Shown here one piece after another: positions 1 through 64,000 of a stretch of 64,000 nt of DNA. Each line of letters starts with the position of its first letter. Within the stretch, counting starts at the first letter, position 1. Both the position numbers and the translations under genes were made by a program. This DNA is from Ceratodon purpureus (Eukaryota; Streptophyta; Bryopsida; Pseudoditrichales; Ditrichaceae): positions 96,716,072-96,780,071 of the forward strand of contig CM026426.1 in the NCBI GenBank assembly GCA_014871385.1, in the 5' to 3' direction. The notes beneath the pieces were generated by a model that saw nothing but the letters and a program-made list of their open reading frames with translations, had not been told where the DNA came from and did not search any database.

Positions 1-503
1 TTAAAATTTAATATTTATGAATAAACAAATTATATATAAAACTATAAATTTGATATACCTGATTTTAGTTTTTGATGAAGAGTTATGAAATTGATTGTAT
101 GCAGTGTCTTTAATACTTAAGACCAAAAAAAAACTTAAAGTAAATATGAGGGTGTAGTAATCACTCGTATTTTATAATTTGTAGAGTTTTATGAACATTA
201 TATATGTTTGTATTGATGTTCCATGTAAATACATGTGTATATAAATAAAATTGTTTAAATTTGTATATATAATCTAAATATATATCTCCGTAAGCATTAA
301 TATATGTATTTAGATACGAATATGTAGCATATCTCCATATATATATATATCTAAATTTACATAGATGTATATTTATTTATGTATCTAAATTTATATCTAA
401 TTTTTATATATATTAATTTAATATATATATATATTTATTAAAATATATTTGTTTGTATTAATGTTCCATATAAATACATGGATTCATACGGATATAGATT
501 ATT

Positions 504-542
<39 letters not shown>

Positions 543-648
543 AATTTATAAATACAAATATTTCTAGGTTTAATATTTAAATATAGATTTATCCAGATTA
601 CTACATTTATGTTTTTTTATTAAGATAAATATTTATATCAAGATTTAT

Positions 649-712
<64 letters not shown>

Positions 713-846
713 CTAAATATTATTATTTTATTTAGATACATATATATACATATTTTTAGATATATATTTAGACATATTTTTAGATATATATTTAAGAACA
801 TATTTACACATATATTTGGATAGATGTATATATTTAGATATATACT

Positions 847-885
<39 letters not shown>

Positions 886-1081
886 AATTTATTTATACAT
901 TAATTAATTAATTTATTTATATGCTTAGATATATTCGTTTCTAGTTGATGTTCCATATAAATACATGTATATATATAAAAAAAAATCAATATATATATAC
1001 CAATATATAACAATATACATAAATATATATTATCTTATTATTTTATATACATCTTTATTTAAATAAATAAAAATATATATT

Positions 1082-1119
<38 letters not shown>

Positions 1120-1158
1120 GATATATATATATATTTAGATATATATATATATATTTAG

Positions 1159-1189
<31 letters not shown>

Positions 1190-1400
1190 GATATATATAT
1201 ATATATATATTAGATATAAGTATTTATTTAGATATAATTAGATATATTTAGATATATGTATATATATGTATATATTTAAATCCATGTATTTATTTATATA
1301 TTAAGATATATATCTAAATATATACATCTTTATATATGTATAATTTTAGACTGTTATATTGGATCATGTATAAATATATGTGGACATGAATTAATAGCAT
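1..1400. repeat. AT microsatellite and low-complexity tract
   Basis: Long runs of (AT)n or (TA)n, for example near 508-540, 652-708, 857-882 and 1087-1210, are mixed with a repeated TATATTTAGATATA-type unit. Apparent reading frames here are runs of Tyr/Ile and are not genes. No gene, RNA or element end can be seen. Confidence 0.9.
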
Positions 1401-1825
1401 ATTAGTATTTTTAATATTTCATAATGATACGATGCAAATTTTATAAAAATGAATAGAAACACTGTAGTAATTCAACAAGACAATGTGTAGTCAAGCGTCA
1501 TTCTTCATTATGGTGATTTGTTCCAACCTTGATATATTAGTAAAGTAATGTGACATACTTCACATATGGTTTTGTAGCTAATTTAAAATCACTATAGTAA
1601 TTCATTAGGAAAATGTATAATGGAGTTCATGTAGTCTCAAACCAATCAAAACATTAAAATAAATTTAATTAAAATTATTTCTCAAGTAGTAACACGTAGA
1701 CCTAGATTTTGCAGCTTAAAATGTTTGTCACACTTTATCAGTTTTGCTATGAAAACTAAGCCTCATTCTAATTAACCAGGTTTTCTGGATAGGGTATATT
1801 CCTTTGATTTCATCCATTTGCTTGC
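1401..1825. other. AT-rich DNA without recognised genes
   Basis: Unique-looking AT-rich sequence between the microsatellite tract and the last exon of the methylase-like gene. The left end of element 2 probably lies somewhere in or beyond it, but no inverted-repeat partner to sequence beyond 29 kb was found by eye. Confidence 0.5.
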
Positions 1826-3263
1826 CTAAGAAGATAATGAACTATATCCAGAAGACTCCGAGCTCGTAATATCTATGGTATTGTCACCTTCAGAGGTGGA
1901 TTCCACTGCTTCAGAATCAACGTATACACTTGCTTTGGGGCGGCGCTTGAATTCTTCAGCCTGGTTTTCTGGTGATACTTGGAGGGCAAGGTATGAAGCA
2001 TGTGCTGCGGCCTCGGGAGGAAGCGAGAATGTCGGTGAAGGACTTCTCATAAAATTAGGGTCTCCAAAGAAGGGAATCATTCTGGGCCGAACCACTGCAC
2101 ACAGGGTCAAAGAATTAGCTTTACATTATCAAGAGAATTCACACAAAAGATGAAAGCTAACTTGTGACGTTATTTCAGTTGAACCTGTTTGTAGATAGTG
2201 AATTGATTGTACTACTATGAAGAGCACATATGATGTAGTATCAGGGAGCGTATTCTCTTATATATTTTTTTTTCTAATTAAGAGCCCGGATTCATAACCA
2301 TTTATCTGATATTTAGAGCCATGATAGGGAAGCATGAATTGGTGTAAATTCGTGTAGTTTACTCTTGCAGGATATTCCTACTTGTGATGCTGGTCCATGC
2401 CAAGATTGTGTGTTTAATTCCTAACTCCTGAGCTACGAGTTATTAGTGGGCAAATGGTTATGTTACCACGAACAATCCCTGGAACTGAAGTGGGATTCTA
2501 ACCGGCTTTTGAAATCGGTTACGTTGCAAGTGAACTCAGAATGTGAGGTTTAGGATTTTGGACCTAATTTCTAACTAACAGAGATTGCGAGCGACCTTTC
2601 ATTACAAGCTGTCTGGGCCAGTCAGAGTTGCATGGCTAGATTCAAGAACTTAGGTAAGTAAAATAAATTAGGAACCCAAATTTACTGATATAGTAGACTT
2701 CAACATTCGAGCTACAGTGACCATGAACTTAAACATTGAGAGCCTCGTAGATTAGCATAATCTGAGTAGTTTGCAAACGAATCCAAAGGAAATCGAAGAG
2801 AGGATGACACTGCAGTTCAAGGGCTAGGGGTACTGTCCATACCACGACGCTTCTACTGAATTTGAGCATCTAATGGCTGGATTAGCGGCTTGAGAATAGC
2901 GTCGTATATGTCGCTGAATTCTTTGATGCCAAAAAAGTGGCGCCCTGAAGCTCGGCTCGCCAAAAGAGATGCCCCTATAGAGGCACTGAGATCGACTACT
3001 ATGTCTCCTGGGTTTGAGCACATGTCAATCAGAATTTGAAAGAAAGTACATGACTTCTCATGGGGACCACACCATGGATTCCCGCGTTTGTCAATGGACG
3101 GTTTTTCCACGTAGTTGGTGAGTGTAAGGTACCTCATCGGATCATCTGCGGTATTAGCCAGCAACGGATCAACATTCAACTTGAATGGAATTGGCAATCT
3201 CTCCCACTGCTTGTCCTTGAGTCGTCCCGTTTTGACTAAGAGGACCGCCGAAAAATTGAATGT
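1826..3263 (-). pseudogene. Methylase-like gene, 3' exons (N4/N6-methylase fold, glycine-loop part)
   Basis: Two exons read on the minus strand. Exon 3263-2843 follows a 3' splice site (TTGGTTGCAG). It encodes ...NPWCGPHEKSC, then GDIVVDLSASIGASLLASRA, then FFGIKE. This is the layout of the S-adenosylmethionine loop (motif I, FxGxG, followed by R..GIE) of PF01555-type DNA methylases, but the loop reads LSASIG. A TAG stands in frame after LDAQIQ. If it is read through, the exon ends at a good donor (2843, GTATGG). Its phase then matches an exon from 2094 to 1826, which encodes an acidic, Ser-rich tail ending SSGYSSLSS. The upstream exons lie beyond 15.7 kb, because element 1 fills the intron. 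Catalysis is doubtful because key residues differ. The alternative is that the gene ends at the TAG. Confidence 0.6.
2606..2622 (+). repeat. 17-bp direct repeat, copy 1
   Basis: ACAAGCTGTCTGGGCCA occurs here and again at 15566-15582 in the same orientation, with weaker similarity around both copies (tgcga upstream, ttgca..gattc downstream). One copy is in the last intron of the methylase-like gene and the other is in its large intron. It may be part of a dispersed short repeat; I could not define the ends. Confidence 0.5.
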
Positions 3264-3283
3264 CTGCAACCAAAACCATTTCC

Positions 3284-3314
3284 ACTAAACACCATATTCG
3301 TTATTTTGGGAGAT
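3284..3314 (+). repeat. Left target duplication and terminal inverted repeat of element 1
   Basis: ACTA at 3284-3287 is followed by a 27-bp inverted repeat at 3288-3314, beginning AACACCATATTCG and ending TTGGGAGAT. Its exact reverse complement lies at 14541-14567 and is followed by ACTA at 14568-14571. A perfect 27-bp match in inverse orientation bounded by the same 4 bases on the outside is the signature of a DNA-transposon insertion. Confidence 0.88.
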
Positions 3315-3440
3315 ATTCTTGAATTTGGGAAATCAGCGTGTAGAGAAATGGCCACATTCGTCCCCTCCCATTTACTTCAATCTTGCGGAAATCAATATTG
3401 AATCATTAAAAACACCTTAAAGGAACAATGAGGCCCATGT

Positions 3441-4292
3441 CATTTAGGTCAAGTGGACCTAAATGCACGAACATACAGGAGAAAACTTAGTAATGTTCAT
3501 TGATTCATTAAAAACATGTTTAAAGAGAGATGATGATTAAGTCATTTAGGTCGATCACACCTAAATGCAATATAAACAAGGAAAAAGAATATACCACGTC
3601 CCCTGTATTTTTAGTAGTAACTATTTGTTACCTTTTCTAAACCAAGGTTTCAATAAAAGGCAATGTCCACTCACATAAATTACATTCGGAAATTTGAATA
3701 ACACAAAAAGTGTGGTAGACAATGAGGCAAAAATAGCAGACGAGAAAATTTGACAAACAGATCAATCGTTTTATTCAAAACATAATTACATCGAAATAAC
3801 ATAGAGGACTCTTATAATCGTCTATATTGTCTGCGCCATTGCTATACAGTACATAATATCCTCTATATGGTTATGGAGTCCCTCCGTAAGCCTCAATTCT
3901 TGACTTGACAAATTCCCGTTGGCGCTGACGTGTCCACGACATTCCCTCAACCTGCATCATTGGACTATCAAGAAGACGTTGCAACTTCTGCCTACGCCTG
4001 TCACCGATGCTTGACTCTGGCAGAGAGTGGCGACGGGTACTGGATGGTTTAGAGTGGGAGTCGGCGGACTTCCTTGCCCCGGATCCTGTAGTTGTTGATC
4101 GTAGCCTTGGCATCTGCAAAGGGGATAAATTAGTATTGGGAAGAGATTTCGGTTTAGGTCGAATCGACCTAAACTGCTGAGTGCAAGTGTAAAGGTCGAA
4201 CAGACCTTGAACGAGGAGGCCTACATAAGCTAGAACCAGACCTAGATGAGAGTATAAAAAGATCAATCATTTTAGGTGGCCTCGAGCTAAAA
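3441..4292. repeat. Dispersed palindromes of element 1 (left group)
   Basis: Four inverted-repeat sites occur here. They are 3441-3465 (CATTTAGGTC, 4-5 nt, GGACCTAAATG), 3543-3567 (a degenerate copy), 4153-4173 (TTTAGGTCG-AAT-CGACCTAAA) and 4270-4292 (degenerate, TTTTAGGT...GAGCTAAAA). The last two fall inside the intron 4114-4384 and the first two lie in the 3' flank of the gene, so none interrupts coding sequence. They share the arms of the copies at 6.2, 7.3, 10.3-10.6 and 13.7-14.0 kb. Confidence 0.8.
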
Positions 4293-6096
4293 TAAGGACA
4301 TCAGAATGAAACATCATGAAAGAAACTTACGGGATGAAACATCAGAAAGGAATGAAAAGCGGATACTGAGGAATGAAAACCAACCTTTGCCGGTGGTGGT
4401 GACGGCATGTCCTCCACATTGTTATAAAGAGCACGCTTCGTAGGGGTAGAACTCTGTTGTTTCGGAGATACAACCTGCAGTACGGTCCGTGGCCACATAG
4501 GAGAAGGGGATTTTAGGGTCTTGGGAATGGACAGGTTAACCGGGATGTCCACAACCCCTTCATCGACAGCCATAGTTGAATAGTCCATCGTGGGCTGCGC
4601 TGTTGCAACGGATTGCAATAGAAGCCCTCTGCTACGTAGAGAGGGCCCGCAGCCATAAGCATAATTCAAAGAATCCACAGAGGCTCGACATGCATTATCC
4701 TGCAATACATAAAGCGAATAGAAACATACATCCACCAATAAATCAGCAATGGTTTAGGGTTCGTCGCAAGGGGCAGAATAGATCAAGAAAGAAATATCAA
4801 CTTCGTATTACAAAAGGAGTAGTCTGGATACAAAGATTATGCAAGTGGTTAAGATGTACAACATACTAATAGCTGCGCAGCAGTTATGAAATGTCTATTA
4901 ACAAAGTAGAGAACCGGAACCATGCCAAATTATGGTCTACGACTAATTGCCTCATTAATCTTAGCGTATTGTTCACAGGTAGAACGGTAATCATAATACA
5001 TTTTCTTCCCGATCGGACGCTCGGTCCTGAATCTAGCGATTGTCCCCACAAAAAGGTGTAGGTCTACAAGATATGGCAAAAGTTTCGACAACAAGAAACG
5101 ATCATCTGCGGCATCAGGATTCTGGTTGTTCGAAGTGGAGAGTAAAAGGACATTGTAAGAATTATTCTGACAGTGCTTGATCGGGCTGTCGTTGATAAAA
5201 ATGGTGTTGGCTTCGGAATATAGGCCACCAAATTTACGAAAGAGACCATCAGACATCGGCTTAAGGAAGATGTCCTTCTGAGTCCCGGGTTCCTTCATAT
5301 ATACCGGACGACCTCGAAAATCTACGCCCATAGGAACTCTCTGACAGTCCTCTTGACCTAGAATTTTGAGCGGATAGACAGGACGAATCGGACCGAACAG
5401 ATAGTCGCAGATCATTTTTGTCGTCGAAGTCTTCATCGAACTCCAGACGGTTATGGTTGCGAATGCTGACAACCGACGAAGGAAATCAGCGCAATTGGGC
5501 CTGACACAAACAAGCTTAGGGCCCACGACTGTTGGCTTGGACGCTGAGTGGATGCTAAGGTCATGGCTAACGAATGATTTTCCAGGCCAATTAGGAGTAC
5601 TGGAGCAGAGTATTCCATTGAGGTCGAGGACAACGTTCAACCAACCACTCTGAGGTCTTGTCGGGACAGGACTCAATTCTTCACTAGAACTTACGTCACA
5701 TCCAGATGCCTCGCGCACCTGGAGAGGAAATACCGATGACAGATGGACATTACTATATTATACTAGGACGGGGTTATACGAATGATACAATGAGGACAGT
5801 CGCAAGGCAAGTCATTACCCAAGGAAACAGTGCAACGAGATATAATGATGGATGAAATACCTGAACATCCTCGGCTTGACCTTCAACAACATCCCGATCC
5901 TCCACAGGCTCCATCGACCCTAATGAATCCTGAGGTTGATCGTCAGGAATGACCTCTACGCACGTTGGCAAGGTCAGAGTACACTAGGCCGTGACATCTA
6001 AATCCATATTTGTGCGTACAGGCTCATCCGTAGTTTGGGCCATGACAACATCATCCACGATCCGAAGATCTTCCACTTCCTCATTCACTTCGTGAC
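3871..6096 (-). CDS. FCP1/NIF phosphatase-fold protein carried by element 1
   Basis: The first exon (6096-5862) encodes an acidic stretch (VNEEVEDLRIVDDVV...) with one in-frame TAG. After donor CAG|GTATTT it joins in phase to 5718-4868. That exon contains a HAD/FCP1 domain: WLNVVLDLNGILCSS (motif I, with Asn in place of the second Asp, as in the plant DxNG clade), ITVWSS (motif II, Ser), then KDIFLKPMSDG and TIFINDSP..C..N (motif III). A TAA follows ISRRP. If it is read through, a donor at 4867 joins in phase to 4699-4385 and 4113-3871, a basic Ser/Arg-rich tail (MPRLRSTTTGSG...RRRQKLQRLL). The 3' part could instead be a separate gene. FCP1-like enzymes dephosphorylate proteins such as the RNA polymerase II tail. 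Here the altered motif makes activity uncertain. A role in expression or silencing control of the element is inference. Confidence 0.65.
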
Positions 6097-6179
6097 CTGG
6101 GCATTGCAAGAGAACTATTGAATCATCAGAGAGTGATCAATGAAGCTGACATAGAAGGGATTGGTAAAAAGTTGAACGG

Positions 6180-6200
6180 TTTAGCTCGAGTCGAGCTAAA
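6180..6200. repeat. Element 1 palindrome between two genes
   Basis: A perfect inverted repeat, TTTAGCTCGA-G-TCGAGCTAAA, lies between the last exon of the coiled-coil gene (ending 6304) and the first visible exon of the FCP1-like gene (6096). Confidence 0.85.
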
Positions 6201-6303
6201 CAACCCATTTGTATTAATTACAATCGTTTTGGTACAAAATGCACATTTCAGTGAACTACTCCGGTATTAACACCTCATCTACAAAATTCCGAGTTCAAAA
6301 AAT

Positions 6304-8064
6304 CTAAGTTTGGGAGGGACCTGAAGATGTCTCGGGAGCATCTCCCTGAGTCTGATTGTGGGAGGGAGAACGGGGTGGGCTGGGACTAGGGTCACGCATG
6401 ACCTGGTCGGTGCAATGATGGCTTGGCTCAAGCACTGATGCGGGACTCGGATCCGACATTGGCGATTTTGCACCACTGGTAGGGGATCCCAAAATCTCAA
6501 GCAATCGCGGAGAAGGTGGGGCGCTACCTATCGGCTGGATGTTGGGCAGAACTGGACCCGCATTCGGGAAAATAGGGACGTTACTGATGCCTCGCAGAGC
6601 CGCCTGCACTGTCGCCTGCACAGTCTTCTCTATATCCATTTTCTGCTGTGCCATCTGATCTTGTAATGCTTTATTCCTATCATTGGACGCCTGTAATTCT
6701 GCCATAAGAGCTTGAACATCCGGAGATGGAGCGGCTCTCCCCAACGGGGATGCTTGCCGCGCTGTAGGGTTGGGCTTCTTCTTCTTCTGTGCCGGCTTTC
6801 CAGTACTTCGCGCACCGCCAGTCTTTCTCCCACTTCCGGATCGCTGCTCCGGTGCAGAACCCGGTCTCTCATCGTCCATACGTGTAATGTCGACGTCAGA
6901 AAAATCGAGTCTTCTCCCCACTCCACCCTCAGATGCGGTCTGACTTACCGGATCAGAAGGCGGAGCATCGCTCTCATTGCTAATGTCCGCAGCACTGGAG
7001 GAGGGGGTCTGTTCCTCGGTGAGGGCATCCTCCTCCAGATCAACATCGTCACCCTCCTCCACAGCTCTGCCTTTCCCTTTCCGCACGGCTCTGCCATATT
7101 CCGGAAAGCGTTCCTTATCGACAAAATATGCGTTGACACTAAAATCGGTTGGGTCCAGAGTTAATCCAAGTGACTGAGCCTCGATCATATGAGACGAGTC
7201 ACTATCATCCGCGACCACGAAAGACGAGATCGAGAGCATCTGAAAAAAACAAAGACAAGGTAAACAAGGTTTAACTCAACTCGAGCTAAAGTGTGGAAGT
7301 ATGTGCATACATGGTGCATAAGATCAAAACAGTAGAACGATTTAACTCGACTCGAGCTAAAGTGTAGAAACACTTACCGCGGCGGCCATGAGGGACTTCG
7401 TTCCAGCATAGAGCTGATAAACCGCCCCCCCAATACTGCAGAAAGTGTCGTGGACCTGCAGGTAGAACTCCATCCTTAACTCGGATGGATACATTGCGTA
7501 CCTCCTTTCGTTAAACTTCCTGTTGTCCGTGTACAGTGGGTGGACCGGAGTTGTGTACTTGCTCAGAGGTTCTGGCGTCGACCCATCGTTCTCAAGTACA
7601 TTATCATCAAGGAGAAACAGGAGTTTGACGGGTTCCATCGCAATTCTGCTCTTCGGGGGGTGTCCGCCAAGTCGCTCGTTAGGAGCGGGTTAATACTCAG
7701 AAGGGAATCTTCTACGACCACTCAAGGTGTTTCGCTCCACCCAAGTGAGCACCCTCCCGCTCCCCTCCTCATTAGAATCAGGCATAGAGAAGCCCTCGCC
7801 GGAGGTGAGGGGAAACTTGATGTTGGAAGCGTTCATAATCTCCAGTTGCTCTAGACCATGTGCAATAGTCCAATCCCACTCCACACCAGGCTGCATTAGG
7901 CGTGCAATGAGGTTCCACGGGGGAATCTCTACGCCGCGACCACGGGCGCGTTCCACCGCCATAAACCAGGGACGAAGCTCCTCCACTCCTTGTGGGGAAA
8001 CAACCACCTCCCACTCGTCTGGCGGGTAACTTGACACCCTAAAACCACCGCCCGACCTCCTCAT
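6304..8064 (-). CDS. Coiled-coil, Pro/Ser-rich basic-acidic protein of element 1
   Basis: Two exons. 8064-7372 starts at ATG (MRRSGGGFRVSS...) and ends MAAA at a consensus donor (GTAAGTG). 7239-6304 follows a polypyrimidine tract and CAG and stays in phase. The joined product is about 540 aa. A Trp-rich N-terminal part (DEWEVVV, PWFMAVERA, WDWTIAHGLEQLE) is followed by an acidic block (EEGDDVDLEED), a Lys cluster (KPAQKKKKPNP, a possible nuclear signal), a coiled coil (VQALMAELQASNDRNKALQDQ) and a Pro/Ser-rich tail. One TAA (after RRRFPSEY) interrupts exon 1 in frame. The 132-nt intron holds two element palindromes. No family is recognised. The composition suits a nuclear DNA- or chromatin-binding accessory protein, but that is inference. 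Confidence 0.65.
7270..7361. repeat. Two element 1 palindromes inside a short intron
   Basis: TTTAACTCAA-C-TCGAGCTAAA at 7270-7290 and TTTAACTCGA-C-TCGAGCTAAA at 7341-7361 take up about a third of the 132-nt intron 7240-7371. The start-to-start distance is 71 bp. Confidence 0.85.
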
Positions 8065-8531
8065 CACAGCAAATGAACTACAAGTAGATGAAACACAAGG
8101 GAACTAAGAATGAAACAACTGTTTCGTCGCCCAAAGGAACTTATGCTTATGAAGCGGCATGGGCGGGAAGCCGAATGTTCCAGAGTAACGAAGGGGACTT
8201 TGACCAGAGTCGGTAACGGGACTTTGACCGATGAGGGCTTTTGAAAGTCCGGATTTACTTAAATGTGTCATTTTGATTTGTTATTTAAGAATTGATTAAT
8301 GGGATTGTATGCTTAGACAAGCATCTAGAGCCTTTCCCGATATTATATATTAATACTACAATTATAATTATGATCATTGGTTTAATACGTTTCATTTGAA
8401 TCCATAATTTATGAGTTTTCTTAAAAAAATGAATGAACCAAACATTCCACTTTCTTATTAGAATGTAATAAAATTGTACAAATAGAAGTCAAGGTAGAAC
8501 ATTAATGAATTGATTAAGGTTTGTGTAATTT
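8065..8531. other. 5' flank of the coiled-coil gene, AT-rich
   Basis: Upstream sequence of the minus-strand gene that starts at 8064, passing into AT-rich DNA. A partial direct repeat (CGGTAACGGGACTTTGACC, near 8188-8232) is visible. No gene is seen. Confidence 0.4.
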
Positions 8532-9180
8532 CCATGCCAATCATACAAGGCATACCATGGTTTAAATATTCGCTTCTCATGAATAAATTTAATAAACCAT
8601 AAACCTTTTAAAAAATATAAAGAATTTGCCATAATAAATGAATTGATTTCTATAATTTAAGACTTTTATTTTTAACAATGTACTTCGTATATATACTTGA
8701 ATATATTTGTATATCATTTTTAGATTTGTATATACTTGAATATAGATTATTATTCTCATATTATAATCAATAATTAAATATAAAATTGTAAATGAATATA
8801 TTAGAGCCTTGGTATACTATACTATATTATTATATTATAATTAAATTATGATACTATCATATACTTTAAGAATATTAGGCTTACATTTAGGTCAACGTAC
8901 TTTCACCCCATGCCAATCATACAAGGCATACCATGGTTTAAATATTTGCTTCTCATGATTAAATATAAAAAATTCAATCTTCTTAAAAACGTATATAATT
9001 TGCCATGATAAATGAATTAAATTCTATAATCTAATACTATTATTTTTAACAATGTGTTTCGTATATACTTGAATATACTTGTATATCATTTTAAGATTTG
9101 TATACATTAGATTATAGTTTATTATTCTCGTACTATTCTTAATTGGACATTAAATTGTTAATGAATATATTAGTACCTAC
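8532..9180. repeat. Tandem duplication of ~280 bp (period ~376 bp) in element 1
   Basis: Two diverged copies begin with the same ~40 bases (CCATGCCAATCATACAAGG...) at 8532 and 8908. They run in parallel to about 8816 and 9178, sharing TTTTTAACAATGT, TTCGTATATA and TGAATATATTAG. They lie in the noncoding centre of element 1, between the divergent gene sets. Confidence 0.8.
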
Positions 9181-9649
9181 TTGTAAATGAGTATATAATT
9201 ATATTATACATATTATAATACTAACGTGTATATTAAAAATATACATGTTAAGATGTAGAGTTCCAGAAACGAAAGAATAAATCTACACCATTCACGGCGT
9301 CAAGAACACATTATGAAATAAATAGAGACATAAATAAAAGTACATGAATATATATACATGATAATTATATCTGACTAAATATGTAGAATAAATAAATAAT
9401 TCTAAATTTAAAAACATATCTACCAAGGTCTATCAAGAACTATTCATGAACTCACATATAATGATTTGATTTCATATATCATATATAATAATGAAATTGA
9501 GCAAAAATACATATTTAGTAAATGGAGGTATGAATATTTGCAACGATATACTTCCTCGTATCAACCTGACTCACAAAATTCAAATAGGTTCAAACAATTT
9601 TCGATTTAATTTTATTCCATGTACAAGATATTTAATGTCCCTAGAAATG

Positions 9650-9740
9650 CCTTAACCCTATACCCTAGACCCTTAACCCTGGACCTAAGACCCTAAACCC
9701 TTAACCCTGAACCCTATACCCTAAACCTTGAACCCTGATA
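9650..9740 (+). repeat. Degenerate plant-telomere-like repeat (CCCTAAA-like)
   Basis: About a dozen imperfect units such as CCTTAACCCTATACCCTAGA, ACCCTAAACCCTTAACCCTG and ACCCTATACCCTAAACC run in one direction. They resemble the complement of the plant telomere unit TTTAGGG, with many substitutions. They lie in the centre of element 1. Confidence 0.75.
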
Positions 9741-10330
9741 GAGGAAGAAAAGTTCGCGGCCAAAAGTCAACACTTTGTCTGGCGCTATAGGGACTTCCAA
9801 CCCATCCCATTTGATTTAATGCACCAAATATTTCGCATCTGCATCTATCTAAAGGGCCGAGAAGTATGGAAAGTGGTAATTCCCGCGCATTCTTACACCC
9901 CGAAATGTGGAGGGACGAATGGTCATGCATGATTCCCGCCTATTTTCAAAACTCAAGCGGCATGTAAACGGTCACACGTTAGAGAATGACCTCTGGAATC
10001 GTCCCCGCCTGAAGTCTTTTCTCTACTCACTTGCTTCTCTCGCTTGTAGGAGCTCTCGGCGCTCACTTGGAGGTGGTTGTTTTCTGGGCGGAAGCTGTAT
10101 TGCGCCGTTTCTCTTGTACGTCTTCTCTTTAGTTTTCTCCGATCATCAATACACTTCATTGATTTCTGGTTGTTGTATGCTTTCCATTGTTTCAAGTCAT
10201 GGTGTATTTGCAATGTCTCTCTTTACTTCTTACAGACGTTTTAGAGCGGACACCGTAAGCGTACTCTGAGTCTGCGACTCAGAATTCCAAAGATGGAAGC
10301 ACCTATTAAAGCGCCGCTTTTTGTGGACGG
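9741..10330. other. Central noncoding DNA upstream of the transposase-like gene
   Basis: No supported gene. A 120-codon open frame at 9907-10269 has no recognisable features, and both strands are open here. The stretch leads into the palindrome array, so it is a likely promoter or 5' leader region for the gene that starts at 10733. Confidence 0.4.
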
Positions 10331-10333
10331 CAG

Positions 10334-10637
10334 TTTAGCTCGACTCAAGCTAAACTGCTGCATCCAAAGAGCATCATGAGTTTAGCTCGACTCAAGCTAA
10401 ACTCATGCATCCAAAGGGCAGCAGAAGTTAAGCTCGACTCGAGCTAAACTCATGCTGCCCTTTGGATGCAGCAGTTTAGCTCGACTCGAGCTAAACATCT
10501 GTATCCAAAGGGCAGCATGAGTTTAGCTCGAGTCGAGCTAAACTTCTGCATCTAAAGGGCAGCAGCAATTTAGCTCGAGTCGAGCTAAACTCATGCTTCC
10601 CATAGTCCAGGAACAGTTTAGCTCGACCGGAGCTAAA
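10334..10637. promoter_or_regulatory. Seven-copy palindrome array, strict 47-bp period
   Basis: Near-identical 21-bp inverted repeats (arms TTTAGCTCGA and TCGAGCTAAA, one central base; some left-hand copies have TCAAGCTAAA) start at 10334, 10381, 10428, 10475, 10522, 10569 and 10617. That gives spacings of 47, 47, 47, 47, 47 and 48 bp. The intervening 26 bp also repeat (CATCCAAAGGGCAGCA, once inverted as TGCTGCCCTTTGGATG). The array ends 95 bp before the ATG of the transposase-like gene. It is probably a multivalent protein-binding platform that acts on transcription or transposition. The motif is shared with single copies throughout element 1. Confidence 0.9.
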
Positions 10638-10732
10638 CTGCGCCTGGGATAAGTTCTCAAATTTAGAGATTGATTCTCTTTAAGGAGTATAATATGTTCT
10701 CACAAAATTAGATCTGTTGCATTCCAGGTACA

Positions 10733-13570
10733 ATGGACTATGTCTCAGATGACGAGGTACCCGTTGAAGTGCCCGTAAACCCAGACCTTCCAGACTTCGT
10801 GGTTGTACCCTCAAGACAATGGCAGAACAAGACTGTAACAATATACAGTGACGACAATATCCCGTTAGCAGAGGGTTTGATCCGGAACCCACGGTCCAGC
10901 TTGGTATCTAACACGGTTGGTCCCCTTGGTGATTCCGTCGTCGTCGTCCAGGTATCACGTTCTTTGGTCGAAGAAGAGTCAGAGGATGATTGGAGGTACT
11001 CCTTCAAAACGTGGCCTATGAGCCACGTCTATCTGGATGGAGTTAGCCTAGAGCACCATAGTGAACGTGATGTGTATAACCGTTGGGTTGCGGAGCGTAA
11101 CCGATCCCTGGGAGATCGTACCTGATCGTATGATAACTCCTCTAGGAATACCCCCCCACTTATATCACGTCACGCTGAGTTTCTGATGACCCAGCCATCT
11201 ATCAACTCTGTAGCAGCAAACACGTGCTGCGCTCACCTATGCGTCCAACACTATCCCAGAGATAAAATCTCTACTCTACGGTCGCGTATGTACAACAAGA
11301 CCACAGTGCAGTTCCGTAACCACATAAAACTCGACGTGCATAGACAGATCCACAAGAATTCAGCGGGGAGTAGTGTGGTGACTCTGGAGGGCATAGATGT
11401 TTGCCCCTTCGCCTGGATGAAGATTATGGGAGTGAGCTCCAGTACATTTTATAGAAATGCCAAGTATGCTGCTGCTGGTTTCGAGGCTCAATTTCACGGT
11501 AATACTGGTTTACGTAAACCTAGAAATCACACAGTAGTAGCAACTGCCGTCCTAGGGGCCATCCTTGACAGGCATGCCGACCACATGCCCCACAAGAGTC
11601 GTGTTCTGCCTTCAGGGGAGACAGTTGTAGCTAAAGTTCTGCCTTCCAGTTTCAAATGGAAGGAACAGATTCCCATCCTCGATGAGCATTTAGCGGACTG
11701 CGGATTGCCTCCTATGTCCGCTTCTTACTTGAGCAAGATCAGGAGGCTTAGCTATCCAGAATATTACGCCAAACGGGTAGGAGACAACTTCGCTCGTTGC
11801 TCAAAATGTGATGAGTTCCAGTCCCAGAAGAAGTTGACGGTTACAGGATCTCAGGCGTCCCTGTTGTGGTCTATGAAAATGAGGCTGCACAATGACTTTG
11901 GAATGGCGCATAGGGACTTGTACTACCTAAATCGATTCAGGTCGAAGGCTACTCCGCATGAAGTTCTTACAATTATGCATGACAAGATGGACCACTCGAA
12001 GACGGCATCGCCGGCCTTATCCCACAAGGTCAAACACTTAGACGGTCTCATGAAGCTTCCTCTCGCTGTCATGGGAATGCTTGCTCATGGGCATGTGGAC
12101 CAACGTTACGCCCATTATGGCCTTGACATTTACTCACACGACGCTAATTACACGGTTGGATCGTTTGCGAAGCTCCTTCGGGACCTTGAGTCACCCCCTA
12201 AATCCACCTCTTGGGAACTCTTTCAAGAGAATCCTTCCCACCCATTGTATGCCGCGCTTTTGCATGGTTCAGAGATGTGTTTGGATCCTCTTGGCCCTCC
12301 TCCTGAGGTTCCTGTTGCTGCTAAACCCTTGCCTCCCATTCTTAACGTCCAAATGGATAACGCTGTCAGTGATAACAAGAATAGGTTTGTATTTTCATTC
12401 TGGTCCCTATTAGTCGCGAAGCGGGTGTTTCGCGAAGTGTACGTGAATTTCATGCTGGTCGGCCATACTCATGACGATATTGATGCCCTTTTCGGGCGAT
12501 GGAGCATGGCTTTGCGGAGGGAGGACTTCCCCACAGTACCTCTCCTCATGAAGTACTTCATGAAACATGAAGCAGTACCAACAATTCCGCATCTTGTTCA
12601 GGAGGTCCCAGATTTCAAGAAATTCATCGCGGAGTGGATGCTTGATGGCGACGATACGTTAATGGGTCACACTAAAGCTCATCAGTTCAAATTCTATGTA
12701 GATTTTTCAGGATGCCCTGTCATGAAGTATAAAATCTTCTGTCACGACGACGACTGGTTGCCAAAAGGAGATGGTTGTGGCATCAAGTTGTGGAAGGAGG
12801 ATTCAGAAAGTCGATCTTTATGGCCCCGTGGTGTTCCTGGTGCCGTGGCGCCTCGCGAGATGCGGCACCTGCCTGATGTGATTAAGGGCTTGTCGGGTTT
12901 TGTAGATCATTGGGAGAGGCTATCTTCGGATTCAGTCGAGTCCAGAAGAATCTATGAGCCACTCTCATACTATTGGAACGATGTTAAAGAGGCTCTTTCC
13001 ATCCCCTTTGATGCTGTCCCCGCCTTGGAGCATGGTTTTTGGCCATCCACGCGGCTCGCTCACTCCGTCGAAGACGAGTTTCAGGAAGATGGAACTTTGC
13101 GCGAGGAGTTCGCAGAGGATGATCACTTTGTTGGTCACAAACGAGATCGCCGAGGACCGTCGTTCCGTGTTGCGCGAGACCTTTTTGCAGGGTACTTCTT
13201 GGCGCTTTGACCCTGCGATGAAGACGATCGTCCTTTCTGGCTTGCGAGGGCCTTGACTGACCCTAATTCGAACCCTGACCTCCCGAACACGATCCAAGTA
13301 GAGTTCTACCGCCCAATTTCCCGAGATGAAAATGTTTTGAAATTCTATACCGGCTGGGATGTGGATGGGAGACTTCGTTGGACAGTTGAGAAGGATGTAC
13401 CCGAGTCGTGGCAAAGTACTGACGCAGTCATAACAGCTTAGAAATCCAAAGTTAAAAAAAATGTCAACGAGCGGGGCGTTGGCAAGGATCCAACGCTGAA
13501 GATCCCACTGAAACAACTGGACATTATAAAGGCCTCCTTGGAGAGATTTGTGTCTCCGGATTCTGAATAA
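10733..13570 (+). CDS. Transposase-like protein with VGHTHDDID motif (DUF7869-like), stop-interrupted
   Basis: One frame stays open from ATG 10733 to TAA 13570 apart from TGA at 11123, TGA at 13208 and TAG at 13439. No frameshift is seen, giving about 945 codons. The N-terminal ~130 residues are acidic (MDYVSDDEVPVEVPVNPDLP). The middle has a Cys pair (FARCSKCDEF), then LNVQMDNAVSDNKNRFVFS..., then VNFMLVGHTHDDIDALFGRW. This spacing of acidic residues (QMDN, GHTHDDID) is typical of a group of plant, algal and animal proteins annotated DUF7869, and it resembles an RNase H-fold transposase core. The C-terminus (RPFWLARAL, KIPLKQLDIIKASL) is separated by the stops. An acceptor-like CAG lies 5 bp upstream of the ATG. 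It is the likely mobilising enzyme of element 1. The superfamily is not established. Confidence 0.65.
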
Positions 13571-13702
13571 ACATGTAGCTTTGAAGTTGGTGGTCTTGAA
13601 GTTCTGAATTTAGTGAGATCGCTTATATTCGTTTGAAGACGACTGAACTGAATTTCGTTCGTCCCTTCATCCAACATTATGTTTTTAAGACAAAGGTAGA
13701 TG

Positions 13703-14033
13703 TTTAGCTCGAGTCGACCTAATCAGTTATAGCGTATTAGTTCTAGCGTATTTATGTTTTGAATACTAGCTAATTACATATATTTAATTGGAGGGAACAC
13801 TACTTAAGTGTTTCAGTCCATTCCTTATTTATCATGTGTACCACATTATAGACCGCAGTTTAGGTCGAGGCGACCTAAACTGCATTTGGCGTTGAAGTTC
13901 GTACTTTACGAGTGCGGGATACCAACAGGTCACCTATAGTTCTTAGTGTAGATTTTTACTTAGTACCCTAAAACGTTGATTCTATATCATATGTACTGCC
14001 ACATAACAGCCATTTAGGTCGAGGCGACCTAAA
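13703..14033. repeat. Element 1 palindromes (right group)
   Basis: 13703-13722 is TTTAGCTCGA-G-TCGACCTAA, a hybrid of the two arm types. 13859-13879 and 14013-14033 are both TTTAGGTCG-AGG-CGACCTAAA. The last two are each followed by a similar stretch (CTGCATTTGGCGTTGAAGTTC and CGACATCTAGCGTTGAAGTTC), so the flanks are repeated too. Degenerate half-sites occur near 14236, 14343 and 14503. Confidence 0.85.
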
Positions 14034-14258
14034 CGACATCTAGCGTTGAAGTTCCTAGTTTGGATCTCTGAAGTAGAGCCGATAACATACATTTGTTGGC
14101 ATGGGACTATACTGAAGTCCGTATGTTCTTGGATTGCATATCATACTGTGGAAACTGTAGGCAGCTATGTTGGTCGAACAACTTGATTGTTTGTACAGGT
14201 CTGAAAGAGCCTGTCACGGATTCAACATTTAAGGAGTGTCGACCTAAATTGTATTTCC

Positions 14259-14263
<5 letters not shown>

Positions 14264-14286
<23 letters not shown>
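14264..14286. repeat. Short (TA)n microsatellite
   Basis: CATATATATATATATATATATATTATATAA-type run in the 3' noncoding part of element 1. Nothing else is seen between 14034 and 14520 except degenerate palindrome half-sites. Confidence 0.85.
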
Positions 14287-14289
<3 letters not shown>

Positions 14290-14521
14290 AAGATTTCCCA
14301 GCATATCCATTGTGTCCATCTCTTGTTATTTGTTTGATGTTCATTTAGGGTGGTTCGACCTACCTTGTATTTTTTCAAATATTTCTAGTAAACCCCTACC
14401 TTCTTTCATTTCCCATTAGTACTGTGTGATCATGTCCCAAATTAATGGAAATTGCTTATAAGCTTTTCCTTGCCAAGTATGGGACCATTGTGCCCATTTT
14501 AACTCGACCTGATCTAATGCA

Positions 14522-14571
14522 TTATTTTGGGAGATGATAAATCTCCCAAAATAACGAATATGGTGTTACTA
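14522..14571 (-). repeat. Right terminal inverted repeat with hairpin, and target duplication
   Basis: 14541-14567 is the exact reverse complement of 3288-3314 and is followed by ACTA (14568-14571). The inner 14 bases (ATCTCCCAAAATAA) also pair with TTATTTTGGGAGAT at 14522-14535 across a 5-nt loop, so the right end alone can fold into a 14-bp hairpin. The left end has no such partner. Confidence 0.88.
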
Positions 14572-15773
14572 TTAGTTTATACTTGCAACAACATAATATA
14601 AATCACATTGATACATTGAGTACGCATCATGGATACGAAGTTTGAACATTTCAGATATACATCCACTCCCTCCTCAAGCATGAAGCCATTACAGCCACAT
14701 CTCAAACCTCTCACATGTACAAAATATGCCAATTACAGGTGAGGTATGGTTGAACTGAAAGTCACAGCATGAAAGCAAAACTCAGAGGAATCAAAGAAGA
14801 CAAGAAACTTTCTAAGCCAGTAGCGGAAGATCAAGCTGTCCAATACTTGCAAATAAAATAATTGAAAACGCTAAAAAGAACTGTCAAGAGGAATATGGCC
14901 ACTAGTAAGAGAAACAGTTATAACGAGAGTCAAGAAATTGATTATGTGGAACTGAATAAGCAATATGGTACCCGCAGTAGACCCTATGCTAAACTACACC
15001 TCGCTTGAAGACAACAAGCGAAAGCTAACTATACATAAAATCCTTGGAAATACTACTGAAGAGGCGAGCAACAGAGATGTCTGTTATAGCAACGATCCAA
15101 GACCAGAATAAAATTAAGGAAATTCTACCTCAGCCGATGAACGCTTCGTCACAACTCCATTGGTTACAGAAAAAAACGAAACGCACTCATTAACAGAGCT
15201 AGCTCTATGGACCATGAATTAGATAGTGCACTGACGAAACACAAGAAAACCCAAGAGGATGCATAATCGCTCCAAACCAGCAGCAGATTATTGCTAGGAA
15301 AGGGCTCGTTGAGATACATAAATGGAATCATGAAGAACGAAATCACTCGCTCTGGAGCTACCAGAATCTACAAGTTAACAGAACTACTCTCTCGAAAGGA
15401 ATCGGCAGTAAAATACGGGGGACAGAGATACCGAGATGTAAAATTCTATCTAATTAACGAAACGGGTGTTCTGTAGAGAACAGCCTCTCCATGGTCCCAA
15501 TACGACCCTCCCATACACCAACTAGGTCTAACAAGAGCATGATCTGCGAACTTGCATATTCTCACAAGCTGTCTGGGCCATACAATTGCAGATTCGATAT
15601 CAAAGCAATCCATTTAAGTTAATGACTTAAACAAATTTGGACCATGTCATTACCGAACTGGCTTGCAAGCACATGAAACACATGCACATAAGATAGATAC
15701 AATATAAGGAAGGAATCTGACATACCATCATACCCTCTTAGGCTGGGTGCGTGAGGGGCTCGGATTGGTGAAC
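14572..15773 (-). other. Remainder of the methylase-gene intron
   Basis: Sequence between element 1 and the exon that ends at 15774. Together with 3264-3287 this would be a ~1.23-kb intron without the insertion. Short open frames (15164-15346, 15291-15476) show no features. It includes the second copy of the 17-bp repeat at 15566-15582. Confidence 0.6.
15566..15582 (+). repeat. 17-bp direct repeat, copy 2
   Basis: ACAAGCTGTCTGGGCCA, the same as at 2606-2622 and in the same orientation. Confidence 0.5.
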
Positions 15774-18700
15774 TTGCCACTCACATTTGATTTTCAGTTT
15801 GTATTTTAAAACCCTATGCATTAGCTCGTGAAGATATCCCATAGGCATCAGAACCAGGATAGCACCATCATCGTGCAGATAGTCATAGGCAAACTCAAAA
15901 CCGGACGAGTACCAATGATTGATTGAACCATCCAGAGAGTTCCACACGGGTACGCTATCTCCGAAACCAGGAACAAGTGTTTGGAATGGTTGGTCAACGA
16001 TGACGAGGTTTGCAACTGGGAATATGCCTCCCTTTCCACGAAGAAAAGTCTCCTCCTCTCCCTTTGCCTGATAGAGTTAGAAAAAAATTAGATCATGTCA
16101 AATGGAATTTGAATGTTTTAAGAAAATAACATTTAGGGGTATTGAGAGGAGTGTACCGTCAATGCGAATTCTTCAAATGTTGATGCCTCACTCTGGAGAA
16201 AATCCCCAACCGAGTTATTAATTACATGCTCCTGGTATTTTACACCGTCTGGAGCCCGTCTAACAAGAGAGGTCCGCAAAGTAGACAAATAGCCACCTCC
16301 GATGCTTCTGGTCACATGAGAATGGGACTTCAAGGACCTAGCTTCGGACTGTGCCCCATCGATATCATGCCTCCCTTTCTTTGAAGATCCGGCCTGCTCA
16401 TTGTCTGCTCCACTAGCCCGTTTGTTGCCCTTAGCCGGTTCTTTAGCACCTGTCACAATACTTGATGGCGCCGCTTTCTTACCCGCAAGAGCACCCCCTC
16501 TCGATTTGCCCTTCGATGCCTTTGCGGCTGCGACCTCAACCTGTGCCTGTTGCTCCTCACTCTCCTTAGCAGCAGCAGTGAGCCGTTGAAACGAGGGCTC
16601 TACTGATCGCCTGTTTTCGAGCTCATGCGGAGGAGTGTCACTAAGATCGATCTCCAAGTACCAGTGGCATTTGAATAAGTGTTCCTCAGACCAATCCACT
16701 GCTTGGTCCGCGGTGAACATGCAGTCTTCGTTGTTGAGGTCAAGCCAAGATGCGAAGCATGGATGCGCCTCTGGTACATGCTTTTCCGCTCATAATACAT
16801 GTGTCCAATAGCTACAACCATGACAACCCAACACGAATTTTTAATCAAACAATAGTTGAAACTAACCACGTGAATCCAAAGTCACAACCTGAGTTAAAGT
16901 ACCAAACCTCCAAACCACTCCAGAAAACTAACCACTCAAGTCAGTCACTCCATCGTCGACGTAAGAATCAAAACAATGTACCCAACGAAGTGAGCAGTAG
17001 CAAGTTACTTGGTTACGCAATAGCCAACCCAAGTGGCAAGCGTTAGATGGAGGCTCTCAGTAACCGGGTTCCAGGTACTGTAAACTTCATCCTAAGTGCG
17101 GTGAATTGCTAGTAAACGTAACGGAGAGAGATTACTAGAAACTCAAGGTGCCGGATACGAGCACAGCAACGCTAAGGTAGTGTACATGGCAAGATTCAGA
17201 TCCGTCCTGATAATTCAGATATGCAAATTTCCGTCAGATTAATTAAACAGTAGTTGAAAAGCACTATACATTTATCCACATCTTCATAATAAAATATACA
17301 AATACATAGAGAGTAGGATTAACAATTACCGGTAAATGAGGCGATTCATGGCTCTTTCGCCATGGGGCTGCTTCGGGCTTCCCACTCCGCGGACTTCTGG
17401 ATCTCCTTGTTGAGAATAGGCAGATTGAAGGCGTAATCCCACTGTCTGATTCGATTTGATGCGACGTAAGCATCGAACTTTATACTCGGTTTGACATCAG
17501 TAAGTGCGTAATCACTCACTACATCCGCGTAGAACTCCATTGACTTTTTCTTCAACATATGCCAGAACACGTATTTGTGGAGGTAAGTGTTAAATGTAGC
17601 GTCATTGAACGGATGAAGAGGAAACTTCTTAAGCTTCCTGTTTGCATCGGATGAGTTCCAGATTCTTAGAATCTGCTCTTTCTCTGTCGAGGGTATACAG
17701 GAGCAGCAAGGTTCTGTAACTTCTCAATTGTCATCTCTGGGGTGGAGTTCATCGACCAATGCTTGGCAATCTGACAAGTAACATCAGAAAATGAGTTAGT
17801 GAGATTTGTCACTTCAGCTGTACTGACTAGTAAGACATAATTTCTATTAGTGATAAATTGCAGTGGCTACCATCATTGGACCATGTTCGGCACCGAACAA
17901 GTAATCGTCAATACTCACTGCAAATGAGTACGGGACTCTAAACTAAAACAAAGACAATAGACACTCATAGCAACCGAGGCAGACACTGATAAATTACAAA
18001 GAGCAGTCCTTGGCGCAATCTATGCAGAACACAGTCATAAGTTGTTGAGTACGCTTATGGTCCATGAAAGAACCCACAACAAGTCACTGCACTATGAGAG
18101 CTATCCAGTTAAACTAAATACTAAATTTCAGATTACATATGCTTGAGCATGAGAGCTAAATCAACCATCAGGTGATCTACAGCCCATCAGAAAGTATGAT
18201 TAACATTTCAAGATAAGCAAAAAGAAGTTTATACTGGTTTCTTCTAGAAGCGACGCAACTAAATAACTCAATAAGACCGTACACCTTAACTCAATTAGTA
18301 TTGCATTAGTGCATTGAAAAGAACTGTGCATCTCACTCTACCTAAAAAGCCTTTGAAACAAAATACTCGTAGCACACAAATATGCTCAAGTTCGACTAGT
18401 CCCTGCTTACTGAGGCCATGTGGTGAATATTGAGGCGTTCGGTGCAGAACACCCGCACATGGACCCGACAGTGCTGGACAATAGGGCTTGGTTCTAAATC
18501 ATATTTAACTTCGAAATACAAACAACGAATGCAATAAGATTTAGGGTAAATTGAAAAGTTTCATCGATACACTAGAACCGGTCCTACGAATTTCTGTCTC
18601 AACATGGTGTTCGGCACAGAACACCCCTGGTTCGAAAAGCTTAGAGTGGACCCTACGAGTTCTACGGTTTATTCATAGTATATAGAGAGTGCGTCCCACT

Positions 18701-20454
18701 AAGAGAATACAAGGAAGCGAAGTTCATGCACATAATTGATTGAGCATTACCTCGGTCAGAAATAATTTTCCATTCGCAGGATTTGAAATCGTCAACAATT
18801 TGTTAAATGCAGAGGAGAAGCTTTTCCGCTTTGCTTCCATGGCTCCATTTATTGCTTGAAGCAGTACATCAGCCGTGCGCCTACGCCGCGGAACATCTTC
18901 TTCGTATTTTCTTTGACCTTCATCACCAGCCTCTGTGATCTCTTGCTGCAATGAACATTTGAGAGATAGTGAGTGTTCAAGAATATAAAATCAGTTTGAA
19001 ACAATATACGATAATGAAGAAATCGAATTTGCTTACACTGTAAATGAATTCGAGGAACCTTGCTCTTGGTACCGGGTACCAGGGCCTTTTCTCCAAGGGT
19101 AGTTCAAGGGACTTAAGTGCCGCAGTCATCTCATCAGGTAAAAGCACATCCCGAAATTGCTCAAGAAGCAGTGACCCAAGTTTTCGAATTCGGTGCATAG
19201 TATGGACTTGGTTCTGCTTCACATGCGAGTTTTCATTCGATTTGTTGATGTCGTGCATAGCAGTTAGTACATCCGTCACATCCTCATGTGTTTTGAGCAG
19301 AATTTACCTCACCCTGAAATGCCATTCATAATCATTTTTATGTGATTTCTTTATGAAATCATACCAGGCTACCAGACGGTGGTTTCAAGCCCACACGTAG
19401 AAATATTTGTCAGATAGAGCAGAAAGTTCACTGTCCTCTTTTAGGAAATCCTCAAACTCCATGTCTCTTCTTTGCCAGCATGAACTCCATTTTGCTCGTT
19501 CTTCTGCAGTAACGATCTTCTCTTGTCCTTCAAAGTTAGTTGTAGAAACATAGAAAGCAGCAGCTCCGTCACGATAGCCATGGACAAACTCTGCCTGCAT
19601 CTTCGTGAAATCCATCTCGAGCGCTAGGCGTACTACCTGCAATTTCCTCATTCTGCAAAGGGGAATGTCAATGTGCGATTTACCCCCTTCGAACAACTCA
19701 AGGCGCTTCAGGATTTGGATCGAGATCACCCTGGTTTGGCGATGTGCAACTATGAGCTCGTACTCCTGCTCAGAATCTAATGCTGGTCCAATCATGTCCG
19801 GTTCATCTCCACCATTTCCTACATCGCCATCGTCCCCGTCACGGATATGGAGCTCAACTCTATGAGGTGCATCGTCCTCCTGAAGATCCTCTTCTATCAC
19901 CACATCGATCGCATCACCTCCTTCAGGATCATCATCACCATCTAGTTCGGAGTCATTGCCGCCTGCTACTAGCACAGCAGATCACGAAGATTAGTTAGTT
20001 TGTGAAATACTAGGAAGAGGAGCATCCTAGTTTCTATTGAATATACATTGTAGTTTCTAATGAATCAGAATGAGCTTCGCTGAATTAAAGCAGGAACATT
20101 ACCTCGATCATCAGCTCTCGGACTCTTGGCACTCTGATCATTATTTATGCTTCTTTGAGTTGGCTCTACTATGATCTGGTCCAGGTGCATGTCTGTAACA
20201 TCTGGAAGAAAGCACGAGAATAATTTCATAATGTTTCATTAAGAATAATTTCATATTGTCATAATTAAGAATAATTAAGAATTATGTTATGCATGCGTTC
20301 GGTGCAGAACGCATCATATTACATTCAAAACATTCCATTATGACCAACCATAATATAAGAGGTTTATAGAGAATGCCGTACCGATTTCTCCCGGGACAAA
20401 TTCCGCATCCATCTTACTCCCCTGTAGCTGTACGAGCTGATCCCCAAATGCAAT
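15774..20454 (-). pseudogene. Methylase-like gene, 5' exons (acidic and basic regions, then DQPF motif)
   Basis: Eight exons chain on the minus strand with matching phases at most joins: 20454-20382, 20201-20103, 19968-19397, about 19279-19037, 18945-18751, 17770-17330, 16788-16157 and 16067-15774. The product has an Asp/Glu-rich region (DGDDDPEGGD..EEDLQEDD), helical regions, an Ala/Lys-rich basic block (KASKGKSRGGALAGKK...GNKRASG) and then FPVANLVIVDQPFQTLVPGF. That last stretch occupies the place of the (D/N/S)PP(Y/F/W) catalytic motif of N4/N6 amino-methylases, with Gln replacing the first Pro. The glycine-loop part follows in the next exon at 3263-2843 (phase 0 to 0, ...KCEWQ + TFNFSAVLLVK). 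Order DPPF then FxGxG is the beta class (PF01555). The 17.3-17.8 kb exon has a frame change and a TGA. The first exon is not found. It is probably carried by element 2, because its introns hold that element's 14-mers. DNA or RNA binding without methylation is possible. Confidence 0.6.
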
Positions 20455-21458
20455 CTGAAAACAAAAGGCGTGGTTAGTGACCCGTTCGGCACAGAACATG
20501 GTGAACTAGATGGACATTGATACTTTAACTGCCCCATGATTTAGAAAAAATCAACATAATCTATCATATAAGTTACTAATATTGCAAAAATCCTACAAAT
20601 GTAGATAGAAATGGCCTTAATTTCACCTCAAAATACCATGTTCTGTGCAGAACGGCACTTCTATGCAAACAACTGATAATATCCAAGGAAATTCAACATC
20701 AAGGAGTAAATATACGAAGTTGCATATACTAAATATGTTGGAGAACAAATCACGTTATGTTCAATAAATTTCATTTTACATTGCCTTAGGGACCTCTACT
20801 CGGCGCAGACCAACAACGAAACGTTAAGAAATAAAACATTCAGATAACATGAGGAACATCGGCAACCCCTGTTCGGCACAGAACAACAAATTGAATTCAA
20901 GGGTCAAAGAATTTAAGATTACAACCTCAGTCCTATTCGGCACTTTATAACAATGTTACTTCATATATTACATTAATTTAGATCACAATTTCTCACAAGG
21001 TTTACTCTGATTGGCGCAGAACAACCCTGTTGGACATTACATATATTTCAAGTATATTATCTTCTAAAGCTTTAAGTTGTCTGTTCGGCACAGAACAACC
21101 AGGTTGATTGTAACAAGACATATGCATGTCAAACTAACTACCAAGTAAATTGCATGATTCGGCACCAAACATATGTCAAACCATATCTCAAACTATGTCC
21201 GAACTCTACCACTATTTCTAAGTTAGATTAGCGTGTTCGGCAAAGAACGTCACCACTCAAAATAATGAATCACAACGAGAAACACAACGATCCAAAGAAC
21301 AACCAAGTGTTTTCCATTCTCTCACAAATTATGCACGTATTATAACGAAGCACATCCATAATGACCACTTCCACGTACCAAGATGCGTATCCATACATTA
21401 ATAAACTCAAAGTCACTTTCAGACAGTCGAATCACCTAAACCTTGTTCTGCGCCGAAC
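17885..21458. repeat. Element 2 palindromes (14-mer) in methylase-gene introns and upstream
   Basis: Copies of GTTCKGYRCMGAAC lie at 17885, 18437, 18609, 20297, 20484, 20640, 20871, 21083, 21235 and 21445 (start positions; 14 bp each). Examples are GTTCGGCACAGAAC, GTTCGGTGCAGAAC, GTTCTGTGCAGAAC and GTTCTGCGCCGAAC. Degenerate copies lie near 20810, 20936, 21012 and 21158. All fall outside the predicted exons. The densest group, 20.3-21.5 kb, lies upstream of the first visible exon. Confidence 0.85.
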
Positions 21459-22260
21459 AGTGGGCGAACAGTACATGTGCATTAGATCTATGGGATCGAC
21501 CAAACCCTCAAATATACCTTGATCTGCTAATAACAATGAGTATAGTGAACAAACTGCTAATGCAAATCTGAAAACAAGCATTCATGTGAACTTATTATCG
21601 TAGTTTCTGCAACAATCTTAACAAACCTAATTTTCTTGTGCATAGTTGACTAATCCTACTAGGCTGCATTGTCCAATCGTACAAATTCATTGAACAAACA
21701 TCATTCGGTGACTAAGGGAATCACAACTCATTAGCCATGGATAAACAGGTAACGAGCTCACGACATCAACACCGCACACAGGAGGGACTTAGGCACACTT
21801 AGGGGAGAATGCGATTGTACTAATACCAATAGAAAGCTATCATAGTTATAAAAGCACTTACCCAACTGAGAACTACATGCAACGCAAACCAAAACCGAGC
21901 CCCTCTAAACAATGTCACCAAGTTTGACTCACTCACGCAGATGGGAGAAGACTCACTCACGCAGATGGCCGAATTCAAATTTGTTTAAGAATTCTAGAGC
22001 GAGGTACCCAAACAGAGTAGTTTCATCCACCAGATCGCATTAACAGGAAAGTGAATTATAAAAAGTTTTCATTGTATTCAAAATAGCTTCATTCATGACA
22101 ACATTAATGATTCAAGTCTATTTGTTTATAAATTGTAGCCCTTCTGGAAATAGATCTCACGGCTAACCAACGTGATTGCCATAATTTCAATAGAGTGTAT
22201 TATATATTTTCAATGACCTAAACATGAAATTCCTGTTGACCTTCTCTAGGGCCTAGCTTG
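20455..22260. other. Noncoding DNA rich in element 2 palindromes
   Basis: No supported gene. It contains the densest cluster of the 14-mer palindromes and probably the unrecognised first exon and promoter of the methylase-like gene. A short direct repeat (GACTCACTCACGCAGATGG) occurs twice near 21929-21968. Confidence 0.5.
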
Positions 22261-22292
22261 TTACTGTAATCATACTCATTTCATACTGTAAT

Positions 22293-22350
22293 CTACTGTA
22301 ATCTACTGTAATCTACTGTAATCTACTGTAATCTACTGTAATCTAGTCAT
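22293..22350. repeat. 10-bp tandem repeat (ACTGTAATCT)n
   Basis: About six perfect, head-to-tail copies of ACTGTAATCT, with two more separated copies on either side (near 22283 and 22348). It begins directly downstream of the stop of the small membrane-protein gene (transcription runs towards it), so it lies in that gene's 3' region. Confidence 0.85.
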
Positions 22351-22358
22351 ACTGTAAT

Positions 22359-22975
22359 CTACTCCATCATATTCTCTAAATTATGAAGCGCTTCATCGCT
22401 TAGCCCTGCATAGAAATCACAGTACATGTGATATGATTTCTCATGGGTCCATACCCCATCAGCTTCAGTAAAGTGATCTTCATCATTCTCACTACTTGCG
22501 GAATCATCCGATGAGACATCTGATGGGACCGTCTCTCTCAAATCAAGTCCTGTATTCTGTATTTCTCTGGAAACATCCCAACTCTGGACCATGAAGTACG
22601 CAACAATAACGGTTGTGAACGCAGCTAAGGTAAATGCCTCAATTGACATCTCCACTACAATGCTTAAAGTGAATGCTGTCTCAGGCTTCATCGTACTCTG
22701 GAAAAGCAGATTTCAATGTGACTATCATGTTCGTATTAAACTGAAACTAACAAATCCATATACGCATGATCAAGAAGTTAGAGAGGTTGCATCTGGAAGT
22801 AAGTTACCTGATGGTCTAGTGGCTCCGATGAAGCTAATCTTCGTCTACAATATGTCTTTGAGTAGTAGTCACTTTCTGGGTTACTTGCCTTTGGATGGGT
22901 CCTCTCCTCACTAAAAGATCTCTCTACAGTCTCTAGTAATGCCTTTGCTCTTCTACTAGCTCTCGTCTCAACCAT
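22359..22975 (-). CDS. Small single-pass membrane protein with acidic tail (two exons)
   Basis: Exon 22975-22808 starts at ATG (MVETRASRRAKALLETVERS) and ends ...PLDHQ at donor GTAACT. Exon 22697-22359 follows a CTTTTCCAG acceptor in the same phase. The product is about 168 aa. It has a basic N-terminus, one hydrophobic segment (IEAFTLAAFTTVIVAYFMV) and an acidic, Ser-rich C-terminal region (DVSSDDSASSENDEDHF) ending HNLENMME. The frame is intact, unlike its neighbours. No family is recognised. It sits between the methylase-like gene and the MULE transposase, divergent from the latter, within the span of the 14-mer palindromes. It is therefore a candidate accessory gene of element 2. Function unknown. 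Confidence 0.6.
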
Positions 22976-24653
22976 AACTCAGGAACTCATCACGACAACT
23001 ACTTGAACTAATGGTAAGAACTAGGTGAGCATGAGCAGCCTTATAATGATTTAGCAGCGTCTAAGGACCGTCCGATTCTTCTATTTCGCTTACTTGCCTT
23101 ATTTTATAACTATTAGCTGCAACCATTCAAATTAAACTAGGGCACAAATTTGATCCTATGTATTCGCTGAAAAGTAACTTCAATATTGGTGACTGTAATA
23201 CTGTCACATCAGATCTCAAACGCCTAAATGGCTGTAGTGTTATTTAGAAATCTATTTGCATGATATAAGTATACGTAGCCGTCAAAAACGTCTTAGACTC
23301 TGACTCTAACAATTATGCTTTGTCTAAATCCTTGCTAGCGCACTATATATTGTATTGCACTTTCGGCGATACGAATATAATTATACACTCTGCCATGTCT
23401 AATATACAAATTACCTTCATTATAAAGAATATGTCATATGCTACATTATGACATTATTCTAGTCCATGCAACTTGCATGTACATATAAATTGCTATAAGT
23501 CAAGTAATTGTAACATTTAAATTATTATAAATTAAATAATTAAGAATTACTTTAATCATGACCACTATAAGTTACAATAAGACATTACCTTTGTCTTTGA
23601 ATTCTCATTCTTACTCTTATTTAAAAAGTTATTATAACATTATATATATTAAAAAAAATCGTAGACTTGTATAACATATATATTCTACCCTACATAAGTA
23701 TTAACATCCGGAGGTAGACAAAAGTTATCAATTATAGAGGTGTTAACAGTTAACAATTCTGAAATCATTTCTTGGAGCAATATATAAATGTTGACATTTT
23801 AAAATGTATGCAATTGTACAAACCCCTTGTGAGATAATTCCATTCGTAATATTGCAAACCCAATCAGAATTTTATTCAATATCAAGTTGACAATTCTCGG
23901 TTGAAGTATGAATCAAATTGAGATAATGTATCATTGTTAGCATTCATAATAAGGCTATATATTATCCGTTGACTTCTACAAAGACAAATTTACAAAGGGG
24001 GGGAGTACCATTATATTAACAGTTAACACATTTAACATCTGTATTGTGCATTATGTAGGGAGTAGAAGATAGTAAAAATGTTCAGAGGTTTTACTCCTCT
24101 TTTGCAATATTACTACTAGACCATGGACTGTAGAAGGGTCGAATTGGAGACACTTATCACGTTTTATGGTATATATTGCTTAGTATTCCAAGGTCTTAGC
24201 ATTTAGTTGTACTGGTAATATTTCAGGAGATGTGGTCGTTCTGTATAGAACACTATATTTCAGGTTCCTTGAAGGGCTACCTTGGTTGGATATGGAAGTC
24301 GTTCTGTGCCGAACGCTGGCACCGGCTCTATTAACGCAACACAAAATACTGGTTGAAATAGATGTCAGCCGCTCTGTGCCTAAAAAGTTAGATGACTCTA
24401 ATTTCGATTCAGGGGAAGTTCGTCGTATTCTCTTTTGTGTGGCCAGATCCAAAAAAAGGAGTATACAAATGTTTTAATATGGATCCCAATGTTCACATCA
24501 TATGGGATCCATATTATAACATATGTATTGGGAACACATCATATATGGATCCGTATATTGGAAACATATGGATCCCAATGTTCACATCATATATGGTACT
24601 AAGTACATAACAGACTAGTTCTAGTTGATTATACCACTCCTTCTGAATCAACC
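22976..24653. other. AT-rich divergent intergenic region of element 2
   Basis: No supported gene. Two 14-mer palindromes, GTTCTGTATAGAAC (24238-24251) and GTTCTGTGCCGAAC (24301-24314), and a degenerate one near 24371 lie upstream of the transposase. A short repeat (ATGGATCCCAATGTTCACAT) occurs at about 24480 and 24569 around several TATGGATCC-type palindromic words. Confidence 0.6.
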
Positions 24654-27600
24654 ATGGCTAGCCAAGTAGTGTCGTTCAGGCTCTTGACTTCTTCGATTCC
24701 TTTCATTCTTCATGTCAATGACACAGGCTTTGTCAGTGTTGATGAGAGATTGTTGTGTCTTAAGTTTCAGTAACATGAGAGCTCTTTAATAGTGGAGAAG
24801 GAGGAGTTGGGAGCTGATGGAATGGTTGTCAGGACTATCTATCAGAAACCAAACCTTACAGATGGCCGTATAGTTTACACCTTCCGTGCAGGTAGCTATA
24901 CTATCATGGGAGGCTATCCCACTCTTAATATGTCTCAGTCATCTACTCTCACTCCTCGGTCTTTAGCTACTTTGGAGCGACGTGGTCGTGATTATCTCAA
25001 GAGGACGTTACCAACCGTTAACGAGTCTCCCGAGCATAGTATCAATTTGTTGAGTTCTGATGATGAAGATGATGATGATAACATTATGATGCAGACATTT
25101 CATTTTAGTGCAGATGGACCAAGTGATCAGAAAGACCGCATCTTTGAATCCTCTGACGCTATTGCTGACGACTCTTTCGTTGTTTCTGAGACGCCATCAC
25201 GGAATATAGTTTCAGAGTCCTTCTCTGTTGACACACCATGCTCGGCATCTGTACAACGTGATGCTAGTTGTACAGTAGAGTCTCAGACCTCCATGCCTAT
25301 GAAGTCGGAATCTGTTGAAATGACTGCTTTAGTTGAGATCAAGTCTTCAAAACTTTCTGTGGCAGATACCACAGAGACATCCACAATAAGCATCTATGAC
25401 TTGATTGTTGCCTTTGGTAATCAAGGATCGTCCAAGAGTATTTTGAAATCTGCGGATTTGTCATCATTTTCCCAATTGAAGGTGAAGTATTTACCTGTTC
25501 AATACAATGGGAATGTCATTTTTGAGTTGCCGCCTCTCCCTTGTGTCAAGGGAGGAGGAGCAGGATTGCTTGAAGGTATGGATCGAAGAAGTGATGGGCA
25601 TGCTTGGACCGAGACGGCCACAACGAACATCTCAGATCGAAATTCAGAGCTCTCATTCAAGCACGTCAAGTGTTTAGGACATCTTCGATGTTTGAATCCT
25701 ACTTGTCCTCATTTGATTCGTAATGGCGATTATAACGACATGTACTGGGAAGGATCCACTGCAGAGATTTTGACACCTGGACCAACACCTCTTCTCCCAA
25801 AGAGGTGTTCTCTCCTTTGCCAATTCTGCAAAGTTGCCCCCCTTGTCTAAAGTTGTGTACTGCCAGGATGTTCTATATTGTTTCTAAGAATCCTTGCATG
25901 TCGAGGGCTGCTGTTCACATAGGAACACATGATCACCCACTTGCTAATGGAGAATGTAGAGAGGCTCTAGATCTTATCAAGGAGGAGATTCTGACCCAAG
26001 TGGCCAAGACACCAGCTACTAAGGTTTTGGCGATAGGGATGGCAGTAGGTCGAGAGCTTCTACTTAAAGGCCTCGTTGATGTAAGTAGCGACGGCAAGAA
26101 GCTCACGGAGGCAGAAATATCCCAAGTGTTCGACAAATGGGCGAAGCTTAGCACTCCAAGCATCCGTAATATGATAGCAGAGGCTAGGCGCTTCTGTGGC
26201 GATGGCGGATTCAATGACAACATCCTCAAGTTGAAGAAGGCTTCAACCTACGATTATATACATGATAGTGTATTCCCTGGACAAGGGAGTGACTTAGTGT
26301 ATCTTTTCAAGATGTCGACTTGTGGCGTAGGGAGCAGTGTTGGTCTTGGGAAGAGGATGCAGCCTGGAGGTGACCTTGAGAACGAGTGGGTCATGTTTGA
26401 CCACGTCAAGAGAACTAAGGAGTGGACAACCCTGGAAATCCATGTCTATGACCCTGATTATTGCAAGGTCATGACCATAGCAGTCTGTGACATGCAGTCT
26501 GAGACAACTGAGGCGCAAGAGCGAATGTGGTTGTCAATGCTGAACGTCCTTGAAAAGCATGGGGTCACAAATGTGAACTTTAAAGGCTTCATGGCGGATT
26601 CGGCTCAAGCCAACTTCAATGCTGTGAGATCCTTATTTGGATCAGGTAATCCAAAAGAGCCGATGGAAGGTAGGGAACGTACATGCCAATTCCATTGGAC
26701 AATGGCGTTAGATTGTCATACAAAGCAACTTATCAAGCCAGAGCTCCAACAAGTACACTTGAAGTTTTGCCAAGATTATCGAAAATCTCGCACCAAATCG
26801 GAGGCTGATATCGCTTTGGCAGCCATCAAGGCTTGGTGGTTTTCATTTGGTGCAGTCGTAGAGAGCTCTTTAAAAGAGCTCCACGACTAGATAAATTTTT
26901 GGCACTTCCGGTACCATCAATGGGGCTCGCACATCTCCGAGGTAAAAGTCCGAAACACTAAAGTCAATTTAGAGTATAAATTTGCTTCTATATTATTGTA
27001 GTTCTAGGCTATGTGCACATGAAAGTCGTGACGGGATCTTGGACCAGCAAGGGTGTTCTGTGCAGACCACCCTGTTCCCATCCATTTCGGTTTTCCATGT
27101 TTTGGACCCCGAGGGGGTGTTCTGTGCAGAACGCCATGTTCTTGTTCCTTCCCTCTAAGTCGCGTTGTCACGAAAATGGTAGATTTGCACAGAACGCCCT
27201 TACTATTGCACAGTGTCCCCAACTATTTGGTATACGATGATGTTTTGTACATATCACAGTATTCTTCTGCAAACTATATTTTATTTATACTATTTTCAAT
27301 AAGCACTAAATTTCTGGTCGACATGCTGAAATATTTTCTAACTTAGTATATGTCAGAAGTATATCCTTCTTTGTATTGAAGGGCATCTGTACTTGTACAT
27401 TGATTCCGACTCTTACATTTTATATCCACTTTTGACCTTTATATTTTTTCCAGTTTAATATCATTGCTTTAACATACTGACATACAGTGATATTAACATT
27501 GGTGTAAATGTTATTGATCGCAGTTTCTCTCCTTTGAGGAAGAGGCTTCTATGCCAACATGCAATCTGTCTGAGACAGTACACAACAAATGGCTTCAAGC

Positions 27601-29005
27601 ATCTGGGAATGATATGGTGGATCTCTACAACGCCACACTTGATGACTATTGCAGAGCCGCATTACAGTCAATAAAATATCACAACTTCCTCAAGGGGCGT
27701 ATTGGTGGACAAGGGCCATGTCGGAATGTGTTGGCGCTTCGTCTCGCTACTCGTAAGGGTAACCTTGTAAAAGTGGCGCAGATTGTTGGTCAAATTTCAA
27801 GCGAGGCCGGTTTGAATTCGAGGTTGCCTCATCTTGAAGGGGAGAACGTTTTTGGTTCAGCAAAGAGAAAGCTAGATTTGGCTCCTGGTGATGATGATGA
27901 TTCACATCGTCATGACCGAGTGAATTTCACTCTTCCCAAGCTAGGGAAGAATATGACGCATGGACAGAGCCGCTCGTTGAATCAAAATTCCACCACAAGC
28001 AATCCTTCAGTCATTGAAGGCTCTGTAGAAGGACGTGTGGTAACTCGCAACGGCCTTCCAATCCGTGAGACTCCTTGTTACAATCCCATGGACTGGCGGA
28101 TTGAGAGAATTTCACCTCAATCCAAGGACCAATGCAGAGGCTATAACAGCAATGGCAAGAGATGCAATGCGGTGATGGCAAAGTATCGAAGCGCTATAGC
28201 TGCTCCAACATTTACTGGCCTTCAAAGGAAATACAATTCTCAAGATTCAGAGCAGAAGCAGTTCTGGTTTTGTCCATCCAAATTGGCGACTTGCGTTATG
28301 GGGAGTCGATCCAAGTATGTTTTGCATTACCCTATTGTTCCCAAGGTCTGGCCTATTATGCTTGGGACTAATTTGTCACAAGCAGAGGTGGACGGATTGG
28401 AATCTGCAGGTTTCATACTGGAAGAAGATCACCTTGCCCCATCTAAGGAGATTGAAGATGAGAAGCAAGATGTTCATCCGCCAATGATGGAAAAAGGAAA
28501 GTCTACTGATGCCTTTCATTGGAGCAATCCTATCTACGCTCCATCTGAGCCTGTTGATGGTCCAAGACCCCCAAAGGCATCAGGAGATTACCGTCTTACC
28601 ATGAGAGATGGTAAGAAATTCAAAAATGTCTCTGAACCTTCACCTGAGCATGTTGCCAAGTTTGTCAAATCAATTACCACCGACAGCTCTGTGGTAAAAT
28701 ATGTGAAGGTTCCGTATCCAGGATATGGAGTAGTTTACACTATATACACTTGTGGTTCCATTGCCAAGAATCAACTTTATGAGGTTACCATTGGAGATTT
28801 TCCTGCCTGTACGTGCCTTGATTTTATTACTATGAAGACCACAGCCCTTGGTCGTGGGCAGAAAAAGTGGATCCTTTGCAAGCACCTCTACTGTCTCCTA
28901 CAGCGATACATGGGATGTACGGTGGATGATAAGTTCATTCACCGTCCAGCTTGGACATTCAATGAAGTTGGGATGCTTTTAGACAGATGTTCAGGGGAGA
29001 TCTAA
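24654..29005 (+). pseudogene. MULE-type transposase with WRKY/GCM-like and SWIM zinc fingers
   Basis: Exon 1 runs 24654-26941 and exon 2 27524-29005 (stop TAA). The phases match and the splice sites are good (GAG|GTAAAA; TTGATCGCAG). The start is MASQVVSFRLL at 24654. In order, the product has an acidic stretch (LLSSDDEDDDDN) and a Cys/His finger (KCLGHLRCLNPTCPHL..., C..C, then VHIGTHDHPL). The DDE region follows, with YDPDYCKVMTIAVCD, then KGFMADSAQANFNAVR, then CQFHWTMALD. The C-terminal SWIM finger reads FPACTCLDF...ILCKHLYCL (CxC..CxH). This order is that of Mutator-like transposases. The copy has a TAA near codon 40, a one-base frame change in a C-run near 25833 and a TAG at 26888. It would therefore not make a full enzyme as it stands. 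It is the likely mobilising gene of element 2. Confidence 0.8.
27055..27195. repeat. Element 2 palindromes inside the transposase intron
   Basis: GTTCTGTGCAGACC (27055-27068, one base off), GTTCTGTGCAGAAC (27119-27132) and a half-site, TTGCACAGAAC (27185-27195), fall within the intron 26942-27523. The spacing is about 64-66 bp. Confidence 0.8.
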
Positions 29006-29929
29006 TTGTTTTTTTTTTTAGAGTAACTTTTATCTTGAGAGTACTCTAAGGATGCATTAGTGCTATAAGTATAGTGTTAGAATGTCTTAGAGAATGATGC
29101 GTATGTTTCATTCTCCATTCTAGTATTAATTGGCAAGTAGTTTGGATTAGATTGGATTTGTGCCAATTAAATAAGCATCCTTCACTGTTTCTTGTAAGCC
29201 TTTTATAATCTATATATCTCCTTATTTACTGTTAGCCTCTTATAATCTATGTATCTTCTTATTTTTTGTAGGCCTGGCCCTTGAAATATTGGATGAAAAT
29301 CATTCGGCACAAGTTTTCAGTCATCACTGATGCAGATTTTCATTAGGTCGTACTTACTATAATCAAATAAATATCATGAGCCATGAGCATAAAAAGTACG
29401 CTCATGGCTTACAGCTCATTGCTCACTGCTCGTGTCATAGCCTCCCTCCAATTCATTTGACATATTTTTGAAGTGATGCAATACTACAACATTATTGAAA
29501 CACGTAAGTGAAATGTCCAAAATAATGGATTGAACAGTATTTAAAATGACAGGCATTAGTAGATTTCGGAGAATTTGAAATGTCTTAATGCATTAGATTT
29601 TGAAATTATTCAAATGTTTCATATGAATACATTCCACATAACTCAATTTGTGTCTAAAAATACATATTATGGTATTTCAAATGGGTACAAATTTCCCCAA
29701 ATACCAATCATTCTGATTGGTGTAAGTGCTTGTTCTAAGCTAGGAACTAGTCACATGATGTTTAGATATTGCAGAGATAAAGATAACGCAATCTACATGA
29801 GTACTAACATATCTCTCTAAGGGTTGCTCCCAAGTCTTAATGCCTGAGAAACGCTATCACCCTATTGCAACAACGCTCTTGGAATATTCCACAGACACAG
29901 ACTGTGATCAGTTCTGAGTTAGAACTTAC
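29006..29929. other. 3' flank of the MULE transposase; right end of element 2 probably here
   Basis: No gene seen. A duplicated phrase (CTTATAATCTAT.TATCT.CTTATTT) lies near 29200-29265. A degenerate 14-mer half (ATTCGGCACAAG) at 29303 is the last trace of the element 2 motif. An inverted repeat (CATGAGC...GCTCATGG) lies near 29379-29409. No terminal repeat matching the left side was found by eye. Confidence 0.5.
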
Positions 29930-30343
29930 AAGTCAAACACGCAGAAATTAAGAGCAATATATGGTGCAATGCCCAACAGAGACAGTTCCAACCCTTTGTA
30001 AAAAGACTTCAACATCTCCTCTCGAAGCATTGTTCCCGCCACCTGAAAACAAAAACCGATCATTACGAGATGCAAACTTGGAAATTTGGGGGGGGGGTGG
30101 GGGGGGGGGTTTAGTACTCATGAAACAGAATAAATAAGCTCCAAGAATAAGAAGCTGAGAATGTGGTAAAAATACATATTTAAGAGAGATACAACTGATT
30201 TCCTAAGGCATGACTTGCAACATCATCTGGCGAAGCATCAGCAATTTATCAAATCATTAACTCAAACTCCAAACACATACCTGTGGGATATTCCCTTTCC
30301 AAAATCCTGAGACGCCTTCTTCAGCCCCTATCTGAGATAATGC
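29930..30343 (-). pseudogene. Fragments of a thylakoid ATP/ADP-carrier-like gene (two exons)
   Basis: Exon 30343-30281 encodes ALSQIGAEEGVSGFWKGNIP and has exact splice borders (CAG|GC, CAG|GTATGTG). Exon 30042-29930 encodes MLREEMLKSFYKGLELSLL, then GIAPYIALNFCVFDL, with a GTAAGT donor. These match two separate parts of plant mitochondrial-carrier-family proteins of the thylakoid adenine nucleotide carrier group (EEG..G(F/Y)WKGN.PQ; MLREE...FY.GL.PSL.GIAPYIA.NFCVFDL). The exons that should stand between them, including a whole transmembrane repeat, are missing. This is a gene fragment, not a working carrier. Confidence 0.75.
30088..30109 (+). repeat. G-tract (10 G, T, 11 G)
   Basis: Two G runs interrupted by one T, lying between the two carrier-like exons. 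Strand-biased G homopolymers of this length can form quadruplexes. The exact length may be affected by sequencing. Confidence 0.85.
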
Positions 30344-30734
30344 CTGTAATCAAAATGGTACATAAGCGCTGCTTTAACAAACAACGAACATTAAACTTCC
30401 TCATTGTCATGACCACCAATATCTAGAAAGCAGTCGCCTGCAATGAGCGACTTCAATTAGCATCAAAGAGTAAATTTATGCCAAACTTGAGTTCTCTACA
30501 ATTCCCTCGGACGTTGCTCCTAACAATGACGATGAAGAACTAGACACCATATTTCTGTTAGATACTTCATGTTACCACTTGACATTGCATGTTAAGGCTG
30601 CAACGTTACTTAAATTACCAATCACCGACAGAGAAGAGTTTCAAAACCCCTGGTTATAAAACAAATCTCAACCAAAGCCTCAAGGATATCATAATATGTA
30701 AGATTAGAAATGTTATATGTATGCAAGTCTGTAC

Positions 30735-31119
30735 CAAATGTTGCTCCAACAAGGGTAGTCTCCACGTCTAAAAGATCCCTGTTAACCTGAGCAATTACAA
30801 ACCACGAATATTACTCGATCAATAAATTATGGCTCTATAATTTAACTTCCACTACTACGTCCTGAGGGATTCATTACGTTGAATTACCCAAAACATAGTT
30901 TGAAAAACCAGTCGTTTTTTGAGTAAGACTCAATAATATTTTGAACTTCATATGCGTCCTGGAATAAACTACAACCTTAGACAATTCTCACCGATAGACT
31001 TACCATTTTCTTTAAGCCTATCATAAGCTGTTTGTATATGCAAAACTGGATGGAATCAAATGGTAAAACACGCAGAAGGAAAGATCCAAAACCTTGCATC
31101 AAGAAAACTTCATTCGACC
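30735..31119 (-). pseudogene. Fragments of a SAM-carrier-like gene (two exons)
   Basis: Exon 31119-31005 encodes FLMQGFGSFLLRVLPFDSIQ, then FCIYKQLMIGLKKM, with donor GTAAGTC. Exon 30786-30735 encodes VNRDLLDVETTLVGATFG. They match consecutive parts of plant S-adenosylmethionine carrier (SAMC) proteins: G..SFLLRDLPFDAIQFCIYEQL.LGYKK, then RELxDxExALIGAxAG. The following PxDxxxTR segment is absent. The donor gene differs from that of the carrier fragments at 29.9-30.3 kb, so at least two carriers are represented. Confidence 0.7.
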
Positions 31120-31225
31120 TAAACAAACAGTGCAACCAATGAAGGGAAATAAAAAGAAAAAGGCAGAATCTTATTTCACAGACCGAGAAAAGTTCTTGAC
31201 CTCTTCGAAAGTCAAATGGGAAGAC

Positions 31226-31620
31226 AGAGCTAGCGGCCGGCGCTGTGGAATCGGCCTGCCTCATCTGACGGAGCATCCATACCTGTCGATGGTGCTGGAG
31301 TAGAGGCATTGAATCCAAATCCACTTGATGCAGCAGCAGGAGTTGCACTAGCGGCATCGGATGTTGCAGATGATGGAAAACTTAACCTAGGCGTAGAAGC
31401 AGAGGTCGTCGCCGTCGCTGTGCTGGCAGGGAGCGAGAAGGAAGGTGCCGTAGGAGACGACATGCTGAACAAAGAAGATGACGTAGGTGCGACAGCAGAC
31501 GCAGTTGTGGATCTAAACGTGGACCCACCAAAGAGCGAGGACAAAGAAACTTGAGTCTGGGTTGGAGTCGGAGTTGATGCACCAAATGCAGAGCTAGCGG
31601 CCGGCGCTGTGGAATCGGCC
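31226..31620. repeat. 32-bp direct repeat inside the FG fragment
   Basis: CAGAGCTAGCGGCCGGCGCT, followed by GTGGAATCGGCC, occurs at about 31225-31256 and again at 31589-31620. The second copy lies in frame in the FG region; the first marks the junction with the carrier fragment. This suggests template switching or recombination when the mosaic formed. Confidence 0.7.
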
Positions 31621-31935
31621 GGTGTGGCGCTCGCACCGAATGAAAATCCAGAAAACGGACTCGAAGTTGCGGTCGCTCACGACACAACTGCTGCGGAAGT
31701 CGACTGCCCTCCAAATCCAAACAATGGGGTCGCACTTGGAGTGCTACCCTCGAAATAAAGCCTAGGAGGAGAGGCAGCAGTTGATGCAGTAGGAGTCGAT
31801 TGCGTCAAGGAAAGATGAGGCGGCAGCAAAAGGCGAAGCAGCAGCAGAATTCGAAGGCTCACCAAATGCCGGAGTCGGAGGCTTGCTCCCAAAGAATATG
31901 TTACTGGAAGTGCCAAACCCAAATTCATATCATCT
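31230..31935 (-). pseudogene. FG-nucleoporin-like fragment (NUP62/NSP1 type)
   Basis: On the minus strand the reading shows FGFGTSSNIFFGSKPPTPAF, then ATPLFGFGGQSTSA, SPFSGFSFGASAT, SAFGASTPTPTQ, SSLFGGSTF and SSGFGFNASTPAPST, in a Ser/Thr/Ala/Pro background. The frame changes once in the 5' part and there is a TGA near 31678. FG and FxFG repeats with Thr/Ser spacers are typical of the N-terminal half of central-channel nucleoporins. The coiled-coil domain that follows in NUP62 is not present. It adjoins the SAM-carrier-like fragment in the same orientation. Confidence 0.65.
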
Positions 31936-31988
31936 TTTAAGTAAACCAATAAACCAAAGATGGAAATCCTCTCAACTACAAACCCAAT

Positions 31989-32095
31989 TTTAAACAATTC
32001 ACCTTATTTTAAACAATTCACCTTAATTTTAAATAATTCACCTTAATTTTAAACAATTCACCTTAATTTTAAACAGTTCACCTTATTTGTTTATT
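31989..32095. repeat. ~20-bp tandem repeat (TTTTAAACAATTCACCTTAA)n
   Basis: About five near-identical copies separate the FG fragment from the Plavaka-type transposase. They may mark the junction between two elements. Confidence 0.85.
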
Positions 32096-32167
32096 TATTT
32101 ATTTCACTTAATTTAAAGGTTTATTTAGTGATTAAAAATGAAAAAGTTAATTTTTTTTCCTCCATAG

Positions 32168-34399
32168 GTTACTTGTACTTTTGACACCAATAAATCGCAA
32201 CATCCTTGTAGTACCTATATGGTGCCTACAAATGAGTTGGCAAATGTTGAGAAGATGGTAGCATATCAGACTGAACCTGCAATGAAAGAAATTTATCAAG
32301 ATTTAACTAGACTACAAGGCAGAGCTAGAGATGTATTGTCCAAAAGTCATTTTCTACATCCGGTTGAGGTATGTAATTCATCTTAAATTGCCAATATAAT
32401 ATAATACTAGAAAAGTTTTTTATTCCAATTAAAATATCTACAAAATTATTATTATTATTTTTTAATTAAACATGTTTTAATTTAATTCAATTTAATTTTT
32501 TAAATAACATTTTTTAAAGACATTGTTGCATTTTCTTGTGTAGTGTGCGTTGTCGGAATTTGCTCGAGGGTGTACGGATTTCGGGAATGCCTATCTTGCT
32601 ATCAATGTTGATATATTACATTAAGCAGATATTGGAATTTTTAAGACACTCGTGGACATTGTGATCAGTGTCTCTAAAGAGCTTCAGGAAGATCCTCTTC
32701 CAATCTTAGACAAAAGACTTGCTACCATTAAACTTCGTAGCCGTTTTTTTCAATTTCGTATGCCAGGCACTGACAAGGGTAGGTATTTTTGCTCAAATGC
32801 AAACTTTGCCGCATTCGAGTACAGGAACATTATGCAGGTAAGTTTCTTGAAAATAGTTATACCTTTTTAAAAAATCAAAACCACGTTCATTATTTTCTAA
32901 CCTAATGTTGAAATGGGAACATGTTTTTAAAATATGAAATAATGATTGATATTTGTAATATTTTTACTAACAAGTATCTACTTTCCAGGTGATTGTGTAT
33001 TGTTTAGTGGGTTTATTACCAACCTTCGTTATCGAAACCATTGTGAATTTTTTACAATGGTATGACATTACATGTTGTTCTAAGGAGTTCACAAAGAACA
33101 CTTTAAATGTAATGGAAGAAAAAATGAGAAGGTATGTTTTTGAACTACTCATCCTATATATAATTTGGTTTATTTTAACAATTTATTCATTCTTAAACTG
33201 AAAGACTGCAAAGTAGAAGAGAGAAGTTAATTTATTTTTTTATTTTTTATTTTTGTTTACAGGGCGGTACAATCATTTAAAACAAATTTGCATAGGTGGC
33301 ATAAGTCTGGTTTCAAGATTATCAAGGTTCACAATATGATACATTATGCGTCTTCAATTTGACGCTTTGGAGCTTCGGTCGAATATAGCTCTAACATGTA
33401 TGAACATCTTCATGTAGCGCTAATGAAAATTCCATATCGCGCTAGCTATAAAAGAGAGTATATTGAATACATCATAAAATACAACAGTCGATTGGAAGCC
33501 TTAAGGCGCAATGCTGTTGAGATGGATGGATTTTTGGCTCCTACTGGAAATCATAGTATATTAAACAAGGTATGTTTATCTAACTTTCTACAAGAACCAT
33601 CTATAATGATGATTTTTTATGGATAAGCAAGTAAAAGTACTTTTTATTCATTGAAAATGTAATTGTCAAATTGATTTTTGGTTTACCTGTAATTCACAGG
33701 CTTTGGAAAGTGGAACTCATATCTTAGCCGGGTTCCAAGGAAGTTTATCTACAACAATTTTAAGTACTGTATTTAATGTAAATTATCTTTTGGATAAACC
33801 AAAGTTACATATTATTCTAATGGCGCAAGAGGAGGTCCTTATTCATTTGAAGCAATGCTTGGATATTTATACAAATCAGCACGGATTTAAGGAAGCTCAG
33901 GTATGTTTACAATGCAAAAACTATTTTCATAATTTTTATCAATCAATTAATAATATTTTAAAGGATTGTTATTTTGTGATTGCAGACTATGCAGATTTAT
34001 AGGTCTTTGGCATCATGTCGTGGTGTGGTTTCAAAATATAGAGATATCCCTATGTTCACACGTGCAACGCCAAACTTTTTAGGGAGAGAATGGTTTGGTA
34101 GCGTTTCCATTCACAGTGAAGACAATGTTGAAAATGAATATTACGCACAACTCCGCCTCCTTTTTAGATGCAACATGGTAGGAGAACATGACGAAACTCT
34201 AAGCAAAGACTTATATTTGATACGTTTATATGACCATGTTCAATTTGATAGGTTATTGATTAGCAATGAATTAAAATGGCGTGGCAATAACGGTGGTTCA
34301 TATGCTGTTATAGAAATAGATTCAATTTTAAAGGTTGTTCACATTTTGCCAAATTTTCAAAGAGATGATCATTTCTTTGTAAATGCTTATAAATTTTAA
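32168..34399 (+). pseudogene. Plavaka-type (CACTA superfamily) transposase, 3' part in six exons
   Basis: Exons are 32168-32368, 32544-32837, 32989-33131, 33263-33569, 33700-33900 and 33986-34399. All have consensus GT/AG borders, and introns are 95-175 nt. The reading includes KIIKVHNMIHYASSI, RFGASVEYSSNMYEHLHVAL, then YRASYKREYIEYI. This is the H..HY..sIR.FG...ynte..E.lH...K..YRAtN motif of KDZ/Plavaka transposases. Downstream come YRDIPMFTRATPNFLGREWF and YAQLRLLFRCN, typical of their C-terminal part. Two in-frame stops occur (in exons 2 and 4). The N-terminal half is missing, cut off by the tandem repeat at 31989-32095. Plavaka elements are best known from fungi, so a spliced plant-genome copy is of interest. 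Confidence 0.7.
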
Positions 34400-34559
34400 A
34401 ACAATATGTTCAATCTCCACCTTTGTACTCGATCATACAATCGTAGGAAGGACAAAAATTAAAAACGTTTATGTTATCTCAAACTACATGTTTATTATGC
34501 ACATTGTATTCAAAGAACATAATAAAACATCAATCATTTAAATGATATTGGTTAAAACG

Positions 34560-34860
34560 ATCACTTGGAACAGTAATAACACAATACCAATTGAAACAGT
34601 AATGCAATCTTTGCAATTTTTATAGTACTGCAGTAGTAGCTTATAAAACAACACTGCTATAATATGCTATATGACTTTTTAATTGCAACAATACAACACA
34701 TTGAAACAATACTGCAACCCCTTAAACTACCTTAGTAGTGCAGCAAATATGTAATACATAGTACTGCAACAAGACCCTTGCAGTAATGCCTTTATACTAT
34801 ACAGTGTACAACTTGACGCAGTACTGTTGCAGTACTGCGGCAAGCAAAACTCATTCTTGT
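34560..34860. repeat. Clustered GCAGTACTG-type repeats downstream of the Plavaka-type gene
   Basis: Many partly palindromic copies of AGTACTGCA or TGCAGTACT occur here: TAGTACTGCAGTAGT (34623), CAATACTGCAACC (34708), TAGTGCAGCA (34735), TAGTACTGCAACAAG (34760), TTGCAGTAATGCC (34778) and GCAGTACTGTTGCAGTACTG (34818). CACTA-superfamily elements carry such subterminal repeats, which bind their own proteins. The cluster suits the right subterminal region of the element that carried the gene at 32.2-34.4 kb. Confidence 0.7.
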
Positions 34861-36330
34861 GATGTGGTGATGTTGTTATTATGAATTGGGACAAGAAAGT
34901 GCTTCATTGACAATAATTGAAGACATCTGTTCAAAGGTATGGACAGTGTTTGATTTTGACTTGTGATTGCAAGGTTGCTGCTTTGTTCGCACCCAAGTTA
35001 TCTAACTCATCTTCTTACTTCAAATCACTTGAATATGAGACAATACATTGTCAAATCAAAATGAGAAAGCAAGTTCAATTCTTTCAATAGAATTGACATT
35101 TTGGGTAGACCTGGTCATTTCAAGCCATCCCTGCAGATGTTCCTGTCATTGCATTCCTCGTCTTTGGAAGGAGTGATGCTAATTTCAAAAACGACAAGTA
35201 ACCATAGCAGTACAAAAAGCATGGTTGGGTGAGTTACATAGTCCAGGGTACCCACCAAGTCTCATGCCTCCGATACCCATTCAAGCACACAGCTTTGTCC
35301 ACAAGAAACCCGACCTTCCAGAAAGTAAGAATAAACTCTTTACCAATCTAAGACCAAATCTCACGTACCCAAATTTCCACACTCATCACACTATCAAATA
35401 CATCATTACTATCATTTACCGCACCATGCAAAATGTCACCACTAAACTATGTCCCACCTTCATCTACCCACACCAAAAATATGAACCACCTTTTAATTCC
35501 TGTGCAACCCATCTCCAAATACAAGAACGTAAAACATATTGTTCTAATTTTTATTTCCTTGCCAAATATACTACATCACTCAACCCCTAAAAAACCACCA
35601 TGTTTTGAGAGCTCCAAATGTCAAAAAACTGCGATTTATTACCACCTTGTTGAATGTGAGATATGAAATCTGATTTCTATCTTTTTTTTGGTACTTCCAA
35701 CCGTAAGATCTCAAAGTAAACTACCATCAGTAATACGTGTTCAAATTTCAACCGTTGGATCATCACCATTTGTGAGATCATAACATCCAAAGTGCGTAGC
35801 AAAGTTTTTTTTGCCAATGCCCGGATAACACAGTCTCCTCTGTGCAAAGGTGGGTACAAGAAATTTGGAGGCTCTAAGGAGGGGATATTTTTTCCTGGGA
35901 GCTTACTAAGTTGAGAACTCACATACAAAAATTTCAGAGTCTCATTCAACTCTATCAACCGGTAACAAATTGTTTTGTGGGATAGGGTTTAAAACCGGTT
36001 TAGATGGGGAATTTCATGTTGCTTCTCATTGCTCATGAAGTGATTAGTTTTTCATAAAAATGAACCGTGAAAGATTAGCTTACAACATTTGGAATCCATT
36101 AGAGAAAAAAATTTGAAAAATAATAAAATCCCAAATTACCATGGATTTTGTGAGGATAGGCAATTTAAAAATGGAGTGAAATACAGGGGGCAGCCATAGA
36201 ATGTTGGCTCCCTTCCATCCAATATTCTACCCTTGCTGCAAAGAATCAAATACAATCCAAAAATGGCTTTGTAGTTTGTAGTAATAACTACAACAGCAAG
36301 TGGGGTACTGGGCATTTATGGATGTATGCA
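34861..36330. other. AT-rich DNA without recognised genes
   Basis: No gene, RNA or repeat could be supported on either strand. Open frames at 35225-35590 and 35677-35958 lack family features and look like chance. Confidence 0.6.
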
Positions 36331-36555
36331 TGAAACTCCCCCCCTCCCCTCGGCCTTGTTGAAGCCCGTCGCCGAGGCTCAGAGGCCCGCCTGCCGCCGC
36401 GGTCCCCTCCTGTTGCCGCGCCCATTGCCTGACGCTCTCGTTGCCGTGCCCTCGTTGCCGAGCTCCCTTGTCTTCGTCGCCCTGGTCGCCCTGTTGTCCT
36501 GCCTCCTGGTTGTGGGTGCGGTGAACACCTGCCCCTCTTGTAGCCGCGCTCCCTT
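36331..36555. other. GC-rich low-complexity stretch flanking the LINE
   Basis: C/T-rich on the plus strand (GCCGTCGCCGAGG..., repeated CGTTGCCG, CCCTGTTGTCCTGC). Open frames on both strands are composition artefacts. It ends at the LINE target duplication. Confidence 0.5.
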
Positions 36556-36572
36556 GGCACCCCCAGAGTCCT
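36556..36572 (+). repeat. Target-site duplication of the LINE, left copy
   Basis: GGCACCCCCAGAGTCCT here is identical to 44417-44433 on the far side of the LINE. The two 17-bp copies bracket the complete LINE reading frames. Confidence 0.85.
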
Positions 36573-36924
36573 TGAAAACCCTTTTCGGGAAATTAAAAGA
36601 AGAAGCAACCACAAAGGCCAAAGGCCAGAGAAGGGACAGAGCCCTCCACCCCCCGACAAACGCCGAGGGGGTCCCACCCGAAGGCAGGCCGGGAGAACCC
36701 GGGAAAACAGCTAGAAACTAACTAACTGCTCACACTGATCAGAGATCAGACTATCACCCCTAAGGGGAAAGCTACGAGAGAGAAGCCAAGCCGATGACCA
36801 AAGGTCACTGGAGAAAGAGAGGCCCAGCAGGAGCCAAACCTATAGCACTAATGCTACGAAGAACCTCAAGCTAAAGCTAACCGAGGGGACAGCCTGCACG
36901 CTGTTTTTTAAAAAAGAAAACTTA

Positions 36925-39900
36925 TTATAAGTCGTCTGGGAGATTGAGTTCCTCAGGAAAATTCTCCTCGTCCGAAGAAGACATAGCCTCCTCCTGTACG
37001 TTAGAAATAATTCTGTCTAAAATTTCTTCCGCAATCCTTTCCGCCCTGTCCCCGCCAAAACTGTTACTCATAGAAACCATCTGACCAAGAAGATCATGCG
37101 AGGGTGACGCCTCCACCGAGGATGGAATCGAGACATGAGGCTCGAGGTCCACGGGGCAATCTCTTGCGTGTCTGTAAATTCTAGTCGTATAGAATTTATT
37201 CGCAAACTCCCTCGGGAGGTACTCGTAATGTGGAGTGGGTTTCCAGTGTGGTTTGGAAGAGCCCGAGCAAAATAGCTCCTCCTGTGTCGAGATGGAGAGG
37301 AAGGTCACCTCCATCTTTGATTGCTTCGACGGACTCCTCATCTTGCTGTAATGCATCAGTTGTTTCCAGGCTCCCATCCCAATTTGTACCGTCGTCTGCC
37401 AGGCTTTAAATAAAGCCACTCCAATGTGAAACGTGCCATCACCAAGGTTGTGTTGACACTTTTGACACCAAATAAACCACAGTAAGGACATTCTGATGAT
37501 GTCCCAAGGTGCTTTCATTGATATTCTGCATGGCTTCCCTGTATCCCAAGCTATATCAGGATCGGAGAGATGTTGAGTTCTCGGGGGGTCCAGATCTCCA
37601 TAAAGGACCTCCTCCCATGTACTGAGCCCTGGTGGTTGCTCACCTAGACGTCGGATGTGTCTAACGCTCTCCCAAGCCGGAGCAGCTTGGGGGCAAGAGA
37701 ACAACCCATGCTTCGAAGTCTCCAACGGTCTGTCAGGGCATAAGCTACAATGACTCGGCTGATTAATTCGAGCCCTCCAGGCTCCAATAGGGAGCCCTTC
37801 TGCTATGGTCATCCAAACCATGGTGCTGATCTTCCTAGGAAGCCAGTTATGCCATAGATGCTAGAAGAACTGCTTTCTCTGCTGTTGGGAGTAGCCCCTG
37901 AGTTCCATCCATCGATCAAATGGAAGCTGCTTGGACTGACTCTGTATCAAGGTCCTGTAACCTCTTTTCGTCGTATATTTGAAAAAATTCTCCTGCTTCA
38001 GGCTACCAAGCTTCCTCCACACCCAGTCCTTGGGATCGAAATCCAAGTCAATTATTCGACCATGTCCAGAAGTCCACACGGAAAAGCCAGTTGGTGGCTC
38101 ATCCTTAGGGTTGAATCTCTCCACCTGACCCTTCGGATTCCTCATGATTATCCTAGCCTCTGCCACTGAGCAAGGCGGAATCGGTAACGGTTCTTGTGCT
38201 AGAAGCTGCAGTTGCTCCGTATCGTCTACCCTTACGTAAACAAAGCCAAACCATTGTTGGTCAAGCTGTCTGGTAATGTGATATACCTCTGTTGGTAACT
38301 GAAGGGCTAGATCCTCATCTCTGATCAACCAGTCTCCTACTTTGTCTGGTACGCTCTCCGTTAGATTCCAAGGAATAGCATCTAATATATCTCTCCTTAG
38401 GATTACTAGATTGGGAGAGCGTGACTTCTTTTTAATTTCCTGCACAGAGAGAAATCTCCCCTGGTCTGAGAGCCATAAGTCTCCTACCGTCCTGACACCC
38501 TTAATGGACCAGTTCCTATAATGAGAATTCCGTTCTTCCCCAATCATGGCCCCCCCCCATCGTCCGAATCTCACTGTTCATGAAGAGTGGCTGTCTCATG
38601 ATCTCTCCGAAAGACTTCGCCGGGAGCTTCCTCATTCCTCTTCTAATCGGCGACCAAGCCCCCCAGATTGCTCTCCAGAGTGGGCTACCATCAGGTTTCA
38701 CTCTCGGTGCCAACGCCAACCAGTTCTCGTCTTCTCCCCAATCTCCTTCTTTCCTCATCTTAAGCTTACTGATTCGGTGTCGCACAAAGGTCTTCCAGGG
38801 TTCTGGACCCGGGACCAACGCCCTGACTATCATCTTATTGAGCAGGGCTTTCGTTTGCGCCAATGGATCAAATATCTTCAGCCCTCCTGCTATTGTTGGG
38901 ATAATTGCAGTATCCGATGCCACTCTCGCCCTTGTGTTATGGTCCGGATCCCCACTCGAGATAAAATTCCGGACTAGTGTTCTGATTTTGAGTAAAACTC
39001 CGGAAGATAAATCTGCGCAAGAAGCAAAATACTAGATGCTTGCTAGTATTACCTGATTCGCAACTAGTACTCTTGCTGCCGTCGAAAGCTTCTTCTTTGT
39101 CCAAATCGCTAGCTTCCCCCGAATCTGACTCATCACTTTCGAGTCTTTATCCTTCTGGCTCAGGTTTATCCCGAAAGGGAATCCTAAGTACTTAGTAACT
39201 TCCCCTTCGTCCATCCACACTAGTCCTTTATCCACCCCCCAGGACCAATCCCTGGCTCTATTTGAGATGAAGAGGGCCCGGGATTCATCCCAGTTGACCC
39301 TCGCTCCCGTGGCCTCGCAGAACAGATCAATAACCGTGAAAGCCCTTTCCAGGTTAAGTCTGTTCCCTTGTAAGTAAAGTCCCGAATCGTCAGCGAAGAA
39401 CTGCTCCTTCACCGTTTTCCCATCAGGTAGCTTCAGGCCTTGTACCCCGTATCTCTCATCCTTCAGCATGTACCCTAACACATCAGCTATGAACAGATAC
39501 AAGTAGGGTGCCAAGGGGCACCCTTGCCGAACTGATCTACCAAGCTTAAACCTCTCCGACCTCTCCCCGTTAATGATTATGGAGGTTTCAGCGTCATTGT
39601 AGAGTGCAAACACCTAGTTGATCCATTTTGGATCAAAGCCAAGTTTGCCCATGGCCTCCCGTAGGAAGGTCCAATTCACCCTATCATATGCTTTCTCGAA
39701 ATCGAGGAGCAGTATGACAAGGTCCTGATCGCTCTCCTTCGCCCACTCGATGGCCTGTGAGGCTAAATGGACGTTGTCTAGGATAAAACGGTCCTTAACA
39801 AACGCCGTTTGGGTGGGTCTGATAATCGTTGGCAGCAAGGGCTGTAACCGATTAGTAATCGTCTTTGCCGTTACTTTATAAGTAGACGTTAAGACTGTGA

Positions 39901-41557
39901 TGGGGCGGAAGTTCTTGAGCAGTGTTTGAGACCTCCCCTTCGGGATCATGCTCATGAGACCTTGGCTAAGCTCCTGACAGAATTGTCCGACTTCCATCAT
40001 AACGCTGATCATTTCTTTAAGATCTGATCCAGCAGTATCCCATATCTCCTGTAACAGCTCTGTAGGGATGGTATCAACCCCTGGTGCTTTGTTGGTCGGT
40101 AGAGCTTTCATTGCCTCTTCCACTTCCTCGGCTGAAATCGGTGCTATAAGACCGCAGTTCATGTTGTCAGTGATCACTCTCGGAACACTTTCCAGGCAAA
40201 TCCTTCTGCTCTGAGCCGCCCTTGGTGTATCAACAGCTGCCATATACAGTGTCTTATAGTAATCCAGTATATACTGCTTGATCTCCGCTGGCACTCGAAT
40301 AGCTCTCCCGCCATGCATAAGCTCTGTGATGTTGGATTTTCTCTTCACCGGTTGATGGAATTCAAAGAACTCTTTGGAGCATCTATCCCCTACCTGCATC
40401 CACTTAGAGGCCATCTCGTTTTTGGATACTTCAAGTTTCTTCATCCTTATCTCTTCTAACTTTGATTGTGCCGCATTCAACTGTTCCCACGCCTCCAGGT
40501 TCGTCCAGTCCATTTGTAACTTAGCCTCAGCTTCCTCTACCTCTTGAAATTGGACAGCATAGATATCTCTGTTCTTCTTTTTCCGGTCCTTGGAAATCGT
40601 CCCGCTCATACGACGAACTTGCTCCAATGCCGTTGATACTTTTCTCCCCTTCGAGAGATCCCCTGGGATGCTCATCGCATCTGTCCAAGCGATTTCAAAC
40701 CGATGGACGCTGTCCTCCTCTGCAGTGAGAAACCTATTAAAGAATTTCCTGTTTGGTTTCTGCCCTCCTCTAAAGGAGATTACCAAATATACTGCTGAAT
40801 GATCCGAAATGTGGCTTAGGTTTGGCCGAATTCCGTGTTTCCCCCCTCTGGAAACCAGGTCGTTGTCCGCATAGAACCTATCGATTCTGGACCACACTGG
40901 GCTTGGTTTTTCTTTACTCCAGGTAAATTGTTTCGTCCCCTGTCTTCTGAAGTGGTCGCTATAGAAGGTGTCATGTAGCCCTAGGTGCAGACAGAAGCGA
41001 GTCCACGATTCCTGCTCTCTTCGACCCATATGTTTGGACTCTGTCCCCGTGCTTCTGTCCTCCACTTCAATCGTCATATTAAAATCTCCCGCAACCAACC
41101 AGCTTGCCTTTGGGAAGTCATGGTTGGCTAGCTTATTCCATAAGCGGGCTCTCTCACTGGTAAAATTAGAAGCATACACATTAAGTATTCCTATATCTGA
41201 ACCTTTAATGTTGAGTATCAAGAATTGAACTCTTGCTTCTTCAATTACCCCTGCCGAGATCACTCGAGTGGCTAATGTCTCCGAAATGGAGATACCAGTA
41301 CCTCCAGAGAACTTTCCTCCCTCTGCCGAGAAAATCGCATTATTCCAGAAGCTAGCTCCGTTCTTAAACTGAAGCTGATTTGTCATGCCTAAGCAGTCTT
41401 CAATCCCAAAATGGTGTTCTTGAATTAGTAACACCTGAGGTTGTGGTTCCGCTCTCCTAAAGATGTTCCAAATCTCCACCCTCTTCCGCACTCCTGCTGT
41501 CCCTTGTCCTAAACTCCGGACATTGTAGGATGCTATCACCAGCTCTTGTAAGTTCAT
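36925..41557 (-). pseudogene. LINE ORF2: endonuclease plus reverse transcriptase
   Basis: The ATG overlaps the ORF1 stop as TAATG (41559-41555). The endonuclease has VIASYNVRSLGQG, LLIQEHHFG, WLVAGDFNMTIEVEDR, WSRIDRFYAD and SHISDHSAVYLVI (catalytic N, E, D/N, D and SDH). The reverse transcriptase has NFRPITVLTSTYKVTAKTIT, QTAFVKDRFILDNVHL, VILLLDFEKAYDRVNW, SVRQGCPLAPYLYLF and QFFADDSGLY (active-site ADD). Towards the C-terminus is a zinc motif (CSLCPDRPLETSKHGLFSCP) followed by MSLLWFIWCQKC. The frame is continuous from 41557 to about 38.5 kb apart from TAG codons at 39614 and near 39029. It then shifts to the frame that ends at 36925. It copies its own RNA by target-primed reverse transcription when intact. 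Confidence 0.9.
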
Positions 41558-44202
41558 TATGCAACGAATTGTTGCATCTGCTGCCCTCGGATATGATCCG
41601 ATGCATCCTCTTCACCTTCTGTACCTAGCATCCCCTCAGTCGGCATAGCCTGGGGAGTAGCCTCCTTAGAAGCTCGTGATTTCTTCACCGGGGGCCGGGA
41701 AGGTTCTTCTATGAGAAGAAGGTCACCCAATAGTATCTTCAAAGAGCTCTCTGAGACTTCCGTCACCTCCTTGATTTCGCCCAACTCACAGTTCTTGTGC
41801 ATCATATGTCTCAAGTCCCTAGGAATTGGTAGCCAGACATGTTTGTCAGGTTTCTGTAGGGGAGTATCGCCGATTGTCACCGGGATAAAGCAGATAATTA
41901 CACACTGACTGTAGCCATCTGCATGAATCCACTTAAAGAACCATCCTCCATCGTCCCACTTCCTAATCGGGTTGTGGACGTTCCCCTTGTTGATTATGAT
42001 CTTCTTCAGAGCTAACGCAGCTTCACTGACTAGAGTGGTCCTTGCTTCCTTCTGCGTCCAGTCCGTTCTTCCTTCAATCAATGAGATCTGTGAGAACGTT
42101 ACTGCTTTCCTCCCCCCCTTCATTACCAACTCCGAGAGAGCCCGCACGTCGTTGTTGTCTTTTGGGTTAATTGAAGATGTCATCAGAATAGGAAAGAGCC
42201 TGGCCCTTCTAATATTCTCTGATCTCTCCGACACGCTGTCGGGGATGGTGATGGCTTCTAAGAAGCTCACCGGTAGTGGCGTTGTACGAAAACCTCTCTT
42301 CGTGGACACATAGTCAGGTGAAGGGCTGACACTTCTATTCTTCTGGCTAGTGTCCCTCGGTGGCCTAGGGTTCTCTAATTTCCACAAGAATTGGAAATTC
42401 TTGTCTTCCTGGATATTCGCCGTGATCAGCTGTTTATCCGTATTTTCCGAAGAAAATTGAATTGGATTGAAGGGAGTTCCAATAATGGATATCTGCGGTG
42501 TAGATTGTTCCATTATCTGCGGAACAGTACCAAAAACCAAAGAGCTAAAGAGATCCCCCCCTTGAGTTTCCGGCACCTTTTCGTTCATTGGTATTGCATC
42601 TGCAGGAGTCGGAAACTCTAAGTTATCCGTCTCTTGAGTATTGATTCCAGGGGTGGAATCACCCACTCCCTCAGGCAAGAAGCTCCTCTTCTCCGGTGTA
42701 ACCATCTTGTGGTCGTGTAAGTCACCTCCTGCTCGTGGCTGAGGTAATGCTTGAAGCTCCTGAGAGCTATCACCCACACTCTTACTTCCCGGCGTATGCT
42801 GTCCCTTCTCTTTGGACAACCCCAAAGAATCTCTCGCAGAGTCTTTAACACTTCTCCTCGGATCTCTATTCTTCGGGCCTCTTTCGACTCTCGGTTCTTG
42901 ATCTTGCTTGGTTGCGCCTCCTACCGTCTTTTCTGCCAAAAGATCTTGGTTACAGCTAAGATCCGTAGTCCCTGGGACTGCTTGTGCCTGTTCCTTCTTC
43001 TCTGTAGCCCTCTTCCCCTTGGGACTACGCTCTTTGGTCTTAGCCTGAGTGTGATCGGAAGGCATCGGCCTCTGTGGAGCCTGCTTACCCTTACCCCGAT
43101 CACCAGAAAGAACCCCTTGTCCGCTCTGTCGAGGTCTGCTTCGATCCCTCCCTTCGGCTAAACCCTTCCTTCCGAAATCCTCCTGGCGCCTATAAGGCTC
43201 CCTTCCTCTGTCCGTATCACCCCTGCGGTCTCTACCCCGCCTGTAGTCAACTGTCTTCCACCCTCTCGATCTTCATCTCCCTCTGGATGGGTCCCTTCTT
43301 TCTTGGATAATGTCAGCCTCCCTCCTCGGCTTGATACATTCACCATCCCTGTGAGAAAAAGATCTACAGCGCGCACATTGTTCAGGGTGTCCCGTGACAA
43401 GTAACTTATGATCCATGTAAGACCCCTTCACTGGGCCCGGGACCAAGATCCTTTGAGGGATCTTTGTGTAGTCCGGGACAAGGATTTTCATCCTATGTCC
43501 AGCGGTCTTTCCCACATAAGTATCGACGTCTTCAATATGAAGTACCTTCCCTATCTTTTCCCCGATTATCCGGAAACAATGTTCATTCCGAATGGAGCCA
43601 CTAACCCCAAGAAGCTGGATCCATACGGGGAACTCAAGAAGTTTGTATGTTTCCTGTTCCTCCGCTGAGAACAGGGGATTCTAGGTGGTAAACAGAACCT
43701 CTCTTCCTTCGAAGGTGTACACTCTCGAGAGTGTTTCTTTCACCCCTACCTCTGAGGAAAACATTACCTCAAATTACCCATTCCCCACTAGAGTACAAGT
43801 GCGGACAGTATTGTGAAGAGTTGAAAGAACCCAATTCTTCAATATGTCATAGCCAGGGTTTAAACTAACCCTGCCGAGTACCGTGAGTTTGGCAGCTGTC
43901 GAACGATACGACTCGAAGACTTCTAGCTCTTCGGGCGAGAATTCTATCACTAACGCACCATCTTCACTCGTTGGCTCTGCTGCAATGGCGCTCGGTATAC
44001 TACCTACAACAGCTTCTTGCGCTAATGCCCGGCCGGCGCTATCATCTCCCTGCTTCTTGAACATCCTCTCAGCAACTCTGCCCCTCGCGGTGTTTCTTTC
44101 GACAACAGCGTAGCTTCCCGTGCAGGGGAAGCCACAGTCATCGGAGAACCACCACGCTCTCTCTCGGGCGAAAGACTCATCCCGGACATAACTAAAAAGC
44201 AA
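41557..44202 (-). pseudogene. LINE ORF1: DUF4283-like domain, zinc knuckle, disordered tail
   Basis: The N-terminal part (MLFSYVRDESFARERAWWFS... LEVFESYRSTAAKLTVLGRV) leads into a DUF4283-like region (FPVWIQLLGVSGSIRNEHCF, IGKVLHIEDVDTYVGKT) and one CCHC knuckle (CARCRSFSHRDGEC). A long charged, Pro/Ser-rich tail follows (43065-41557, RSPKGKRATEKKEQAQAV to the stop). This order is typical of ORF1 of plant L1 elements, which coats the RNA. The frame is interrupted by several stops and a shift between 43.8 and 43.1 kb. The stop TAA shares a base with the ORF2 ATG. Confidence 0.8.
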
Positions 44203-44416
44203 AGCTCTGAACGAAAGATCGGATACTAAGCCCCCGACTCTCTTAACCGGCAGTGAAGATGTTGAGGGAAACTAAAAACGCTAATGAAAACACTCAATAA
44301 TCGCTTGCAAAAGACTCGAGAAATCTCTCAACTCCATCGCCGCTTTCTTGGAGCTTCAAGAACGCTCTACTCTCCCTCACTCAGTAAACTCTACAGTCCT
44401 CCGCTCTACCAACTCG

Positions 44417-44433
44417 GCACCCCCAGAGTCCTC
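44417..44433 (+). repeat. Target-site duplication of the LINE, right copy
   Basis: GGCACCCCCAGAGTCCT, the same as 36556-36572. It lies about 30 bp outside the left inverted-repeat arm of the next element. Confidence 0.85.
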
Positions 44434-44461
44434 GGCCGCCCAAGTCCCCTCCCTCGCGAAT

Positions 44462-47148
44462 GGGCCTCGACATAGAGGACTGGCTGGGTCATCATCTTGC
44501 CGTTGATTGATGAGGTACGATTTTCACCGTCGATCTTGATGGAGGTGGGGCCATGCAAAGGGCTAGGGACGCGGTTTGGAACTTCAGTTTGGGACTTGGG
44601 TTGGGAAGGAGGGATTGGGTTGGGAGAAGGGGATTGGAAAGGGCTTGGGCTGAGGAGGACTTGGGGCGGGATGTGGGATGGGCCATGGGGTATGGTCCAT
44701 GAAGCATGGAGAGACGCACTTAGAATTTCAGTTTTATTTTGGAAATTTTTTACCCTCTCTTCAACTTGGTGTGGTTGTATTTTCAATGATGAATAAATTT
44801 CTTAGACTATTCTAGAAAATACTTATGGTATCCAAAGTGGAATTTTTTGTTTGGTGGGCAATTCAGACAATTTTGTAAATACTTAAAATCGACATTTTTG
44901 AAATTAGTTGTAATGAAATTTATTGAATTATCTATCAAAATAATCTTGTTAAATATTTTACGGTTAGAATCAAAAAATAATAATTTTTTAGTCATTCATG
45001 CTTTTCACATTAGAAATGTCAGTCAGGAGCGTTTTTTGGTGAAAACATAGTCAAAGAACTTTAGGGGTTAAATGAAGAATCATTTCAAGATTTTCCTAAA
45101 TGAATGTTCAAACTTAACGTATTAAAAAGATGTTATCAAAGTTTGATGCATAGCATTATGATACACCTTAAGTCCTGAAATTGAAATGTAAATTTTTGTT
45201 CCTAATATATATTCAAATTTCCATTAATATTATTATAATTCAAATTTCAATGAAAATTAACAATTCAATATTGCCAACATGAGATCCTATGAAACCTTAT
45301 AATTGAAAAAATTTAGTGTCTTTTTTTTAAAATTTGGTTTCTAAAAAGTAACTATTTGATGTTTAGTAATGTAAGATGTGCGCCTTAATACATTAACAAT
45401 CTAGCTAATACTTTTTTTAGAAGTGAAAAAATGATTATATGAAGAAAAATAACAAGAGAATTACTTGTACCTTTTAACCTCTATAGCTCATGAATGTATA
45501 CCCACAATACTAAATATGGTTGAGATATTTGATGTGTGGATATGTAATCATGTTAAATGTGGAGTATTGATTTTATTTTATAATAAGCCTACATTTTTGT
45601 GTAGTCAAAGTAAAAATATGAAGAAAATTTGTTAAAGAATAGTTTTTGTGTACTATGCACATAGTCTGTAATTTACTACGCATGTATAGATATCAATTTC
45701 AATGCATATTCATGTGTATGATATAAATATTATATGAATTAATTATAGAATTTTCAAGTTTGTAGTTCAAATGTGACTAATGTGACTAATCCCTTGTTGA
45801 AGGATTAGTCACAGTAGTCACGTTTGAATTATAAACTTTAGAATTCCATAATTTATTCATATACTAAAAAAAAAGTGGTAATTAAACACAAAAAGTGAAT
45901 GAATGTCTTGCATGTGAAGTTTTTGACTAATTTATTAGAAACTTTTTATTTACAATCATTCAAATTAATAAATTAAAAAAGATAATAATATATTAGTATT
46001 TTGAATGAGTCTGATTGATTCTTGAATAAGAAATTGAATAGATTATAAAAGTCATAGAAATTCACATGATCATCTAGAAATTAATTATCGATCATAGTTT
46101 TGATTAGATTAAGAAATGAATGCAATCCAATATATTGATATAAATTCATATTTATCACAAAATTATAATTACATGGCCAACGCATTATAAATAAAACATC
46201 AATCACTTACAAAAATCATTACAAAATCCACCAAAATTCAACATATTTTCATAATTTTGAAATTTATTACATTGCTATACTTAATTCAATTATGCAACAT
46301 TATAGAATTTGTATATAAAAAATTGACTCAAATTGGATAAAATATCACTTAATGTCCATTATGAAATATAATTATAACTATGATACATGCTTAAGTGGTA
46401 TTAGAGTAATTTCAAGATTCATCATCTTTTAATAAATATGTAGTATATGATATCACCATCTTTTTGTATCATGCAAGTTAATGATTGAAGCACATACTTC
46501 AATACTATAATGTTTCACCCAATTTATTGCAAGACATGTTTCAATGCAACCATTGTCATTCATCATCTAATTTCTAATACAACTAAATTGAAGTTACATT
46601 TTTATTATTATTATAATGCAATGCATTTAAACTTTGATAAAATAAAACTTAAGCATCAAGGGTGAATGATATATACTTGACACATTAAGTGAGAGATAAT
46701 AATTTAGGAAAATCTTTGAATAATTCTTCATCTCATAATTCTAGAGCTTCTAACAATATTAATTTTTACTCCATTTTGAATTTTGTTAACTTCACTTCAG
46801 AATTAAACTAATTTTTTAATTCATTGTATAAAAGAGAACAACACCTAGTTGGAGAAATGGTGGAAAAAGTAAAAACTAAACAATGATTCTCTCCATGCTT
46901 CATGGCCCATCCCACATCCTGCCCCATCCGACATCCTGCCTCAAGTCCCCTCAGCCTTGAGTCCCCTAAGCCCTTCCACCCTTCTCCCGGCCTGATACCG
47001 TCCTTCTCGCTCCAAGTCCCAAAATGAAGTCGCCAACCATGTCCCTGATTCTTTGCAAAGGCTCCACCTTTAAGGAGATCGACGGTCGAGATCTTATCGC
47101 TCAAATCGACGGCTGGAGATGTCCTAGCCAGTCCTCGATTTCGAGGCT
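44462..47148. mobile_element. Non-autonomous element with ~330-bp diverged inverted-repeat arms
   Basis: The left arm, about 44462-44800 (GCCTCGACATAGAGGACTGG ... ATGGGCCATG..GAAGCATGGAGAGA ... CTTCAACTTGGTGT), is matched in reverse complement by about 46820-47148 (GCCTCGAAATCGAGGACTGG ... ATGGGCCATGAAGCATGGAG ... CTCCAACTAGGTGT). The arms differ by many substitutions and small indels, so the copy is old. The 2-kb centre is AT-rich and noncoding, and holds a foldback at 45733-45861. Long diverged arms around noncoding DNA suit a non-autonomous MULE-like or foldback element. The outer ends and target duplication were not resolved, partly because the LINE inserted next to the left arm. Confidence 0.7.
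45733..45861. repeat. Foldback (MITE-like) hairpin, ~60-bp arms
   Basis: 45733-45792 pairs with 45802-45861 across a 9-nt loop (CTTGTTGAA). The inner stem is GTGACTAATCC...GGATTAGTCAC, and the outer part is TATGAATTAATTATAGAATT against AATTCCATAATTTATTCATA. There are only a few mismatches. It is nested in the AT-rich centre of the non-autonomous element. Confidence 0.85.
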
Positions 47149-47199
47149 GGCTAGTGACGAGGAGTCCCCTCCCTTCCCCTTTATTCGCAGCAGCCACTA

Positions 47200-47320
47200 G
47201 GCCGAATGCCTCCACCACCTGTACCAATTTTTTCTGATGGAGGGAAGAAATCCTGATTTGACTGCTCATAATTTTAGTCCTCCTTGTTCCTGTCACAAAC
47301 ACTACCACTGTGCCACCTCC
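47200..47320 (-). other. Possible tRNA-derived (SINE-like) promoter fragment
   Basis: On the minus strand, GGTGGCACAGTGGTAGTG (near 47315) fits a pol III A box (TGGCNNAGTGG). AGTCAAATCAGG, about 50 nt downstream, is a weak B-box match. There is no clear tail or target duplication. It may be chance. Confidence 0.25.
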
Positions 47321-47504
47321 AATACAATAAAAATTCAGAGAACTGTAAGCTACTACCGTACATTGTGCGCTAAAAAATGTGAAATTTCAATACAACACTT
47401 TTCTACGAAATTGTGAGACACTCTTCGATGAAAGATAAAAATAAAATATGGCACCAAAAATATGATAGACATATTAGGATGTTGAAGGATTCACGTACCA
47501 TTAG

Positions 47505-48610
47505 TCAATAATCTCGGCAATGTTGTAGGGCCTGGTCGGTATGCCACCTCTCATAGCATCCATCATTCAAGCACATAAATTTGTCACGACATTTGTAGCA
47601 ATAGTAATGTGGATCTTTTACCATACAAACCACACAACACCGCCTCAAGGTGGAATGTGAAGAAGTATGTATCACCAGACGCTCTGGCAAGGGTGGTAAG
47701 TCAGCAGGTTCACTGGATTTTCTGGGCGAACCTGCTAAAACCTCCTCACATAAACGTTGCTTAAACTGGAGATGAGTCATAGGTGTCACTGGATTCCTGG
47801 GATTCGAATTTGCCACACAATCTAGGTAGATAATGTACATATTCACCACAGTGACATCTAGCAAAAAGAAAAGATTCGATGCCACCACTTGTGGCTCCAA
47901 ACTTGGCAAGAGTATGATGCCCGCAACTGATCAGCTACATCCACTCCACCCATGTGGGTGGTGTACTCCTTTAGCACTGGTGATGTCTGAATCATCTCCC
48001 GAACAGCTCCATTGCGCCGAGGCACGCTAAAACAGGTTGTTCACATGGAGGTTGAATTGGCAAGCTATGTGTAGAAATTAGAAGAACTGGTTTCTTATCT
48101 TTCCACATTAGTGTAGAGATGGAATGACTTACATGCATCCTCCAATGCATTGTCCCTTGTGGCACATTCTTGAAACTGGCTAAGTTCTTCAGCAAATGAG
48201 GTAGTCCAATCCGGTTTTGCCTGATGGTGCCTGTAGCATAGATCCCACGAGCTAGAAGAGAGGTAAATAGTCCTATGCTAGAAAAATAATTGTCCACTGT
48301 GAGGCAATGACCAACATTCCATAGACCATGGCATAACCTCATAACCACATTGTGGGCTAAGTTAGTTTCACCAACATTAGGTCCAGGTTGCACTGTCTCA
48401 CCAACTGAAGCATAACAATATTATCTTTGCCACAATAGATTTCAAAGCTATAGACATATTTAGAAATTGAGCATGCAAGACACCATACCTTGAAGCCCCA
48501 TTTCTAGGGCTTTTTGGAGATAACCTGTCGAATAGGAGAATATGTACCTTTGTATTGGATCATCATTTCATCCACTGTTAGAAACTTACCAAGACACCAA
48601 GCACTCTTAC
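47505..48610 (-). pseudogene. piggyBac-type transposase remnant
   Basis: The minus strand reads LTVDEMMIQYKGTYSPIRQV, then KWGFKVWCLACSISKYVYSF and EIYCGKDNIV, then VVMRLCHGLWNVGHCLTVDN, YFSSIGLFTSLLARGIYATG and TIRQNRIGLPHLLKNL. These are the DEq....KG.s.irqY...KP.kwG.K and DN.fts..L...L...gi...GT.R.NR.g.P blocks of DDE_Tnp_1_7. The C-terminal part (47909-47505) ends in a Cys/His finger: CCVVCMVKDPHYYCYKCRDK, then FMCLNDGCYERWH. Several stops and frame changes separate the blocks, and the N-terminal region was not recognised. piggyBac is uncommon in land plants. Confidence 0.8.
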
Positions 48611-48769
48611 ATCTATCTCATATTGCTTCCACAAGCCATCTAGTCTGTCCAATTTTATCATATCTTGGGTCTCCCCTTCTGACACCATCCAAATTGGTTA
48701 GATGCAAACACCTCCTTAGCTCTTGAAATCTGTTTTTGCTCATAATACTAGAAATGATAGGACAATGAA

Positions 48770-48831
48770 CACTACTGCAAAGACGGTTTTTCTACACCAC
48801 ATGAGTACACCGGGATGGATTTGTGGTGTAA
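48770..48831 (+). repeat. CACTA-type terminus with TACACC/GGTGTA subterminal words
   Basis: CACTACTGCAAAGACGGTTT at 48770 has the CACTA start and resembles typical CACTA-element ends. It is followed by TACACC twice (within TTCTACACCACATGAGTACA) and by GTGGTGTAAAC (48820), which can pair with CTACACCAC. The matching right-hand end was not found beyond 54 kb. Confidence 0.65.
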
Positions 48832-49574
48832 ACTACCATCCACTCGGCCAATCAGGTTTGAGAGGGGAGTTTGGACTCAGAATTTGTGGCTGGAATTTCT
48901 GATAATAGCTCCCACACAAACGCTTGAGAGTGAGCGGGGTGAAAGGCTTCTATTTCAGTTGCAGAAGGTGCAGCCAAAGTGCAATGTTACTGTCGCCGCG
49001 TTTGGTGGGAGGAAAACATAAAATAAAAGCTCACTGTTAATGCCGTTATTGCATCCCAAGTGACACGTGTGACTCAGATTAAATTAATGTCGGCGTTCCA
49101 CGTAGGAAGATGAGTGATGAGCACTGGGGATGAAAAAAGGTATTGGTGTTCATCGCTGTTCACGTTTCACTGATATCCGGACCCGATGTCCGGAAGTGGT
49201 AGGATGCAAACCATGTACTGGTGATACCCTGATCTGTACCATATCACAGATGATGACCGGCGATACTGGGGGTATGTGCTACTCTTGACAATCGGAACTC
49301 ATATGAACTGGGAATTCATAACAAGTGAAATTACGTAGTAGTTTTATCAGTCTATGATGTCTCTGTCATTACAGTTTAAGATGCGAAAGAGTACTCAAAA
49401 GTATCTGAAAACAGTCAATGAGCCAATGTGCAGTTGTTGTAACGAAATAGTATCCTTGCAGAGATCTCTCAGTCTACAGTTGACAACAAATATGGATTCA
49501 AAGCATATGTGACACACAAAAAAACTGATCTATACACAGAGAATATGGACGTCTGAATTTCGGAGATACCAAGT
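48832..49574. other. Subterminal noncoding DNA of the CACTA element
   Basis: No gene supported. It contains small palindromic words such as TATCCGGACCCGATGTCCGG (49172-49191). Confidence 0.4.
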
Positions 49575-50903
49575 CTACAGCTGCTTCACGAGGTCAAGAA
49601 CTGCTTGAAGGTTGGCCAATTCAGTGTCAATTTTCACGCACACTGCATTATATTCCGTCTTTGCGTCTTCCAACTCCGCGGTAAGTTTAGGGATGAGTGT
49701 TGTAATTCATCAGGATTTGAATTCCCATTGGTTGAGCTGCTGCTTGGCAATGTCGACGTTCTGCCCCCATGAAGACTCAAGAGATTCGCACATGCGGACG
49801 AAGGCCTTTCGGCCAGCAGCGTGCTCTGGATTTGTGTCGTCCTGATGAGCAGCGATGCGCACAGCTTTGGCCTGCTGGAGTTCTGCAAGTGCACGATCGT
49901 GATAGTCCGTTTTCTCCACCAATTTCTTGTTAACATACTTCAAGCGCTCCTTTTCCACAGCAAGGGTCGACTTCAGCTTCGCAACATGGCTCTTTTCATT
50001 GTGAGACGACATGCAAAGATTATTTTGCAGTGACGTCACGGCGTGTTCGATGGTTGGACGTAAAAGGGAAAGGCCAGCGAAGGTCGAGTTCGTCATGGTG
50101 AAAAACATCGTATCAGTCTCGCTCGGCCCTAGGCTGCGTCGATGGCTGGACTCCCCCGGGTCGTATTTGATTGGAACATCGTCTGGAAGGAAACCGCGCT
50201 CAGGGGTCCGATCCACCACCGACGGGGAAGCATCAAAACCAGTGGGAGGCTGCGACAATACACCTGTTATTAGTTACGAAAAAGTGTGCATACACGAAAC
50301 AGATGAGGTAGAAATCGACTATGGAAATTTCAAGAGAGCACATTCGGAAATCAAGCTGGATATTATGATAGTATAGTGAACTTGTGCGAGAAAATGCGTG
50401 CAGGCAATTGCAGACATCCGGAAACAGGGGAGGATATGGCGTGGAATGGCTTACCTCGATCTCATCAAAAGAGCGTACTGTCTTCAGAGGCTCCAGTGGC
50501 TCCGCGAAGTCGATGAAATGCGGGAGGACGCGAGGAATTCCAGAGTGACTTTGGTGACGATGTGTAGCTTTATATGCATATTCCAGTTAATCTCAATTCC
50601 CTGAGCTTCCGCGACGAGTCCGCAAGCGAAATGAAAATGTATGACTCCACTAATCGGCCAGTTGAGCTGGAGCACACGTGTGTGCAATTCCTGCACGTAA
50701 ACCTTGTAATTTGGATCGCCTTGATTATCAAAGACAAAGCCGTTGGCCGATTTTGGTCCGAAAAACTCTGTCATCTTGGGACGAGTAGGAAACAGCTCGG
50801 TTGGAGTGACCGAGGGCACTAATCCAACATTGTGCAACTGCATGTAGGTGACAAACCACGGTATGGAGGCGAGCTCCATGACCGGCGGTCGAGACGGATC
50901 CAT
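49575..50903 (-). CDS. Coiled-coil accessory protein of the CACTA element (two exons, interrupted)
   Basis: Exon 50903-50455 starts MDPSRPPVMELASIPWFVTY and ends ...VRSFDEIE at donor GTAAGCC. Exon 50249-49575 follows TTGTCGCAG in phase. The N-terminal part is compact and hydrophobic-aromatic (FFGPKSANGFVFDNQGDPNY, YVQELHTRVLQLNWPISGVI). The second exon is a disordered stretch followed by a long coiled coil (HVAKLKSTLAVEKERLKYV, RALAELQQAKAVRI) that continues past two TGA codons at 49710 (ELEDAKTEYNAV...LDLVKQL). One small frame change occurs in exon 1 near 50.55 kb. No family is recognised. Position and coiled coil suggest a TnpA-like DNA-binding partner, which is inference. Confidence 0.5.
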
Positions 50904-51884
50904 GCTACAGAGAAGTAAAACACGCGACAAAGAAACGCAAAGGCAAGGAAGAAACAAGCTATACAAGAGCGAGAGTCTGCAAAAAAAATGGACTAATTGT
51001 TAGTCTTGCAATGGGGCATAAGGAGGAGATGAGAAATCAATGAGGACGATGAAGGCCGGCGGTGGCAGCTAGGATCATGTTATGAAGTGGGGGAAATCAG
51101 ATCAGATTCAGCATGATTTGGGAACTTACTTGGGAGTTTGTGATTGTGCATAGCGCTTTTTCCAGGTTGTCTCGTCCGATGTCACTTCTTCATGCTCATA
51201 GGAGGCGCCATTCATGAGTGACCTACATGCAGACATGGAGGAACATGATCATCTTGTGAAGCTGAGGGTCACATCACACAGACGCTTCATGAGCCATGCA
51301 AACATGAGGCTTAATCAGGGCCGTCAAGTAACACGATGGATCTATCCGGGCCAGAGAACTAGGTGATATCCACGGGATCGCGAGTGTGAGGTTTTCGCAC
51401 GGTCACGATGATAGGTCGTGCGCTGGGGTTTAGGCACGGATATGACAAGGCGGTGGGTATAAGTCACCAACTCTTGGGTTTCGGGTTCTCATAACGGGTA
51501 ACAGTGGCGGGTATATCTTCAAGCGGGTATTAGCGTATCCTTGGCGGGTATATATTCCAGCGGGTATTAGCGTTTAACTGTGTATATGGATAGAGAACTG
51601 CTTGCAACAATCCTGAGGCAGGAGCATACAAAACCTTCATGCAATATTAAAAGAACACGTACTTTCATAGTAACAATGAAATCATAGTTATGGTGTGATG
51701 TGATAACATAGCTAGCTTACGATGTAAACATCATAAGGACGGGCAAGGATCTTGGACAAGTTCGGGAGCTCTAACTAACGCTTGCAAAGCCAGATGCATA
51801 CAAACTAATATGATCGTCTCGACAGGCTAAGGAATAAAATTCAAGATCAGGTGAGAAATTGCTTCTAGACTGTAGGGAGAAGAG
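50904..51884. other. Intergenic region of the CACTA element
   Basis: No gene supported. It contains the GCGGGTAT repeats described separately, and the likely promoter of the coiled-coil gene. Confidence 0.5.
51506..51578 (+). repeat. GCGGGTAT direct repeats (37-bp tandem duplication)
   Basis: GCGGGTAT occurs at 51507, 51523, 51544 and 51560. The unit GGCGGGTATAT.TTC.AGCGGG, then TATTAGCGT, is duplicated with a 37-bp period. Related words (GGTGGGTATAAG at 51452, ACGGGTAA at 51494) lie just upstream. Confidence 0.8.
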
Positions 51885-53960
51885 TTACGGTCCTTCGTAG
51901 ACAGAATAATCGTCCTGGTACTGGTCGTCGTCAAAGAAGGCGTCGTCTTTAGGAGGCAACTGCAGGGCATCAAGAACTTGGACTGCTGGAAGGGGTACTT
52001 CAGTAGTGGGAGGTTGCAAGTCCGGTCTATCTGGTGCTTGTACATGTGCATCGCTGGACGTAGGGAAGAAGCCTGCTGCATGCCTGGTTCCCACGAACAT
52101 TGTGTGATCATACTCCCCTACTTCTCGTTTGCTTCGTGGCTCGTGGGATAAGACAACTTGCCAGCTGCGATCATGAGCATCATCCATGAAAAATACATGT
52201 GAGACGTGTTCAGGAAACACAAACGGATTCTGCTGGAATAGTGTATCCCTGCTGTCGAGCTTGGCCATCCAGAATCCGTGAGGGTCGCGTTTGATGGTGC
52301 GGCGCCCCTCATCTCGGTGCTTAATTCATGAGACCTTCATCACAACTGGAGTCAATACACCGTAGTCAACCATCAATATCTCTCTCAATATACCGACGTC
52401 GATTCCGGACGTCTCGTGTTCGCTCAGATGTCTCACAATTCCAGAGTCAAAGGTGACGTGGTTGGCAGTGCTTTCACTGAGTTGACATCAGTACAAAGCC
52501 CCATAAGCATGCATATATTTGTATGAATCTGCGAATACAGACGGAGGGGATGATAGCCGAATGAGGTCTTGAGAGAGTGGAAAACCATCTCGGCAAAGCT
52601 CTAGCACATGTGCGCGCAAGCATGACGGAAAATCTGGTAATGTAGAAAGAGCTGGAGAGTACGCGTATATTGCAGCCCCTCTTGAGCGCCTCCATGTTGT
52701 TCTGAAAGCAGCACGAGCTACTTCGCGTTCTTGGACCCTGTCCTTGTATTCACTGTCATGGAGTAAAGCACATTACTGTAAGAGAGTGATTGGCAATAAT
52801 TTTAACAAAAGTTACGAGAGAATGAAACATCGATAGCAGGAGGTGACTAAGTCCTCTTTACCTAAATAGCTTGGCGGTGTGCACAGAATGAGTTGTAATA
52901 TACTCGTGGAGCATTGCCGTGGTCTCCCTGTCAAGTCAAACTCTCTTTGGTGCTCCCATCAAAACCTCTCTCGTGTCACGAGCCTCCTCATCGGGATCCC
53001 AAACGCGTCGAGTAGAGTGTTCATATTCTTGGAAATATTCAGTGACAAAGCCAAGTGCTTCATCAACTGCGTATCCAAACGCCATACTTGCTTCTGGGCG
53101 GGATCTCTCTCGCACGTAGCGTGTCAACGTACCCATGTATCTTTCAACCGGGTAGCACCAACGTGCAGTCATGGGCCCACACCAATATAATTCTTCACAT
53201 AGGTGTATTGGGAGATGCACCATGATGTCCCAGAACCCGGGGGGAAACCAGACTTCAAGCATGCAAAGGGCCTCGGCTACGCAGGGTTGCATGTCCTCCA
53301 AGTTGTTAGGGTTTAAAACCTTTGCACAAATCCTTTGAAAAGCATGTCCAATCCTCATAATGGCGTCTTGTGACCAGGGTCAAGGAGATTTTTGATCGCC
53401 GCTGGAAGAATTTGCTGCACCAAAATGTGATGGTCATGGCTCTTGAGAGCCGTTAGCTTCCCGTCGCCAACATGTTTTCGGAGAGTTGCACTGTAACCAG
53501 AAGGCACGGCTGTCGACACGACCAGTCGAAGAAGCTGTTGTTTCTCCTCGTCATTGAATACGTATGGTGCACGGGGTTGCATGTAAAGCTCTGAAGTGCC
53601 TCGACGAGTGAGCCAAAAATCACGCCAGCGTTGCGGGTGTCGTTCTTGTTCCACATCTTCCATGTCTTTTCTAACTGCCGGTGAGTCCTTCTCACCAAAA
53701 AGGTAACCAATGATGTTGGCCAACAGGTTCCTCTCGATGTGCATGACATTGAGGGTGTGGCGCACCTTTAGCTTCTGAACATCAAAATGCAACTAGTAAG
53801 AAAATACGAACATGTATGCACAGCAGTCCATAGCCATTGAGCCACCTTAGATAGTAGATATAATGGTTCGATTTGAATAAAAAAAAATGCACAAGACCGT
53901 CGTGGATTCCCATACAGGGCCATGTCCGCGAAATCAGTAGTGGACCTCATAAAGCCGACA
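51885..53960 (-). pseudogene. CACTA transposase (TNP2 C-terminal part, DUF4218, DUF4216)
   Basis: From the high-coordinate side: HTLNVMHIERNLLANIIGYL and LTALKSHDHHILVQQILPAA (53792-53355) are the end of the TNP2 domain. CMLEVWFPPGFWDIMVHLPI, HLCEELYWCGPMTARWCYPV, ERYMGTLTRYVRERSRPEAS (53358-52936) are the DUF4218 block. LSQDLIRLSSPPSVFADSYK, then YMHAYGALY (near 52500-52600), and NPFVFPEHVSHVFFMDDA..DRSWQVVLSH (52268-51885) are the nucleocapsid-like DUF4216 region. Frames change between blocks, partly through introns. The catalytic N-terminal part is not present in the window, so this copy is truncated. Confidence 0.85.
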
Positions 53961-54049
53961 TAAAAATCAGGAAAAGATGGCCAACATGAAAAGTAAAATC
54001 TTCTAAATGAAGTTAACCATTAGGGGAAAAATCAGCCTTGTAAGACAGC

Positions 54050-54575
54050 CCGGATTAGGTGGGCTTCCTGCCCAAAACCCCTCTGTCGCTGTCAGCAGGG
54101 GTTTGAAACGCTGCCCGGAGCGGCCTTTTGGAGACAGACGGGAGTTGCGTGGCTGGGTTTTGCCTCGTTGGCGAGAGGGCGTGGACGGTGGTTGTTGAGC
54201 GCCAAGGAGTGGAATTTATTGCTCTGCAATTAATGAACTGCCTCGATCCGTTGCCTCGATCCACGGATTGTTCGACTTCTTGCCACAAAGGTCTGGACGT
54301 GATGGCGCCATTGGCTCTACGCCGTTCAGCACCAAGAAAACGAAGCGCCCTGTTCTCCTTCAAGCAAATCGTTGTTGGCACTGTGGGACGCTGAATCGTA
54401 TGTGATTTGCTCCAAAGATTCCAAGTGGCGATGGCGCCCCAGATCGGTGGAGCAAAATTGAGATTCCGATTCATTTCTTCGCAGCGTCCGCTGGCAGCAA
54501 CGGCGGCGAGGGGTCGTTCTCAGTCGGCGACCAAGGTTTCAACGAAGAGATGAAAACTGATGTACTTGAAGGGAA
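54050..54575 (+). other. Candidate 5' leader exon of the following gene
   Basis: GC-rich, ends at a strong donor (GGGAAG|GTGAGT at 54576). An acceptor-like CCAG at 54849 stands 40 bp before the ATG at 54889. The open frames in it show no protein features. Noncoding leader is the simplest reading. Confidence 0.35.
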
Positions 54576-54849
54576 GGTGAGTTAACCTTATTCGATAAAC
54601 CTTTGTGGGGTGTTCAGGGGCTAGTGGGTCTTTGAGCAATTTGAGTTTCGATTTCATTAGCCCTTGCTGCCATAACGGCATAAGGCAATGTAGGTTTCGT
54701 GGTCGACAGCGCTTGTAGATGCCATGCAGGTCTATCGAATTAGGTTCGGAGTATTTGAGGTTGTGAATTTAGTTTTTCATTGGGTGTAGGAGGTGTCCCA
54801 AAATCATAACAAGTTTTCTCGAATAACAGCAAATCACCAAGTGTGACCA

Positions 54850-57800
54850 GGGGAGATTCAATCAAGATTACCGACTATTGGGTCTACAATGGCAGCAAGG
54901 GCTGCACGAAGCAATCAGTACAATCCCCAAGTTGCACTGGACACACGCTATGCCCCGGTCATGAGACGAGGTTCTACGCAAGTGGAGCTATGCATAAGGA
55001 GCTTGTTTCCAACACGGAAGTTGCGTGGAGACACGAACATTGACTTGTGGATCAATGGAGACATTTACCCTGTTGATCCAGTGACAGGGAAGCCACCTCC
55101 AATGAAGTCGCTAAAAGAGTTCATTGAATTCATATGTCATGGAGAGCAGGGTCTTCGCGGATATACACACAGGCTGCTGGATCATTGTGTACATGGTCCT
55201 ACACAGGAGGAGACGTGGATCCAGTTGGCACAGTTGAGCAAAGAAGTGCTTCAGCTTAGAGGCGAAGCTCTGGCCAGCAACTCAAGGGCAGCCGAAGATG
55301 TCCAATTGGGGAGAATGTGTTGCCTTGAGTTAGAGAAGACATGCACGGATTTGCAAGCTGAATTACAGGCTGACCGTGATTGCCATGCCCAAAGGGTGGA
55401 GCAATTGGAGCGCCATGTGCAGGGTCTCAAAAAAGACGTTGACCGCTGCCAGCGGAGGGCCAGCTTCGAGAAGGAGACCCCCATGGGCATGCGAAGTAGG
55501 ATTCGGGCTCTTAGAGGGATTCACGAGTTAAAACCTGGATCAGGTGGATCAAAAGCAAGAGTGAAGCTTATGCGGACAGTGCTGCAACCGAATGTGCTGC
55601 AGTTTGTTGTCCAAAGGAACCGAGAGAACCGGAAGTTCTCTCCACTTCGGGGGGATAAAGAGTCCCAAAATAGGAGTGCAGTAGCACTATCTCGAATTTT
55701 GTCACGGCATGAAGGTGTAGCGCTCGCTTCTTAGCCTGCAATGGCACATGTTCAGTCAGAGATTGCGAATAATGTGCTCAAATCGATTGGTAAGAGTATT
55801 GGACCGGACAAAATTCTTGCTGCTTGCGACCAGGCAGGGGTTTCTCATCGGGGATATGGTGCTATCTACAAATCTGTGAAGGCTTCCATTGCTGGTCTGA
55901 ACAAAGGAGTCTCCGGGAGTATTTTGCCGAGCCCCTATCACGTGAAACTGCTTCGGCAGGAGTTAAATGCAAACCTGCCACAGTATATTGGCGAATACTA
56001 CCATGCTGAAGGTCGACTTACGCTGCCAGCAAGTTCTTAGAAGAACAAGAAGTCCGAGGACATGGTAAAGGAAGTCGTTTTGAGTGAGAAGAATTCCGTA
56101 TTCACACACCTTGAGGTGGTCCAAAGAAGCATAGTGATCTTCTATGGCATCACGGAAGAAGGTAACGTAATTACCTCAGACTGTTGTTTTCAGAGTTTAC
56201 TGTCAGCAGGGTTATTTATCAATTAACTATGACTTACACATCCACTTGCCATGTTTCCACAGAGTTAAGAGGGGCACCGCTGGTATTTGTCATGAAATTG
56301 GACAAGTCCGAGATTGTCAATGGCAAGAAGTTTGAACGGGTCAGCATCACATTGATGAATAGGACACTCGACCCAGACATTCAGAGGAACCATGCCCTGT
56401 TTTTCTCAGTCCAGTCGGAGCAGGAAATCTGGCCAGTGGCAACCTTTCAAGTGGAAAAAGAGTCCTACGAAGTTCTCTCCTGGGTAACTGGGAAATCCAA
56501 ATTTCCATCTGTGATTGCAGCACAATCCAGTGGCGAGAAACTCACGGTCCCTGAAGTTGGAGAATTCCATGTGGAGTGGCATCTCGCTGCGGACATGAAG
56601 ACGATCAAGTGTATGTACGGGCTTCAGTGGGGGCCGTCGTGTGTAATGAATTGCATATACTGCGAGCAGAAGAGGGCTAAGCCTACCGTAGGGACAGCAA
56701 GCCTGGCGAGTGCTGCCATCAGAAAACGTGGGAAACCGAACTGGGTGGGGGGACTGTTTGCCAACTCTGTGGAGCGAGAACCGTGTGACATGCGTGCACA
56801 TACAAGGTGGAGGCCTATCTTGCCAATTCCGTTGCATAGAGTGCACATTTGTACACTCCATGCCCTAGTTCGCCTAGCGGAGAAGATTGTGCATCAACAC
56901 ATCATTTATGTCTGGAACATACAAGATCAAAGACTGAGGGCTACAGCAATAGAGCAAATGGAGAAGTCCTTGTCAGCTATCGGGGCTCACGGTGGCAACG
57001 TGGAGATTAGAAAGGATCCGAAACTGAGTGGCAGCACAGGGAATGTGCCACAAACCATCTTTCAGTGGGGTTGTTGCCAGCAGACTATTTAAACCAAGCG
57101 TATGGTCTGGAAACGACAAGGCCTGGAAAGACATATGTCAAGCAGAGAGCAATAATAGTGGCGGCGGTGCACATCGTAGGGCGAGGGCTGCTATGTGGCA
57201 AGCCTTTGAAGAGGTTCTACCATATTTCAACGGCTTGGTGCTGACAGCAGAACAACGACTCCAGTTCAAAAGGAGGACAGAAACGTAGGGGAGAACATTT
57301 TTGGAGGCCTTTGGAGAGGAGCATGTGTCGCACTACATGGTGAGTTATATCCATGATGTTTGGGATGAATTAGGGGTTGATGGCTGACCTTACTTTCTTC
57401 AATTCTCAATCCAGGACTAACCATGGAGTGGCTATTGACAGCATGTACTTGTCAGCCATGGCAGTTGGTTTGTGGATGAATACGGTAGTCTGGCCGTATG
57501 GAGTTGCCAGGGTATGGAGAAATCCCATCATCAAGCGAAGGCAGCAAATCAAGCGCATACAGCTCATGGTGGTGGCAAAGAGCGCATCAGTGTTATTTTG
57601 CAACAATTCCAACATTGGTACCGAAATATACAGCATCGGTATAAGAAGAAATTAGAGTGCACCAGGTTTCTCAATACCCCGGTTGATGAGGCAAGATTGG
57701 CGGCTACACGTTGAAGGCGAGAACAATGGCATCGATCAAATGCTGCCAGGGCTTTGGAGAATTGGCGGCCAAGGCAACGGCGTGTTGACAGAGCTTGGGT

Positions 57801-58030
57801 GTGTGATAACACCGTTGGAGGTGGTGGAGCCAACAATGCTCAAGCAAGAAGATCTGCCAACGAAGATGACCCCGGTGAGGATGGCAACAATGTGGATCGT
57901 GAGGAAGGACGCAACTCCACTGACGGTGACGACGCAGGCAACAACGTGGACAGCGATGACGCTAGCAACGAGCCTGTATGAATTGAGTACAATGCGTTCT
58001 AAACTCATTGGATGGACATCTAGAATGTAA
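54850..58030 (+). pseudogene. Transposase-like protein gene of unassigned DDE family, decayed
   Basis: From ATG 54889 (MAARAARSNQYNPQVALDTR) one frame runs to 56161 with TAG codons at 55732 and 56038. It then splices (GAAG|GTAACG; TTCCACAG) to an exon at 56263. The N-terminal third contains WINGDIYPVDPV and a coiled coil (EVLQLRGEALASN, DLQAELQADRDCHAQRVEQL). Then come VKLLRQELNANLPQYIGEYY, VGEFHVEWHLAADMKTIKCM, YGLQWGPSCVMNCIYC and, after frame changes, FGEEHVSHYMVSYIHDVWDE and YGSLAVWSCQGMEKSHHQAK. The WHL..D.K...CMYGLQ...NCIYC and GSL..WS.QG.E..H blocks recur in transposon-derived proteins of plants and invertebrates, but I cannot name the superfamily. The tail is acidic (EDDPGEDGNNVDREEG). 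Confidence 0.55.
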
Positions 58031-58700
58031 TAAGATATTTTTTATTTTTTATTTTTTTTAATCGGAGTAGAGAGTGGTTCTTCTTTAACATGTTTTTTGG
58101 TTTCATTCTAGAATAGCCATTTACGGATAGATTTATCAAAAAATGGGGATTTTTTCCAGCAATTCCCTAAAATGGCTTATCCATTGCTAAGTTAATCTTG
58201 ATAATTATGAAGAGGCACCCATGGAGAAGAAGGGGAGTCCACTGGCAGTGAGGTCGCTCGCAGCAATGAGGACAGTGACGACGCGAGCAATGGCCGTGTG
58301 TGACTTGACTGCAATGTGTCTTGGTAATTATGTTATAGCTATGTAGAATGTGGCGGGCAACAATGTTTTTTTTGAATGAGTTAGACCATGTTTCTCCCCT
58401 AAACTTGTTTTGTGGTTATTTCACTAGAAAGACCAATTCAAGAGATTATTACTCTTCAAAATGATGAATTCAATGAATGTGTCTTAGTAATCATACATGT
58501 CACTTACCCTTAAATTTTAATTTTAATTTCTATGCCAATTTGTTGCAATTTAAATCAAATGGGGAAATGATGTATAAGGCCGTGGCAATGATTGACAATT
58601 AAGGTTGCTGTGACCTTCCCAGCACCTCCTTTACGACCCCCTTAGTTAACATTGCTTAAGAGTCTCAACCCCCCCTTGAAGGACGCTGCCCACGTGGCAG
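58031..58700. other. Downstream DNA with a partial copy of the preceding gene's end
   Basis: 58245-58365 (GCAATGAGGACAGTGACGAC, GCGAGCAATGGCC, TGACTTGACTGCAATG, TAGAATGT) echoes 57940-58030 (GACAGCGATGACGCTAGCAA, CGAGCCTG, TGAATTGAGTACAATG, TAGAATGT). This suggests a duplicated 3' end. Otherwise AT-rich and empty. Confidence 0.5.
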
Positions 58701-59530
58701 GCGGTTGACTCCAGCAAGAGTCTCCTTCACACCAGTCTTGGGCCTTCTTCCCGAAAAAAGATATGGGGTTGACTGTTAGCTTCACTCCTCTCTTCTACTG
58801 CCGCGCTCTTGCTTCCAGCAGGCGCCTCGGGTTTGCACTGACACGACAGTGCTTCGGCTTCTTAATCCTTCGTCTTTCTCCATACCCTTGATTACTACCG
58901 TTGAGGAGTGCAATTTCGAACTAGGCGGAGGGGGGCGTGAGGATTTTGTGGGTGCAGAGGGAGCCGTGGAGGACTTCTCCACGCAGCCGTATTGTTAGGT
59001 GCGCTCCGTGGACGACCTGTGAGGAGGAGGGGCTAGGGCGGTGCGCTTAGGGGAGCTGAGGAGTGCGGAGTTCAGCGGAGCCGCGAGGAGCGGGGTCGGG
59101 TTCTGAGGAACGAGTTGGGGGAGTGAGGAGCTGGGTGGCTGTGACGAGCAGCGGGCCCGCAGCAGCTGCAAAGCAGTAGGGGGAGAAGGCTGCCGCCAGA
59201 GCTCTGGCGCTGCAGCGGAAGGAGCTCAGCGCGGAAATGCGAGCAGCCGGGCGGGGAGGAGCTAGGGCCCCTTGGGGAGTAGTGAAGAAGGCCAGCGCGA
59301 GCAGCGGGGAGAAGCAGCGGGGCGTTGGGGAGCTTTGGCGCCAAAGGACAGCCGCGGCGCAGAGGGAAGCTGAAGGGGAAGAGGGAAGTGAAGGCGTAGA
59401 GAGCGGGCTTGGGCTGCAGAAGGGAGCAGAAGGGGAAGAGAAGAGCAGGCCGCGCAGAGGAGAGCTCCAGCGCGGCGAAGAGAGCTTTGGCAACGGAAGC
59501 GAGCTGCGACTGAGCTTCGGCTCAGAGGTA
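58701..59530. other. GC-rich region, candidate promoter and 5' leader exon
   Basis: Strongly purine-rich on the plus strand from 58980 on (GAGGAG, GGGGAG, GCAGCGG words). Long frames on both strands are Gly/Arg/Glu or Ser/Pro composition artefacts. It ends with a plausible donor (CTCAGAG|GTAAGCAG at 59528), pairing with an acceptor (GCACTACCAG) at 59778 before the ATG at 59787. Confidence 0.4.
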
Positions 59531-59786
59531 AGCAGCTTGTTTTTGCAACTCTGTTTTGGCAATTTCTCTTTGTTGTTGTACAATGCGTAGAGGGGCATAA
59601 CACAGTTGGATGAGGTCGTTCAGCCATGGCCGTGAAGGTCCTTTCAGTTGTGAGGCTTCATGTTTTCAGAACTAAATTCAACTAAACCGAATGAATAATG
59701 TGTTGTCAGTGGTCTTTCATTTTTCTGGTGCCATGCGCAATCGCCCTATTGTAAAACGTGTTGTTTTTGCACTACCAGCGCCAGGG

Positions 59787-61447
59787 ATGTCGAGCCGTAG
59801 GAAGGGAAAGGCCGCGGCTTCTCGGGAGGAGGATCGCATTGAGAAGGAGGAGGCCGTCGTGAAGAAGGACGTCGTCGAGCTTGCTGAGAGCAAGGAGGAT
59901 GGCAACGATGTTGAGACGCCATGGGATGATGCGTTTGACTTGGAGGGCTTACCCCCTGCACTTCATGGACAGCTCCACCACCTCGCCCCATTTCTGCTGG
60001 GTAGGCAGGCGGCGGATTACGATGAGGACTTCTTCCACCGCACCTTGCAGCTCTCCAACAAGGGGTTCAAGTTCAGTGACCTTAGCGGCGACAAGCATTG
60101 CAGGAAGGCCGACTTCATCGACAGATGGCCAGAGCGTTCTTCTGGGCGGCACTACGTTGCTGACTGTGAGTATCCGGAGGCCCAGAGGAAATACTTGGAG
60201 ATGTGCCGGTGGACTTATGGAGGTGACCCCGACAATTGGGCATCCGGGACCTCCTTCCTACGGGCTTGCCACCTCTACTTTGAGGAGGGCCTGGATGTCA
60301 ACTTTGCCCATAAGGCAGAGGCAATTGTGAAGGGCCGTGAGAAGCTGCTAGGGCGTAATCCGCAGAAGTTGACACCCCCGGCCTTGAAGGAGCAGATTGA
60401 AGCCATTATCGACTTCCTTGCTGGCCACATCCCCAGTGCTGGCAGCAAGGGCAAGGGCGGAGGGGCGGAGGGGCCGAGGCGAGCGGAGGAGCCAAGGCAG
60501 TTGGAGCCACATCCAAGGCCTTCACGTCCGCGGAGGCGAAGAAGGTCAGGGGTCCTAGATCCCTGCCCGGTCCTGCCAAGGCCGTGGCTGAGAAGAAGGC
60601 CGTGAAGGCCCCTGCTGCCGTTGCCATCAAGGTGCAGCCCTTGGTAGCAACGGATCCGAAGCAGGTCTTGGAGCAGCAGCGCCTCAAGAAGAAGTCCTTG
60701 GAGGCGGCACTTCTGAAGGAGGAGGCCAACCGAGACCGCGTGAAGGTCGACCTTGCCACCTAGCGGGACTACACCAAGGCCAAGGAGGCCGAGGAGTCCA
60801 AGCTCTATGACAACATCTTCTCCGCCCGCGAGGCCTCCAAGAAGGCCGTGGCTGATGGCAACGATCAAGAGAAGAGGCGCTTTGATCAGGCGGCCCGCTT
60901 AGGCCAAGACAAGCAGGGGCTTGCAAGCAAGGCACTCCTTGAGGCCGAGGCCCGTATTAACAGGGTCTACAAGAAGTTGGAGGATATGGAAGCCGATGAG
61001 CAGAGACGCCACCCGAGGTCTCCGCGTTGATAGCGAAGATCTCGGCCTTGGAGTTGGCATCAGCTTTCTTGCCGCCGAAGAAGGTGTTGGCTCGTTACCC
61101 TCGGGAGTTCCAGATGTTGCCAATAGCCCTGAACGACCCATGCCCCTTCTGCGAGCGTTACTTCGTTGACACCTGTTGCGTGCCTTTGTCTTGCGGCTAC
61201 TTGGCACATCCTCATTGTATGTTTGAGGGAGTCTTCTCTCAAGACGCCTGATGCCGTCAATGCAAGCGGGGGATTACTGGAGGGTGGCTTGGGCAGTGGG
61301 GCTTTGAGCTTGACTCCAAGGCCGCGGTGGAGTTACGTCTCACGGAGGAGATCCTTCTGGCCGAGCCCGCTTCACCACGTGCTGGCAGCAAGAGGCCCGC
61401 TGCCCCCTCAGTGGCCGCACTTCCGTGGAAGAAGGCCAAGGGCGACC
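59787..61447 (+). pseudogene. Coiled-coil protein gene with RING-like finger, interrupted
   Basis: The ATG at 59787 (MSSRRKGKAAASREEDRIEK) follows an intron acceptor. Residues 1-60 are charged. About 60-230 form a folded-looking domain (FLLGRQAADYDEDFFHRTLQ, KADFIDRWPERSSGRHYVAD, YLEMCRWTYGGDPDNWASGT). An Ala/Lys-rich linker follows, then a coiled coil (VLEQQRLKKKSLEAALLKEE, EAEARINRVYKKLEDMEADE). Then comes a Cys/His cluster, CPFCERYFVDTCCVPLSCGY, LAHPHCMFEGVF and CRQC (RING-like spacing). A basic segment (GSKRPAAPSVAALPWKKAKG) may be a nuclear signal. The frame changes near 60.45 kb and 61.0 kb, and there are a TAG at 60761 and a TGA at 61250. An exon at 62300-62514 may be its 3' end. The family is not recognised. 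A ubiquitin-ligase role is only suggested by the finger. Confidence 0.5.
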
Positions 61448-61546
61448 AAGGTTTGTGGACCCTAAACCCATCTACCCATTATGTGTTGCCTGCCTCGTTG
61501 TTACCTCCGAATTTTTCTTCTTTTCTAACTCTTGTTTGTTGCCGGG

Positions 61547-62286
61547 GGGAAGCACAATAAAGTGGACCACAAAAGTGCTTAGCTCATTGCCAAATTCAGC
61601 CTGTTGTGTAAACACGCTAGAAAGTGGCATCTAAAACTTCTTGATGGGAAATTAAGTTTAGGATACGGAAAGTAGACTTAATTTACTACAACTTCCGAAA
61701 TTTGCGTTCGTAGTTGTTGAGTTGAGACACCTCTATGAACACGACAAAGTTGAACAAAGTGAATGCAGTCATTTGGAAAAGTGACCGTATTACATTGTAG
61801 TTTTGACAGAAATCACTTTTGACTTTGTGGGGCCCTTTGTTTGTACATTACGCTTGTAGAAATGATCCGGGGGACCGGGTGGCCGTGTTTGCAATCCTTG
61901 ATTGGCGAAAAGTATCCCCGAGATGTTTTTAAAACACTGTTTTTGGTGAAACTTTTTGTAGGGTTTTTTTCACCGAACATTGTTTTTTAAATTGGAAAAA
62001 ACATCCTCTAAAGACAACAGAGGGCCCCAAATGAAGAAATCAAGACTTTGGACAAGTTCATTTTCATGATTTAGAAGTAGGGGTCAAATAAAGTTTCAAT
62101 TGAAGCTGTTTTTTTCATGGAAATGTGTGTAAGATACATTATGACACCTTAGAAAGTGACTAAAATGCTCAAAAACTACACCAAAATGCTCAAAATCAGC
62201 TTTGAGCTATAAAAAATAGCACACTTCATATTCACTTGTTAGTGATCACATATTGCACTTGGTGGTCCACTTTATTGTGCTTCCCC
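61547..62286. repeat. 25-bp perfect inverted repeat, 690 bp apart
   Basis: GGGGAAGCACAATAAAGTGG, followed by ACCAC, at 61547-61571 is the exact reverse complement of 62262-62286. The DNA between is AT-rich and noncoding, with a repeated phrase, AAAATGCTCAAAA. It lies within the presumed intron between 61447 and 62300. A small inverted-repeat element or a recombination scar is possible. Confidence 0.8.
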
Positions 62287-62299
62287 CATGCCACCAACT

Positions 62300-62514
62300 G
62301 CAGAGGACGCTCTCCCCGACTCAGACTCCCTGGCGTTCGATCCCACGCAACGCTCTCCTTAGGAGACCCAGGCAGCCCTATTTGGAGATGGAAACAAGGA
62401 CTCATCCGCCACCACGCAAGGACCACGTGAAGCTGAGAAGAACGAGGACGACACCAACATGGAGGGACTGTTGAGCCTTGTTGAGGCAATTGTCACAAAC
62501 GCAGCCGTGGAGTA
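62300..62514 (+). pseudogene. Possible 3' exon: acidic C-terminal segment
   Basis: After an acceptor (CCAACTGCAG) the frame reads EDALPDSDSLAFDPTQRSP, then past one TAG ETQAALFGDGNKDSSATTQG, PREAEKNEDDTNMEGLLSLV, EAIVTNAAVE and stop. This is an ordered acidic sequence ending in a short helix. It could be the last exon of the RING-like gene upstream. Phase with 61447 (a GACCAAG|GTTTGT donor) is plausible but unproven. Confidence 0.4.
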
Positions 62515-62699
62515 GATTCCCACCTTGGATAGTTTTGTAGGCCGGGTTAGGGGTTTGGTGGCAGCGACTGTAGGTCCGGACTTTTATGGGCCACCTTTCT
62601 CAAACTTTTCCAAACTTGAAAACAATTTGCCTCTAGACTGCCATGTCTCTTTGAAAGAAATGGCATTCTTGTAACCCTTCTTTTTTATTCACAACTGTA

Positions 62700-63830
62700 T
62701 TTCTTCTTTCTTGTGGACTGCCGACAGCAAGGGCTGCTCTTTAGCCGCCATTTTATCTTTCAAGCTGTTGTTCTCTTCAAGCCCGCGCTATCTAAGAGCC
62801 ATCGCCGTCATCGAAGTTCTTTCCTTTGTATTTCCCTTCTTATATGCTCTCAGGTTGCATTTTTTATTTCCAAGCTTTTCTGTTCTTTTTTTTTTCTTAT
62901 TTCATTATTCGCAACCATGGTTCCTTTCAATTTTTGCCATTGTTGTTATTTTCCATATGCAATCTACTTCAATTCTTTTGTTCACATGTTTTTTTTTTTT
63001 TATCTTGTTCTGTTAGAATCAACCGTGGTTCTTTTTTTATTTGCAACCTTCCTTTTTTTCCTTGTTGTTGGCAGCAAGGGCTGCATTGTGCCCGCCACTG
63101 CTAGTTCACAGCACCAGGTTCACTTTTATGAGCCAGCCTCTTCGGCCAAAGTAACAAAATTTACATTCCTTCCTTATTACTTCATATTTGTCAAGTGCCA
63201 AACTCCATTTTCTGTCTGCAACTCATGTCGTCTTCTGTTTGCAATTGTTTTTTTTTCTTTTTTCATTATTTGCAACCATGGTCCCTTTCAATTTTTGCCA
63301 GTGTTGTTATTTACCATCTGCGACCTACTTCATCTCTTATGTACAACTTTTTTATTTTTTATTTTTTTTATCTTGTTCTATTAGAATCAACCGTGGTTCT
63401 TTTTTTATTTGCAACCTTCCTTTTTTTCCTTGTTGTTGGCAGCAAGGGCTGCATTGTGCCCGCCACTGCTAGTTCACAGCACCAGGTTCACTTTTATGAG
63501 CCAGCCTCTTCGGCCAAAGTAACAAACTTCACATTCCTTCCTAATTACTTCTTATTTGTCAAGTGCCAAACTCCATTTTGTGCCTCTGAAGGGTCATGTG
63601 CTCTTGTATGCAATTGTTTTTCTTTTCTTATTTTGCGCTGGCAGCAGGCTCCACTGTCAATGGCGCAACCACAAGTTCGAAGCAATTTTGCGATTCAGAC
63701 CCAGGCCCTTTGAAACCCCGGCCATTCTTCAGACTTCTTGTATTTTATTCTATTTTTCATTTTGCACCCTAAAATTCACTTCGTAATTGTAACTGTTTTT
63801 CCTTTCCATTTCCGCTGGCAGCACGAAGAT
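62700..63830 (+). repeat. ~370-bp tandem repeat with exon-like blocks
   Basis: About 2.5-3 copies with a period of ~371 bp: GTTCT(G/A)TTAGAATCAACC at 63008 and 63374, and GCAACCATGGT(T/C)CCTTTCAA near 62910 and 63274. Each copy contains TTGTTGTTGGCAG|CAAGGGCTGCATTGTGCCC...CACCAG|GTTCAC, a 43-nt block with splice-site-like borders (63074-63116 and 63445-63487). A related block follows GCCGACAG at 62729. Further GGCAG| acceptor-like sites stand at 63645 and 63823. Open frames across it are T-rich artefacts. Confidence 0.75.
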
Positions 63831-64000
63831 CAAGGGTACTTCAAATTTGCCTCTATATAACACGTTAATAGAGGAAGTCCCACAGAAAGTCCTGAATGGT
63901 AAGCAAAACCACTACGTGAACTCACTAACGACTTGGCAAAGAACCTAATGACATCCCACATACTATAACTACCCATCCCCGAAATCACTTTTCCCACAGC
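63831..64000. other. Window end, no feature
   Basis: Nothing recognised on either strand. Confidence 0.4.

Follow-up and report, generated by a model that had tools for sequence, protein, structure and literature searches.

Lineage-specific palindromes in DUF7869 transposons of Ceratodon purpureus: candidate recognition sites for a transposon-encoded protein

The motifs of TnpA of En/Spm are subterminal and are not known to be palindromic. TnpA itself has been linked to activation and demethylation (PMC10398659). VANC proteins and their target motifs have been described for the VANDAL (Mutator-like) elements of Arabidopsis (Hosaka 2017, PMC5735166; Sasaki 2023, PMC10398659); the motif of VANC21 is the 9-bp sequence YAGTATTAY, which is arrayed in a single orientation (PMC5735166; PMC10398659). 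Sola1-1_Ec32 of Ectocarpus is an element of 21.5 kb whose opposite strand encodes an accessory protein of 1104 aa, for which ParB-like and N4/N6 methyltransferase domains were reported and which, as the authors suggest, may bind to and modify its own transposon (PMC12477816). The text of that paper contains no word starting with "palindrom". Titles and the beginnings of abstracts in the literature searched do not name family-specific palindromes in such elements, and no literature was found under the name DUF7869.

The window, i.e. the whole stretch of 64,000 nucleotides of C. purpureus DNA analysed here, is located on a 110.5-Mb contig of a 362-Mb assembly. It contains element 1 (3288-14567), a TIR transposon of 11,280 bp with perfect 27-bp TIRs (AACACCATATTCGTTATTTTGGGAGAT), the left one (3288-3314, plus strand) being the reverse complement of the right one (14541-14567, minus strand), and with the 4-bp TSD ACTA alongside; Sola elements likewise make 4-bp TSDs. 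The transposase-like gene (10733-13440, plus strand), whose frame is interrupted by in-frame stops in the window copy, has DUF7869 as its sole domain match (PF25273, E 1.2e-41, 142.9 bits at a cut-off of 26). On the minus strand, opposite to the transposase, are located gene A for an accessory protein (6303-8064), a gene with the NIF phosphatase domain PF03031 (4930-5719, E 2e-10), and gene C (3871-4711) with two exons at 3871-4110 and about 4386-4711; the exon models of element 1, including those of gene C, were drawn by eye. Element 1 is flanked on both sides by exon-like ORFs of element 2 that belong to a methyltransferase-like gene, and it lies about 24 bp upstream of a putative intron acceptor of this gene; it appears to be inserted into element 2. 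Rfam and tRNA searches gave no matches, and no relatives were found in the viral contigs searched.

The repeated unit of element 1 is a 21-bp palindrome composed of two 9-bp arms and a 3-bp spacer, TTTAG[C/G]TCG NNN CGA[G/C]CTAAA (TTTAGSTCG-NNN-CGASCTAAA). Scored by arm matches, the window contains 7 sites at 18/18, 14 at 17/18 or better, 17 at 16/18 or better, and 20 at 14/18 or better. All 20 are confined to positions 3443-14518 inside element 1, and the top score outside it in a scan of the whole window is 13/18, at 29761. The preliminary description had counted at least 14 good copies between 3441 and 14033 and none elsewhere in the window; this is confirmed, except that weak members reach 14518, nearly the right TIR. 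In the null model, 300 Markov-1 copies of element 1, there were no sites at 16/18 or better and 0.15 per copy at 14/18 or better. An unbiased scan for palindromes with 5-bp arms, in which ten 12-kb tiles were searched for families of four or more, returned two families only, those of element 1 and element 2, with a control maximum of 3. A third family at 54-64 kb (TGGCAGCAA) had been considered and was rejected, as it is absent from the unbiased scan. Because seven of the 17 sites at 16/18 or better form one tandem array with steps of 47-48 bp and three more pairs among the 17 have common flanks, the number of independent origins is lower than the number of sites. Tandem duplication accounts for part of the palindrome copy number.

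The consensus scan located two G-type palindromes at 16/18 in the left part (3443-3463 and 3545-3565, the latter with an imperfect right arm) and two perfect G-type palindromes, 154 bp apart, in the right part (13859 and 14013, spanning 13859-14033). One intron of gene C harbours both a G-type site at 18/18 (4153-4173) and a hybrid site (4271-4291). C-type sites are found between gene A and the NIF-domain gene (6180-6200, 18/18), in one gene A intron (7240-7377; sites 7270 and 7341, spanning 7270-7361), and in the tandem array of seven palindromes 47-48 bp apart (10334-10637), which ends about 95 bp 5' of the transposase ATG. Downstream of the transposase, a second hybrid site is present at 13703-13723, and three weak members (14228, 14344 and 14498; 14-15/18) occupy positions 14228-14518 near the right end. 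The placement in introns, in intergenic DNA and upstream of genes that had been described earlier is confirmed by the introns of genes C and A and by the array preceding the transposase, to which sites in both subterminal zones are to be added. The same is true for the avoidance of exons: none of the 20 sites overlaps an exon, noncoding DNA making up 46% of start positions, with p of about 0.002 after duplicated sites were collapsed to eight clusters, a test that rests on the by-eye models and on a window copy in which the 5' part of gene A is chimeric.

At position 6, the two arms agree in 15 of 17 sites (10 C/C, 5 G/G). The outer strong sites carry G in both arms and the inner strong sites C in both, and the hybrids 4271 and 13703 mark the borders between the two types, each with a G-type outer arm and a C-type inner arm; the weak site 14498 is an exception to this pattern. 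The joint exchange of C and G had been put forward as a sign of selection. This argument did not hold up in the window copy, where arm co-variation at position 6 is not significant across the eight clusters (Fisher p 0.49) and two hybrids are present, so that the window copy alone cannot carry it once duplicates are collapsed. Genome-wide, 61 (28 + 33) of 2852 otherwise exact sites have mixed arms, the copies being related to one another.

A left-end query yielded 187 genome candidates, of which 40 were scored and found to be 97-100% identical. In an alignment of 22 left ends (window copy, copy on contig C1, and 20 of the 39 others listed), variable columns number 23 of 72 in the arms, 269 of 747 in other noncoding DNA and 174 of 341 in coding DNA, with 2.3, 2.7 and 4.4% minor-allele cells, respectively. 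Extra conservation of the arms was looked for in these 22 recent left ends and was not found; as the arm columns vary nearly like other noncoding columns, recent copies give no clear sign that the arms are under purifying selection, and the variation of the arms is what neutral decay after insertion would give. Perfect pairing is unneeded at some sites, since the imperfect right arm of site 3545 is identical in all 22 aligned copies and the hybrid site 4271 is kept in 21 of the 22.

The exact pattern occurs at 2852 sites in the genome, its reversed control at none. Linkage of sites to elements was judged on 50 of these 2852 sites, all located on C1 and at the start of C2, and 48 of the 50 sit in two clusters of about 18 kb each. 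Cluster 1 (25 listed sites, C1:298538-316090) corresponds to a full-length copy of the element, 18,938 bp long, with the same TIRs and also a 4-bp TSD, ACAA; cluster 2 (23 listed sites, C1:18419461-18436925) shows the same site spacing as cluster 1 and has its left end at 18418596. Outside the clusters, the listed site C2:623063 is one of 10 arrayed sites at 17/18 or better, and C1:15616582 is isolated within 1.2 kb around. The full-length C1 copy contains 31 sites at 16/18 or better and 34 at 14/18 or better, including three sites in one more gene A intron and a second 9-site array (steps of about 52 bp) beside the exon modelled as the first of gene A; by inspection of the coordinates, none of the 34 lies inside a modelled exon. 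About 7.7 kb of this copy is missing from the window copy, and because the junction (window position about 7753/7766) falls inside gene A, the 5' part of this gene, apart from what is lost, is chimeric in the window. Twenty-one other stretches of 10 kb, of which 16 were arbitrary, contained no site at 14/18 or better. With 48 of the 50 listed sites clustered and none in these stretches, the palindrome is, as far as seen, linked to the element, as the preliminary description had supposed, rather than common and unlinked.

Element 2 is free of element 1 palindromes and possesses a different family, TGTTCKGYRCMGAACA, with 16 sites at 14/16 or better between 15467 and 27133, compared with a Markov expectation of 0.13 for the whole window. 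This palindrome is absent from element 1 and occurs 15 times in a relative of element 2 on C2; the genome contains 345 exact sites, the reversed control none, and clusters are visible among the 50 sites listed. According to a comparison with the ORF lists, all 16 sites are located outside the ORFs taken as exons. Inside one of these ORFs lies a match to the looser pattern TGTTC-N6-GAACA, at 25912. The inner bases are often asymmetric. Sites of this family are also present in L001, beyond the left edge of the window and as far as about -3.0 kb; they belong either to element 2 or to a neighbour element. A TIR/TSD pair was sought for the ends of element 2, and none was convincing; a fragment of the element gave an N6_N4_Mtase match with E 2e-4 and 21.8 bits, under the cut-off of 26.7.

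DUF7869 (PF25273) has 1397 candidates in the genome, and all of the 150 that were scored exceed the cut-off. Five other DUF7869 loci (L049-L053), taken from loci that differ in open-frame length, were studied in one copy each over the 5 kb preceding the domain match, and all five carry repeated palindromes there: TTAGCTCAC-N-GTGAGCTAA with 26-bp steps in L050, TTTAGCTCA-NNN-TGAGCTAAA with 25-bp steps in L051 and L052, a GGCATATGCC-centred palindrome with steps of about 75 bp in L053, where another array, an imperfect one, has steps of 62-66 bp, and CGTCGGC-N5-GCCGACG with steps of mostly 73-77 bp in L049. As the transposase fragments of L050-L052 are 83-96% identical among themselves, the five loci represent three lineages. 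The commonest 5-bp-arm palindrome has 4-16 copies per locus and never more than 2 in the Markov copies, 40 of which were made per locus; among the 21 control stretches, those with more than 3 are L010 (4) and the satellite L007 (31). The count of 4 in L051, which is 63% masked, equals that of L010.

When the six motifs were cross-scanned with a tolerance of two mismatches, no match was obtained in the 16 arbitrary stretches (135.5 kb), and the motifs of element 2, L053 and L049 were confined to their lineages, with the exception of one L049-type match in L046. The element 1 motif matched nine times in L052 and twice in L051, the L052 motif six times in the window copy and 23 times in the C1 copy; the palindromes of element 1 and L050-L052 form one related group. 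Transposase-fragment identity to element 1 is 45-48% for L050-L052 and 33% for L049. Judged by these fragments, the palindrome follows transposase relatedness, with a common outer arm at 45-48% identity and an unrelated palindrome at 33%. Between element 1 and L050-L052, position 9 differs in both arms together. Symmetry persists across lineages as the sequence changes, which is what a dimer-bound site would be expected to show; the change from CG to CA/TG in both arms could also be favoured by decay of methylated CpG. This persistence between lineages lends partial support to the earlier proposal of selected symmetry, whereas the lack of excess arm conservation in the 22 recent copies and the hybrids speak against it. 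In L049, 3 of 12 sites (3239, 3596, 4758) are located within a transposase-like ORF with its first ATG at 2923, and these count against the noncoding rule. New in this comparison are the variant palindrome in one lineage, changed symmetrically, and the unrelated palindromes in two lineages.

The gene A model of the C1 copy comprises three exons and 1255 aa. Residues 43-463, the N-terminal third, are homologous to an opposite-strand ORF beside the L049 array (25% identity; score 165 compared with 57.8 +/- 8.9 for shuffled sequences, 0 of 500 as high). That gene A is homologous in two lineages with unrelated palindromes was counted for lineage-specific recognition. An accessory ORF was looked for in the 5 kb of each of L050-L053, and none was recognised. 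Profile searches with gene A detected neither a DNA-binding domain nor an N4/N6 methyltransferase domain, and a search of Pfam for the VANC-type domains DUF1985 and DUF287 gave no match. A ParB domain had seemed likely by eye and was rejected after Pfam, NCBIfam and PDB searches gave nothing; ParB_N (PF02195), searched across the whole genome, had no matches. By eye, a motif like II-N/G-GQH, present in both gene A and the L049 ORF, resembles domains of the ParB/DndB type; in L046, a relative of element 2, a GNHR-type motif was seen in VWDGNHRLVAW. For the accessory ORF of L046, DndB, a protein with a ParB-like fold, was the only Pfam match at E<=1 (E 0.055), and the L046 protein gave no significant alignment with gene A or the L049 ORF. 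Gene A was also compared with the methyltransferase-like gene of element 2, and homology was not supported. As a lead, gene A may be taken as the first candidate for the palindrome binder. It is conceivable, though improbable in our view, that its product is ParB-like and perhaps methyltransferase-derived, and that it would load on the palindromes of its own lineage like ParB on parS, spread over the element and write or erase an epigenetic self-mark, diverse large transposons having private palindrome/protein pairs.

On balance, we lean towards the explanation that each lineage has palindromes of its own, recognised by a dimeric DNA-binding protein which the transposon encodes and which marks the element for VANC-like activation or anti-silencing. 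Lineage-specific recognition is supported by the confinement to element 1, the linkage in the genome, the palindromes at five of five other loci, and the separate palindrome of element 2; protein binding, gene A as the binder, and anti-silencing as the outcome are what we infer from these sequences. A dimeric protein encoded by the transposon would bind to palindromes specific to its own lineage, which in element 1 would provide binding arrays adjoining the transposase gene and the opposite-strand gene A as well as further sites in introns and subterminal DNA. The bound protein would flag the element as own, and the likeliest use of this flagging would be to activate the element or to keep it unsilenced in a VANC/VANDAL-like manner; docking of the transposase at subterminal sites may be a further use.

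Sites toward both ends with G-type outermost and C-type within, an array that stops about 95 bp short of the transposase ATG, and the joint divergence of palindrome and transposase would also suit subterminal repeats of the kind known from CACTA/En-Spm or hAT elements, to which the transposase binds in synapsis and autorepression, the internal copies being by-products of duplication. We regard this as rather unlikely, since the distance to the nearer end in the full-length copy is about 3.9-7.6 kb for the two 9-site arrays and 4.0-5.6 kb for the sites in gene A introns. The probability appears somewhat lower still for minisatellite-like palindromic repeats that have no binding function and spread by slippage, inversion and gene conversion. 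The regular steps of 47, about 52, 25-26 and about 62-77 bp would agree with such an origin, as would the arms without extra conservation in recent copies and the finding that L007, one of the 16 arbitrary stretches, is an approximately 210-bp satellite with a hairpin in 31 copies; however, no duplicated flank was found for the single sites 4153, 4271 and 6180, the sampled lineages bear different palindromes in a similar place, and position 9 has changed symmetrically. That a transcription factor of the host binds the palindromes and drives the elements is very improbable, because the sites differ between lineages and the six motifs have no match in 135.5 kb of arbitrary genome, even though the array adjoins the transposase start.

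If the palindromes are indeed recognised by element-encoded proteins, the presence of several lineages in one genome, each with a private palindrome, would make the co-evolution of protein and site directly testable, and the palindromes are a simple means to sort element families. Among the known systems, Sola1-1_Ec32 as described resembles element 1 in being a large element with an opposite-strand accessory protein, but gene A shows no ParB or methyltransferase domain by profile search, only motifs that resemble them. The likeness to En/Spm consists of an element-encoded protein, a repeated family-specific motif and the reported link of TnpA to demethylation, whereas element 1 has internal arrays and intron sites. 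With VANDAL elements, as they are described, element 1 has in common a short motif that is private to one transposon family and located in its noncoding DNA (as judged on the 50 of 2852 sites listed), with sites in introns, between genes, 5' of the transposase and in the noncoding termini, expansion as tandem repeats, and motifs that differ among related families. The two differ in that the sites are palindromes of 16-21 bp here and a 9-bp motif in VANC21, that element 1 has a DUF7869 transposase and intact TIRs whereas VANDAL elements have the Mutator-type VANA, and that gene A is without the VANC domains DUF1985 and DUF287 in Pfam. Because transposase and protein domains differ, element 1 is to be regarded as VANC-like and not as a member of the VANC system. 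The observations suggest that a private DNA code for self-recognition recurs in giant DNA transposons beyond the VANDAL elements of flowering plants.

Element 1, the transposon with a DUF7869 transposase, splits a methyltransferase-like gene into two parts (window 2853-3263 and 15738-16789), for which the signal of an N6/N4 DNA methyltransferase is weak and falls below the cut-off (E 2e-4). From the sequence, the insertion point reads as an intron of this gene, about 24 bp from the acceptor. Within element 1, an AT-rich segment of approximately 340 bp is directly duplicated (window 8532-8875 vs 8908-9242, 80.5% identity), and degenerate telomere-like repeats (CCTTAACCCTATACCC...) are located at window 9650-9734.

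In the 47-bp array upstream of the transposase gene, one linker (window 10450-10474) was seen by eye to be oriented opposite to the neighbouring linkers, which is what an inversion between palindromes would leave. Tandem palindromes exist in satellites too: positions 1-6572 of the control stretch L007 (G000:C6:20000001-20010000) are a satellite of about 210 bp, in which the hairpin CCTACTGTCGTCAACGACAGTAGG is present in 31 copies (the first eight of which were read).

The transposase-like gene of element 2 (window 24774-29002) displays, by eye, a SWIM-like C-terminal zinc pattern; a Pfam search with this gene gave no family above its cut-off, and a relative that is 94-95% identical is found at locus L046. 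Elsewhere in the window, a short tandem repeat, TACTGTAATC, occupies positions 22262-22360, and putative LINE-like ORFs with endonuclease and reverse transcriptase, assigned by eye, extend over positions 36925-43272.

Between the two palindrome arrays at L022/L023 lies an ORF (C coordinates 12645-13190) in which the peptide DEWxPVVxPQGVEExRPWFMAVERARGRGVEI... is repeated in tandem. This is reminiscent of the VANC proteins of the Arabidopsis VANDAL elements, in which peptide repeats in tandem have also been reported.
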